In this document: positions 1 through 64,000 of the stretch, piece after piece
Numbering within the stretch: the stretch's first letter is position 1
Layout: each line of letters opens with the position of its first letter
Assembly: GCF_964355755.1 (NCBI RefSeq)
Contig: NC_092674.1
Coordinates: 17,494,501 to 17,558,500, forward strand
DNA from: Antedon mediterranea
Lineage: Eukaryota; Echinodermata; Crinoidea; Comatulida; Antedonidae
Direction: 5' to 3'
DNA length: 64,000 bases
Program-made: the position numbers and the translations under genes
Notes under the pieces: model-generated
Told to the model about the DNA's origin: nothing
Databases searched by the model: none
What the model saw: the letters and a program-made list of their open reading frames with translations, nothing else

Positions 1-1316
1 CCTCGATTTTACGTACCGACGATCCCTATTTCACGTACATATATCGACCCGTATTTATTAACAGACATCGACCTTGTTTTTACGTACAGACATCGACCCC
101 GATTTTACGTACAGACATCGACCCGATTTTACGTACAGTCATCGACCCAGTTTTTACGTACAGACATCGACCTAGTTTTACGCACCGACATCGACCTAGA
201 CTTTACATACAGTCAGCGACCCCGATTTTACATACAGACATCGACCTAGTTTTGACGTACAGATATCGACCCCGTTTTGACGTACAGACATCGACACCGA
301 TTTTACGCAAAGACAACGACCCCGATTTTACGTACAGACATCGTCCCCGATTTTACGTACAAACATCGACCATGATTTTACGTACAAACATCGACCTAGT
401 TTTTATGTACCGATACCGACCTCGATTTTACGTACAGACAGCGACCCCGATTTTACGTACAGACATCGACCTAGTTTTGACATACAGACATCGACCCCGT
501 TTTTACGTAAAGACATCGACCTAATTTTTACGTACCGACATCGACCAAGTTTTTACGTACAGAAATCGACCCCGAATTTACGTACAGACATCGACCCCGG
601 TTTTACGTACAGACATCGACCCCGGTTTTACGTACAGACATCGACCCGATTTTACGTACAGTCATCGACCCAGTTTTTACGTACAGACATCGACCTCGAT
701 TTTACGTACAGAAATCAACCCCGATTTTACGTACATACATCGACCCAGATTTTACGTACAGACATCGACCCCGATTTTACGTACAGACATCGACCTAGTT
801 TTTACGTACAGACATCGGCTAAATTTTGACGTACAGACATTGACCCCGATTTTACGTACAGACATTGACACAGTTCTTACGTACAGACCTCAACCTTGAT
901 TTTACGTACTGACATCGACCCAGTTTTTACGTACATACATTGACCCCAATTTAACGTACAGACATCGACCCCGATTTTACGTACAGACATCGACCTAGTT
1001 TTTACGTACAGACATCGACCCCGATTTTACGTACATACATCGACTCCTCTTTTACGTACAGACATCGACCCTTATTTTACGTACAGACATCGACCCCGAT
1101 TTTACGTACATACATCGACTCCGATTTTACGTACAGACATCGACCCGATTTTACGTACAGTCATCGACCCAGTTTTTACGTACAGACATCAACCTCGATT
1201 TTACGTACAGACATCGATCCCTATTTTACGTACATACTTCGACCCCGATTTTACGTACAGACATCTACCCGATTTTACGTACAGTCATCGACCCAGTTTT
1301 TACGTACAGACATCAA

Positions 1317-2926
1317 CCTCGATTTTACGTACCGACGATCCTTATTTCACGTACATATATCGACCCGTATTTATTAACAGACATCGACCTTGTTTTTACG
1401 TACATACATCGACCTAGTTTTTACGTACAGACATCGACCCTGATTTTACAAACAGACATTGACCTAGTTTTGACGTACATATATCGACTCCGTTTTTACG
1501 TACCGACATCAACCTCGATCTTACGTAGAGACATCGACTCCGACTTTACGTACATACATCGACCTCGATTTTACGTACAGCCATCAACCCTGTTTTTACG
1601 TACAGACATCGACCTCGATTTTACGTACAGACATTGACCCCGATTTTACGTACATACATCGACCCAGATTTCACGTACTGACATCGACCCCGATTTTACG
1701 TACAGCCATCAACACCGTTTTTAGGTGCAGATATCGACCCACTTTTTGACGGACCGAAATCGACCCCGTTTTGAGGTACAGACATCGACCACGTTTTTAC
1801 GTTCAGACATCGAACCCGATTTACAGTACAGGCATCGACTCCGATTTAACGAAAAGACAACGACCCCGATTTCACGAACATACATCGATCCCGTATTTAC
1901 GTACAGACATTGACCCCGATTTTACGTACATACATCGATCCCTATTTTCCAATTTTACGCAAAGACAACGACCCCGATTTCACGAATAGACATCGATCCC
2001 GTATTTACGTACAGACATCGATCCCGTATTTACTTACAGACATCGACCTAGTTTCTACGTGCAAACATCGACCCCGATTTAACGTACATATATCGATCCC
2101 GATTTTACGTACATACATCAACCTCGATTTTACGTACCGACGATCCTTATTTCACGTACATATATCGACCCGTATTTATTAACAGACATCGACCTTGTTT
2201 TTACGTACATACATCGACCTAGTTTTTACGTACAGACATCGACCCTGATTTTACAAACAGACATTGACCTAGTTTTGACGTACATATATCGACTCCGTTT
2301 TTACGTACCGACATCAACCTCGATCTTACGTAGAGACATCGACTCCGACTTTACGTACATACATCGACCTCGATTTTACGTACAGCCATCAACCCTGTTT
2401 TTACGTACAGACATCGACCTCGATTTTACGTACAGACATTGACCCCGATTTTACGTACATACATCGACCCAGATTTCACGTACTGACATCGACCCCGATT
2501 TTACGTACAGCCATCAACACCGTTTTTAGGTGCAGATATCGACCCACTTTTTGACGGACCGAAATCGACCCCGTTTTGAGGTACAGACATCGACCACGTT
2601 TTTACGTTCAGACATCGAACCCGATTTACAGTACAGGCATCGACTCCGATTTAACGAAAAGACAACGACCCCGATTTCACGAACATACATCGATCCCGTA
2701 TTTACGTACAGACATTGACCCCGATTTTACGTACATACATCGATCCCTATTTTCCAATTTTACGCAAAGACAACGACCCCGATTTCACGAATAGACATCG
2801 ATCCCGTATTTACGTACAGACATCGATCCCGTATTTACTTACAGACATCGACCTAGTTTCTACGTGCAAACATCGACCCCGATTTAACGTACATATATCG
2901 ATCCCGATTTTACGTACATACATCGA
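1317..2926. repeat. 805-bp tandem duplication inside satellite A
   Basis: Two almost identical 805-bp blocks, 1317-2121 and 2122-2926, lie head to tail. Irregular landmarks such as the short variant unit CGTACCGACGATCCTTATTT at 1329 and 2134 recur at exactly 805 bp. A related shorter copy of the same landmark opens the window at position 1. The near identity implies a recent unequal exchange or replication slippage. Confidence 0.9.
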
Positions 2927-3449
2927 CTCCGATTTTACGTACATACATTGACCCGATTTTACGTACAGTCGTCGACTCCTATTTTACGTACAGACATCGA
3001 CCCCGATTTTACGTACAGACAACGATCCCGTATTTACGTACAGACATCGATCCCGTATTTACTTACAGACATCGACCTAGTTTCTACGTACAAACATCGA
3101 TCCCAATTTAACGTACATACATCGACCCCGATTTTACGTACATACATCGACCCCGATTTGACGTACATACATCGACCACGATTTTACGTACAGACATCGA
3201 CCCCGATTTTACGTAAATACATCGACCCGATTTTACGTACAGTCATTGACCCAGTTTTTACGTACAGACATCGACCCCGATTTTCCGTACAGGCTTCGAC
3301 TCCGATTTAACGTACAAACATCGATCCCGATTTTATGTATACACATCGACCCCAAATTTACGTACAGACATTGACCCCGATTTTACGTACAGACGTCGAC
3401 CCCGATTTTACGTACAGACATCGACCTAGTTTTTACGTAAAGACATCGA

Positions 3450-5360
3450 CCCTGATTTTACATACAGACATCGACCTAGTTTTGACGTACAGACATCGAC
3501 CCCGTTTTTACAAACATATATCTACTCCGTTCTTACGTACAGACATCGACCTAGTTTTTACGTACCGACATCAACCTCGATTTTACGTAGAGACATTGAC
3601 CCCAATTTTACGTACATACATCGACCTCGATTTTAGGTACAGACATCGACCCCGATTTTACGTACAGACATCGACCTAGTTTTGACGTACAGACATCGAC
3701 CCCGATTTCACGAACAGACATCGATCCCGTATTTACGTACAGACATCGATCTCGTATTTACGTACAGACATCGACCCCGTTTTTACGTACAGACATCGAT
3801 CCCTATTTTACGTACAGAAATCGACTTCGTTTAACGTACCGACATACAGACATCGACCTAGTTTTTACGTACAGACATCGACCTAGTTTTTACGTACAGA
3901 TATCGGCCTAGTTTTTACTTACAGACCTCGACATAGTTTTTATGCAATGAGAGCGACCCCGACTTTACGTACAGATATGGACCCCGATTTTATGTACACA
4001 CATCGAGCCAGTTTTTACGTACAGACATCGACCACGTTTTTACGTACAGACACTGACCACGTTTTGACGTGCAGACATCGACCCCGTTTTTACGTACAGA
4101 CATCGACCTAGTTTTGAACTACAGACATCGACATCGACTCTGATTTTACGTATAGAAATGTACCCCGATTTTACGTACAGACATCGACTTAGTTTTCACG
4201 TACAGCATCGACCCTGATTTTACATACATTCATCTACCTAGTTTTGACGTACAGACATCGACCCCGTTTTTACATACAGATATCGAATCCGATTTTACGC
4301 ACAGACATTGACCCTGATTTCACGTGCAGACACCAATCCCGTTTTTACGTACAGGCATCGACCCCGATTTAATGTATAGACATCGACCCCGATTTTACGT
4401 ACAGACATCGACCCTGATTTTACATACAGACATCGACCTAGTTTTGACGTACAGACATCGACCCCGTTTTTACAAACATATATCTACTCCGTTCTTACGT
4501 ACAGACATCGACCTAGTTTTTACGTACCGACATCAACCTCGATTTTACGTAGAGACATTGACCCCAATTTTACGTACATACATCGACCTCGATTTTAGGT
4601 ACAGACATCGACCCCGATTTTACGTACAGACATCGACCTAGTTTTGACGTACAGACATCGACCCCGATTTCACGAACAGACATCGATCCCGTATTTACGT
4701 ACAGACATCGATCTCGTATTTACGTACAGACATCGACCCCGTTTTTACGTACAGACATCGATCCCTATTTTACGTACAGAAATCGACTTCGTTTAACGTA
4801 CCGACATACAGACATCGACCTAGTTTTTACGTACAGACATCGACCTAGTTTTTACGTACAGATATCGGCCTAGTTTTTACTTACAGACCTCGACATAGTT
4901 TTTATGCAATGACAGCGACCCCGACTTTACGTACAGATATGGACCCCGATTTTATGTACACACATCGAGCCAGTTTTTACGTACAGACATCGACCACGTT
5001 TTTACGTACAGACATTGACCACGTTTTGACGTGCAGACATCGACCCCGTTTTTACGTACAGACATCGACCTAGTTTTGAACTACAGACATCGACATCGAC
5101 TCTGATTTTACGTATAGAAATGTACCCCGATTTTACGTACAGACATCGACTTAGTTTTCACGTACAGCATCGACCCTGATTTTACATACATTCATCTACC
5201 TAGTTTTGACGTACAGACATCGACCCCGTTTTTACATACAGATATCGAATCCGATTTTACGCACAGACATTGACCCTGATTTCACGTGCAGACACCAATC
5301 CCGTTTTTACGTACAGGCATCGACCCCGATTTAATGTATAGACATCGACCCCGATTTTAT
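3450..5360. repeat. 962-bp tandem duplication inside satellite A
   Basis: Blocks 3450-4411 and 4412-about 5360 are near-identical copies with 962-bp offset. They share rare variants such as the doubled GACATCGACATCGACT and the short unit CCGACATACAGACATCGACC. This is a second, independent higher-order expansion in the same array. Confidence 0.88.
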
Positions 5361-6294
5361 GTACAGACATCGGCCTAGTTTTTATGTACAGACATCGACC
5401 TAGTTTTTACGTACCGACATCGACCTCAATTTTTCGTGCAGACATCGACCCCGATTTTACGTACAGACATCGACCGCCTTTTTACGTACATATATCGACC
5501 CCAATTTTACGTACAGATATCGACCCAGTTTTTTCGTACTGACATCGACGCCATTTTTACGTACAGACATCGACCTAGTTTTGAACTACAGACATCGACT
5601 CCGTTTTTACGTACAGACATCGACCCTGATTTTACATACAGAAATGTACCCCGATTTTACGTACAGACATCGAACCCGATTTTACGTATAGACATCGACC
5701 TTGATTTAACGTACAGACATCGAACCCGTTTTTATGCGCAGACATCGATCCCGTTTTTACGTACATAAATCGACCACGATTTAACGTAGAGACATCGACC
5801 CCGATTTTACGTACAGACATCGACAATGATTTTACGTACAGACATCGACCTAGTTTTCGACCTACAGACATCGACTTAGTTTTGACCTACAGACATCGAG
5901 ACCGGTTTTACGTACAGACATCGACCCTGATTTTACATACAGACATCGACCTAGTTTTGACGTACAGACATCGACCACATCTTTACATACAGACATCGAT
6001 CTTGTTTTTTAAGTACAGAGATCGATCTAGTTTTTACGTACCGACTCGACCCCGATTTCACGTACAGACATCGACCCCCTATTTACATCGACCTAGTTTT
6101 TACGTACATACATCGACTCCGTTTAACGTACCGACATCGACCCCGTTTTTACTTACAGACATCGACTCCGTTCTTACGTAAAGACATTGACCTCAATTTT
6201 ACGTACAGACAGCGACTCCGATTTTACGTACAGACATCGAGCCCGTGACCTACAGACATCGACACCGATTTTACGCAAAGACAACGACCCCAAT

Positions 6295-8425
6295 TTCTCA
6301 CACAAAACATCAAAGTGTACAGAATAGCTTTAAATCGGATTTGGAGACGTTTTAGACCATTTTGTGATTTTCGAAAAAACATGTTAACATAAAAACATCA
6401 AAGTGTACAGAATAGCTTCAAATCGCATTTGGAGACGTTTTAGAACATTTTGTGCATTTCGATGAAACTTGATTACAAAAAAACATAAAAGTGCTTAAAA
6501 TCACATTAGAAACCGTATTAGACCATTTTGAGCATTTCGATGTAATTTTTCACACAAAAACATCAAAGTGCACAAAATAGCTTAATATCATATTTAAAAA
6601 CGTTTTAGACCATTTTGAGCATTTCGACAAAACTTTTTCACACAAAACATCAAAGTGTACAGATTAGCTCCAAATCGAATTTGGAGAGGTTTTAGACCAA
6701 TTTGTGATTGTCGAAAAAAAACTTCTTAACATAAAAACACCAAAGTGCTTAGAATAGCTTCAAATCGCATTTGGAGACGTTTTAGACCATTTTGTGCATT
6801 TCAATGAAACTTGGTTACACAAAAACATCAAAGTGCTTAAAATCACATTTGAAACCGTTTTAGACCATTTTAAGAATTTCGACAAAACTTTTTCACACAA
6901 AACATCAAAGTGTACAGAATAGCTTCAAATCGCAATTGGAGACGTTTTAGGCCATTGTGTGCATTTCGATGAAACTTGGTTACACATAAACATCAAAGTG
7001 CTTAAAATCACATTAGAAACCGTTTTAGACCATTTTGAGCATTTCGATAAAGCTTTTTACACAAAAACATAAAAGAGCACAAAATAGCTTAGTATCGTAT
7101 TTAAAAACGTTTTAGACCATTTTGAGCATTTCGACAAAACTTTTTCACACAAAACATCAAAGTGTACAGAATAGCTTCAAATCGCATTTGGAGGGGTTTT
7201 AGACCATTTTGTGCATTTCGAAAAAACTTGGTTACACAAAAACATCAAAGTGCTTAAAATCACATTAGAAACCGTTAAAGACCATTTTGAGCATTTCGAT
7301 AAAACTTTTCACACAAAAACATCAAAAGTACACAAAATAGCTTAATATGGTATTTAAAAACGTTTTAGATCATTTTAAGCATTTCGACAAAACTTTTTCA
7401 CACAAAACATCAAAGTGTACAGAAAAGCTTCAAATCGCAATTGGAGACGTTTTAGACCATTTTGTGCATTTCGATGAAACTTGGTTACACAAAAATATCA
7501 AAGTGCTTAAAATCACATTATAAACCGTTTTAGACCATTTTGAGCATATCGATAAAACTTTTTACATAAAAACATCAAAGAGCACAAAATAGCTTAATAT
7601 CGTATTTAAAAACGTTTCAGACCATTTTAAGAATTTCGACAAAACTTTTTCACACAAAACATCAAAGTATACAGAATAGCTTCAAATCGCATTTGGAGAC
7701 GTTTTAGACTATTTTGTAATTTTCGAAAAAAGATGTTAACATAAAAACACCAAAGTGCTAAGAATAGCTTCAAATTGCATTTGGAGACGTTTTAAACCAA
7801 TTTGTGCATTTCGATGAAACTTGGTTACACAAAAACATTAAAGTTTTTAAAATCACCTTAGAAACCATTTTAGACCATTTTGAGCATTTCTATAAAACTT
7901 TTCACACAAAAACATCAAAGTGCACAAAATAGCTTAATATAGTATTTAAAAAGGTTTTAGACCATTTTGAGCATTTCGACAAAACTTTTTCACACAAAAC
8001 ATCAAAGTGTACAGAATAGCTTCAATTCGCATTTGGAAACTTTTTAGACCATTTAGTGCATTTCGATGAAACTTGGTTATACATAAAAACACCAAAGTGC
8101 TTAGAATAGCCTCAAATCGCATTTGGAGACGTTTTAGACCATTTTGTGCATTTCAATGAAACTTGGTTAAACAAAAACGTCAAAGTGCTTAAAATCACAT
8201 TAGAAACCGTTTTAGACCATTTTGAGCATTTCGATAAAACTTTTTACACAAAAACATAAAAGAGCACAAAATAGCTTAATATCGTATTTAAAAACGTTTT
8301 AGACCATTTTGAGCATTTCGACAAAACTTTTTCACACAAAACATCAAAGTGTACAGAATAGCTTCAAATCGCATTTGGAGAGGTTTTAGACCATTTTGTG
8401 CATTTCGATGAAACTTGGTTACACA
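6295..8425 (+). repeat. Satellite B array, forward orientation
   Basis: The monomers are 77-88 bp and share the core CGTTTTAGACCATTTTG followed by GCATTTCGA and an AACTT...ACACAAAAACATCAAAGTG segment. At least four subtypes alternate: one with TTCAAATCGCATTTGGAGAC, one with CTTAAAATCACATTAGAAACC, one with CTTAATATCGTATTTAAAAAC, and one ending in TTTTCGAAAAAAC with AACATAAAAACACC. The subtypes recur in a loose order, giving a higher-order period of about 250 bp. No gene is present. Confidence 0.92.
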
Positions 8426-11400
8426 AATTTTTCGAAAAAAAATTCCTATGGACCCTCGCAGAGAAATTTTAGAAAAATGGCCAAATTTCGACCCTTTTAT
8501 TTTTTGACATAACTTGTTACTATGGCTCTATAAGATGATGTTAGCACAATATATTTGCATAAATGGCAATATTATAGCATAATTTTGCGAATTTTTTGAA
8601 AAGTGGACATTTTTGCCATTTTTCGAAAAATTCCTGTGGTCCCCCACAAAAAAATTTTCGAAAAATGGGCAAATTTCGACCCTTTTATTTTTTGACATAA
8701 CTAGTTACTATGGCCCTATAAGATCATGTTAGCACAATATATTTGTATAAATGTTAATATTATAGCATAATTTTCGAATATTAAAAAGTGGAAATTTTGG
8801 TTATTTTCCAAAAAATTCCTATGGTCCCCGCAGGGAAATTTTCGGAAAAATGGCGAAATTCGACACTTTGATTTTTTGACATAACTAGTTACTATGGCTC
8901 TATAAGATGATTTTAGCACAATATATTTGCATAAATGGCAATATTATAGCATAATTATTTAATTTTAAAAAGTGGGAAATTTTGGCATTTTTCGACCCTT
9001 TTATTTTTTTACATAACTAGTTACTATGTCTCTATAAGATGATGTTAGCACAATATATGTGCATAAATGGCAATATTATAGCATAATTTTGGAATTTTAG
9101 AAAGTGGAAATTTTGGCAATTTTTGGAAAAAAAATTCCTATGGTCCCCCGCAGGGAAATTTTCGGGAAAATGGCGAAATTCAACCCTTTTATTTTTTGAC
9201 ATAACTAGTCTCTATAAGATGATTTTAGCACAATATATTTGCATAAATGGCAATATTATAGCATAATTATTTAATTTTAAAAAGTGGAAAATGTTTGCAT
9301 TTTTCGACCCTTTCATTTTTTTTACATTAGTTACTATATCTCTATAAGAAGATGTTAGCACAATATATGTGCATAAATGGAAATAATATAGCATAATTTT
9401 TGAATTTTAGAAAGTTGAAATTTTGGCCATTTTTCAAAAAAAAATTCCTATGGTCCACAGCAGGAAAATTTTCGAAAAATTGCCAAATTTCGACCCTTTT
9501 ATTTTTTGACATAACTAGTAACTATGGCTCTATCAGATGATGTTAGCACAATATATGTGCATAAATGGCAATCTTATAGCATAATTTTCGAATTTTTGAA
9601 ATTTTCGAAAAATTGCCAAATTTCGACCCTTTTATTTTTTGAAATAACTCGTTACTTTGGCTTTATAAGATGATGTTAACACAATATATGTGCATAAATG
9701 GCAATATTATAGCCTAATTATTGAATTTTAAACGGTGGACATTTTGGGTAATGTTAGCAAAATATATCTTTATAAATGGCAACATTATAGCATAATTTTC
9801 GAATTTTGAAAAGTGGAAATTTTTGCCATTTTTCGAAAAAATTCCTATGGTGTCCCGCAGGAAAATTTTGACCATTTTATTTTTTGACATAACTAGTTAC
9901 TCTGGCTCTATAAGATGATGTTAGCACAATATATATGCAAAAATGGCAATATTATAGCATAATTATTGAATTTTAAAAAGTGGAAAATTTTTCGACCCTT
10001 TTGTTTGTTGACATAACTAGTTGCTATGGCTCTATAAGATGATGTTAGCACAATATTATGTGCATAAATGGCAATATTATAACATAATTTTGGAATTTTA
10101 GAAAGTGGAAATTTTGGAAATTTGTCGAAAAAATTCCTATGGTGTCCCGCAGGAAAATTTTCGAAAAATGGCCAAATTTTGACCCTTTTATTTTTTGACA
10201 TAACTAGTTACTAAGGCTCTATAAGATGATTTTAGCACAATATATTTGCATAAATGGCAATATTATAGCATGATTATTTAATTTTAAAAAGTGGAATATT
10301 TTTGCATTTTTCGACCCTTTTTATTTTTTGACATAACTAGTTACTATGGCTCTATAAGATGATGTTAGCACAATATATGTGAATAAATGGCAATATTATA
10401 GCATAATTTTTGAATTTTAGAAAGTTTAAATTTTTGCAATTTTTCGAAAAAAAATTCCTATGGTTCCCCGCATGGGAAATTTTCGAAAAATGGCCAAATT
10501 TCGACCCTTTTATTTTTTGGACATAACTAGTTACTATGTCTCTATAAGATGATGTTAGCACAATATATTTGCAAAAATGGCAATATTATAGCATAATTTT
10601 TGAATTTTAAAAAGTGGAAATTGTTTCCATTTTTCAATAAAATTCCGATGGTCCCCCGCAGGAAAATTTTCTAAAATGGCCAAATTTCGACACTTTTGTT
10701 TTTTGACATAACTAGTTGCTATGGCTCTATAAGATGATGTTACCAAAATATATCTGTATAAATGGCAATATTATAGAATAATTATTTAATTTTAAAAAAT
10801 GGAAAATGTTGCCATTTTTCGACCCTTTTATTTTTTTACATAACTAGCTGCTATGTCTCTATAAGATGATGTTAGCACAATATATTTGCATAAATGGCAA
10901 TATTATAGCATAATTTTAGAATTTTAGAAGTTGGAAAATTTGTCCATTTTTCGAAAAAAAATTCCAGTTTTCCCCAGCAGGAAAATTTTCGAAAAATGGC
11001 CAAATTTCGACACTTTTATTTTTTGACATAACTAGTAACTATGGCTCTATCAGATGATGTTAGCACAATATATGTGCATAAATGGCAATATTATAGCATA
11101 TTTTTCGAATTTTAGAAGTTGGAAAATTTGTCCATTTTTCGAAAAAAATTCCTATGGTCCCTGCAGGAAAATTTTCGAAAAATTGCCAACTTTCAAGCCT
11201 TTTATTTTTTGATGTAACTAGTTACTATGGCTCTATAAGATGATGTTAACACAATATATGTGCATAAATGGCAATATTATAGCATAATTATTGAATTTTA
11301 AAAAGTGGAAAATTTTCCCATTTTTCGACCCTTTTGTTTTTTGACATAACTAGTTGCTATGGCTCTATAAGATGATGTTAGCACAATATATGTGCATAAA

Positions 11401-14400
11401 TGGCAATATTATAACATAATTTTGGAATTTTAGAAAGTGGAAATTTTGGCAATTTTTCGACAAAATTCCTATGGTGTCCCGCAGGAAAATTGTCGAAAAA
11501 TTGCCAAATTTTAACCCTTTTATTTTTTGACATAACTAGTTACTATAGCTCTATAAGGTGATGTTAGCACAATATATTGGCAAAAATGGCAATATTATAG
11601 CATAATTTTGAATTTTAAAAAGTGGAAATTGTTTCCATTTTTTAATAAAATTCCGATGGTCCCCCGCAGGAAAATTTTCTAAAATGGCCAAATTTCGACA
11701 CTTTTGTTTTTTGACATAACTAGTTGCTATGGCTCTATAAGATGATGTTAGCACAATATATGTGAATAAATGGCAATATTATAGCATAATTATTGAATTT
11801 TAAAAAGTGGAAATTTTGGTCATTTTTGAAAAAAAATTCCTATGGTCCCCTGCAGGAAAATTGTCGAAAAATTGCCAAATTTCGACCCTTTTATTTTTTG
11901 ATATAACTAGTAACTATGGCTCTATAAGATGATGTTAGCACAATATATTTGCATAAATGACAATATTATAGCATAATTTTCGAATTTTAGAAATTGGAAA
12001 TTTTGTCCATTTTTCGAAAAAATTCCTATGGTCCCCTGCAGGAAAATTTTCGAAAAATGGCAAAATTTCAACCCTTTTATTTTTTGACATAACTAGTAAC
12101 TATGGCTATATAAGATTATGTTAGCACAATATATTTGGATAAATGGCAATATTATAGCATAATTATTGAATTTGAAAAAGTGGAAAATTTTGCCTTTTTT
12201 CGAAAAAATTCATATAGTCCCCCGCAGGAAAATTTTCGAAAAATGGCCAAATTTTGACCATTTTATTTTTTGACATAACTCGTTACTATGGCTTTATAAG
12301 ATGATGTTAACACAATATATGTGCATAAATGGCAATATTATAGCCTAATTATTGAAGTTTAAAGGTGGAAATTTTGGTTATTTTTCGAAAAAAATTCCTG
12401 TGGTCCCCGCAGGAAAATATTCCAAAAAAATGTCAAAATTGCGACGCTTTTATTTTTTGACATAACTAGTTACTATGGCTCTACAAGATGATGTTAACAC
12501 AATATATGTGCATAAATGGCAATATTATAGCCTAATTATTGAATTTTAAACGGTGGAAATTTTGGTTATTTTCGAAAAAATTCCTTTGGTCCCCCGGAGG
12601 AAAATTTTTGGAAAATGGCCATATTTCGACCCTTTTATTTTTCGACATAACTAGTAACTATGGCTCTATAAGATGATGTTAGCACAATATATTTGCATAA
12701 ATGGCAATATTATAGCATAATTTTGCGAATTTAAAAAAAATGGAAATTTTGTCTATCTTTTGAAAAAAAAATTCCTATGGACCCCCGCAGGGAAATTTTC
12801 GTAAATTGCAGAATTTCGACACTTTTATTTTTTGATGTAACTAGTTAGTATGGCTCTATAAGATGATGTTAACACAATATATGTGTATAAATGGCAATAT
12901 TATAGCATAATTATTGAATTTTAAAAAGTGGAAATTGTTTCCATTTTTCAATAAAATTCCTATGGTGCCCCGCAGGAAAATTTTCGAAAAATGGCCAAAT
13001 TTCAACCCTTTTATTTTTTGATGTAACTAGTTACTATGGCTCTATAAGATGATGTTAACACAATATATGTGCATAAATGGCAATATTATAGCATAATTGT
13101 TGAATTTTAAAAAGTTGAAAATTTTGCAATTTTTCGACCCTTTTATTTCTTGACATAACTAGTTGCTATGGCTCTATAAGATGATGTTAACACAATATAT
13201 GTGCTTAAATGGCAATATTATAACATAATTATTGAATTTGAAAAAGTGGAAAATTTTGCCATTTTTCGAAAAAATTCATATAGTCCCCCGCAGGAAAATT
13301 TTCGAAATATGGCCAAATATCGACCCTTTTATTTTTTGACATAACTCGTTACTATGGCTTTATAAGATGATGTTAACACAATATATGTGCATAAATGGCA
13401 ATATTATAGCCTAATTATTGAAGTTTAAAGGTGGAAATTTTGGTTATTTTTCGAAAAAAATTCCTGTGGTCCCCGCAGGAAAATATTCCAAAAAAATGTC
13501 AAAATTGCGACGCTTTTATTTTTTGACATAACTAGTTACTATGGCTCTACAAGATTATGTTAACACAATATATGTGCTTAAATGGCAATATTATAGCCTA
13601 ATTATTGAATTTTAAACGGTGGAAATTTTGGTTATTTTTCGAAAAAATTCCTTTGGTCCCCCGGAGGAAAATTTTCGGAAAATGGCCATATTTTGACCAT
13701 TTTATTTTTCGACATAACTAGTAACTATGGCTCTATAAGATGATGTTAGCACAATATATTTGCATAAATGGCAATATTATAGCATAATTTTCGAATTTAA
13801 AAAAAATGGAAATTTTGTCTATTTTTCGAAAAAAAATTCCTATGGACCCCCGCAGGGAAATTTTCGGAAAAAGTCCAAATTTCGACCCTTTTAATTGTTG
13901 ACATACCTGGTTACTATGGCTCTATAAGATGATGTTAGCACAATATATTTGCATAAATGGCAATATTATAGCATAATTATTGAATTTTTAAAAGTGGGAA
14001 TTTTTGCCATTTTTAGAAAAAATTCCTATCGTCCCCACGCAGGAAAATTTTCGAAAAATGGCCAAATTTCGACCCTTTTATTTTTTGACATAACTATTTA
14101 CTATGGCTCTATAAGATGATGTTAGCAAAATACATGCGTATCAATGGCAATATTATAGCATAATTTTTGAATTTTAAAAAGAGGAAATTGTTTCTATTTT
14201 ACAATAAAATTCCTATGGTCCCCCGCTGGAAAATTTTCGAAAATGGCCAAATTTCGACACTTTTATTTTTTGATGTAACTAGTTAGTATGGCTCTATAAG
14301 ATGATGTTAACACAATTATATGTGCATAAATGGCAATATTATAGCATAATTATTGAATTTTAAAAAGTGGAAAAATTTGCCCTTTTTCGAACCTTTTATT

Positions 14401-15010
14401 TTTTGACATAACTAGTTACTATGGCTCTACAAGATGATGTTAACACAATATATGTGCTTAAATGGCAATATTATAGCCTAATTATTGAATTTTAAACGGT
14501 GGAAATTTTGGTTATTTTTCGAAAAAATTCCTTTGGTCCCCCGGAGGAAAATTTTCGGAAAATGGCCATATTTTGACCCTTTTATTTTTCGACATAACTA
14601 GTAACTATGGCTCTATAAGATGATGTTAGCACAATATATGTGCATAAATGGCAATATTATAGCCTAATTATTGAATTTTAAAAGGTGGAAATTTTAGTTA
14701 TTTTTTGAAAAAATTTTCGAAAAATGTCCAGATTTCGACCCTTTTATTTTTTGACATAACTAGTTACTTATGGCTCTATAAGATGATGTTAGCACAATAT
14801 ATTTGAATAAATGGCAATATTATGGCATAATTTTTTAATGTTAGAAAGCGGAAATTTTGGCCATTTTCCGAAAAAATTCCTATGGTCCCCCGCAGGGAAA
14901 TTTTCGAAAAATGGCCAATTTCGCCCCTTTTATTTTTCAACATAACTAGTAACTATGGCTTTATAAGATGATGTTAGCACAATATATTTGCATAAATGGC
15001 AATATTATAG
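8426..15010 (+). repeat. Satellite C array, forward orientation
   Basis: Tandem monomers of about 186 bp are built from a conserved block (CATAACTAGTTACTATGGCT, then CTATAAGATGATGTTAGCAC), an ATAAATGGCAATATTATAGC segment, a variable AATTTTAAAAAGTGGAAA segment, and a CCTATGGTCCCCCGCAGG block. Shorter monomers lacking the CCGCAGG half are interspersed. A roughly 1,064-bp higher-order duplication is visible (landmark CCTGTGGTCCCCGCAGG near 12,397 and 13,461) and a third partial copy lies near 14,400. Short reverse-strand open frames (SSYRAIVTSYVKK type) are satellite translations, not genes. Confidence 0.93.
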
Positions 15011-15669
15011 GAAATTTAAAGTATTAAATTATAGTTTATACGCAGCACAAGTACTTTCTTTTAACTAAGGATGTGGTATATAAATGTGGGTAGATTTCAG
15101 AGTAACAGAAGTGTTAGGATGAATGGTATATTGTTTCTACAGGTAATTAAAAAGTGAATGTTAGTCAAGGGAGACACTTTATCAAAGTTCCAACCACAGT
15201 AATTGACAATGTAGTTCTATAGACCAACGGGTATATCTAATAGTGGAACCACAAAAATGTAGGATAGGGTAATTTCTAATTGGCAACCAATGGGAATTCA
15301 GAGTGTTTAGTTGATTACTAAGAGGCATACTAGCACACCTCATTGTTAAATTAGCCGTTCAATAGTTGTACAAACTTTTCAATCGTTGTGGATATATTAC
15401 TGTGGATATATACTTTGTGGATATATATTACTTTGAATCTCAGTACGATCAATTTTCCATATCATAGCCTTTGTTCTATAGTAGGAATCGTTCAACCTTC
15501 ATCAAAACGTTCATCTTACTTGGATTTATACAACTGTTTATTGTATCATTTTTGTTTATTGTGCGTATTTAGTACATTTCAAGCGAATCTGTTATCAATT
15601 TATTTGAGACACAATTTCATTTATTATTCTTCAACGGCAGTTTTCATTAATTTTACTGATATTATTAAA
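15011..15669. other. Non-coding 5' part of the DIRS-like element
   Basis: This is unique-looking, non-satellite sequence between the array edge and the gag start. It would hold the 5' terminal repeat and leader. I see no match to the element's right end in either orientation. A short series of TGTGGATATAT repeats lies near 15387-15430. Confidence 0.4.
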
Positions 15670-16101
15670 ATGGCTATAACAAGAAGCAAACGCTCAACGC
15701 CGTATGATAAGGGAGTTTCTAATTGGTCTGTAGCGAAACTAAAAGGAGAACTAAAAAAACTTGGAATTGTACACCCATCTCAAGCCAAAAAGGCACAGTT
15801 GGTGCGCTTATTCAATGAATCTGCTATTTTTCGGCCAGCAATCGAACCTCAAGTTGCCTAGATTAGAAATCCTACAAACAGGGTACTGATCGACTTAGTT
15901 TCTAAGTTGTCTACAACAGTACAAAATCTGCAACAAAATGTGGCATCATTGACATAAACAGTGAGTTCGTTGAGCTCTCAACAACAGCCTGCAGTTGGTA
16001 GTCCTTCACCAATCAATAGTAATGCCACTAGCTCTAGGGCAACGACAAGTGAGGACATCACACTGGAGCCATTCTCCATTCGTTCAGCATTTCGTAGCGA
16101 A
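15670..16101 (+). pseudogene. DIRS-like gag, N-terminal part with SAP motif
   Basis: Translation from ATG at 15670 gives a basic start (MAITRSKRS) followed by a SAP-like helix pair, WSVAKLKGELKKLGI...KKAQLVRLFNES, at residues of about 19-55. SAP motifs bind DNA and are common in the first ORF of DIRS/Ngaro elements. The same frame continues through two stops (TAG 15859-15861, TAA 15955-15957) into a Q-rich coiled segment (STTVQNLQQNVASL) and a Ser/Thr/Pro linker, and ends at ...SIRSAFRSE where the LINE is inserted. It resumes at 18651. I chose the ATG at 15670 over the longer upstream frame because the SAP region follows directly and upstream residues look like read-through of leader. Confidence 0.75.
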
Positions 16102-16117
16102 AATAAATAACTATGCT

Positions 16118-17287
16118 ATGTTTGGTGTTTTAACTGTTTTAATATGGAGTATTAAGGAGAGCGTAGGTGCTAGCACGGTAACAAATAGCGGGGAGGTGTG
16201 GCCATTGTTAACGTACAGCAGAGAATTTCTCTTAAGTAGACGTGACTTAAATACTACACATTCCTTTGCAACAGGTGCGTACTCAAACATTAACAAAACA
16301 AAGAAAAGAAAAGGAAACCAAAGAGGAGGCGTTAGAGTTCGATTAAAGAAATTAAAGCATAAAACCCCACTGCCAACAGTTGTTTTTGGTAATGTACAGA
16401 GTATAAGAAACAAAATAGATGAACTAAGAGCGAACGTAAAGTTCTTAACGGTTTTTCGCGAGTCGAGCATGATTTGTTTGTCAGAAACATGGCTGACGGA
16501 TAATGATCCAGATTCCTCAGTTGATCTTGACGATTACACATTGATTAGAATGGATAGAAATGAAAATTCAGGTAAAAACAAAGGAGGTGGCGTGTGTGCT
16601 TATGTAAGTGAAAAATACTGCAAGCCATCGCATATCACTGTAAGGAGTGAAGTATGTAATAAGGACATTGAATTGCTTGCGATTGATATGCGCCCGTATT
16701 ACCTCCCAAGGGAGATACATCAAGTGAAGGTATTTGTGGTCTATATCCCACCATCAGCAGACATTAATATAGCAGCAACAACAGTATATGATCTCATTTC
16801 TGAAGCAGAAAATAATTCGCCTGAAGCAGCTAAATTCATCATGGGGGATTTCAACTCATGTTCATTAAAAGAATACCTACCTACATACCAGCAATATGTT
16901 GATTGTCCAACTCGCAACAATACGTGTATCGACCTTTGCTATGGAAATATTGATGGTGCATACAAGTGTAAAGCTATGGCGGGTCTTGGCAAATCTGACC
17001 ACAATATGATCAGCCTCATTCCAATATATAAAACCCGTCTTCGTGATAAACCCTCAAAGAAAATAAAGGTAAAACGTTGGACTGAGGAAGCCAGCGAGAC
17101 CCTTAAAGGGTGTTTTGAATGCACAAACTGGGATGCATTAAAGGAAAATGCAGAAAATTTGAGCGAAGCGACCCTCGTTGTATCCGAATACGTAAGATTC
17201 TGTGAAGAAATGATTATACCTGTATCAAAAAAAAAAAAAAATCAACAATCATGCCCATTCCCAATAAACCAAATCCCAAGGAAATGA
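16118..17287 (+). CDS. LINE endonuclease domain (N-terminal half of ORF2)
   Basis: The frame encodes an L2-like endonuclease/exonuclease/phosphatase fold: NVQSIRNKIDEL (Asn/Arg of the first strand), ICLSETWL (catalytic Glu), GGGVCAYV, VFVVYIPPS, FIMGDFNS (Asp/Asn) and GKSDHNMI (SDH active-site motif). A basic stretch, KKRKGNQRGGVRVRLKKLK, precedes it, as in L2-type ORF2. The start is taken at the ATG at 16118, the second in-frame Met inside the LINE; upstream residues of the open frame belong to the host element. The frame runs into an A14 tract at 17227-17240 and stops shortly after, where the linker to the reverse transcriptase should be. It nicks target DNA for target-primed reverse transcription. 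Confidence 0.85.
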   Translation: MFGVLTVLIWSIKESVGASTVTNSGEVWPLLTYSREFLLSRRDLNTTHSFATGAYSNINKTKKRKGNQRGGVRVRLKKLKHKTPLPTVVFGNVQSIRNKIDELRANVKFLTVFRESSMICLSETWLTDNDPDSSVDLDDYTLIRMDRNENSGKNKGGGVCAYVSEKYCKPSHITVRSEVCNKDIELLAIDMRPYYLPREIHQVKVFVVYIPPSADINIAATTVYDLISEAENNSPEAAKFIMGDFNSCSLKEYLPTYQQYVDCPTRNNTCIDLCYGNIDGAYKCKAMAGLGKSDHNMISLIPIYKTRLRDKPSKKIKVKRWTEEASETLKGCFECTNWDALKENAENLSEATLVVSEYVRFCEEMIIPVSKKKKNQQSCPFPINQIPRK

Positions 17288-18447
17288 ATGACCTTAGACC
17301 CGTGGCCCTTACATGTTTACCAATGAAGTGTTTAGAAAAAATTGTTAAAAGTAAGCTAGTTGCCTCAGTGGAGAATCTGCTAGATATAAATCAATTTGCA
17401 TATCGTCCAAACAGGTGTGTTTATGATGCAGTGCTTCTGCTCCTTAATAACGTTTCTGAGCACCTAGAGAAAAAAGGTTGCTTTGCGAGAATTCTTTTTG
17501 TTGATTTCTCTAGTGCATTCAATAATATTCAACCATATGTTCTGGCTAATAAGCTTATCGATTTAGAAGTTAACCCACTGATTATAAAATGGCTACATAA
17601 TTTTTTAAAAGATAGAGAACAGCGTGTGAAGCTTAATCACACGTTGTCCTCGTTGTTGAAAGTTAACACGGGTGTTCCACAAGGTTGTGTGTTGTCACCT
17701 TTATTGTATACAATATACACAAATGATTGTAAGTCAAATAATACAAAAACTGAGATTATTAAATATGCAGACGACACTGCTCTGATTGGTTATCTGGATT
17801 CAAAAGATGATTCAATGACAGGCTTCTTATACAGTATTAATATTTTTCACAAATGGTGTAAAGATAATTTTTTAGATCTAAATATAAATAAAACTAAAGA
17901 GATGGTTTTTGATTTTCGGAAGAAGATAAACTACCTTCCCAAGATCAAAATCAATGGTGAGACCATTTCGGAAGTTAAAACTTACAAATATTTAGAGGTT
18001 GAAATTGATAATGAACTTAAATTTGATGCAAATAGTAGGTGCATATACAATAAATTACAAAAACGTCTCTTCTTTCTACGCAAATTAAACTCTTTTAAGA
18101 TTGACCGTACTATTTTACAACTTTTTTATACTTCTATCTTAAACAGTGTACTTAGTTTTTGCCTAATATGTTATTATGGTAATTCACGTTTTAAAGATAG
18201 ACTTTTACTTAATAAAATAGTTAAACAAGGCAGTAGAATAGTAGGCTCTGAACAAATTCAACCTGAAGTTTTATATAAGGAATTAGTAATAAAAAAATTA
18301 AAGATTATTTTAAAAGACCACGCTCATCCTCTGCACTATAAATTTAAAAAAAGTCAACGTAGTGACAGACTCCTTCAAAGAAAAATTAAAACAAATAGAT
18401 ATGGCAATTCATTCGTCCCTGCTGCAATACGATTATATAATGGATGA
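17251..18447 (+). CDS. LINE reverse transcriptase (C-terminal half of ORF2)
   Basis: About 398 codons with RT blocks in order: NDLRPVALT...KCLEKIV, INQFAYRPNR, ILFVDFSSAFNNI (first catalytic Asp), NTGVPQGCVLSPLLYTIYTN, IKYADDTALIG (catalytic Asp pair) and the thumb (LDLNINKTKEMVFDFR, then TYKYLEVEID). The usual Gly-Val-x-Ile after YKYL is altered to YLEVEID. A short C-terminal region (LPAAIRLYN type) matches the end of L2 ORF2 proteins. The first Met is not a real start: in intact relatives RT is fused to the endonuclease. Here the linker of a few hundred residues is deleted and the frames differ by one base at the A-tract. Confidence 0.88.
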   Translation: MPIPNKPNPKEMNDLRPVALTCLPMKCLEKIVKSKLVASVENLLDINQFAYRPNRCVYDAVLLLLNNVSEHLEKKGCFARILFVDFSSAFNNIQPYVLANKLIDLEVNPLIIKWLHNFLKDREQRVKLNHTLSSLLKVNTGVPQGCVLSPLLYTIYTNDCKSNNTKTEIIKYADDTALIGYLDSKDDSMTGFLYSINIFHKWCKDNFLDLNINKTKEMVFDFRKKINYLPKIKINGETISEVKTYKYLEVEIDNELKFDANSRCIYNKLQKRLFFLRKLNSFKIDRTILQLFYTSILNSVLSFCLICYYGNSRFKDRLLLNKIVKQGSRIVGSEQIQPEVLYKELVIKKLKIILKDHAHPLHYKFKKSQRSDRLLQRKIKTNRYGNSFVPAAIRLYNG

Positions 18448-18649
18448 TATGCGCTAGTTTTATTTTTTGTAGTATTTTAATCGACTTTTTAGGATTTTAT
18501 ATGTATATTTTGTATGGCTTTTTTTATCGTATTTTATATTTTATGTACTGTATCCATTTTATATTTGTATGTACTGTATTTTTGAAAAGGCCAACAGAGT
18601 TTCCCCATGGGGATAATAAAGTTTTAATTGAATTGAATTGAATTGAATT

Positions 18650-19280
18650 CGAACGGCCTAGTACGTCGGCAACTGTTGTTGAAGAATCCTCACAAAGAGG
18701 AACATACATACGTACCAGGTTTGGATACGCTGCGGAATCACTGCCCATGGTGGAAACTATATCACCTGCAATCCGCCAACAAATAGTATCAGGTAGGAAC
18801 ACTAATTTTGCTTCTCTATTAATTCCTTTATTCAATGCTTCGCCCCGAGACAAAGAAGATGAAAATAATTCGTTCAAACACGATCCACGATTGGCAAAAT
18901 CCCTCAATATTGGAGAATTTATCCAAGCCTTCGGGATTTATAAAAATATCATGTGCACTGCTCATTCCCAGCGAAGAGAGGAGCTCAACAAATACGAAAG
19001 AGACATTGTAGACATGGCTTCTCGATACCTTGGAAATGGTTTATATGAATATCACAAACAATTTAGCTTAATTGCGGCATCACATTTGAGATACAACAAT
19101 GTCCTTGTCGACTGGTTCATACGAAATAACACGCTTTTCTGTAACATTTTTGCCAATAGGCGCCCTAACACATGCAACTATTGCAGCAGCACACTACACA
19201 GTACAGCCTTCTGCGATATATCCGAAAATTTACCTAAGAAAGCTACTATGAATACGGCCATCCCTAACGCAGACAACGAC
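18650..19280 (+). pseudogene. DIRS-like gag, central part
   Basis: The frame resumes after the LINE with ERPSTSATVVEESSQRG and the characteristic DIRS/Ngaro segment RFGYAAESLPMVETISPAIR...NFASLLIPLF. It then shows the conserved stretch with RYLGNGLYEYHKQFS and a Cys cluster (CNYCSSTLHSTAFC). It is a capsid-like protein, inferred to package the element RNA. It is interrupted at 19280 by a SINE. Confidence 0.75.
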
Positions 19281-19616
19281 TGGTATGGTCGACTTGTTTG
19301 TTTGTTTGTTCATTTTTATACTGGGTGACCTCTTCAGTCAAAGACTGATCTCCCAGAGGACCCAGTTGGTGATCAGTGGCTGTGATGTACTAATACACCG
19401 GGGTAACCCCCTACTCGTCTCGAAAGATGTACTAGGTTCTTTAAAGTGCACACGAGCTAGTTGTGTACACTTGACCTACGGTTTATAGTCCTTATCCGAG
19501 AAGACTCGTTCTACCACCAGAACCATGGAGTGAGTGAGCCTCGAACCCTTGCCGATGTTATGGCTACGTAATTACGGTTCCACTGTCTTAACCGCTCGGC
19601 CACTCACTCACTCACT
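19281..19616 (-). mobile_element. tRNA-derived SINE in DIRS gag
   Basis: On the reverse strand the element starts with a tRNA-like head: a box A-like TGGCCGAGCGGTTAAGACAG and a box B-like GGTTCGAGGC about 55 bases later, resembling Leu/Ser-type tRNAs. This is followed by a body and a 3' (AAAC)n tail (GTTTGTTTGTTTGTT on the plus strand at 19296-19310). The flanking pentanucleotide ACGAC (19276-19280 and 19617-19621) is the likely target-site duplication. It is not a functional tRNA: no closing acceptor stem is seen. Transcription would be by RNA polymerase III and mobilisation by a LINE in trans. Confidence 0.75.
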
Positions 19617-19620
19617 ACGA

Positions 19621-19755
19621 CGCGTTTTTCATCAAGGCAGAGAAATCTGCAACAATTATAACGGTGATAGAGGGTGTGTAAAGATAAACTGCAATTTAGC
19701 TCACATTTGCTTGTTATGTAAAGGCGGCCACTCACAGTCAGCATGCAGGTGGTAA
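19621..19755 (+). pseudogene. DIRS-like gag, C-terminal Cys/His region
   Basis: The translation REICNNYNGDRGC, NCNLAHICLLCKGGHSQSAC is the Cys/His-rich end found in DIRS/Ngaro gag proteins and inferred to bind nucleic acid. Its frame is shifted by one base relative to the central gag part even after the SINE is removed, so another small indel is present. Confidence 0.7.
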
Positions 19756-19789
19756 AAAAACGGACAGGGGCCTCAAGTGATAGAGGCCA

Positions 19790-20812
19790 CTGCACAACGT
19801 TAAACGAACCCGCTAACTATGATACAACAATAACCACCCCTATAAATATTGAACAGCTTCATAAGCATATGGCGCTGTGTCCAAACCCGTATCTAAAGAA
19901 CTATTTGTTAGACGGGTTGGTATATGGTTTTTCTACAGGTATCAAATCACTTCCAGAGCAATTGATTGAATGTAAGAACTTAAAATCGGCTACAAGGCAA
20001 CCCGATACGGTTGCTGAATTGGTAAAAACAGAAGTTACCAAGGGATATTTATTAGGCCCATAAAATGTTATTCCATACAAACAATATCGCATAAACCCTA
20101 TCGGTATCGCAGAAGGTAAATATTCCAACAAAAAGAGACTAATCGTTGACTTGTCCGCTCCGCACGATGATTTAACAACCCGAGCTTGAACGAACTTATA
20201 GATAAAGATCAGTATTCACTACAATACGTCAAAATAGACGACGCTATTAGAATGATTAAAAATCAAGGTCGTGGAGCATTATTGATAAAAACAGATATAA
20301 CTGACGCATTCAAATTAATACCCATCCACCCAGGACTGAGAGGCTACCATGGAATTAAATGGAACGAACAATATTACTTCTTTAAACAACTTGTTTTTGG
20401 TTGTCGTTCAAGTCCAAAAATAGTTGACACACTATCCCAAGCAGTTTGTTGGATAGCTTATAACATTCATAATATTCTTCATCTTCTGGACGATTTTCTT
20501 GTAATAGAATCTCCGACGGCAAACGCACATTCAACCAAAATGCGTTTTCTGGATATGTTTAAAACCCTTGGTATTCCGCTATCAGAAAAGAAATCAGAAG
20601 GACCTTCTACGTCGTTAGAATACCTCGATATATACCTCGATTCGATTAACATGGAAGCGAGACTACCAACAGAAAAAATAGCTAGAATTAGAAATATTAC
20701 AACGGAATTCAGTAAGCGTGCCTCCTGTACAAAAAGAGAATTATTGAGTCTCTTGGGGCATTTAAATTTTGCTTGTAGGGTCATACACCCTGGGCGTGTT
20801 TTGCATTACAAA
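19790..20812 (+). pseudogene. DIRS-like reverse transcriptase
   Basis: The segments read in order as INIEQLHKHMALCPN, LKNYLLDGLVYGFSTGI, SATRQPDTVAELVKTEV, VIPYKQYRINPIGIAEGKY, KRLIVDLSAPH, SLNELIDKD, LLIKTDITDAFKLIPIHP, GIKWNEQYYFFKQLVFGCRS, LHLLDDFLVIE (catalytic Asp pair), SEKKSEGPSTSLEYL and LLSLLGHLNFACRVIHPGR. This is the DIRS-clade RT arrangement. A TAA follows LLGP at 20061-20063 and a frameshift lies near 20172, so it is dead. The frame ends abruptly after HPGR at an inversion breakpoint. Confidence 0.82.
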
Positions 20813-21206
20813 TGTTTTGCGACTTCTTAATCCCTCGTAACACATAGTGGAGTCTGTTTGCCCCCACTGTAACATCTCGTAAACCTGCTTTAATATAATG
20901 GAAACGTATTCCCGCCAGATACAAGTTTATTGTTTCAAATTTCAGATCTAGCGCTTTTTTGCAATGGGTAACAAAGTATATAAGTTGGTCCTCGTCAATT
21001 AGCGGAAGTGTTGCTTTCTTTACTGGTACGCCTGACATGGTCAAGAATGTTAGGAAACACCGCAATGCAGATTTATATACTCTCTTCGTAGAATCAGAAA
21101 TAGAGTTGTCCCATAACTGTTCGACTTGTAGTTTCAATTCATTAGAAGCTCTGAATGGTGTACGCATGGTGTCGGAAGAGCATTGGCTGTTGGTACAAGC
21201 CGTCAA
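20800..21206 (-). pseudogene. Tyrosine recombinase, N-terminal half only
   Basis: The translation has the core-binding helices of DIRS/Ngaro-type recombinases: LWDNSISDSTKRVYKSALRC, FLTFLTMSGVPVKKATLPLI, QLIYFVTHCKKALD, TINLYLAGIRFHYIKAGL and LHYVLRGIKKSQ. The catalytic R-H-R-Y domain should follow but the frame ends at the inversion breakpoint (NAKH, then reversed RT sequence). It overlaps the RNase H frame end by a few bases in another frame, so a frameshift separates them. Such enzymes insert circular element DNA; this copy cannot. Confidence 0.78.
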
Positions 21207-21754
21207 AATTTCTGCATCTGGTGGCGAGAAAGAGCATCAGCTATAACGTTATGTTTCCCTGCAATATGAGTAGCGCATATATGATAATTATGGATAGCAG
21301 AATGATATGTTAGTTTCCTCATCAGTTTCATAATATCAGGTATTCTGGACCTACCCTTGGAGACGATTTCAACCGTGGCCATATTATCGCAAAGGAACAT
21401 TATTCGGTTTCTAGCCCAATTATTACTCCATAATACACATGCCATGACGATGGGATAAAGTTCAAAGAACGCCATAGACGTCTTGTCCGTAAGGTATATT
21501 TGTGGGAAATTTCCCTGAAACCATTCGTTCCGATATATACCACCAAAAGATGTGCGTGTTGCATCGGTGTACAGCGAAATGTCATTAGCAATTGTGATAT
21601 TATCATTTAAAAAGAAAGATACACCATTCCAGTGTTTTAAAAACAGGGACCACATCGCTAAATCTGCTCTACAATCTTTGTTGATACGTACATGATGGTG
21701 TAGTTTCTTTTTTAGGCTGATTAAATAGTAGCCCCCTGCCACTGCTTCATGTTG
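21203..21754 (-). pseudogene. DIRS-like RNase H domain
   Basis: The motifs are LYTDATRTSFGGIY (first Asp), MAFFELYPIVMACVLW (Glu), NRIMFLCDNMATVEIVSKGR (Asp), and ICATHIAGKHNVIADALSRH (His/Asp). This matches the RNase H that follows RT in DIRS elements; the preceding linker YYLISLKKKLHHHVR is also typical. The open frame's apparent start in a T-rich tract is artificial. Confidence 0.82.
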
Positions 21755-21960
21755 TATATATAAAAAAAAAAAAAATAAAAAAAATGGATCTTCATCCAAA
21801 TACACATGTTCGGCTAGGGTAGCGCTTATCTTCCCATTGGATCTTCATCCAATTATCCAAGCCTCCCTACCACTGCTTCATGTTGTATATATATAAAAAA
21901 AATGGATCTTCATCCAAATACACATGTTCGGCTAGGGGAGCGCATATTCCGCCAAAACCC
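21735..21960. repeat. Local direct duplication with A-tract
   Basis: CCACTGCTTCATGTTGTATA, an A-tract, and ATGGATCTTCATCCAAATAC with CACATGTTCGGCTAGG occur twice (about 21738-21822 and 21871-21944). The first copy touches the right inversion breakpoint, so the duplication may be a by-product of the repair that inverted the neighbouring segment. Confidence 0.7.
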
Positions 21961-22376
21961 TCCATGTCTCCGTTCTCATCCATAATAGCAACAATAAAAT
22001 AATATACATATAACTAAAATACTATCTTTGGGGGCTTCTACTAATTTTATTCGCTCATTTGGCTGGTATAATTCTGGGGAATTATTTTGCCCCCAATTTC
22101 CACAATTTACCTCACGGATGTCACTTTACATCCTTAACTTACCGATATACTTAATAACAACCATTTGATTTACTCGCTCCTGTGACAATACACTGGACCT
22201 TTAATACAGCGATGTCATATGAGTGGTAGCCCCCAAGAGGCCAAATGTAGTTTATTATTAAGCTTTAGTAGTATTTAGCATTGCTTGTACGGTATCAGTA
22301 GAAATAAATATTATGTATTGTTAAATGTATACTCTTAATAAACTGGGAAAGCATTACTTATTTGTGTTGTGTGTAA
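21960..22376. other. Non-coding right end of the DIRS-like element
   Basis: No coding potential is seen. GGGGGC/GCCCCC motifs recur (GGGGGCTTCTAC at 22030, GGTAGCCCCCAAGAGG at 22225, and GTAGCCCCCTGCC at 21728). These may be remnants of the terminal or internal complementary repeats of a DIRS-type element, but I could not pair them confidently. Confidence 0.35.
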
Positions 22377-23883
22377 AAGCATAATTATTGGATTTTAAAA
22401 AGTGGGACATTTTTCGAAAAAAATTCCTATGGTCCCCCGCAGGAAAATTTTTCGAAAAATGGCCAAATTTTTACCCTTTTATTTTTTGACATAACTAGTT
22501 ACTATGGCTCTATAAGATTATGTTAGCACAATATATTTGCATAAATGGCAATATTATAGCATAATTATTTAATTTTAAAAAGTGGAAAATTTTGGCATTT
22601 TTCGACCCTTTTATTTTTTGACATAACTAATTACTATGTCTCTATAAGATGATGTTAGCACAATATATGTGCATAAATGGCAATATTATAGCATAATTTT
22701 TGAATTTTAGACAGTTTAAATTTTGGCCATTTTTCAAAAAAAAAATTCCATAGGTCCCCCGCAGGGAAATTTTTGGGAAAATGGCGAAATTCGACCCTTT
22801 TATTTTTTGACATAACTAGTTACTAAGGCTCTATAAGATGATTTTAGCACAATATATTTGCATAAATGGCAATATTATAGTATAATTATTTAATTTTAAA
22901 AAGTGGAAAATGTTGGCATTTTTCGACCCTTTTATTTTTTGACATAACTAGTTACTATGTCTCTATAAGATGATGTTAGCACAATATATGTGCATAAATG
23001 GCAATATTATAGCATAATTTTTTAATTTTAGAAAGTTTAAATTTTGGCCATTTTTAAAAAAAAAATTCCTTTGGTCCCCCGCAGGGAAATTTTCGGAAAA
23101 TGGCCAAATTTCGACCATTTTATTTTTTTACATAACTAGTTACTATGGCTCTATAAGATGATGTTAGCAAAATATATCTGTATAAATGGCAATATTATAG
23201 CATAATTATTTAATTTTAAAAAGTGGAAAATGTTGCCATTTTTTGACCCTTTTATTTTTTAACATAAGTAGCCGCTATGTCTCTTTAAAATGATGTTAGC
23301 ACAATATATTTGCATAAATGGCAATATTATAGCATAATTTTTGGATTTTTTAAAAAGTGGACATTTTTGCCATTTTTCAAAAAAAATCCTATGGTCCCCC
23401 ACAAGAAAATTTTCGAAAAATGGCCAAATTTCAATCCTTTTATTTTTTGACATAACTAGTTACTATGGCTCTATAAGATCATGTTAGCACAATATATTTG
23501 TATAAATGGCAATATTATAGCATATTTTTCGAATTTTAAAAAGTGGAAATTTTGGTTATTTCTCGAAAAAATTCCTGTGGTCCGCAGGGAAATTGTCGGA
23601 AAATTGCCAAATTTCGACACTTTTATTTTTTGACATAACTATTTACTATGGCTCTATAAGATGATGTTAACACAATATATGTTCATAAATGGATATATTA
23701 TAGCCTAATTATTGAATTTTAAATGGTAGACATTTTGGTTATTTTTCGAAAAAATTCCTGTCGTCCCCCAACCGGAAATTTTCGGAAAATGGCCAAATTT
23801 CGACCCTTTTATTTTTTGACATAACTAGTTACTATGTCTCTATAAGATGATGTTAGCACAATATATGTACATAAATGGCAATA
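22377..23883 (+). repeat. Satellite C array, forward orientation
   Basis: About eight monomers of the same family as 8426-15010, in the same orientation. It continues the monomer interrupted by the DIRS-like element and is itself broken at ...GGCAATAAATT by the next transposon. Confidence 0.9.
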
Positions 23884-23887
23884 AATT

Positions 23888-23906
23888 AAGTGTAGCGCCC
23901 CCAACG
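23888..23906 (+). repeat. Left terminal inverted repeat (RAG1-like element)
   Basis: AAGTGTAGCGCCCCCAACG abuts the last satellite bases. It matches the inverted right end at 15 of 19 positions, including the GCGCCC core. It shows no RSS-like heptamer. Confidence 0.55.
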
Positions 23907-24290
23907 TTCATATCGTTTTATGGAGTAGCGATTCCGAAAACATATTGTATACAAACCACACGAGGTACCCGGAAGCGATCAAGCATAAAACGACTGTATT
24001 TTAATAGCCAATAAAAACAAATAAAAACCGCGAAAGCCAGAAAAATAATGAATATTCATTAGAACAACCCTAGATGAAGGTGAAAAAGATGTTGATGTCG
24101 TTTTATCACGTGGATTTTCAGAGGGAATCTAACTGAAAGTTAACCAACATTGTATACTCAACGCCAGTTTTTTTCTCAAGTGATACATTTAAAAAGTAGG
24201 TATAAATTTTTTTTTCCATATCAGTTTAAAAATAATTTTTTCTGTTGAATTCTTTGATTTAGTTGGATACTATAGTTATCCTTGAATGTT

Positions 24291-25679
24291 TTAAAGTGGA
24301 GCTCCACCCAGAAAATTACTATTTTTCATACATTTCAACGATTATTTAAAAATATCATCGCTTATACTTCATATTTTTTTGAAATTTTTTTCAATGAGTA
24401 CGATTTTCTTGAAAATCACGCCTTTTTGCGTTTTGGGGGGATACCTTGTAATTTCCTATTCTTTGACATGCAAAAGGGGGGTATATTTGAATAATCCTAA
24501 AAAATTCATTTCTTCACCAAAAAAAAAATGTAAAATGTATATTTATGTAATTTTTCCAGATCTTTCTATTTCTGGTATTTTTATCACGTATACATTGCGC
24601 AATTTTGCGTAAATAGACACTTTCCCCCGTTCGGGTCCAATTGGGTTTTTTATTTTGCTAGGGAGTACGATCACGTGACATTTTTCACAATCACACTACA
24701 CTGCAGCTGGCGATCTGTTATTTTGTCGCGATGTTATTTTTGACGGGCGAAAAGTATATTAAAACATTCTGAATGTGACCCTATTATGTTTCACAGTGTA
24801 ATAATGTGATTATGAGACTATTACTAAAATGTCAAATTTAACGAGATTTGAGAAAGACGTGGCTATATATTCAATAAAGCTAGGCCTAGGCCTACTAGAG
24901 TGTAGGTATGTACCGATGCTGCGTGGCCTCTAGCTAGGCTAGGCTGACAGCAGTGAAGTTTGTTTTGCTGGCACCCGACCTTGGCCTACCCATGGGCCAT
25001 GATAGGGTGCCTGAATAGTTGCTTTTCAGTCAGGTCTAAGCTTGCACATCGCTTTACTACTCTTGTTCTGTATACTATAGGATTTTGTGTTTCACAATTC
25101 TTAATGTGCGAGAAAACCCAGGAACGATAAATGGGGCAAAACGACCATGCCTATGAATACATAGGCCTCTAGACAAAAATTCAAGGCTAGCTAGGCTGAG
25201 CAGAAGCTGAGCTAGGCCTAGCCCTAGCTTAAAGTTAAAAGCAATCTGATAAGATTATTATGCTGTTGTTGTACAGTGAAAATCATGAGGTTACATGTAA
25301 ATTATAATGACATTCTTATCGGAAATATTACTTAGGCCTAAACAAATCGTATTAATTAATTGTGTGTATAAAATTTATTCCCCATTTTTCGACACATAAT
25401 TTACCAAAGGGGAGACATTTCATCAATGCGTTGACCGGCGACTAAAACGCGTCAGTCGCTAAGTGTAACGCGTTTGCGACGTATTGTAAACTAATAACCC
25501 CTAAGTTACTGAAAAACTGTAATGTGTTAAAAAACACTATTTTCTGACCAATTTTTTAGAAATGATTTTTAGGAAAATATTTCCGTATTTGTCCTGTTTT
25601 TTTTTTATGTAATCACTTTCAATTAAACATACTTAAACATAATATAAGCTGAGAAAGTCTGAGTGTAGCTCCACTTTAA
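24291..25679. mobile_element. Non-autonomous TTAA element (Kolobok/piggyBac-like ends)
   Basis: TTAA at 24291-24294 is followed by AGTGGAGCTCCACCCAG. The other end reads CTGAGTGTAGCTCCACT then TTAA (25676-25679). The inverted repeats match at 15 of 17 bases next to a TTAA target duplication, the hallmark of Kolobok and piggyBac superfamilies; a TIR starting with AGTGGAG is more Kolobok-like. The 1.38-kb interior has no transposase, only AT-rich and TAGGCCTAG-rich sequence (about 24880-25220). It lies downstream of the RAG1-like gene. Confidence 0.75.
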
Positions 25680-26387
25680 CAAGGTTCGTATTCATATAGC
25701 CTGGCTGGATTTTTTCCTATGCTAGCTAGGCCCAGGCCCCCTTGCGTGGTTAAAACCAGCTGTGTAAGACTAATGGCTGTGTATTTTTAACAGGTAAACA
25801 TGTCTGTTCTGGGGCCTGAGTGACAGTTTAAAGCTGTTTCTAGTAGGCTAGCCTGGTCCTAATTAATAATAAGGCCTAGCCTAGGACCTAGCTAGGCCTA
25901 AGATATTTTAAAAATCATATTGGGAGGGGAGTTACACTACAGTAGGTCAGGCTACATGCCTATACTATATATAAAATATAGGCTACATCATCAGCAGGTT
26001 AAGGCCTAGCAGCCTACCTAAACCTGTCTTAGTCAAAGATAAGTTCTCGGGGTGTAATATATTAAAAGAAAGAAGCTATAGAGTACTGTGACATTAGATA
26101 TTTAATTATAACAAATGTATATTTCTTTCATATTTGTATTGTATATTTATTATTAATACAGTATTTTGATATGCAATCAAAATCTGAATCAGTATATAAC
26201 ATCAATTTCAATAAATATTTAATATATTAAAACCAAATTAAAATAAAATAACTTCCAAAAATTCAATTACAATTCATATACCATTTGTTAATATTTCCAA
26301 AATCATTGTTCTGGCAATAACAAAAAAACCACTACCATTCATAATATGTACAATACTGTAACAATTAACTGAGTGAGAAATAGCAAA
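25680..26387. other. 3' flank of the RAG1-like gene
   Basis: No ORF is convincing. TAGGCCTAGC-rich sequence fills 25690-26030, followed by AT-rich sequence up to the stop codon at 26388. A reverse-strand AATAAA lies near 26145 and could serve as the polyadenylation signal about 240 bases after the stop. Confidence 0.4.
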
Positions 26388-26695
26388 CTATTCCTCAACT
26401 TTTCTGCACTTGGGCCTAGTCACCTCATGCTGGATCTCGGGTGAAATAAAAGTCAGATGTGACTTCATGATTGACATAAGCTGGTCAAGGTTGCTCTTTA
26501 ATCCATATACCGCCCTTTTCCGGCGATTAAATTCTGAGTGGATTAATTCGCCGCCTTGCTCAGCTCAGAGTCCAACTCCTACTCTCCATTCTTTCATAAA
26601 CGGTATTGTGTGGTGCTCCAACATGTGCAATTTTGGTTGAATCACATTTGGAGCGATGCGTCTGTATTCTTTGGAGAACAGTTGTATGTAGGTTT
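26388..26695 (-). pseudogene. Coding exon 11: zinc His pair and catalytic Glu, interrupted by TGA
   Basis: Acceptor ACAAAACAG. It reads TYIQLFSKEYRRIAPNVIQP, KLHMLEHHTIPFMKEWRVGV, a TGA (26567-26565), then AEQGGELIHSEFNRRKRAVY and a final helix ending KCRKVEE before TAG (26390-26388). The histidines pair with the C-x2-C of exon 6 in the C2C/H-H zinc site of CMC/RAG1 enzymes, and the Glu of the EQGGE block is the predicted third catalytic residue. The TGA stands in the GxGL-x-AEQ context where relatives usually have Gly, so a single GGA-to-TGA change explains it. Confidence 0.8.
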
Positions 26696-26904
26696 CTGTT
26701 TTGTGAAAAAATTGTTTTTTTAAATTTTAACATTTTATTTGAAAGATGTATTGTCTTTTGAAATGACAAAAAATCATGAATTAAATTTTAATGTAACAAG
26801 AAAGTTTATAAATGAGAATTTAAATTATACAGATGTTAATCACACATTAAGAATAAATAAAACCAGACAAAATTCACATTTTTTGGTCATCAGTTTTTGC
26901 TTAC

Positions 26905-27112
26905 CATATTGATCTATTTCTGAATCAGTGATGCGCCTAGTATGGTTTATGCATTCATGGACAATAGTAAAGGTTTTGAATACAGGTGTAAATGATTCCT
27001 GTATCTTGTGCAATTTTGTTTCAAGCAGTTGCTTACAGTTTGTAGGACAGTGATGTATCTGTTGCTTTAAAGTCATTGAGACACCATCCATGAGCTTTTC
27101 TATGATGTTGAA
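26905..27112 (-). pseudogene. Coding exon 10: helical linker
   Basis: Acceptor ATTTTTAG, donor ATG|GTAAGC. It encodes FNIIEKLMDGVSMTLKQQIH then a helix ending HTRRITDSEIDQYG. The frame is intact and in phase with both neighbours. This is the helix-rich region before the third acidic residue. Confidence 0.75.
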
Positions 27113-27250
27113 CTAAAAATAAAATGAATAGTTTAAAATAAAACATTTACAGTATGGCGAGAGTCAATCGCAAATAATTCTTAATTTTATTACTAATTTT
27201 GCTGTGTAAAAATTAACGAACTTCACATTTTAGGAATTTTAGTTACTCAC

Positions 27251-27389
27251 TTTGCATGCTCTGTATACATGGTTTCCCACAAAACTCTTTCCGTGGTACT
27301 GCTGTCGAGGAATTTTATTTTTCCTCAACACCTCGTCCATTTTTGTACATAGAGGTCCAGTTCCAAATTTTATCTCTTGGTTCATAGTA
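27251..27389 (-). pseudogene. Coding exon 9: YHGKSFVGNH block
   Basis: Acceptor ATACCGAAG, donor AAA|GTGAGT. It encodes FGTGPLCTKMDEVLRKNKIP then RQQYHGKSFVGNHVYRACK. GPL...LDxVL and YHGxSFxGNH are the most conserved blocks of the C-terminal part of the family. Phase with the next exon agrees (AAA|TTC); the upstream junction does not, implying an indel or a misplaced boundary. Confidence 0.75.
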
Positions 27390-27496
27390 CTTCGGTATAT
27401 AAAATATAAAAGAAATATAGCATTAATTTTTATAGTAATGTATTGTATGTTTTAGACATAATTTTAAATTTTAAAGGTGTATACTGTAGTACTGAC

Positions 27497-27712
27497 CAAG
27501 TCTTTGACCTCTTGTTCTTTCAGATTTATTATGTGGCCAGTCTCTGCAATCTCTGCAATCTTGTTATGCTGTTTTGTCACAAGTGACACTGAGAGCTCGT
27601 TTCTTAAATCCTCAAGATTCTCTTCTAAAGACTGGATTAATTTTAATCATTGTAGCATTTCGATGCGCTGCAGCTTCTGATATGCTTTTCTCAAAGTCTG
27701 CTAGATGATCAC
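27497..27712 (-). pseudogene. Coding exon 8: coiled coil with frameshift
   Basis: Acceptor AATCTCAG, donor TTG|GTCAGT. It starts GDHLADFEKSISEAAAHRNA and, after a one-base insertion near ATTAAAATTAATCC (about 27640), continues as LIQSLEENLEDLRNELSVSL and HNKIAEIAETGHIINLKEQE. The heptad pattern predicts a coiled coil. It belongs to the variable helical insertion of this transposase family. Confidence 0.68.
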
Positions 27713-27989
27713 CTGAGATTATACAATATTGGTCAATCGAATAAATTTCAATCTGCATCAAAAATGTGCATCAAAATTAGTATATTTAAAAAATGTTAAT
27801 GATAATATGGATAATTCATAGAAAAATAAGTTTCAGCCAAAGGTTTGTTTATTATGCATAAAAACAGGATAAACAATTTCGAAATTTACTGAATTCTATG
27901 CGGAAAGGGACAATGTATATTTAAAAAGCAACTTGACCAATTGAGTTTATTTAATGTCAATGTAAAGTTGAAACAACATTTGAAGTTAC

Positions 27990-28116
27990 CAGTCAAGATG
28001 TCACCATCCTGTCGCATGTTAAAAATTATAACATCAAGATTGTGCACGTCTTTTTCCAGCATATCATAGAGTTTTTTAAACAACCCAAGAGAAATGTGTA
28101 ATGCTGGTATTGACAC
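27990..28116 (-). pseudogene. Coding exon 7: PALHISLG segment
   Basis: Acceptor TTTTTCCAG, donor ACTG|GTAACT. It encodes VSIPALHISLGLFKKLYDML followed by EKDVHNLDVIIF. The proline-alanine-leucine-histidine motif followed by an amphipathic helix is the family's conserved block between the second Asp and the coiled coil. The frame is intact. Confidence 0.78.
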
Positions 28117-28353
28117 CTGGAAAAATAGTTGATTGAGGAAATATTTAATAAAGAGGTATATTTATAAATTACTGTAACAATTGTTTGTTTTGACAGTTAT
28201 TTTATACTAACATTGTTATTTAATATGGAAGTACAAACACACATTTCATTGTTTGGAGTGTGTATTAAACTTTCTAAATTGAGATTTTAAATAATTTTGA
28301 ATTTAACCTAACATAAACACTGGGGACCTGTGCTGTTATGATTATTTACCTAC

Positions 28354-28549
28354 CCTGTTTAATTCGATGTCTACCAGGTATGGCCTAACAACGCTGTGCG
28401 ATATTGTTTTGCTTTTTTTTTGTCACTCCCATGGTCTACAAAAGACTTGTAGTCACGATTGTAGGTCTTGAGACATCTACAGGCTTAAGGAACATTGTTG
28501 TTTCTAATGTCATCTTGATTACAAAAACAATAGATGCAACTGTACTTTC
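28354..28549 (-). pseudogene. Coding exon 6: zinc C-x2-C, stop and frameshift
   Basis: Acceptor TTTAAAG, donor AGG|GTAGGT. It begins GKYSCIYCFCNQDDIRNNN with the C-x2-C pair. A TAA at 28487-28485 interrupts it. The same frame then gives CRCLKTYNRDYKSFVDHGSD and a Lys-rich segment AKQYRTALL, after which a missing base shifts to PYLVDIELNR at the exon end. The 196-base length is one short of the expected phase, confirming the deletion. Confidence 0.75.
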
Positions 28550-28683
28550 CTTTAAAAAAAATCAATTTTTAAATCTACATAATATATATAGTACTTCAGT
28601 TTTGTGTAACAAATGCCAAACAATGAGAGCTAATAGCCAAAATATAAAAAAAAAATTGTATTGAAACTGGAAATTGTACTTAC

Positions 28684-28760
28684 CATTTGGGCCAACAAGT
28701 CCATATACCTTTGACAAAAAATCATAATCCCCAAAAAAGAATAGGCGGATATTTTGAGTT
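28684..28760 (-). pseudogene. Coding exon 5: second catalytic Asp
   Basis: A 77-base exon with acceptor TTTTACAG and donor ATG|GTAAGT. It encodes TQNIRLFFFGDYDFLSKVYG then LVGPNG. The strand-Asp-helix-GLxGxxG layout matches the second Asp of RAG1/CMC enzymes, which is followed by a zinc C-x2-C pair; that pair is the start of the next exon. Phases on both sides agree. Confidence 0.8.
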
Positions 28761-28946
28761 CTGTAAAATGAGAAGTTATTTTCATTCAATTACCATGAAT
28801 TCTAATTAATTACATTAATCATAATTAAAGATATACAAATTATGTAAAATTTTCAAATTAAGTTGCATATTATAATTATGTAGCTCTGCTATATACTTAA
28901 GTCAGTGTTACTCATTCCAATATTATACTACTGTATTTAATATTAC

Positions 28947-29198
28947 TTTTTGGTCTTTGGTGAGGTCCACTGGTTTTCATCTAAATCCATGACTTCATCA
29001 AGAACCAGTTTCAAGCCTTTTTCGACATTAACTATAAAATCTGGTGCTTGGAATGCAAAAATGACAATAATATTGTGCTGTGCATTGGGTTTAGGTAAAC
29101 TGCAAATTTGAACTTCAAATTTAGTGGTATCACCACCCTTGTCTCCTCCAAACTTGAGAAATATATCTCCATCTTTGAAGAAGTTCAATTCATCAGAC
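28947..29198 (-). pseudogene. Coding exon 4: first catalytic Asp
   Basis: Acceptor TTTTGTAG, donor AAAAA|GTAATA. It encodes DGDIFLKFGGDKGGDTTKFE followed by PNAQHN, a hydrophobic strand (IIVIFAF) and a helix. GGDKGG is the highly conserved first-Asp motif of this transposase family, at the position of the first catalytic Asp in the RAG1 core. Confidence 0.78.
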
Positions 29199-29280
29199 CT
29201 ACAAAATTTAAAATTGCTTGATTATTTTGTTAAAAAATTAAATATAATTTAAGTCTTCCCTGACTAGATGTGTAATTATT

Positions 29281-31127
29281 TGTGTACAGCCAAATCAAAA
29301 CCAGGCATTTGTCGTAAATGTGACATTTTGAGTTTTATAGGTATTTGTACAGAGCACATAATTTGCTTTAAAATACTGAAAAAATTATTCAATTTGGTCA
29401 AGTATTTTTAGAGTTATGATACAATAAGTAAAGAAATACAAGTAAGAATTCATTTTTATTTAGCAGTGAAAAATGCATTCAAAGATAAACAATAGTTCAA
29501 ACAGGAAGTTTAAATGTGCTGGCAGACAGCGACTCATGTTCACCTTGACAACGCTAACTTCTAGTATACCTATGACTTTGAAATTTAGCACAAATGTAAC
29601 TAATACATTTTTCTATAATCATTGAAATTTTCAAAGAAATCCAGTAACATTAACATTGTCAAATGAGACTTCAAATAACAACATACGTTAGTACACTTTT
29701 TTTTACTAAACTTATGATTGTTATGTGTGAGGCTTGTAATAACTATAAATAAGTACTATAAATAAGTACTATTAATAAATTTAAAAAATACAACACATAG
29801 AAATGAACCAAAATTAATGATACACAGACAGTTGATTGTGTTTGATGTGTTTAAATTTATTTACAATTGGTACACTTTAAATTATAACATTTTGGTCATT
29901 TCAGGCTGCGTGTTACAACAGTATTATCATCTTTTGTGCCGGGTCATTTAAATACATTCATATTTTTCGATACAATTATTTCACGGTTTTATTCAGGGTT
30001 ACGTTGCATAATAGAATACATGTGTCATGTATCATCAGAATCAAAGTCATTTTTGTAAAGTTATATTAAGCACCGTATCACCATTATTGGAGTTGTTTGA
30101 GAAGAGAAAGTAGCAACAGCATCACCACCACTGTCAAAACTATTGTATTGGTATTACATTACAGTATTACCAATCAAGATCTGAAAACAGAATGAAAAAT
30201 TAAATTAAACTTTTTTAAACACATTTAAAAATCTTTTTTTTTTTGGGCTAGGCCTAGACCAAGGTATGCTAGGTGGTTTTACTAGGCTAACTTGAAGTAC
30301 TAAGCTGGCATACAGTTCATCTCTTATCTTATGCCTAGGCTAGGCCTAATATTTTGATCAAAAGTGTTTCTGTGTTCACCAAACTGAGTGTGTTGCGCTA
30401 TAAAGTCATTTCGTACTTTCTAACCTCTTGTTGTTTATGATTCGCTAGCGAAGCCAATATTTCTACTTTTCATATTATATAAATCATTAAACTATTCCAT
30501 GTTGTTTTAGTATTATCTAGGATGCATAAATAGCAAGTATGAATTAATATTGAATGTTTTTTACAGTAAGAATGTTTTGTTAAAACCTTACCGCTTCCTC
30601 AGTGTACTTTGAATAGCTGTTAAAGGCAAATTTAACGCTTCAATGACTTGAGCCACTCTGTTAGCCAATCAAATTGCCTGTTTCAGGATTCCGTAGCAAC
30701 AAGACTGGTTTGCTTATACCAAAAGGTTATTAAAGAATGTGTTTGATTGGCTATACTATTATTTTACATGACCTACAACCTTTATCTTTGGAAAGATTTT
30801 TTCACGAGCTTTCTAAAAATACCACACATTAAGGGGTCTTCTCATAATCAAAGAGGTAAAAGTTGGTTAGAAATAGACACAAATTACAGAATAGAACTTG
30901 ATTTTTTCACCAAAGACGAAAAAGGGGGTCTCATTAAAATGTTATTTTCATTGATTTATACTTATAATTTCTTTAAAATACATAGATTTTTGGAATCTAC
31001 GGTAAATTTTCTGTAAGATTATTTAAAAAACTAAAAATGGTCAAGATATAGGTTTTACACATTCAGAAGCATTTTACAGAAATCCCTTGCTGCCGACAAA
31101 CGCCTGGTTTTGGTTTGGCGGTACACA
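29281..31127. mobile_element. TIR element nested in an intron of the RAG1-like gene
   Basis: The left end TGTGTACAGCCAAATCAAAA continues to 29314. The right end (31094-31127) is its inverted copy with 3 mismatches in 34. The 1.85-kb block explains why this intron is about 2 kb while the others are 107-571 bp. The interior has no transposase. It holds a TAGGCCTAG-rich tract (30240-30350) and an inverted pair around CCAATCAAA (30665-30675 and 30741-30752). No clear target duplication was found. Confidence 0.7.
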
Positions 31128-31248
31128 TTTTATTCTTGTATTTATACCAAATGCGATCTATTATAGTATATATAATTTGTGCCAATGATACAGTACTGAT
31201 GTATGAAATAGGTTTGTTTAAAAAATAACAACAAAAAATATTACATAC

Positions 31249-31447
31249 ATATCATATTTGTTTAGGTAGTCATAGATTAGTTCTTTGATTTTGGTTAGTC
31301 GGACTACTGCAACCTCCTCCAAAACAAGACCTCCTATAGATGTGGCTCCATCTCGTTTGACAAACATGTATTCCATAGAATCTACTATGTGATCACCGAT
31401 AATCTGTTCTTGGCAAATGCGCATTTGCCTTTCAGAAGCCAAAACTC
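31249..31447 (-). pseudogene. Coding exon 3: pre-core helical segment
   Basis: Acceptor TTTTTTTTTGCCCAG, donor GTATGT. It encodes GVLASERQMRICQEQIIGDH, then a basic/hydrophobic stretch ending KELIYDYLNKYDM. The last codon is completed by the first base of the next exon (AT|G), so these two exons join cleanly across a 2-kb intron enlarged by a transposon. Confidence 0.72.
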
Positions 31448-31626
31448 CTGGGCAAAAAAAAATGTATATACAGTACTGATTAATTATAGTTTTTATAGTT
31501 TTCTATAGTATTCTAAATTCAATTTAAAAAGAAGTAAACTGTTGACTGAATAATAGTAAACAGTGGCTGTGTGGCCCGACGGAGGTCCACATACCCGACA
31601 CGAAAAGCAATAATAAAATAAATTAC

Positions 31627-31766
31627 CTCCGCAGTGCTCGTTGCTGGCTCCAATTTATGCGGCAGGCATTCATGATTGCCAAACATCTTTGGGGGTCCAT
31701 TTTCTCTTCAGTACTTGTAACACTAACAGTTGTTGTGCACTCCGATTGTTTAACAATGTTTATTGG
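31627..31766 (-). pseudogene. Coding exon 2: linker after the RGRP motif
   Basis: Acceptor AAATTCAG and donor GTAATT bound 140 bases in phase with exon 1. The junction makes RGR-PINIVK, an AT-hook-like motif sitting where RAG1 has its Gly-Gly-Arg-Pro-Arg nonamer-binding motif. The rest (MDPQRCLAIMNACRINWSQQ, RALR) is helical and matches the segment that precedes the catalytic core in this family. The phase at its 3' end is one base off relative to the next exon, suggesting a small indel. Confidence 0.7.
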
Positions 31767-31887
31767 CTGAATTTGATCAAATAAAATATTTGTATGATTT
31801 ATCAAATAATAATGTATATGAGTGGATCAAGAGTGTAGGCCTACATTATGATAAATTTAAATTAATTGTAATGGGTTAAAAACTCAC

Positions 31888-32688
31888 CCGTCCTCGAGTC
31901 ATAAGTGACACTTTCTTATTATTCATAAGGTCTTTCCGTACTATGTTGTGTGCCATGCTTTTCAATTCTTTTGGCCAAACCTCATTTGTTTGGGCAGTAC
32001 ATGTAATTTCTTCAACTGCACTTAAAATGTTGGTGAATGCCTGTTCTTTAAACGTTTTGCAAACATGATTGGGGGTTTCTGACCAAACTAATTGAATGTT
32101 ACATTGTTTGCATTGCAAAGGGACTCGTTTAAGCGATTGTTCTACAATAAGTGGAACTGGTTTGAGATCTTGGTCACTGACAATTTTGCTGCAGTTAAAA
32201 CAATCAATTGATTCTCGTCCTACTGCCTTAAACAATTTTTTTATGCAAAATGTACAAAAAAAAATGTTGACAAGATGTCTGTTGGCTGTCAATTGACAAC
32301 AAATTATTGCATATCTGACTTTCATACACTTGATTATCGTAATTTTCAAAAATTTTAAATTGAGGATTTAGTAGCAAGTGCTCATGGGTGGGAATAAAAC
32401 TGCCAGTAGTAGTGCTTCTGTTTTCGGGAAACTTGCATTTCTTCAGCCTTCGACCAGGTCTTGATTGTTGACTGAATAAGTAGCAGGCTAAGCATTTGTC
32501 TCCATGGTCTTTGAAATTAAATGGTGTTATGTTGTGTCCACCAAGTGCGCTAACGTGACAGCTTGCACATAGCCACTTAAGATTTGGATCCAAATTATAT
32601 TCATAAGTGTACTTTACATCTTTTATTTTAAATTTTTTTCCGCAACAGTAGCAAAGGGAACTTAATGCCCTTTCGTGAAACTCCATTA
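31888..32688 (-). pseudogene. Coding exon 1: RAG1-like zinc fingers and RING
   Basis: The translation begins MEFHERALSS and shows LCYCCGKKFK (Cys 12-15), WLCASCH (Cys 40 and 43), KCLACYLFSQQSRPGRRLKK (Cys 65 and 68 with a basic RPGRR tail), then a RING-like region. RAG1 has the same succession: C-x2-C, C-x2-C, C-x2-C with a basic tail, RING, then a C2H2-like finger. The RING ligand row (QIC, TSCQHFF, CTFCI, DCFNC) is split by a one-base frameshift in a run of nine T (32256-32264), and its first Cys is replaced by Ser (SQIC). A following QCKQC...NHVC matches the finger after the RING. The exon ends MTRGR before GTGAGT. Confidence 0.8.
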
Positions 32689-33259
32689 CTGTATATGAAA
32701 TAAAATATAATATAAAAAATATTAAATAAAAATAGCTCCGCAGCTTATCTGTGAAATATATTTGTAATTGTATGTGTAATTTTTATAAAGGCCTATAATA
32801 GTATAGTTACAGTAATGACTGTCACTCAGTCACACCAGCTAGCCTAAAAATGCACCAGAAAAGCAATAATTATTATTATAAACACATGCCATTAATTATT
32901 TGATAACAGTTATAATGATTAAATTTAGGATTAGGATAATTAAAGGTTTTACTACTACGAATTTTCTATGTTTGGGCCTAGCTTCATCCTAGGCTTACAT
33001 TACTGTCAAGTTTATCGCCGGCGTCAACGCACTTTCTAAGCCTATCGCCAAACCGTTTTCTCGCCGTTCACAATAACAATGTATAAAGGGGTTGCAAAAT
33101 ATGCGAGTTTTACTAAAAACTGAACCAGGCTATATTAACATAACTTGTATTATTTTATTTATATAATAATGATGGCCTATATTCTAGTTCGTTCTTTTTC
33201 TAAAAAAATGAATTATATCCAAAAAATAAGTTAAGAATACAATGATATTTTCTACTTAC

Positions 33260-33548
33260 GATTGTTTACTATTTCATTACACAGTTTATATCGACTTCCT
33301 GGTTTATGTGTGGGAGATTATTTCAGTAAAATGGACAATATCGTCGTTTATTTATTAATTTATATTAAAGAAACAATAAAATATTGATTTTTTAATTGAA
33401 CATAAACTTTTTTAATCGTTTGGTTTTGTATAAAATGTGTTTTCTACATAAAAACTAACGGTAGCAAAATTTGATTTGGCGTTCGCGAAATAATGGTTTG
33501 TAAACAAAATTCATAAGTTCGCGCGGATCGGAGAGCGTCGTCTGCTAA
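33260..33548 (-). promoter_or_regulatory. Probable 5' leader exon and promoter region of the RAG1-like gene
   Basis: On the minus strand ACAATC|GTAAGT at 33260/33259 is a strong splice donor that could pair with the TATACAG acceptor at 32689, making a 571-bp intron in the leader. The transcription start would lie between here and the right TIR at 33549. This stretch holds a small CpG-bearing segment (GTTCGCGCGGATCGGAGAGC near 33517) and no ORF. Confidence 0.4.
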
Positions 33549-33567
33549 CACTGAGGGCGCTTTACTT
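33549..33567 (-). repeat. Right terminal inverted repeat (RAG1-like element)
   Basis: Read inward on the minus strand it is AAGTAAAGCGCCCTCAGTG, matching the left end. Thirty-six bases of unassigned sequence (33568-33603) separate it from recognisable satellite C. Confidence 0.5.
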
Positions 33568-33603
33568 TTTCTGATATCTTAACACTAGTTGAAACAGCTG
33601 TGT

Positions 33604-33931
33604 TGTCGAATTTTCAAAATTGGAAATTTTGTCAATTTTTCGAAAAAAATTCATATGGTCTCCTGTAGGAAAATTTTCGAAAAATGGCCAAATTTCGACC
33701 CTTTTATTTTTTGACATAACTCGTTACTATGGCTTTATAAGATTATGTTAACACAATATATGTGCATAAATGGCAATATTATAGCCAATTATTGAATTTT
33801 AAACGGTGGACATTTTGGTTAACGTTAGCAAAATATATCTGTATAAATGGCAACAGTATAGCATAATTTTCGAATTTTGAAAAGTTGAAATTTTTGCGAT
33901 TTGTCGAAAAATTTCCTATGGTGTCCCGCAG
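33604..33931 (+). repeat. Satellite C
   Basis: About two degenerate monomers, continuing the array on the right of the RAG1-like transposon. It ends in GTCCCGCAG, the 9-bp target duplicated by the next element. Confidence 0.88.
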
Positions 33932-35379
33932 GCGATTTTTTTTCCCGTACGAGAGTTCCTCCATCGGTTCGTTTCGGACTCAATCGACTCTTCGGTAAGC
34001 CACCGATACTCACTGATGCGTGACAGCAACCACAAAACGTGAGCAGCTTCTTTGCACGAGTGACAAATTTATACATACTATACTAGAGGCCTAATACTAT
34101 ACTCACTGTAAATATAATAATAAATATTAATAGTAGTACTGAACGTCATTGTAATAATAATAATAGTCCTAGAATTTTAATAATATAATACTGTATAGGC
34201 AGCCACAAACCAATGTATGTACCATCAGATTCACAAACAGTAACACACACACACAGCAGCAGCACTTTGTTGGTCGTCACAAGCAAGGCCAGCTAGCCTA
34301 GCCCTACGTACGTGTGCTTCAATGTAGTACATTCCATCTACAGTACTATTTTTTATTTTAATAAAATGAAGTAGTAGGTTAGAAATTATATGTACAGAAG
34401 TAACACTAACAGATGTTTTTATCAAGAAAATTACAATTTTCTTCAGGTTTTTAAGTGTAACATTTGAAAAATTGTATACATTTAGGCCTAGTATTAGTAA
34501 CATGTATTCTTGTAAGTTGTAATGTATAGAAACACATGCTTGCTTATAAAGCGTTTAATATCGTGTTAATTTAATAATTGATGATAGTATCACATATAAT
34601 TATAAGCTTCCTGGAAAATGTGTTATTATTAAATGTATTTGTACTATTGCAGTCGTGTCAGTACCGTAATTGAATGTTTTTTACTTTGCATGTATTTTTT
34701 ATGATTTTCCAAATTACATATAATAAACAATAATATTAGTTGTAGGCCTATAACTTAATTAAAACTCCAAAGTTGCCTATTATTAAAAGTCTGAAATCTT
34801 TTTTTCAAGATTGGGGATAATTAATACGTACACCTTTAACGTAAAATTTCCATTACCTTACAATATAAATATTAATTTAATAATATTATTTTAAAAGGTA
34901 TACTAAACATACACTGTGCATAGGAATTCCTACTGTACATAATCATTTTAAATTCAAAAGTAATACCTTGCATAGGCTTACATAAGCTAGCCTAGCCATG
35001 GGCTAGCTACAATACCATAAACGATAAGAAAAAGAGCCTCTCGTTCGTGACAAAAGGTCGTTCAACTTCAAAAAATAATATCTGATACGACCTACTATTG
35101 GGTCGTAGACCTAAATATCTTCAATATGCTATTGAGTTCTTAATGTAATTACTAAGTAGGCCTAGTATTTATTAATTAATGTCATCAAATCAAAACTCGT
35201 ATTAGTGTAGATTTATTTTACTATTGTGAGAGCCTGTGTGAAAGTAAGCTCGCGGTTTGTAAATGTAAATTGTATTATGTTATCACGCATCAGTGAGCTG
35301 ACTTTACCGAATACCGAAGAGAGTCGATTGAGTCCGAAACGAACCGATGGAGGAACTCTCGTACGGGAAAAAAAATCGC
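33932..35379. mobile_element. Mutator-like non-autonomous DNA transposon
   Basis: A 1,448-bp element begins GCGATTTTTTTTCCCGTACG and ends in its exact inverse. The first 60 bases of the two ends are identical and similarity continues past 90 bases (both contain CTCACTGATGCGTGA). It is flanked by a perfect 9-bp duplication GTCCCGCAG (33923-33931 and 35380-35388), and the satellite C monomer continues across it. Long TIRs plus a 9-bp duplication are the Mutator (MULE) signature. The AT-rich interior has TAGGCCTAG and (AC)n-like bits but no transposase, so it would need help from elsewhere. The perfect ends suggest recent insertion. Confidence 0.85.
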
Positions 35380-35388
35380 GTCCCGCAG

Positions 35389-35610
35389 GAAAATTTTCGA
35401 AAAATGGCCAAATTTTGACCCTTTTATATTTTGACATAACTAGTTACTATGGCTCTATAAGATGATGTTAGCACAATATATTTGCAAAAATGGCAATATT
35501 ATAGCATAATATTTGAATTTTAAAAAGTGGAAATTGTTTCCATTTTTCGAAAAAATTCCTATGGTTCCCAGCAGGGAAAATTTCGAAAAATGGCCAAACT
35601 TCAAACCTTT
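35389..35610 (+). repeat. Satellite C
   Basis: A continuation of the monomer split by the Mutator-like element. It ends at ...TTCAAACCTTT. Confidence 0.88.
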
Positions 35611-35802
35611 AATTAGTCGCGTGGACGCGACTCTACAGTTCACTATGTCGGTCGATCAGTCTGTCTGTTGGTCCGGTATCACTTTTGGCTTTTATCGCAT
35701 TTCTGTACTTTTTGAACTGTTTTGATGTACAGAAAAGTTTTAAAGTACATTACTTTTTGAAAGTTCATTTATTTCTGAGAGCACGATACTTATTGCTGTT
35801 GG
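35611..35802. other. Unassigned 0.19-kb insert with GTCGCG palindrome
   Basis: This non-satellite sequence begins AATTAGTCGCGTGGACGCGA and includes the palindrome GTCGCG-TGGA-CGCGAC, then GTCGGTCGATCAGTCTGTCT. Satellite C resumes in step at CCTTGTTTTTTGAC. It is probably a short repeat or a transposon remnant; I see no TIR or coding sequence. Confidence 0.45.
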
Positions 35803-35934
35803 CCTTGTTTTTTGACATAACTAGTTACTATGGCTCTATAAGATGATGTTAACACAATATATGTCCATAAATGGCAATATTATAGCATAATTATTTAAAT
35901 TTAAAAAGTGGAAAAATTTTGCCATTTTCGAAAA
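35803..35934 (+). repeat. Satellite C, last partial monomer
   Basis: One partial monomer in the forward orientation, meeting reverse-oriented satellite B at about 35935 through shared CATTTTCGAAAAATG-like bases. Confidence 0.85.
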
Positions 35935-38655
35935 ATGCGATTTGAAGCTATTCTGTACACTTTGATGTTTTGTGTGAAAAAGTTTTGTCGAAATGCTCAA
36001 AATGGTCTAAAAACGTTTTTAAATACGATATTAAGCTCTTTTGTGCTCTTTGATGTTTTTGTGTAACCAAGTTTCATCGAATTGAACAAAATGGTATAAA
36101 ACGTCTCCAAATGCGATTTGAAGCTTTTCTAAGCACTTTGGTGTTTTTATGTTAACAAGTTTTTTCGAAAATCACAAAATGGTCTGAAACGTCTCAAAAT
36201 GCGATTTGAAGGTATTCTGAGCACTTTGGTGTTTTTATGTTAACAAGTTTTTTCGAAAATGACAAAATGGTCTAAAACGTCTCCAAATGCGATTTGAAGA
36301 TATTCTGTACACTTTGATGTTTTGTGTGGAAAAGTTTTGTCGAAAGCTCAAAATGGTCTAAAACGTTTTTAAATACGATATTAAGCTATTTTGTTCTCTT
36401 TGATGTTTTTGTATGAAAAGTTTTATCGAAATGCTCAAAATGGTCTAAAACGGTTTCTAATGTGATTTTAAGCACTTTGATGTTTTTGTGTAACCAAGTT
36501 TCATCGAAATGCACAAATTGGTCTAAAACGTCTCCAAATGCGATTTGAAGCTATTCTGTACACTTTGATGTTTTGTGTGCAAAAGTTTTGTCGAAATGCT
36601 CAAAATTGTCTAAAACGTTTTTAAATACGATATTAAGCTATTTTGTTCTCTTTGATGTTTTTGTGTGAAAAGTTTTATCGAAATTCTCAAAATGGTCTAA
36701 AACGTCTCCAAATGCGATTTTAAGCTATTCTGTACACTTTGATGTTTTTAACACTTTGGTGTTTTTATGTTAACAAATTTTTTCGAAAATCACAAAATAG
36801 TCTAAAACGTCTCCAAATGCGATTTGAAACTATTCTTATCACTTTGGTGTTTTTATGTTAACAGGTTTTTTCGAAAATCACAAAATGGTCTAAAACGTCT
36901 CCAAATGCGATTTGAAGCTATTCTGTACACTTTGATGTTTTGTGTGCAAAAGTTTTGTCGAAATTCTCAAAATGGTCTAAAACGTTTTTAAATACGATAT
37001 TAAGCTGTTTTGTGCACTTTGATGTTTTTGTGTGAAAAGTTTTAACGAAATGCTCAAAATGGTCTAAAACGGTTTCTAATGTGATTTTAAGCACTTTGTT
37101 TTTTTTTGTGTAACCAAGTTTCTTCGAATTGAACAAAATGGTCTAAAACGTCTCCAAATGCGATTTGACGCTTTTCTAAGCACTTTGGTGTTTTTATGTT
37201 AACAAGTTTTTTCGAAAATCACAGAATGGTCTAAAACGTCTCCAAATACGATTTGAAGCTATTCTGTACACTTTGATGTTTTTGTGTGAAAAAGTTTTAT
37301 CGAAATGCTCAAAATGCTCTAAAACGGTTTTAAATGTGATTTTAAGCACTTTGATGCTTTTGTGTAACCAAGTTTCATCGAAGTGCACAAAATGGTCTAA
37401 AACGTCTCCAAATGCGATTTGAAGCTATTTTGAGCACTTTGATGCTTTTGTGTGAAAAGTTTCACCAAAATGCTCAAAATGGTCTAAAACGGTTTTAAAT
37501 GTGATTTTAAGGACTTTGATTTTTTTGTGTAACCAAGTTTAATCGAAATGCACAAAATGGTCTAAAACGTCTCCAAATGCAATTGGAAGATATTTTAGGC
37601 ACTTTAGTCTTTTTATGTTAACAATTTTTTTCGAAATGCACAAAATGGTCTAAAACGTCTCCAAATGCAATTTGAAGCTATTCTGTACACTTTGATATTT
37701 TGTGTGAAAAAATTTTGTCGAAATGCTCAAAATGGTCTAAAACGCTTTCAAATACGATATTAAGCTATTTTGTGCACCTTGATATTTGTGTGTGAAAAGT
37801 TTTATCGAAATGCTCAAAATGGTCTAAAACGGTTTCAAATGTGATTTTAAGCACTTTGATGTTTTTGTGTAACCAAGTTTCATCGAAATGCACAAAATGG
37901 TCTAAGACGTCTACAAATGCGATTTGAAGCATTTCTAAGCACTTTGGTGTTTTTATGTTAACAAGTTTTTTCGAAATGCACAAAATGGTCTAAAACGTCT
38001 CCAAATGCGATTTGAATGTATTCTGTGCACTTTGATGTTTTTGTGTGAAAAGTTTTATCGACTTGCTCAAAATGGTTTAAAACGTTTTCAAACACGATAT
38101 TAAGCTATTTTGTCCAATTTGATGTTTTGTGTGAAAAGTTTTATTCAAATGCAAAAAATGGTCTAAAACGTTAGTAAATGCGATTTGAAGCTAATTTGTG
38201 CACTTTGATGTTTTTGTGTGAAAAGTTTTATCGAAATACTCAAAATGCTCTAAAACGGTTTTAAATGTGATTTTAAGCACTTTGATGCTTTTGTGTAAAC
38301 AAAGCTTCATCGAAGTGCACAAAATGGTCTAAAACGTCTCCAAATGCGATTTGAAGCTATTTTGTGCACTTTGATGCTGTTGTGTGAAAAGTTTTATCGA
38401 AATGCTCAAAATGCTCTAAAACGGTTTTAAATGTGATTTTAAACACTTTGATGTTTTTGTGTAACCAAGTTTCATCGAAATGCACAAAATGGTCTAAAAC
38501 GTCTCCAAATGCAATTTGAAGCTATTCTGTACACTTAGATATTTTGTGTAAAAAAATGTTGTCGAAATCCTCAAAATGGTCTAAAAGGCTTTCAAATACG
38601 ATATTAAGCTATTTTGTGCACTTTGATATTTGTGTGTGAAAAGTTTTATCGAAAT
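35935..38655 (-). repeat. Satellite B array, reverse orientation
   Basis: The same monomer family as 6295-8425 but on the opposite strand (CAAAATGGTCTAAAACG on the plus strand). The subtypes alternate in the reverse order. Short reverse-strand frames such as FDKTFHTKTSKCTK are satellite translations. Confidence 0.93.
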
Positions 38656-38742
38656 GCTCAAAATGGTCTTAAGAATTTCGATAAAACTTTTCACACACAA
38701 ATATCAAAGTGCACAAAATAGCTTAATATCGTATTTGAAAGC
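38588..38742. repeat. 68-bp perfect inverted repeat at the satellite B orientation switch
   Basis: 38588-38655 and 38675-38742 are exact reverse complements separated by 19 bases (GCTCAAAATGGTCTTAAGA). Beyond the arms the similarity continues with few mismatches for at least another 100 bases each side. To the left monomers run in reverse, to the right forward, so this is a head-to-head fold-back centred near 38665. Confidence 0.9.
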
Positions 38743-40647
38743 GTTTTAGACAATTTTGGCCATTTCGACAAAACTTTTTCAAACAAAATATCAAAGTGTA
38801 CAGAATAGCTTCAAATCACATTTGAAACCGTTTTAGACCATTTTGTGCATTTCGATAAAACTTTTCACACACAAATATCAAAGTGCATAAAATAGCTTAA
38901 TATCGTATTTGAAAGCGTTTTGGACCATTTTGAGCATTTCGACAAAACTTTTCAAACAAAATATCAAAGTGTACAGAATAGCTTCCAATTGCATTTGGAG
39001 ACGTTTTAGACCATTTTGTGCATTTCGAAAAAAATTGTTAACATAAAAAGACCAAAGTGTTTAGAATATCTTCAAATCGCATTTGGAGACGTTTTAGACC
39101 ATTTTGAGCATTTCGATAAAATTGTTCACACAAAAACATCAAAGTGTACAAAATAGCTTCAAATTGCATTTAGAGATGTTTTAGACCATTTTGTGCATTT
39201 CGATAAAACTTTTCACACAAAAACATCAAATTGCACAAAATAGCTTAATACCGTGTTTGAAATCGTTTGAAACCATTTTGAGCATGTCGATAAAACTTTT
39301 CACACAAAATCATCAAAGTGCACAGAATAACTTCAAATCGCATTTGGAGACGTTTTAGACCATTTTGTGCATTTCGAAAAAAAACTTGTTAACATAAAAA
39401 CATCGACGTTCTTAGAATAGCTTAAAATCGCATTTGGAGACGTTTTAGACCATTTTGTGATTTTCGAAAAAACTTTGGAACATAAAAATACCAAAGTGCT
39501 TAGAAATGCTTCAAATCGCATTTGGAAACGTTTTAGACCATTTTGTGCATTTCGATGAAACTTGGTTACACAAAAACATCAAAGTGCTTAAAATCACATT
39601 TGAAACCGTTTTAGACCATTTTGAGCATTTCGATAAAACTTTTCACACACAAATATCAAAGTGCACAAAATAGCTTAATATCGTATTTGAAAGCGTTTTG
39701 GACCATTTTGAGCATTTCGACAAAACATTTTCAAACAAAATATCAAAGTGTACAGAATAGCTTCAATTCGCATTTGGAGACGTTTTAGACCATTTTGTGA
39801 TTTTCGAAAAACCTTTTTAACATAAAAACACCAAAGTGCTTAGAAATGCTTCAAATCGCATTTGGAGACGTTTTAGACCATTTTTTGCATTTCGATGAAA
39901 CTTGGTTACACAAAAACAGCAAAGTGCTTAAAATCACATTTGAAACCGTTTTGGACAATTTTGAGCATTTCGATAAAACTTTTCACACAAAAACATCAAA
40001 GTGTACAAAATAGCTTCAAATCGCATTTAGAGACGTTTTAGACCATTTTGTGCATTTTGATGAAACTTGGTTAAACAAAAACATCAAAGTGCTTAAAATC
40101 ACATTTGAAACCGTTTTAGACCATTTTGAGCATTTCGATAAAACTTTTCACACACAAATATCAAAGTGCACAAAATAGCTTAATATCGTATTTGAAAGCG
40201 TTTTGTACCATTTTGAGCATTTCGACATAACTTTTTCAAACAAAATATCAAAGTGTACAGAATAGTTTCAAATTGCATTTGGAGACGTTTTAGACCAGTT
40301 TGTGCATTTCGAAAAAATTTGTTAACATAAAAAGACAAAAGTGTTTAGAATATCTTCAAATCGCATTTGGAGACGTTTTAGACCATTTTGTGCATTTCGA
40401 TGAAACTTTTCACACAAAAACATCAAAGTGTACAAAATAGCTTAATACCGTGTTTAAAATCGTTTTAAACCATTTTGAGCATGTCGATAAAAACTTTTCA
40501 CACAAAAACATCGAAGTTCTTAGAATAGCTTCAATTCGCATTTTGAGACGTTTTAGACCATTTTGTGATTTTCGAAAAAAATTGTTAGCATAAAAAGACC
40601 AAAGTGTTTAGAATATCTTCAAATCGCATTTGGAGACGTTTTAGACC
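38656..40647 (+). repeat. Satellite B array, forward orientation
   Basis: Monomers as in 6295-8425, with subtypes TTTGAAACCG, TTTGAAAGCG and TTTGGAGACG alternating. The array is interrupted at GTTTTAGACCG by a LINE fragment. Confidence 0.92.
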
Positions 40648-40649
40648 GT

Positions 40650-41790
40650 TCAGCAAGAATACTGGTTGATTTACAGGTAGGTAAGGGTGTCTTATTTCCT
40701 CTATGCAGTAACGTGTTTACAATTTTTAATAATTGCTTCTGGTCGCCTATAGCATTATTTACTAGAGCTGAGTGATATTCAAACTTTGCAGTATGAATAT
40801 GTGATGATACACATTGGCGTTGATGTGTGTAAGCATGCCAATCAGTTTCGAGACCTGTCTTACGCCATTTCCTCTCCAGCTGCCTTCTTACTTTTTTCTG
40901 TTTTCGTATCTCATCAGTATACCATGGAGTTTGCGGTCGAATAGTCACCAGACGTGACTTAGTTGGAGCAAGTTTATCAATGATTGAACGCAATGTAGAG
41001 TTGTACATACATATAGCATCATCAATGTCACATGGAAGAGATGATACAGTCAGTGTTAGTGGTAGTAACTCGCTGACAACAGAGTCAGCACAGAGATTCT
41101 TGTAGTTACAACTAGAAACTATTTTCTGAGTTGGCGGCGGTTTATTTAACTGTAACTTACAATGTACGGCTGAGTGGTCAGATATATCTGGGATGCCCAC
41201 ATTGACATCAGTTAGAAAAGTGTCAGTTGATTTGGTAATAATCAGGTCAAGAGTATGACCTGCCTCATGGGTTGGTTGCTTAACATGTTGATTAAGATCA
41301 TAAACTTTAAGAAGGCTCATAAACTGCATAACCTCCTTATTCTCGGATTTGTCAAGGTGAAAGTTGAAATCCCCGGCAATGAGCAAGTCGGAATGTACTA
41401 ATGCAATGGTATCAAGCATGTTAGAGATCTCATTGAAGAAATGTGAGACGGTGAAACCATTTTTCTTGCTAGGAGGAGGACGATAGATAACTATGATTCG
41501 CAGTGTTCGAATTCCGTTACTAAATTGAATTCCCAACGATTCAAAAGTACTACAGTCAGGTAAGTCCAGAGAGCGTGTTTTTAGACAAGCTTTGTACATG
41601 AGGGCGAATCCCCCATGACGACCATATGTTCTAGGAACATGGTTAAACATGTAACCATCTGGAGTTATGCAGCCAGCAGAAATTGAGTCATCATCACGCA
41701 ACCATGTCTCAGTTAGCGCAAAAATGTCCAAATCGTTATCTATAATGTGCTCAAATATTGAAGTGGATTTCCGGTTTGATTCGGATCACA
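40650..41790 (-). pseudogene. LINE endonuclease domain, 3'-truncated
   Basis: The translation reads STSIFEHIIDNDLDIFALTE, TWLRDDDSIS (catalytic Glu), GRHGGFALMYK, IRTLRIIVIYRPPPSKKNGF, DLLIAGDFNFHLD (Asp/Asn), AGHTLDLIIT and ISDHSAVHCKL (SDH motif). It continues into the linker TPWYTDEIRKQKKVRRQLER and LLKIVNTLLHRGNKTPLPTC, then enters satellite at LAERSKTSPNAI. These are apurinic-type endonuclease motifs of a CR1/L2-group LINE, distinct in sequence from the LINE at 16102-18649. The frame opens before the first Met and links upstream through a frameshift near 41790. Confidence 0.82.
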
Positions 41791-42174
41791 AATTGATCTT
41801 GCATTAAGTAAGCAAAAAGAAATTCTGGTTTGTGCACTGCTTGGATTTGGGATGTATTCTTGAAAAAATGATATATTTTGCTTTCTCCGCTTTGATGCGC
41901 CGCCACGGCATCCCCGTCTCGTTCGTTTTTTATTGTTAAGTCCAAGCCTACATATGTAACTCCAAGTAGATGAATCCAATCGGATAGATTTCAAACAGCA
42001 GCTAGATATGCTGTATAATACTTTTGATGTGTAGTTGTACATTGAACAAAATAAATAAATAAATGATGAAGAGAACACATTCCTAGCTAGGCTAAAGAAT
42101 GTCAGCATAGCAGCACAAACAACAACAAAGCAGATAGGCACACAACAGCCTACACAGCCTATGCTACAGAACAA
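41791..42174 (-). pseudogene. N-terminal leader of the LINE ORF2
   Basis: The frame ends in NKKRTRRGCRGGASKRRKQN, a basic stretch, and ISFCLLNARSICDPN, the first strand of the endonuclease (LLNARS). The preceding hydrophobic part (MFCSIGCVGCC...) may be leader sequence translated by chance. A frameshift after NARSIC separates it from the main endonuclease frame. Confidence 0.6.
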
Positions 42175-42395
42175 TAACAGCTAAGACAATGTTAGCTTAG
42201 GTAAGCTTTTAAAACAGCCTAACACACAGTTCAGGTACAAAATCTCTGATTAATATACTGTTCATGTAAGTCACTAAAATGATACAATGTATAAATAACT
42301 TTATATACTGGTGAAATAAGTGTAATAAGCGTATAAATGCGATCAACACTGTGCTGCCAGAAGCGCTCAGTGTGGCATTCACTAAGCACATTAGC

Positions 42396-42484
42396 CATTT
42401 TCAGCATTTCGACAAAACTTTTTCACACAAAATATCAAAGTGTACAGAATAGCTTCAAATTGCATTTTTTGAGACGTTTTAGGC
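42396..42484 (+). repeat. Satellite B, one monomer
   Basis: A single forward monomer between the LINE fragment and the next transposon, ending GACGTTTTAGGC. Confidence 0.85.
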
Positions 42485-42500
42485 CAGTGGGAAAGCCACT
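42485..42500 (+). repeat. Left terminal inverted repeat (10.7-kb element)
   Basis: CAGTGGGAAAGCCACT matches the inverted right end at 14 of 16 bases. The following 460 bases (to 42961) are non-coding, with GCGCCCTCTG at 42560. Confidence 0.78.
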
Positions 42501-42961
42501 TCGCGATTTGACCGTTAAATCGTGTAAAATTGACTTACTTCCGCATTAGCAATTTTGAAGCGCCCTCTGATGTTGAAAACTGAAACCAGGAATTGGCGTC
42601 GCCTAGCAAATAATTGCTGTTTTATTTAAAGCTCTCATGAATATTTAAGACCCGCCCCACATTTCCTATTATGGTAAAACAATTTCCTAATAAGTATAGT
42701 TTGATAACCAATCGCTTTCTTTCGGAAAAAACCGAAGCTTATCAAAGCATTCGGCGGTAAAAGTCGAGACTCGTAAAATGCACAAATGTGGTACGATTTG
42801 TCTTCTGTTTTGTTGTCATTTTTCTGAATAGTCGGAGGTGCATCCCAACAAATAAAAACAATTTTAATCAATTGTTGTATAAAGAGTAATATTAGTTTCA
42901 TCGATTGTGAGATATTTCTAACCTGTTCAAATTGTTTTGGTGAACTCCTAGGCCGTAAAAG

Positions 42962-45380
42962 CAGGGAAGAGTTAAATTACATGGAAAACTCACGAGCCGT
43001 TGAGGCGTGTTAATGCAATTAAATCGCTATTGTTCTCTATTGTTTTGTGAATAAACTAACTTCCCCTTTTGTCCCATACGCGCGGCACCGCCAATTACTG
43101 AATATGCTGCCACCAACGTGTAGATTGGCATTAGACTTGTTACCAGTCGTTTTTTTTCAGAAATCCTTTTTGGTTTTTTAAAATAAAATAAGAGGTTTAA
43201 CACTTAACGACTAATTTGAGACTATTTTGCACACGTTACACAAGCGTTTCCATTTTTTAAAATGTGTATTTTCACAAAGAAACACGCTTTTTAGGTGGAT
43301 TTTCGGTAAGTATGCAATGGCCTTTTACGAAATGTATCGTCTTTTATATCAGCATTTAGAGACATATGCCTAAAATTGCCTAATGTCTAGCTCAGATATG
43401 TGAAACCAATAACATCTATATATATTGTGGTCCAGTTTTTATTTGCGACCAATTCCGACCAAATACCAAAAATAAAAGATTTCTGAACCACCTTTACTCA
43501 GTTTTAGAGACTAAGATCGGCGGCGAGATGCTGGTAAGCTCCGCCCACATGCTATTCCAGATAGACGCTGTTGCTAGGCCTATCGGCCACCTATTGCTAT
43601 TCTGTCAAGCAACCTGTTTTAGTTTTTCAATTGTTAAATAAGTCAAAAATACCAGGCTAACATAAAATGAAAGTTCTAGACCTAGGCCCCTAATTAAAAC
43701 AAACTTCTATTAGAGTAGGTTTACCTAGGGCTAGCTAATAAGCTAGGGCCTCTAGCTAGGCCTTCCTCTCTTCATCCAAGTGCAATTCATCCCAATGATG
43801 GTACCCAAGATGCTGCCTACAGAAGGTATTGGTTTCTGAATTTTTTTATTTGAATACTGTATATAATAATGTTTCCTTTTTTTCATCCACAGTTTCTTCA
43901 TTTGTTGACATGGCCAAGATATTCCTTTCACAGAAGAAGCCTGATGGTACAAGACGGATTGTGTACTTTTTCCGTGAGAAAAACAACCAGGATGCTCTAG
44001 AAAACTATTCCAGTATAGAAAGGAGTTGCCTTGGGAGATGGGAAAATCTGACAGTCATAACTTATTAGTTATTTTAAATTGATACTTGTTTTGTAATCTG
44101 TTGATTCAGCCATTTGAAGTAGATAAAGAATGTCACGGAACAAAATATATTTTAGTACTTACGAAGAATCTCTTTTTTTACTCTGGTATTGATAAACATT
44201 ATGACATCATGTAACAATTTTAATAAAAAATTGTTTTGTAAATAAAGTATATTCTAAATTGTATGTTGGTTTGACTAAAAACAAAACACATAATTTGATG
44301 AATACATACTTTGAAATATACCTGTATTGACATGATTATACAGTATTGATTTTTATACAAAATAAATTTACAACTCCAACCTTAAACTTTTTTTGTCTTT
44401 TGCTTTTATTTTATTATTTGTTAAGTTACACCAGTGTGTGATAATACTCTGTTTGATATTGGAATTACACATTCCCTTTAGCGACAAAAACCTCTCCATT
44501 TCTAAATCTAAGTTTCTAAAAAACAAATTAATACATCTTTTATGTGAAAAGCACCCCCTCCCCCTTTGAACGTCACTTCAACCAGTCATTGGTGTAGTCT
44601 ATAGGAAAGAATTAGTTTCTTCTATACTTTTGACCTCCCAGCACAATAAAGTTCACATAAAATCATATAATACAATGCAGAATTATTTTCAGGCAGGGAA
44701 GAACTCTGGGCCTGGCCCTAGACCTAGGTAGGCTACTGGTACATGCAACTGGCGCGCACAGGAGATACTTTTAATGGCCGAGTAGCCTACAAATACACTC
44801 TTATTGTTAAAACAGGATCAGGCTAACTTAGTTTGGTAAGCATATCAATTCAAATAGGCCTAGGTAGCTAGCCAGAAGAGAAGATTGTAGGCCTAGCCTA
44901 ATAGTAGTTGAGTAGGGCCTATTTTTAGGGCCTAAAGTAACTAGCCTAGGCCTAGCTAGGAGTGCCTATCTATTACATTCTTACTAGCTAGGGCCTAGGC
45001 CTAGGCCTACTAGCCCTAGATTGAAGTAGGACCTGGTGTAGCAAGTAGGCCTAGCCTATTACATATACTTGAAATGTGCGTACGGAAATTTTCTAAAAAC
45101 GGAAAATACAAATACGACGACGACTACGTCGCGATATATATCGAAAAAGTTTAATGCGTCAGGTTACCAAGGGGCTGGGGGCGGTTCGACGAAGACGTCA
45201 TCAGTAGTGTGTTGTTGCATGCGGTCACCGACCGGAAAACAATCGCTTCTGAGCATGCGCAAAGCAATTACTTCGTCTTGAGCGAACATCCGTTGATTAT
45301 GTAATCGAATCGGCGGTGCCGCGCGTTGTAACGTTTGATGTAAGGTCCGTGAGTTTTCCATGTAATTTAACTCTTCCCTG
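42962..45380. mobile_element. hAT-like element nested in the 10.7-kb transposon
   Basis: It starts CAGGGAAGAGTTAAATTACA and ends in the inverse: 33 bases are identical at both ends, and an inner block CGCGCGGCACCGCC recurs (43080 and, inverted, near 45320). It is flanked by a 7-bp direct repeat GTAAAAG (42955-42961 and 45381-45387). CAGGG ends and a 7-8-bp duplication are hAT-like. The 2.4-kb interior lacks a hAT transposase. It includes TAGGCCTAG-rich tracts (43680-43770, 44700-45060) and a possible small exon at 43909-44068. Confidence 0.75.
43909..44068 (+). CDS. Possible terminal exon of unknown function in the hAT-like element
   Basis: A pyrimidine-rich stretch with CATCCACAG acceptor precedes an open frame SSFVDMAKIFLSQKKPDGTR then RIVYFFREKNNQDALENYSS, ending in TAG. 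AATAAA lies about 170 bases later (near 44240). The composition looks protein-like, but I do not recognise it. An upstream partner exon may end at CTACAGAAG|GTATTG (about 43827). It could be a captured host exon or chance. Confidence 0.25.
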
Positions 45381-46091
45381 GTAAAAGGTAGGTATCTTTT
45401 CTAGCTGTTAAAATGGTTATGGCGACGCGAGCCACGTGTGTTGGTATAGGATGAGATGGGAACGCGTGTTCTATGTGTCGCGTGTGGGGGTTTATTAGGT
45501 CATTAACGCACGACATACCATATCTGTCTGGACCTAGGCCTACGTACGAGGCCTAGCTAGCCTATGAGTTTTTTATAATATTTAATAATAATAATGGGAT
45601 AGTACAATATAAATCCATCATAATATAAGCCTAGCTTCTATTACTAAATTAGTGTAGTAGGATAGGTAGGACCTACTGTAGCTAGCCAAGAGTAGTAGGC
45701 TTTTATTTTTTATTATTAATTTTGTTTTCATTAATATTTTTAGTACAAAATATTACTAGGCATATACTATATATGCCTAATAATACCTAGTACAATATAA
45801 AACCATGTTATTATTTATTCATTTTTACGGTACTATATATAATATAGTATAGTTGTAGCCTATTTTTATTATTAATTAGCCTTCATTAGAGTAGGCCATA
45901 TTTTATTAAGTAATAATAGTATGCCTGGTAGTGTAATCAACTGCTGTGTGTTGGACAATTATTAATTCATATTTGCATAATTGTTATTTTTCAGGTGTGG
46001 TTGATAATCGGCCTAGTTTAAATGTAAGTTTTAGATATTTATTGCTACAGTAAGGTAAGTAAAGGTAGGTACACATTAATTAATACTTAGA
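45381..46091. other. 5' flank of the large ORF
   Basis: AT-rich, non-coding sequence with short TAGGCCTA tracts. A possible leader intron acceptor (TTATTTTTCAG|GTGTGG) lies near 45994. The promoter of the ORF should be here or beyond the nested hAT-like element, but I see no decisive motif. Confidence 0.35.
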
Positions 46092-47100
46092 ATGCCTCGT
46101 GGTAGTAACTGTCAACGGACTAATCCATCCAGGGAAGGTGGTCCATGCAAGTTCTGTGATGCAACTGAAAACAGATATTGGCATATTGCAAATGCTCTAC
46201 CAAACCATGCATTAGCAGTAGAAAACTTGCAGCAACATTTTAAGGTAAGTGAGATGGATTGTATTTGTTGGAATTGCCATAGGAAGTGGAATACTACTGA
46301 ACAACCGATAGCAAAGAAACCAAAGGTAGACCCTAGATCATGCCTTGTTCCAAATTGTACAAATCTTCACCAAATCCACCAAACTGACAAAGGGGATGAA
46401 TGTAAGTTAAGGCAATGTTTCCAGCTTCCAGAAGCCGATGTTAAGCAGGTACCACAATTGGATGGTAAGTTTTTTATTTGTCATTTGCATTATAATATCT
46501 ATAACCGTTTTCTCTCACCGTCTAAAAATGGTAGTGTATGTGATAATCGTACACCGGGTGGCAGCAATAGATCATGTGGCAATGATGTTGACAAATTTAA
46601 ATCGTATTTGATTGCACTTAATTTGTATGCTGAAGATATGGACTTGGCAAACATGTATTTATGTTTATCATGTTTTGCATCATACCATAGGTACTGTAAA
46701 GGTGAGTCATTCATCAGAGAACAGCGATGTTCCAAACATTTCTTTCAGAGTCTCATCGATTCACTTCAAGAAAATGTTGATCGCCAGAGCTGCATTGATG
46801 TAAGCATCTACAAGTCTGTAATTCACTTAGGGGAGGTTTTGCTTTCTGATAAAGCAATTTTACTAGATAAACTCTATCAGCATTTTTCAGAAAGTTGTTT
46901 GTTGTTTGATGTATCACAATGCAGGAATCATGAGTTACACAAATTAACTGAAAAGCAGATGAGGAAACTATTGCTTAAACGTATAAGGGCGTCATTAGGT
47001 GAATGTGTAACAAGCTACAGTGTCCCTGGAATCGAACGTTTAGGAATTGTTTTTAGAAGGTTTGGTACCGATATCCAGAATTGTTTGTTGAAATCCCTAC
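46092..47100 (+). pseudogene. N-terminal zinc-finger part of the large ORF
   Basis: Cys/His groups are CKFC (residues 19-22), CICWNC (57-62), SCLVPNC (84-89), DECKLRQC (104-109), ICHLH (130-133) and LCLSCF...YC (191-202). They suggest two or three treble-clef or ring-like zinc modules for DNA or protein binding. The C-terminal end (VPGIERLGIVFRRFGTDIQN) is a conserved-looking strand-rich segment. The frame then slips by one base; the next frame starts ECNKENERLKRHVEEM, a coiled coil. The ATG at 46092 (ATTAATACTTAGAATGCC) is the first in a frame preceded by stops. Confidence 0.72.
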
Positions 47101-49470
47101 GAGTGCAATAAGGAGAATGAGCGACTTAAAAGGCATGTTGAGGAAATGTAGAGAAAACTAAAAGGTTTAGAGACTCAAGGTAAGTGTCATTTGACAGCTG
47201 CAGCTGATGATTTACAGTCTAGAGTGGCCACTCAGGCTAAGGTGTTTTCCGATAATAAGTTAACTATTGATACATTTGATTTCATTTCACTCATTAGGTC
47301 TGTAGATCCTGTTGTTTGGAACTTTCTTGTACGAATAAGTCTAAATAACCAAGAAGTTAAGTCTTTTTATAATAAGATGACATTTACATGGGATACTCAT
47401 TACATGAGTACACACAAGTCAACAACACTGAGTCATAGTAAGCAATTGAAGAGACTCAATCTAATATGTTGCCTTCTGTTTTTGCAAAATGACCAGGCTT
47501 ATCTTCCTTTCCATATGCTAATCACTGATATTGTTGACAAGTTTACACACTCCTCCGGGAAATGTGTAAGTATCTTGTCACAGTTTGGGATATGTGTATC
47601 AAAAGACACTTTACTTAGGTACCAGAAACATGTTGCAGAACAGGAGATTGTCAATAAACAGTTTTTAACTAATTCATTCACAGTTGTTTCTATGGATAAC
47701 ATTGACAAAAACTCACAATATGCTGCTGTCCGATCATCGGAGCACTCGCGTGGATTCCACGGTACCTCAATTCAGGCTGTTCAATCCTTGCCTACAGCAT
47801 GTAAGACAAATTTAACTAATCTTTCTCAGGTTCCCCAGGTAACTCAGAGCAGCATGGTACAGCAGGTGGAAATTGGAAGAGAAAGGAAAATTTGTCCGTC
47901 AACAGTGTCAAGTTATCACAGCGGTTCTAATCAAATGTTTAATCCACTTAATCCACAGAGAGGTCGATGTTCCAATCTGAATATAGAAGACTTCCAGCTG
48001 TCAAATGATGAGTCTGCTGCTTTATCTACACAGGAACATTTTCTTTTTCAGTATATCCTGACAAAGACTTCGGCAAAACTAACAAAACCAGAACTCTCTT
48101 TACCAGGTTTGAAAGCTGCACATCATAGTGTTGGCTTTTCCAACACAGAGAAATCCGAAATTCAGTTTTTTGCAGTTCTTCCAGAACCAGCTGACAGCAA
48201 GGAGACAATTAAACACTCGTTGTCAATGCTGTATACTAAATATAATATTGGTAATTCCAGAGATCAATTGGTTGTGGTAGGTGATGGAAAAACATATGAC
48301 ATTCTAATGAATTTGAAAAGGGAGTATGGTACAGACCTTGACTGGATGTTACCCTACATAGGTGATTGGCATCTTTTAAAGAACTGTCAGGGCCCTAATA
48401 TGAAAGTGTACCTAGATGCAGGTCTCAAAGATTTATTGCTGAAAGGAGGATATCGTGGTGCTAAACTTACATCTGTTGCTAATGCCACTGTTTTTGACAC
48501 AACACATCATTTTCTTTTGCAGGTTTGGGAGGCTTTTTATCAATTTCAGGTTAAAGCATTTTTTGATAGTATGGAATTGCGAGATGAGATCACATCTAAT
48601 ATTAATGATTGTATTTCTGCTTCTTTGAATAGTGAACATTTTTCATATATGGATACTAGTTCAATGTTATCAGCTCACCCAGTATACAAGGAAAGATTTG
48701 ACAAGTTTTGTAGTGAATTATGTCTCAAAAATGCAACTTTCAGGTTCTGGCATCACTTTGTTCATCGTGATATGTTCCACTACATTAATCTTTATCTTGC
48801 TATTCGCAGTCGAAATTTTGATCTCAGGAATGCATGTGTTCTCCAGCTAACTCCATTATTCCATGCATTAGATAGGCACATGTATCTAAAAATAATTCCT
48901 TTTCATATAGCTGATCTAAAGAAATATCCTGAACACATTCTTGAATGCTTTTCACAGGGTGCATTCACAGTTAGTATCACTGGCAATAATTGGTCATGTG
49001 TAGCCCTTGATGAGGCACATGAGATGGTAATCAACAAGAATGTAAAGATGGCTTTGACAACAACAGGAACAGAAGGATTATCAAAGCTAGTACACTATCT
49101 TCCACACCGCACACGATCTGTATGCAATTTATCCTTACAGATGAGTCGTAAAATTGGATATTCATCACCTCAATTTCTGTCTCCTTCTCTAATTAAATAT
49201 GAAGAAGAGAATATACTTGTTTTTTTCACAGAACTGCAGAGTTCTGCAATATTGGATACAGGTCCTTCTGATCTTTTATACCATTTATTCACAGGACAGG
49301 CTGCAGCACCAAAAGCCTCCACCGATTTGCTGAATTTCTTTGAATATGACCAGCAAGATTTAAACTCTTACCTTAAATGTATAGTTCTTAATGTTCCAGG
49401 TGCAAAGCGACCACACCGAAAGAGAAGAAATATCACCACTTTCACTACGCCAAAGAAGACTGTTGCAAAA
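47101..49470 (+). pseudogene. DUF6589-like central region of the large ORF (possible DDE-like core)
   Basis: After a coiled coil broken by TAG at 47149, the frame encodes about 770 residues. Landmarks: VVSMDNIDKNSQYA (about 47686), VVVGDGKTYDILMNLKREYG (48271), LDWMLPYIGDWHLLKN (48337-48384), YLDAGLKDLL, then a His-rich helical region. DUF6589 proteins share the GDxxT, GDxHxxxN spacing. Acidic residues after three separate strands would suit an RNase H-like transposase fold, but the third acidic residue is not evident, so catalysis is inference. It ends GAKRPHRKRRNITTFTTPKK, a basic segment, before TAG 49471. Confidence 0.6.
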
Positions 49471-49473
49471 TAG

Positions 49474-50640
49474 AGAAAGGAAATCCAAGATCACAAACTA
49501 CAGATATCCTGTTTACGAAAACAGGTTGCTTGGTCAAAATCACAAAATCAGGCTGTATCTGACTTTCACCAAGTTCTTTCTCTTCATAGGGCTTTATGTT
49601 CAGCAGATGGCATACCGTACAAAGCTAGTAAGGCTGTTTCATCTACTTTTTTTAATTCAAGGTATCCTAATGCTTTCACAGATATCTATACTCCCACCAA
49701 GGAAGCAACAGCATATATAGCAGAGGGAATGTCTTTAATCAACACTACCCCATTACAATCTCATGAGACATTCAGAGATTACATGTCCTTTCTTTTCAGG
49801 CAATGGGTTTTAAGACCATTCCGTGAATACCATGCCAGTGAAGTTCATGTGGTGTTTGACCATCCCAGTAGACATGGTTTAAGTCCAAAGGATGTTGAGA
49901 GAACACGGCGTGATTCAAAACAGGATAGTACAGCTGACACTCAATTTTCTTCCATAGATGTAGATGACAAGTTACCACGCAACTGGCGTGCATTTCTTGG
50001 AGTGCGGAGCCAGAAACGTCTTCTCGTCAATCTAATATCAAGTTTCTTTGTCTCTCTTGCTTCACAGAAATTACATGATGGCCAGACTTTTATAACGTCA
50101 GGAGGTTTTGATGGTCAAGACACTGACAAAGCTTTTTGTGCTCGAACTAATGAAACCAATTTGGTTTCAGAATATATATCTTCACACGAGGAAGGGGATT
50201 CAAGAGTGTGGCTACATTTTGCTAAAACATCCTGCAAATCTGTTGTTATTTATAGCCCAGATCGAGATACTTTTCATGTAGGTCTTCCAGTTGTAAAGAA
50301 AGCAGAAAAGAAAGCTGTTGTCCAGTTGAGAGCTTCAAGAGGAGATAATTTGTATCTCTGTGTTAATTCATTGTTGTCATCATTGTCTGATGACCTTTCT
50401 TTGCAGGCTCTTGTTGATGCGGTATCTGATGTTCCAGAGTATCTTCAGGTGTTGTTTATTTGTAGCGGTTGTGATTATGTTTCATTTTTCAAAGGACTTT
50501 AAAAAAAGAAATTCATGGAAGTGTTTTTTAGACATTTCAGGTTTGTTACTGGAGGGGTTTATTCAGGTTACCTGAATCAGGTTGGTTCTGGTGTTCAAGA
50601 ACTTGGACTATTAGCATTTTATAGATTGGTTGGTTGTGTT
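49474..50640 (+). pseudogene. FEN1/XPG-like nuclease domain of the large ORF
   Basis: The frame continues after TAG 49471 as RKEIQDHKLQISCLRKQVAW (coiled coil). The nuclease motifs appear in family order: VVFDHPSRHGLSPKDVERTR (49846 on; acidic plus basic helix as in the FEN1 N-terminal part), SSHEEGDSRVWLHFAK (50179 on; paired acids like the FEN1 EAEA motif), IYSPDRDTFHVGLPV (two Asp), and CSGCDYVSFFKGL-x-KKKF (50461 on; like the GSDY...GIG helix-turn-helix). The TAA at 50500-50502 sits exactly at the glycine expected in GIGKK. FEN/PIN enzymes cut branched DNA with two metals; use during transposition is speculative. Confidence 0.68.
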
Positions 50641-51006
50641 TATTTTCAGCAGCACATGTCTGCATTTAGCGTAGATACAGCGGAAGAACTTTTTGATAAT
50701 GTGAGTACAAGTACATCTGATTTGAGTGACCTAGACATACATGTTAAATTTCTTACTGTAATCAGGGAAAGTATATTCCACCGCATCACAAGTGAGGACC
50801 AGTGGATGCCAACAGTTGATGCTTTGAAGTATCACTGGTTAAGGACATGTTGGGTTGCTTTAGTATGGTCTCAGGCAAGTACACATTTAGTTGTAATTCC
50901 TGAATGTATAAAGTATGGATGGAGCCAGACAGACCAAGGCAAGATTACTGTTATGTGGGACTCTGAAGAAAATAAATTAAAGGTAAGTGAATCAGTTAGA
51001 TATTTA

Positions 51007-51258
51007 AAGATTGGCTGCAAATGCAAGACTGGATGTATAACTGGCAGATGTGCGTGCCATAAACGCAAAAAACATTGTGGACCTGGTTGCTCTTGTTTAA
51101 GATGCAAGAAAACACAAGACGTTGAAGATGAAGATCTTACCAGCAGTGACTCGGATACAGAGTCTACTTGTAGTAATTCAAGTGATGGTTCTGCTATCTC
51201 CTCACATGATGGCATGGATGAAGATGCCAATGATACTTTTCAATTTTTAATCACTTAG
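51007..51258 (+). pseudogene. CRC (tesmin/TSO1-like) module and acidic tail of the large ORF
   Basis: LKIGCKCKTGCITGRCACHK then RKKHCGPGCSCLRCKK is one CXC repeat with nine cysteines in the CxCxxxC...CxCxxxxxxCxxxCxCxxC arrangement. Tesmin/TSO1 and MSL2-type CXC modules bind DNA through three zinc ions. The tail (DEDLTSSDSDTESTCSNSSD) is acidic and Ser-rich. The module is intact and ends at TAG 51256-51258. Confidence 0.78.
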
Positions 51259-51300
51259 ACATTGTAACTTTTTTTTTATTATGTATATATGTTACTTTCA

Positions 51301-51306
51301 AATAAA
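51301..51306 (+). terminator. Polyadenylation signal after the large ORF
   Basis: AATAAA 43 bases after the stop codon, followed by T-rich sequence and TTGTAACAG; a plausible 3' end for the transcript. Confidence 0.55.
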
Positions 51307-51569
51307 TGCAGTGAAATCTCTTGTAACAGAATAATACTTTTTTTTCACAAAAACACTTTTTACTTGTTGATAGTACAATATTACCATGATCTTTTTAACA
51401 TTGTTCTTTCATTATTTTTTGTTTTTGAGTATTATTTGAATGCTGCATGTATATAATCAAGTCCTATACTCCTATAATCAAATATATATTTCAATACTGC
51501 ATGTTATCAATGTAAACATCTGGTTATTTATGCAATAATAATTTAACAGGATACATAAACTACCTCATA

Positions 51570-51900
51570 TTAGTTAAATCCATTTATCAGTTTATTCCAT
51601 CCATGATATTATTATACCAAAGAAGTTTAAATGTTTGCATGCCTTGTAATTTTGTTGTATATAATGCATAGCCTATATACAATATATATTTTCGAGCCAT
51701 GTTAGTTTCCAGTTTGAAGTTTCAATGTTACAGTATTATTAAACGTGTCCATGTATTGTAGTGTTTTGTATATAAAATACAGTATCCATTTATCAGTTTA
51801 TTCCATCCTTGATATTATTATACCAAAGACGTTTAAATGTTTGCATGACTTGTAATGTTTTTGTATATAATAGTACTTAGCCTACATATTATATTTATAT
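51570..51900. repeat. Two copies of a roughly 200-bp unit in the 3' region
   Basis: ATCCATTTATCAGTTTATTC and about 100 further bases (51580-51690) recur with few changes at 51783-51900, both containing TTATTATACCAAAGA and GTTTAAATGTTTGCATG. A third related piece (AAATGTGTGCATGCATTGTA) lies near 51960. This is a local tandem duplication in otherwise AT-rich, non-coding DNA. Confidence 0.75.
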
Positions 51901-53163
51901 ATATTTTTGTAGTCCTATAAACGGTTAGTTTCAGGTTTGATTTTTCAAATACAGTATTATTAAATGTGTGCATGCATTGTATTGTTTTGTATATAAAATA
52001 TAGTATATTTATGTAGATTTTGCAATTAGAACAATAAGTCTTTCTGTATGCTCATTTTAATGCATTTTTCACTATACCATACAGTTATCACTGTATAATA
52101 CAGTAATATAACAATCATTCTAAAAGTCTTTCATTCTGCATGCATTGTAGTTCTTTGTACATCATATATATATATATATAGTGTGCTGCATGATTGTAGT
52201 TCTTTTGTCTGTCATTTCAATAAATATTATATATAAAAAAATAAAATAAAAGTACAGTATTTATTATTATTGATTGAAAATACAGTATTTTGTTTACAAA
52301 AAAAAGTTTTTTTTCCCCTTTCCTTCGTCAAAAGTATCTACTAATCAATATATGATGTGTTTATTTGTCTGTATTTTCAAACGTGTAATGTAAATAGGCA
52401 ATCTTTCGGTGCTTTTCTTATTTAACTGTCATACAATTGGCTAGCCCCGATGCGACTTATCGTGATGTCAATAGACCGACTTTTTGCCGCTGGAACAATC
52501 ACTCGCTAAATGGGCCTAGGCCGCGGCCTCGTATACAAGTTTAGAAATAGCGATTATAACTAACCTTAATAAATATTGTATTGTCGGGGATGAACAAGTA
52601 ATAATACAAGTTGTAACCGAGTATTTTTATTTATATAAATACTTGTCTGAGGCAATATCAATATCGAGTATTATTTTTCGCTACGTAAGTTTATAAATAC
52701 GATCATAAATGCGTTTTCAAAATGGCGGTTTCGCTGATTTCGGTGTATAAGAATAGAGACACCTTTAGTTTGAATAGTCGGAACTGCGTCCCAACAATCC
52801 AATTCTTTAGCTTATTATCGCATTTTGTAGATTATAAAATTCTCTAATAGGGATTTTAAATGCAAGACTGTTCAATTTTTTTATATATTTTATTTTTACA
52901 TGTTTTTAGGGTACAAATTCGTAAAAAAGACATCGGTCGATTTTGCCATTAAAGTACACATTATAGGTTTGGTCAAAGTCGTTAAATTTGATATCACAAT
53001 ATATAACAACTATATATAAAAGTATTTCACTGATAACATTTGATTCATAAACTACTAAATTAACAAATAATGTGTTTTTCTAATACCCCAAAATTTGGTA
53101 ATTTTGAACTAATTTCGAAAAGTAGGGCGCCCTCTCCGAATCGAAATTTGACACGATTTGACG
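51900..53163. other. Non-coding right part of the 10.7-kb element
   Basis: AT-rich with a (TA)n run near 52168 and no ORF. TGAATAGTCGGAACTGCGTC plus CCAACA at 52775 is a direct repeat of TGAATAGTCGGAGGTGCATC plus CCAACA at 42825, so the two sides share a subterminal motif in the same orientation. Confidence 0.45.
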
Positions 53164-53179
53164 ACTGGCTTTCCTACTG
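53164..53179 (-). repeat. Right terminal inverted repeat (10.7-kb element)
   Basis: CAGTAGGAAAGCCAGT on the minus strand, followed inward by CGTCAAATCGTGTCAAATT and GGGCGCCCT. It pairs with the left end. Confidence 0.78.
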
Positions 53180-53625
53180 TAGACCATTTTGTGCATTTCG
53201 AAAAAATGTGTTAACATAAAAAAACCAAAGTGTTTAGAATATCTTCAAATCGCATTTAGAGACGTTTTAGACCATTTTGTGCATTTCGATGAAAATTGGT
53301 TACACAAAAACATCAAAGTGCTTAAAATCACATTTAAAACCGTTTTAGAGCATTTTGAGCATTTCGGTAAAACTGTTCACACAAAAACATCAAAGTGTAC
53401 AAAATAGCTTAATATTGTGTTTGAAAACGTTTTAAACCATTTTGAGCATGTCGATAAAACTTTTCACACAACAACATCAAAGTGCACAGAATAGAAAGAC
53501 TGATTTGTGGACTATGATATATTTTAGTATTACTTGTTTGGACTGTGTTATACTATGTGTTTACATATTTACTATTATATTTATGTCAACTTCATCACTG
53601 CTTACTTGATGCAATAAAGGAAATA

Positions 53626-53659
<34 letters not shown>

Positions 53660-56600
53660 GCTTCAAATCGCATTTGGAGACATTTTAGACCATTTTGTGC
53701 ATTTCGAAAAAACTTTTTAACATAAAAACACCAAAGTGCTTCGAAATGCTTCAAATCGCATTTGGAGACGTTTTAGACCATTCTGTGCATTTCGATGAAA
53801 CTTGGTTACACAAAAACATTAAAGTGCTTAAAATCACATTTGAAACAGTTTTAGACCATTTTGAGCATTTCGATAAAACTTTTCACACACAAATATCAAA
53901 GTGCACAAAATAGCTTAGTATCGTATTTGAAAGCGTTTTGGACCATTTTGAGCATTTCGACATAAATTTTTCAAACAAAATATCAAAGTGTACAGAATAG
54001 CTTCAAATTGCATTTGGAGACGTTTTAGACCATTTTGTGCATTTCGAAAAAAATTGTTAATATATAAACACCAAAGTGTTTAGAATATCCTCAAATCGCA
54101 TTTGGAGACGTTTTAGACCATTTTGCACATTTCGATGAAACTTGGTTACACAAAAACATCAAAGTGCTTAAAATCACATTTAAAACCGTTTTAGAGCATT
54201 TTGAGCATTTCGATAAAACTTTTCACACAAAAACATCAAAGTGTACAAAATAGCTTCAAATCGCATTTAGAGAGGTTTTAGACCATTTTGTGCATTTCGA
54301 TAAAACTTTTCACACAAAAACATCAAATTGCACCAAATAGCTTAATACCGTGTTTGAAATCGTTTTAAACCATTTTGAGCATGTCGATAAAACTGTTCAC
54401 ACAAAAACATCAAAGTGCACAGAATAGCTTCAAATCGCATTTGGAGACGTTTTAGACCATTTTGTTCATTTCGAAAAAACTTGTTAACATAAAAACATCG
54501 AAGTTCTTAGAATAGCTTCAAATCGCATTTGGAGACGTTTTAGACCATTTTGTGATTTTCGAAAAAACTTTTTAACATAACACCAAAGTGCTTAGAAATG
54601 CTTCAAATCGCATTTGGAGACGTTTTAGACCATTTTGTGCATTTCGATGAAACTTGGTTACACAAAATATCAAGGTGTACAGAATAGCTTCAAATTGCAT
54701 TTGGAGACGTTTTAGACCATTTTGTGCATTTCGAAAAAATTTGTTAACATAAAAAGACTAAAGTGTTTAGAATATCTTCAAATCGCATTTGGATACGTTT
54801 TAGACCATTTTGTGCATTTCGATGAAACTTTTCACACAAAAACATCAAAGTGTACAAAATAACTTCAAATCGCATTTAGAGACGTTTTAGACCATTTTGT
54901 GCATTTCGATAAAACTTTTCACACAAAAACATCAAATTGCACAAAATAGCTTAATATCGTGTTTGAAAACGTTTTAAACCATTTTGAGCATGTCGATAAA
55001 ACTTTTCACACAAAAACATCAAAGTGCACAGAATAGCTTAAAATCGCATTTGGAGACGTTTTAGACCATTTTGTGATTTTCGAAAAAACTTTTTAACATA
55101 AAAACAGCAAAGTGCTTAGAAATGCTTCAAATCGCATTTTGTGGCGTTTTAGACCATTTTGTGCATTTCGATGAAACTTGGTTACACAAAAACATCAAAG
55201 TGCAGAAAATAGCTTAATATTGTATTTGAATGCGTTTTAGACCATTTTGAGCATTTCGACACAAAATTCTTTCACACAAAGTATCAAGGTTTACAGAATA
55301 TCTTCAAATCGCATTTGGGGACGTTTTAGACCATTATGTGCATTTCGATGAAAATCACATTTAAAACCGTTTTAGAGCATTTTGAGAATTTCGATAAAAC
55401 TTTTCACACAAAAACATCAAAGTGCACAAAATAGCTTCAAATCGCATTTGAAACCGTTTTAGACCATTTTGAGCACTTCGACAAAACTTGTTCACACAAA
55501 ATATCAAAATGAAACTTGGTTACACAAAAACATCAAAGTGCTTAAAATCACATTTAAAACCGTTTGAGAGCATTTTGAGCATTTCGGTAAAACTTTTCAC
55601 ACAACAACATCAAAGTGTACAAAATAACTTCAAATCGCATTTAGATACGTTTTAGACCATTTTGTGCATTTCGATAAAACTTTTCACACAAAAACATCAA
55701 AGTTTACAAAATAACTTCAAATCGCATTTAGAGACGTTTTAGACCATTTTGAGCATGTCGATAAAACTTTTCACACAATAACATCAAAGTGCTTAGAAAT
55801 GCTTCAAATCGCATTTGGAGACGTTTTAGACCATTTTGTGCATTTCGATGAAACTTGGTTACACAAAAACATCAAAGTGCTTAAAATCACATTTGAAAAT
55901 GTTTTGAACCATTTTGAGAATTTCGATACAACTTTTCACACACAAATATCAAAGTGCACAAAATAGCTTAATATCGTATTTGAAAGCGTTTTAGACCATT
56001 TTGAGTATTTCGACAAAACTTTTTCACACAAAATATCAAAGTGTACAGAATAGCTTCAAATTGCATTTAGAGACGTTTTAGACCATTTTGTGCAGCCATT
56101 TCGATAAAACTTTTCACACAAAAACATCAAATTGCACAAAATAGCTTAATACCGTGTTTGAAATCGTTTTAAACCATTTTGAGCATGTCGATAAAACTTT
56201 TCACACAAAAACATCAAAGTGCACAGAATAGCTTCAAACCGCATTTGGAGACGTTTTAGACCATTTTGTGCATTTCGAAAAAACTTTTTAACATAAAAAC
56301 ACCAAAGTGCTTAGAAATGCTTCAAATCGCAATTGCAGACGTTTTAGACCATTTTGTGCATTTCGATGAAACTTGGTTACACAAAAACATCAAAGTGCTT
56401 AAAATCACATTTGAAACCGTTTTAGACCATTTTGAGCATTTCGATAAAACTTTTTACATAAAAACATCAAAGTGCACAAAATAGCTTCAAATCGCATTTA
56501 GAGACGTTTTAGACGATTCTGTGCATTTCGATAAAACTTTTCACACAAAAACATCAAATTGCACAAAATAGCTTAATATCGTGTTTGAAAACATTTTAGA

Positions 56601-59600
56601 CCATTTTGAGCATGTCGATAAAACTTTTCACACAAAAACATCAAAGTGCTTAGAATAGCTTCAAATCGTATCTGGAGACGTATTTTAGACCATTTTGTGA
56701 TTTTCAAAAAAACCTTTTTAACATAAAACCACCAAAGTGTTTAGAAATGCTTCAAATCGCATTTGGAGACGTTTTGAACCATTTTGTGCATTTCGATGAA
56801 ACTTGGTTACACAAAAACATCAAAGTGCTTAAAATCACATTTAAAACCGTTTTAGAGCATTTTAAGCATTTCGATAAAACTTTTCACACAAAAACATCAA
56901 AGTGCACAAAATAGCTTCAAATCGCATTTAGAGACGTTTTATACCATTTTGTGCATTTCGATGAAACTTTGTTACACAAAAACATCAAAGTGCTTAAAAT
57001 CAGATTTGAAACCGTTTTAGAGCATTTTGAGCAATTCGATAAAACTTTTCACACAAAAACATCAAAGTGCATAAAATAGCTTCAAATCGCATTTAGAGAC
57101 GTTTTAGACCATTTTGTGCATTTCGATAAAACTTTTCACAAAAAACATCAAATTGCACAAAATAGCTTAATATCGTGTTTGGAGACGTTTTAGACCATTT
57201 TGTGCATTTCGATGAAACTTGGTTACACAAAAACATCGAAGTGCTTAAAATCACATTTAAAACCGTTTTAGAGCATTTTGAGCAATTCGATAAACCTTTT
57301 CACACAAAAACATCAAAGTGCACAGAATAGCTTAAAATCGCATTTGGAGACGTTTTATTGAGCAATTCGATAAAACTTTTCACACAAAAACATCAAAGTG
57401 CATAAAATAGCTTCAAATCACATTTAGAGACGTTTTAGACCATTTTGTGCATTTCGATAAAACTTTTCACAAAAAAACATCAAATTGCACAAAATAGCTT
57501 AATATCGTGTTTGGAGACGTTTTAGACCATTTTGTGCATTTCGATGAAACTTGGTTACACAAAAACATCAAAGTGCTTAAAATCACATTTAAAACCGTTT
57601 TAGAGCATTTTGAGCAATTCGATAAAACTTTTCACACAAAAACATCAAAGTGCACAGAATAGCTTAAAATCGCATTTGGAGACGTTTTAGACCATTTTGT
57701 TCATTTCGAAAAAACTTGTTAACATAAAAACATCGAAGTTCTTAGAATAGCTTCAAATCGCATTTGGAGACGTTTTAGACCATTTTGTGATTTTCGAAAA
57801 AACTTTTTAACATAACACCAAAGTGCTTAGAAATGCTTCAAATCGCATTTGGAGACGTTTTAGACCATTTTGTGCATTTCGATGAAACTTGGTTACACAA
57901 AATATCAAGGTGTACAGAATAGCTTCAAATTGCATTTGGAGACGTTTTACACCATTTTGTGATTTTCGAAAAAACTTTTAACATAAAAACACCGAAGTGC
58001 TTTGAAATGCTTGTTAACATAAAGAGACCAAAGTGTTTAAAATATCTTCAATTAGCATTTGGAGACGTTTTAGACCATTTTGTGCATTTCGATGAAACTT
58101 GGTTACACAAAAACATCAAAGTGCTTAAAATCACATTTAAAACCGTTTTAGAACATTTTGAGCATTTCGATAAAACTGTTCACACAAAAACATCAAAGTG
58201 TACAAAATAGGTTCAAATCGCATTTAGAGACGTTTTAGACGATTTTGTGCATTTCGATAAAACTTTTCACACAAAAACATGAAATTGCACAAAATAGCTT
58301 AATACCGTGTTTGAAATCGTGTTTTAGACATTTCAATACCGTGTTTGAAATCGTTTTAAACCATTTTGAGCATGTCGATCAAACTTTTCACACAAAAACA
58401 TCAAAGTGCACAGAATAGCTTCAAATCGCATTTGGAGACGTTTTAGACCACTTTGTGCATTTCGAAAAAAACTTGTTACCATAAAAAGACCAAAGTGCTT
58501 AGAATATCTTCAAATCGCATTTGGAGACATTTTTTACCATTATGTGCATTTCGATGAAACTTTTTAACATAAAAACACCAAAGTGCTTCAAATCGCATTT
58601 GGAGACGTTTTAGACCATTTTATGCATTTCGATGAAACTTGGTTACACAAAAACTTCAAAGTGGTTAAAATCACATTTTAAACCGTTTTAGACCATTTTG
58701 AGCATTTCGTTAAAACTTTTCACACAAAAACATCAAAGTGTACAAAATAGCTTCAAATTGCATTTGGAGACGTTTTAGACCATTTTATGCATTTCGATGA
58801 AACTTGGTTACACAAAAACTTCAAAGTGCTTAAAATCACATTTTAAACCGTTTTAGACCATTTTGAGCATTTCGTTAAAACTTTTCACACAAAAACATCA
58901 AAGTGTACAAAATAGCTTCAAATCGCATTTAGAGACGTTTTAGACCATTTTGTGCATTTCGATAAAACTTTTCACACAAAAACATCAAATTGCACAAAAT
59001 AGCTTAATATCGTGTTTGAAAATGTTTTAAACCATTTTGAGCATGTCGATAAAACTTTTCACACAAAAACATCAAAGTGCACAGAATAGCTTCAAATCGC
59101 ATTTGGAGACGTTTTAGACCATTTTGTGATTTTCGAAAAAACTTTTTAACATAAAAACACCAAAGTGCTTAGAAATGCATCAAATCGCAATTGGAGACGT
59201 TTTAGACCATTTTGTGCATTTCGATGAAACTTGGTTACACAAAAACTTCAAAATGCTTAAAATCACATTTGAAACCGTTTTAGACCATTTTGAGCATTTC
59301 GATAAAACTTTTCACACAAAAACATCAAAGTGTACAAAATAGCTTCAAATCGCCAAATTGCACAAAATAGCTTAATATCGTGTTTGAAAAAGTTTTAAAC
59401 AATTTTGAGCATGTCGATAAAACTTTTCACACAAAAACATCAAAGTGTACAAAATAGCTTCAAATCGCCAAATTGCACAAAATAGCTTAATATCATGTTT
59501 GAAAACGTTTTAAACAATTTTGAGCATGTCGATAAAACTTTTCACACAAAAACATCAAAGTGCACAGAATAGCTTCAAATCGCATTTGGAGACGTTTTAG

Positions 59601-62345
59601 ACCATTTTGTGATTTTCGAAAAAACTTGTTAACATAAAAACACCAAAGTGCTTAGAAATGTTTCAAATCGCATTTGGAGACGTTTTAGACCATTTTGTGA
59701 ATTTCGATGAAACTTGGTTACACAAAAACATCAAAGTGCTTAAAATCACATTTGAAACCGTTTTAGACCATTTTGAGCATTTCGATAAAACTTTTCACAC
59801 ACAAATATCAAAGTGCACAAACTAGATTAATATCGTATTTGAAAGCGTTTTTGACCATTTTGAGCATTTCGACAACATTTTTTCACACAAAATATCAAAG
59901 TGTACAGAATGGCTTCAAATTTCATTTGGAGACGTTTTAGACCATTATGTGCATTTCGATGAAACTTGGTTACACAAAAACATCAAAGTGCTTAAAATCG
60001 CATTTAAAACCGTTTTAGAGCATTTTGAGCATTTCGATAAAACTTTTCACACACAAATATCAAAGTGCACAAAATAGCTTCAAATCGCATTTGGAGACGT
60101 TTTAGACCGTTTTGTGCATTTCGATGAAACTTGGTTACACAAAAACATCAAAGTGCATAAAATCACATCTGAAACCGTTTTACACCATTTTGAGTCTTTC
60201 GATAAAACTTTTCACACAAAAACATCAAAGTGCACAAAATAGCTTCAAATCGAATTTTAGAGACGTTTTAGACAATTTTGTGCATTTCGATAAAACTGTT
60301 CACACAAAAAAACATCAAATTGCACAAAATAGCTTAATATCGTGTTTGAAGACGTTTTGACCATTTTGAGCATGTCGATAAAACTTTTGACACAAAAACA
60401 TCAAAGTGCACCGAATAGCTTCAAATCGCATTTGGAGACGTTTTAGACCATTTTGTGATTTTCGATGAAACTTGGTTACACAAAAACATCAAAGTGCTTA
60501 AAATCACATTTAAATCCGTTTTAGAGCATTTTGAGCATTTCGATAAAACTTTTCACACAAAAACATCAAAGTGTACAAAATAGCTTCAAATCGCATTTAG
60601 AGACGTTTTAGACCATTTTGTGCATTTCGATAAAACTTTTCACACAAAAACATGAAATTGCACAAAATAGCTTAATATCGTGTTTGAAGACGTTTTAGAC
60701 CATTTTGAGCATGTCGATAAAACTTTTGACACAAAAACATCAAACTGCACCGAATAGCTTCAAATCGCATTTGGAGACGTTTTAGACCATTTTGTGATTT
60801 TCGATGAAACTTGGTTACACAAAAACATCAAAGTGCTTAAAATCACATTTAAATCCGTTTTAGAGCATTTTGAGCATTTCGATAAAACTTTTCACACAAA
60901 AACATCAAAGTGTACAAAATAGCTTCAAATCGCATTTAGAGACGTTTTGGACCATTTTGTGCATTTCGAAAAAATGTGTTAACATAAAAAGACCAAAGTG
61001 CTTAGAATATCTTCAAATCGCATTTGGAGACGTTTTAAACCATTATGTGCATTTCGATGAAACTTGGTTACACAAAAACATCAAAGTGCTTAAAATCGCA
61101 TTTAAACCCGTTTTAGAGCATTTTGAGCATTTCGATAAAACTTTTCACACACAAATATCAAAGTGCACAAAATAGCTTCAAATCGCATTTGGAGACGTTT
61201 TAGACCGTTTTGTGCATTTCGATGAAACTTGGTTACACAAAAATATCAAAGTGCATAAAATCACATCTGAAACCGTTTTAAACCATTTTGAGCCTTTCGA
61301 TAAAACTTTTCACACAAAAACATCAAAGTGCACACAATAGCTTCAAATCGCATTTTAGAGACGTTTCAGACAATTTTGTGCATTTCGATAAAACTGTTCA
61401 CACAAAAAAACATCAAATTGCACAAAATAGCTTAATATCGTGTTTGAAGACGTTTTAGACCATTTTGAGCATGTCGATAAAACTTTTGACACAAAAACAT
61501 CAAAGTGCACAGAATAGCTTCAAATCGCATTTGGAGACGTTTTAGACCATTTTGTGATTTTCGATGAAACTTGGTTACACAAAAACATCAAAGTGCTTAA
61601 AATGACATTTAAATCCGTTTTAGAGCATTTTGAGCATTTCGATAAAACTTTTCACACAAAAACATCAAAGTGTACAAAATAGCTTCAAATCGCATTTTAG
61701 AGACGTTTTAGACCATTTTGTGCATTTCGATAAAACTTTTCACACAAAAACATGAAATTGCACAAAATAGCTTAATATCGTGTTTGAAAACGTTTTAGAC
61801 AATTTTGAGGATGTTGATAAAACTTTTCACACAAAAACATCAAAGTGCACAGAATATCTTCAAATCGCATTTGGAGACGTTTCAGACCATTTTGTGCATT
61901 TCGAAAAAACTTGTTAACATAAAAACATCGAAGTGCTTAGAATAGCTTCAAATTGCATTTGGAGACGTTTTGGACCATTTTGTGCATTTCGAAAAAATTT
62001 GTTAACAGAAAAAGACCAAAGTGTTTAGAATATCTTTAAATCGCAATTGGAGACGTTTTAGACCATTTTGTGCATTTCGATGAAACTTGTTTACACAAAA
62101 ACATCAAAGTGCTTAAAATCACATTTAAAACCGTTTTAGAGCATTTTGAGCATTTCGATAAAACTTTTCACACAAAAACATCAAAGTGCACAAAATAGCT
62201 TCAAATCGCATTTAGAGACGTTTTAGAAAATGTTGTGCATTTCGATAAAACTTTTCACACAAAAAACATCAAATTGCACACAATAGTTTAATATCGTGTT
62301 TGAAAACGTTTTAAACCATTTTGAGCATGTCGATAAAACTTTTCA
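53180..62345 (+). repeat. Satellite B array, forward orientation
   Basis: About 110 monomers as in 38656-40647, with variable higher-order order. Local multi-monomer duplications are obvious: a block with TTTTCGATGAAACTTGGTTA and AAATCCGTTTTAGAGC recurs at about 60465, 60803 and 61560, and another at about 57180 and 57510. No genes: the recurrent frames (HFDETWLHKNIKVLKITFET) are satellite translations. The array ends at TTTTCACA joined to TATATTGTGC of satellite C. Confidence 0.94.
53495..53659 (+). mobile_element. Short LINE 3' end with (TAA)n tail
   Basis: A 165-bp non-satellite insert begins AAAGACTGATTTGTGGACTA, contains AATAAAGGAAATAAA and ends in about twelve AAT units. Satellite B continues in step across it, and AATAG occurs at both edges. 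This fits an extremely 5'-truncated non-LTR retrotransposon with a TAA-type tail. Confidence 0.65.
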
Positions 62346-64000
62346 CATATATTGTGCTAACATCATCTAATAGAGCCATAGCAACTAGTTATGTCAAAAA
62401 ACAAAAGGGTCGAAAAATGGAAAAAATTTTCAATTTTTAAAATTCAATAATTATGCTATAATAATAAATTGCAATTTATGCAAATATATTGTGCTAACAT
62501 CATCTTGTAGAGCCATAGTAACCAGTTATGTAAAAAATTAAAAGGGTCGAAATTTGGATTTTTTCCGAAAATTTCCCTGCGGGGAAACCTTAGGAATTTT
62601 ATTCGAAAAATGGCAAAAATTTCCACTTTTCAAAATTCGAAAATTATGCTATAAGGTTGCCATTTATACAGATATATTTTGCTAACATTAACCAAAGTGT
62701 CCACCATTTAAAATTCAATAATTAGGCTATAATATTGCCATTTATTCACCTATATTGTGTTAACATCATCTTATAAAGCCATAGTAACGAGTTATGTCAA
62801 AAAATAAAAGGGTCGAAATTTGGCTATCAAAAAATAAAAGGGTCGAAATTTGGCCATTTTTCGAAAATTTTCCTGCGGGGGCCATAGGAATTTTTTTCAA
62901 AAATGGCCAAAATTTCCACTTTTTAAAATTATATAATTATGCTATAATATTGCCATTTATTCACATATATTGTGCTAACATCATCTTATAGAGCCATAGC
63001 AACTAGTTATGTCAAAAAACAAAAGTGTCGAAATTCGGCCATTTTCGAAAATTTTCCTGCGGGGACCATCGGAATTTTATTGAAAAATGGAAACAATTTC
63101 CACTTTTTAAAATTCAAAAATTATACTATAATATTGCCATTTTGCAAATATATTGTGCTAACATCACCTTATAAAGCCATAGTAACTAGTTATGTCAAAA
63201 AATAAAAGGGTCGAAATTTGGATTTTTTCCGAAAATTTCCCTGCGGGGAAACCTTAGGAATTTTATTCGAAAAATGGCAAAAATTTCCACTTTTCAAAAT
63301 TCGAAAATTATGCTATAAGGTTTCCATTTATACAGATATATTTTTCTAACATTAACCAAAGTGTCCACCATTTAAAATTCAATAATTAGGCTATAATATT
63401 GCCATTTATTCACCTATATTGTGTTAACATCATCTTATAAAGCCATAGTAACGAGTTATGTCAAAAAATAAAAGGGTCGAAATTTGGCTATCAAAAAATA
63501 AAAGGGTCGAAATTTGGCCATTTTTCGAAAATTTTCCTGCGGGGGCCATAGGAATTTTTTTCAAAAATGGCCAAAATTTCCACTTTTTAAAATTCAATAA
63601 TTATGCTATAATATTGCCATTTATTCACATATATTGTGCTAACATCATCTTATAGAGCCATAGCAACTAGTTATGTCAAAAAACAAAAGTGTCGAAATTC
63701 GGCCATTTTCGAAAATTTTCCTGCGGGGACCATCGGAATTTTATTGAAAAATGGAAACAATTTCCACTTTTTAAAATTCAAAAATTATACTATAATATTG
63801 CCATTTTGCAAATATATTGTGCTAACATCACCTTATAAAGCCATAGTAACTAGTTATGTCAAAAAATAAAAGGGTCAAAATTTTGCCATTTTTCGAACAT
63901 TTTCCATAGGAATTTTTTCGAAAAATGGCCAAAATTTCCACTTTCTAAAATTCCAAAATTATGTTATGATATTGCCATTTATGCACATATATTGTGCTAA
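62346..64000 (-). repeat. Satellite C array, reverse orientation, with 664-bp duplication
   Basis: The same family as 8426-15010 on the opposite strand. Blocks 62541-63204 and 63205-63868 are near-identical at a 664-bp offset and include the odd doubled segment GGTCGAAATTTGGCTATCAA. The window ends inside the array. Confidence 0.92.

Follow-up and report, generated by a model that had tools for sequence, protein, structure and literature searches.

A probable decayed Chapaev transposon with a RAG1-type N-terminus, RING and DDE core in the crinoid Antedon mediterranea

The window analysed here, the whole 64,000-nucleotide stretch of Antedon mediterranea contig NC_092674.1 from position 17,494,501 to 17,558,500, very probably contains a decayed DNA transposon of the Chapaev type (CMC group), an established class of animal mobile elements; its gene combines a RAG1-type N-terminus, a RING and a DDE core. 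RAG1 is the enzyme that rearranges antibody genes, and its RING is a ubiquitin ligase. The Antedon element is a decayed further member of the Chapaev architecture described in 2015 (Kapitonov and Koonin 2015, PMC4411706).

A broken gene of eleven exons

Exon-by-exon translation of the minus strand from 32686 to 26388 gave 11 exons, as follows.

Exon 1, 31888..32686, minus strand: predicted RAG1-type N-terminal zinc cluster (Chapa-like), RING (~32317-32186), then zinc finger
Exon 2, 31627..31766, minus strand: starts with the P of RGRP
Exon 3, 31249..31447, minus strand: pre-catalytic region (part of DUF1280); out of frame relative to exon 2
Exon 4, 28947..29198, minus strand: GGDKGG with the presumed first catalytic Asp (~29143-29141)
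Exon 5, 28684..28760, minus strand: FGDYDF with the presumed second catalytic Asp (~28729-28727)
Exon 6, 28354..28549, minus strand: C(2)C zinc motif CIYC (~28538-28527); interrupted by a single in-frame stop and a single frame change
Exon 7, 27990..28116, minus strand: LH motif PALHISLG (~28098)
Exon 8, 27497..27712, minus strand: variable stretch; the weakest exon, placed by alignment and splice sites only
Exon 9, 27251..27389, minus strand: RQQYHGKSFVGNH block
Exon 10, 26905..27112, minus strand: region preceding the H(4)H motif
Exon 11, 26388..26695, minus strand: H(4)H motif LHMLEHH (~26627-26610) and the presumed catalytic Glu in EQGGE (~26561-26559); end of the gene

The results showed GT...AG borders in all 10 introns and a reading phase kept at 8 of the 10 junctions (chance about 0.003 at 1/3 each), with introns 2 and 8 disagreeing. 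The original prediction of eleven minus-strand exons with GT-AG boundaries and mostly agreeing phases was therefore borne out, and every motif that it had named (RGRP, GGDKGG, FGDYDF, C-x2-C, LHMLEHH and EQGGE) is present. The gene would be spliced in vivo from these 11 exons, and its high exon number is its least ordinary feature. Intron lengths range from 107 to 277 bp, with the exception of intron 3 (2050 bp). A twelfth exon at 30668-30601 (VAQVIEALNLPLTAIQSTLRKR, with AG before and GT after), picked out by eye, was dropped, as that stretch belongs to the element nested in intron 3. The 3' end of exon 1 supplies the RGR of the RGRP motif and the P opens exon 2; we take this position to be that of the GGRP motif of RAG1, and the GRP motif presumably sits where RAG1 has its nonamer-binding region.

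The single copy of the element that was examined is damaged by five frame changes and two in-frame stops. Exons 1 and 6, and apparently exon 8, each contain a frame change, and two more are found at junctions 2/3 and 8/9; one stop lies in exon 6 and the other in exon 11, between LHMLEHH and EQGGE. Several stops had been predicted in exon 6, which instead holds one stop and one frame change, with both frames matching relatives. In pairwise BLAST, exons 1 and 6 each match P0002, a relative introduced below, in both frames on either side of the frame change. The frame change of exon 1 falls inside the RING. Despite these breaks the catalytic and zinc-site residues are retained. The Antedon copy can no longer encode a full-length transposase and is inactive.

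Relatives of the gene and significance of the match

We searched a collection of 5.8 billion proteins with a read-through of the 11 exons, in which each break was written as X. The best match was P0001 (Asterias amurensis, 989 aa), with 29% identity over 88% of the query (E 5.4e-96), and it was the sole match with E <0.001 among the 5327 candidates scored. The P0001 cluster represents 20 member sequences, which may be a multicopy family or merely redundant records. A search with P0001 returned P0001 itself together with P0002 (also Asterias amurensis, 52% identity to P0001), P0003 (the sea cucumber Holothuria leucospilota), P0004 and P0005 (the amphioxus Branchiostoma belcheri).

A core profile built from these five relatives was run against the 1615 stop-to-stop ORFs (>=25 aa) of the whole 64-kb window. 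Eight of the 1615 reached E <1e-6; every one is on the minus strand, and their order is that of the gene. Exons 2 and 6 contributed four weaker collinear matches (0.006 to 0.13), after which the following ORF stood at 3.2. Exon 8 gave no similarity match, either with this profile or in pairwise BLAST against the five relatives. Because P0001 matches at E 5.4e-96 and the core-profile matches follow gene order, the exon set lies beyond chance.

Other searches returned no relatives. A profile of the window and P0001 found none in the protein collection and missed P0001 itself as well, so candidate selection, rather than absence, is likely behind that null result. No relatives were found in prokaryote genome contigs with P0004 as the query or in viral contigs with the five-protein alignment as the query, and the window gave nothing against Rfam at the gathering threshold or in a tRNA search.

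Assignment of the core to Chapaev

To place the core, we relied on one Pfam family and on the conserved motifs. The read-through matched DUF1280 (PF06918) with 46.9 bits (cut-off 25, E 3.4e-12), and the piece covering exons 4-6 alone reached 41.6 bits (1.4e-10); the match takes in the sequence leading up to the presumed first catalytic aspartate and its surroundings. All five relatives (P0001-P0005) also exceed the DUF1280 cut-off, and DUF1280 is equated with Chapaev transposases in PMC3985635. The motifs C(2)C, LH and H(4)H are kept as CIYC, PALHISLG and LHMLEHH, and the presumed DDE residues lie in GGDKGG, FGDYDF and EQGGE; in the alignment the key DDE and zinc residues are identical between the window and P0001. 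PMC4079192 gives C(2)C, LH and H(4)H as hallmarks of Chapaev, together with CAC...GTG termini and target duplications of 3-4 bp. A wider group that includes RAG1 is described as sharing C(2)C and H(3-4)H (PMC12730594). These matches suggest that the two uncharacterised Asterias amurensis proteins, P0001 and P0002, are Chapaev transposases.

The fold of the core was judged from the predicted model of P0001, in which almost all of residues 1-370 have pLDDT <50, so that the comparison bears on the core and not on the N-terminal part. The nearest PDB structures to this model were, in order, RAG1, the amphioxus RAG-like protein (BbRAGL) and Transib. The nearness of the model to RAG1 and BbRAGL, the domain order shared with RAG1 and the presence of a zinc cluster and RING would also suit a decayed RAG-like transposon (RAGL/ProtoRAG/TransibSU), that is, a true RAG1L gene without its RAG2L partner; we nevertheless consider that reading very improbable. 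Against it, the core falls in DUF1280, no RAG1 core family was found in Pfam for the read-through up to E 10, and the P0001 model is only ~16% identical to RAG1, compared with >30% given for TransibSU in PMC4411706. Nor did a scan of ORFs >=85 aa, which a spliced or decayed gene could escape, reveal a RAG2-like ORF; the four ORFs checked for a kelch domain, from the 3' flank, from intron 3 and in two cases from beyond the segment that holds the element, had none.

A predicted RAG1-type zinc cluster and RING at the N-terminus

Exon 1 alone gave no match to the RAG1 N-terminal family (PF12560) or to any other RAG1 family in Pfam up to E 10, and its RING, which is broken by a frame change, scored 0.86, below the cut-off. 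Profiles made from the relatives did recognise it. The pre-RING profile (P0001, P0002 and P0004) ranked exon 1 first of the 1615 ORFs (E 2.5e-4; next 0.53), and the RING-zinc finger profile picked out the second half of exon 1 among the same 1615 (E 4.2e-5; next 0.21). In the alignment, the cysteine pairs of exon 1 line up with those of P0001, and an N-terminus like exon 1 is found in three of the five relatives (P0001, P0002 and P0004); P0003 and P0005 lack this N-terminus as predicted proteins, perhaps a gene-prediction effect.

The relatives were also compared with Pfam directly. Residues 2-126 of P0004 pass the cut-off of the RAG1 importin-binding family (PF12560), the only one of the five relatives to do so, and are followed by RING matches below the cut-off; P0002 has a RING above two Pfam cut-offs, and neither P0001 nor P0002 matched PF12560. 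The outcome of the proposed refutation test is therefore mixed: the RAG1 N-terminal model in Pfam failed to recognise exon 1 itself and recognised one relative whose N-terminus aligns with it.

Against the PDB, the profile of the window and P0001 placed RAG1 best by whole-sequence score (8.6e-6), covering the RING and zinc finger of RAG1. On the RING stretch alone the same profile gave BRCA1 24.5, RAD18 24.3 and RAG1 22.6 bits, so the first rank of RAG1 rests on the whole sequence. A second RAG1 stretch matched the core collinearly and kept C(2)C and LH aligned, but was not significant by itself. P0001 alone preferred TRIM RINGs, with RAG1 at 0.012. Seen through its relatives only, exon 1 is a predicted RAG1-type zinc cluster, RING and zinc finger, and the claim of a RAG1-related DDE transposase with a RAG1-like zinc/RING N-terminus is supported, for the N-terminus by way of the relatives' profiles.

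Candidate ends, nested insert and satellite surroundings

The element and its surroundings comprise the following features.

Non-satellite segment holding the element, 23884..33602, no strand assigned: 9.7 kb, between arrays of a 186-bp satellite family
Candidate 3' terminal inverted repeat, 25614..25651, minus strand: CAC on the plus strand, TAAT flank
Candidate 5' terminal inverted repeat, 32741..32776, minus strand: ~90 bp upstream of the start codon, TAAT flank
Nested element in intron 3, 29282..31126, no strand assigned: 34-bp terminal inverted repeats, 91% identical

The gene had been placed inside a satellite array; it lies instead in the non-satellite segment, 23884-33602, between arrays. 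Read from coordinates, the 186-bp satellite stops at 23883 and resumes at ~33603, and its phase continues but for ~11-16 bp. The nested element of ~1.85 kb has ATTT on both flanks, as read by eye; an exact-repeat test missed this flank pair owing to a mismatch. Without the nested element intron 3 would measure ~205 bp, so its great length is due to the insert and not to the gene itself.

General inverted-repeat searches gave no clear Chapaev ends. The candidate ends at 25614/32776 are CAC...GTG, with imperfect ~38-bp repeats and a TAAT duplication. This pair had the top score among the 138 CAC pairs that flank the gene within the segment, and it is the only strong one of the 8 pairs with a 3-4 bp duplication. 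Its score was reached by 5 of 300 randomised flanks, in a test made after the fact, as the pair was first seen in a broader scan. The CAC...GTG termini and the TAAT duplication are suggestive of Chapaev element ends, being as expected for Chapaev, and the element between them would be 7163 bp long, of which ~1.85 kb is the nested insert. Ends at the segment borders (23888/33567, a GC-rich inverted motif) were rejected, since 127 of 2000 random pairs score equally.

The candidate ends bear on a further explanation, namely that the gene was domesticated by the host from a Chapaev transposase and later inactivated, which would account for its many introns. Only one copy lies in the window, and the Asterias relatives are annotated as ordinary proteins, both in keeping with domestication. 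However, the candidate CAC...GTG ends and the TAAT duplication closely enclose the gene, and the same group includes the CACTA transposases, for which as many as eleven exons are reported in maize (PMC4158355). The 20 sequences of the sea-star cluster would also count against it if they form a multicopy family, and would not if they are redundant records only. We hold domestication to be highly unlikely.

Proposed biology and significance

By analogy with RAG1 and Transib, the Antedon element would have moved by cut-and-paste transposition. Its single gene would encode a transposase of ~900 residues. The predicted layout is a 'Chapa' zinc cluster, then RING, zinc finger and GRP motif, followed by a DDE core of RNase H-like type whose C2/H2 zinc site is split. 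A dimer of this transposase may bind both CAC...GTG ends, and the DDE site would excise the element and reinsert it elsewhere with a 3-4 bp target duplication, the RING serving as a putative accessory domain. The copy in this satellite-rich region was in turn struck by the 1.85-kb element in intron 3 and is now a fossil.

The original prediction of a related element from another lineage stands in that the gene encodes a RAG1-related transposase; it does not stand as to its nearest kin, as the gene fits the published Chapaev transposases (DUF1280) and the N-RAG-TP elements of Aplysia are not closest. Its bearing on how the RAG1 N-terminus and core came together is not new, since both the architecture and the evolutionary reading were published in 2015 (PMC4411706). 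What the element adds is another transposase that lies outside the RAG/Transib lineage and pairs the RAG1 N-terminus with a RAG1-like core. This supports the 2015 view that N-terminus and core were joined before RAG1 arose and not by late fusion. P0001 and P0002 could be assayed for RAG1-like activity.

It is conceivable, if rather unlikely, that echinoderm-like deuterostomes have an intron-rich, as yet unnamed Chapaev subfamily to which the element belongs and in which the RAG1 layout is kept in full: zinc cluster, RING, a GRP motif at the place of the nonamer-binding domain, and core. If so, intact living members of that subfamily would offer the closest available proxies for the protein ancestral to Chapaev and RAG1.

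Comparison with known systems

In Chapaev transposases, as described in PMC4411706, the counterpart of the RAG1 N-terminal part is the Chapa domain, which is followed by a RING in two subgroups; Chapaev proteins with Chapa and RING are there credited to Kapitonov and Jurka 2007, and Chapa and RING are considered to have probably fused with the core in the common ancestor of Chapaev, Transib and RAG1. The Antedon gene resembles these Chapaev proteins in its N-terminal zinc domain followed by a RING, its DUF1280 DDE core and its C(2)C/LH/H(4)H motifs; the candidate CAC...GTG ends with a 4-bp target site duplication would be a further, if only suggestive, likeness. It departs from the described Chapaev elements in being broken and in its eleven exons. 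In PMC4079192, Chapaev3 transposases mostly appear to be single-exon, with two families two-exon; for Chapaev subgroups outside Chapaev3 we found no exon counts in the literature consulted.

With RAG1 and RAG-like transposons (ProtoRAG, TransibSU), the Antedon gene shares the domain order and, as judged from the P0001 model, the overall core fold, but it differs from them in its low sequence identity, its DUF1280 core and the lack of a RAG2-like gene seen nearby among the four ORFs tested. It also differs from canonical Transib, described as being without the RAG1 N-terminal domains (PMC4411706), in having a zinc cluster and a RING.

The RAG1 N-terminal-like sequence is shared with N-RAG-TP of Aplysia. 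We attach almost no probability to the idea that the Antedon element is itself an N-RAG-TP element of that kind, as N-RAG-TP is described in PMC8355894 as an N-terminal part only, wholly RAG1 N-terminal-like, whereas the Antedon gene adds a complete DDE core. Repbase also lists Chapaev elements for Aplysia, Chapaev1-3_ACa (PMC4079192), so N-RAG-TP may itself belong to Chapaev.

Satellite arrays

Satellite arrays were recorded at the following positions:

4-6296, 6299-8427, 8438-14878, 22417-23883, 35933-40647, 53180-62347 and 62797-64000, satellite arrays

At least three distinct consensus units were present in the window (25 bp; 87 bp, with longer periods; 132/186 bp), and these took turns along it, with both orientations present for the 87-bp and 186-bp families. 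Within the 25-bp array, the tandem-repeat rows 1896-2006 and 2701-2811, 805 bp apart, had the same consensus and statistics, as did rows 3813-3878 and 4775-4840, 962 bp apart; this agreement suggests recent duplications on a larger scale.

Elements with terminal inverted repeats

The 186-bp satellite, whose arrays border the segment holding the Chapaev element, was the host site of an element recognized by its terminal inverted repeats and target duplication:

33932-35379, 1448-bp element

Its ends were perfect 60-bp terminal inverted repeats, and the exact target duplication was 9 bp (GTCCCGCAG). It looks like a recent, non-autonomous insertion, probably Mutator-type. Another element (29282-31126), nested in the third intron of the Chapaev transposase gene, had 34-bp inverted repeats (91%), an ATTT duplication and a short exon-like stretch near 30668-30601.

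Long open reading frames and retrotransposons

Four long open reading frames (ORFs) followed in succession on the plus strand at 46080-51255, with matches to DUF6589 (1.5e-5) and cysteine-rich CXC (TCR), both below the Pfam cut-off. The region looks like a single large gene or element, slightly broken. Non-LTR retrotransposons were assigned as follows:

15974-18444, plus strand, non-LTR retrotransposon with reverse transcriptase (RVT_1, 3.9e-30) and endonuclease-like ORF (weak match, below cut-off)
40649-41785, minus strand, another non-LTR retrotransposon, represented by its endonuclease ORF (Exo_endo_phos, 2.6e-10)

Within 19722-21844, a plus-strand reverse transcriptase (20171-20827; RVT_1, 2.4e-9) adjoined an ORF on the minus strand at 20784-21236, whose phage-integrase N-terminal matches were weak and did not reach the cut-off; the 19722-21844 region resembles a DIRS-like element.
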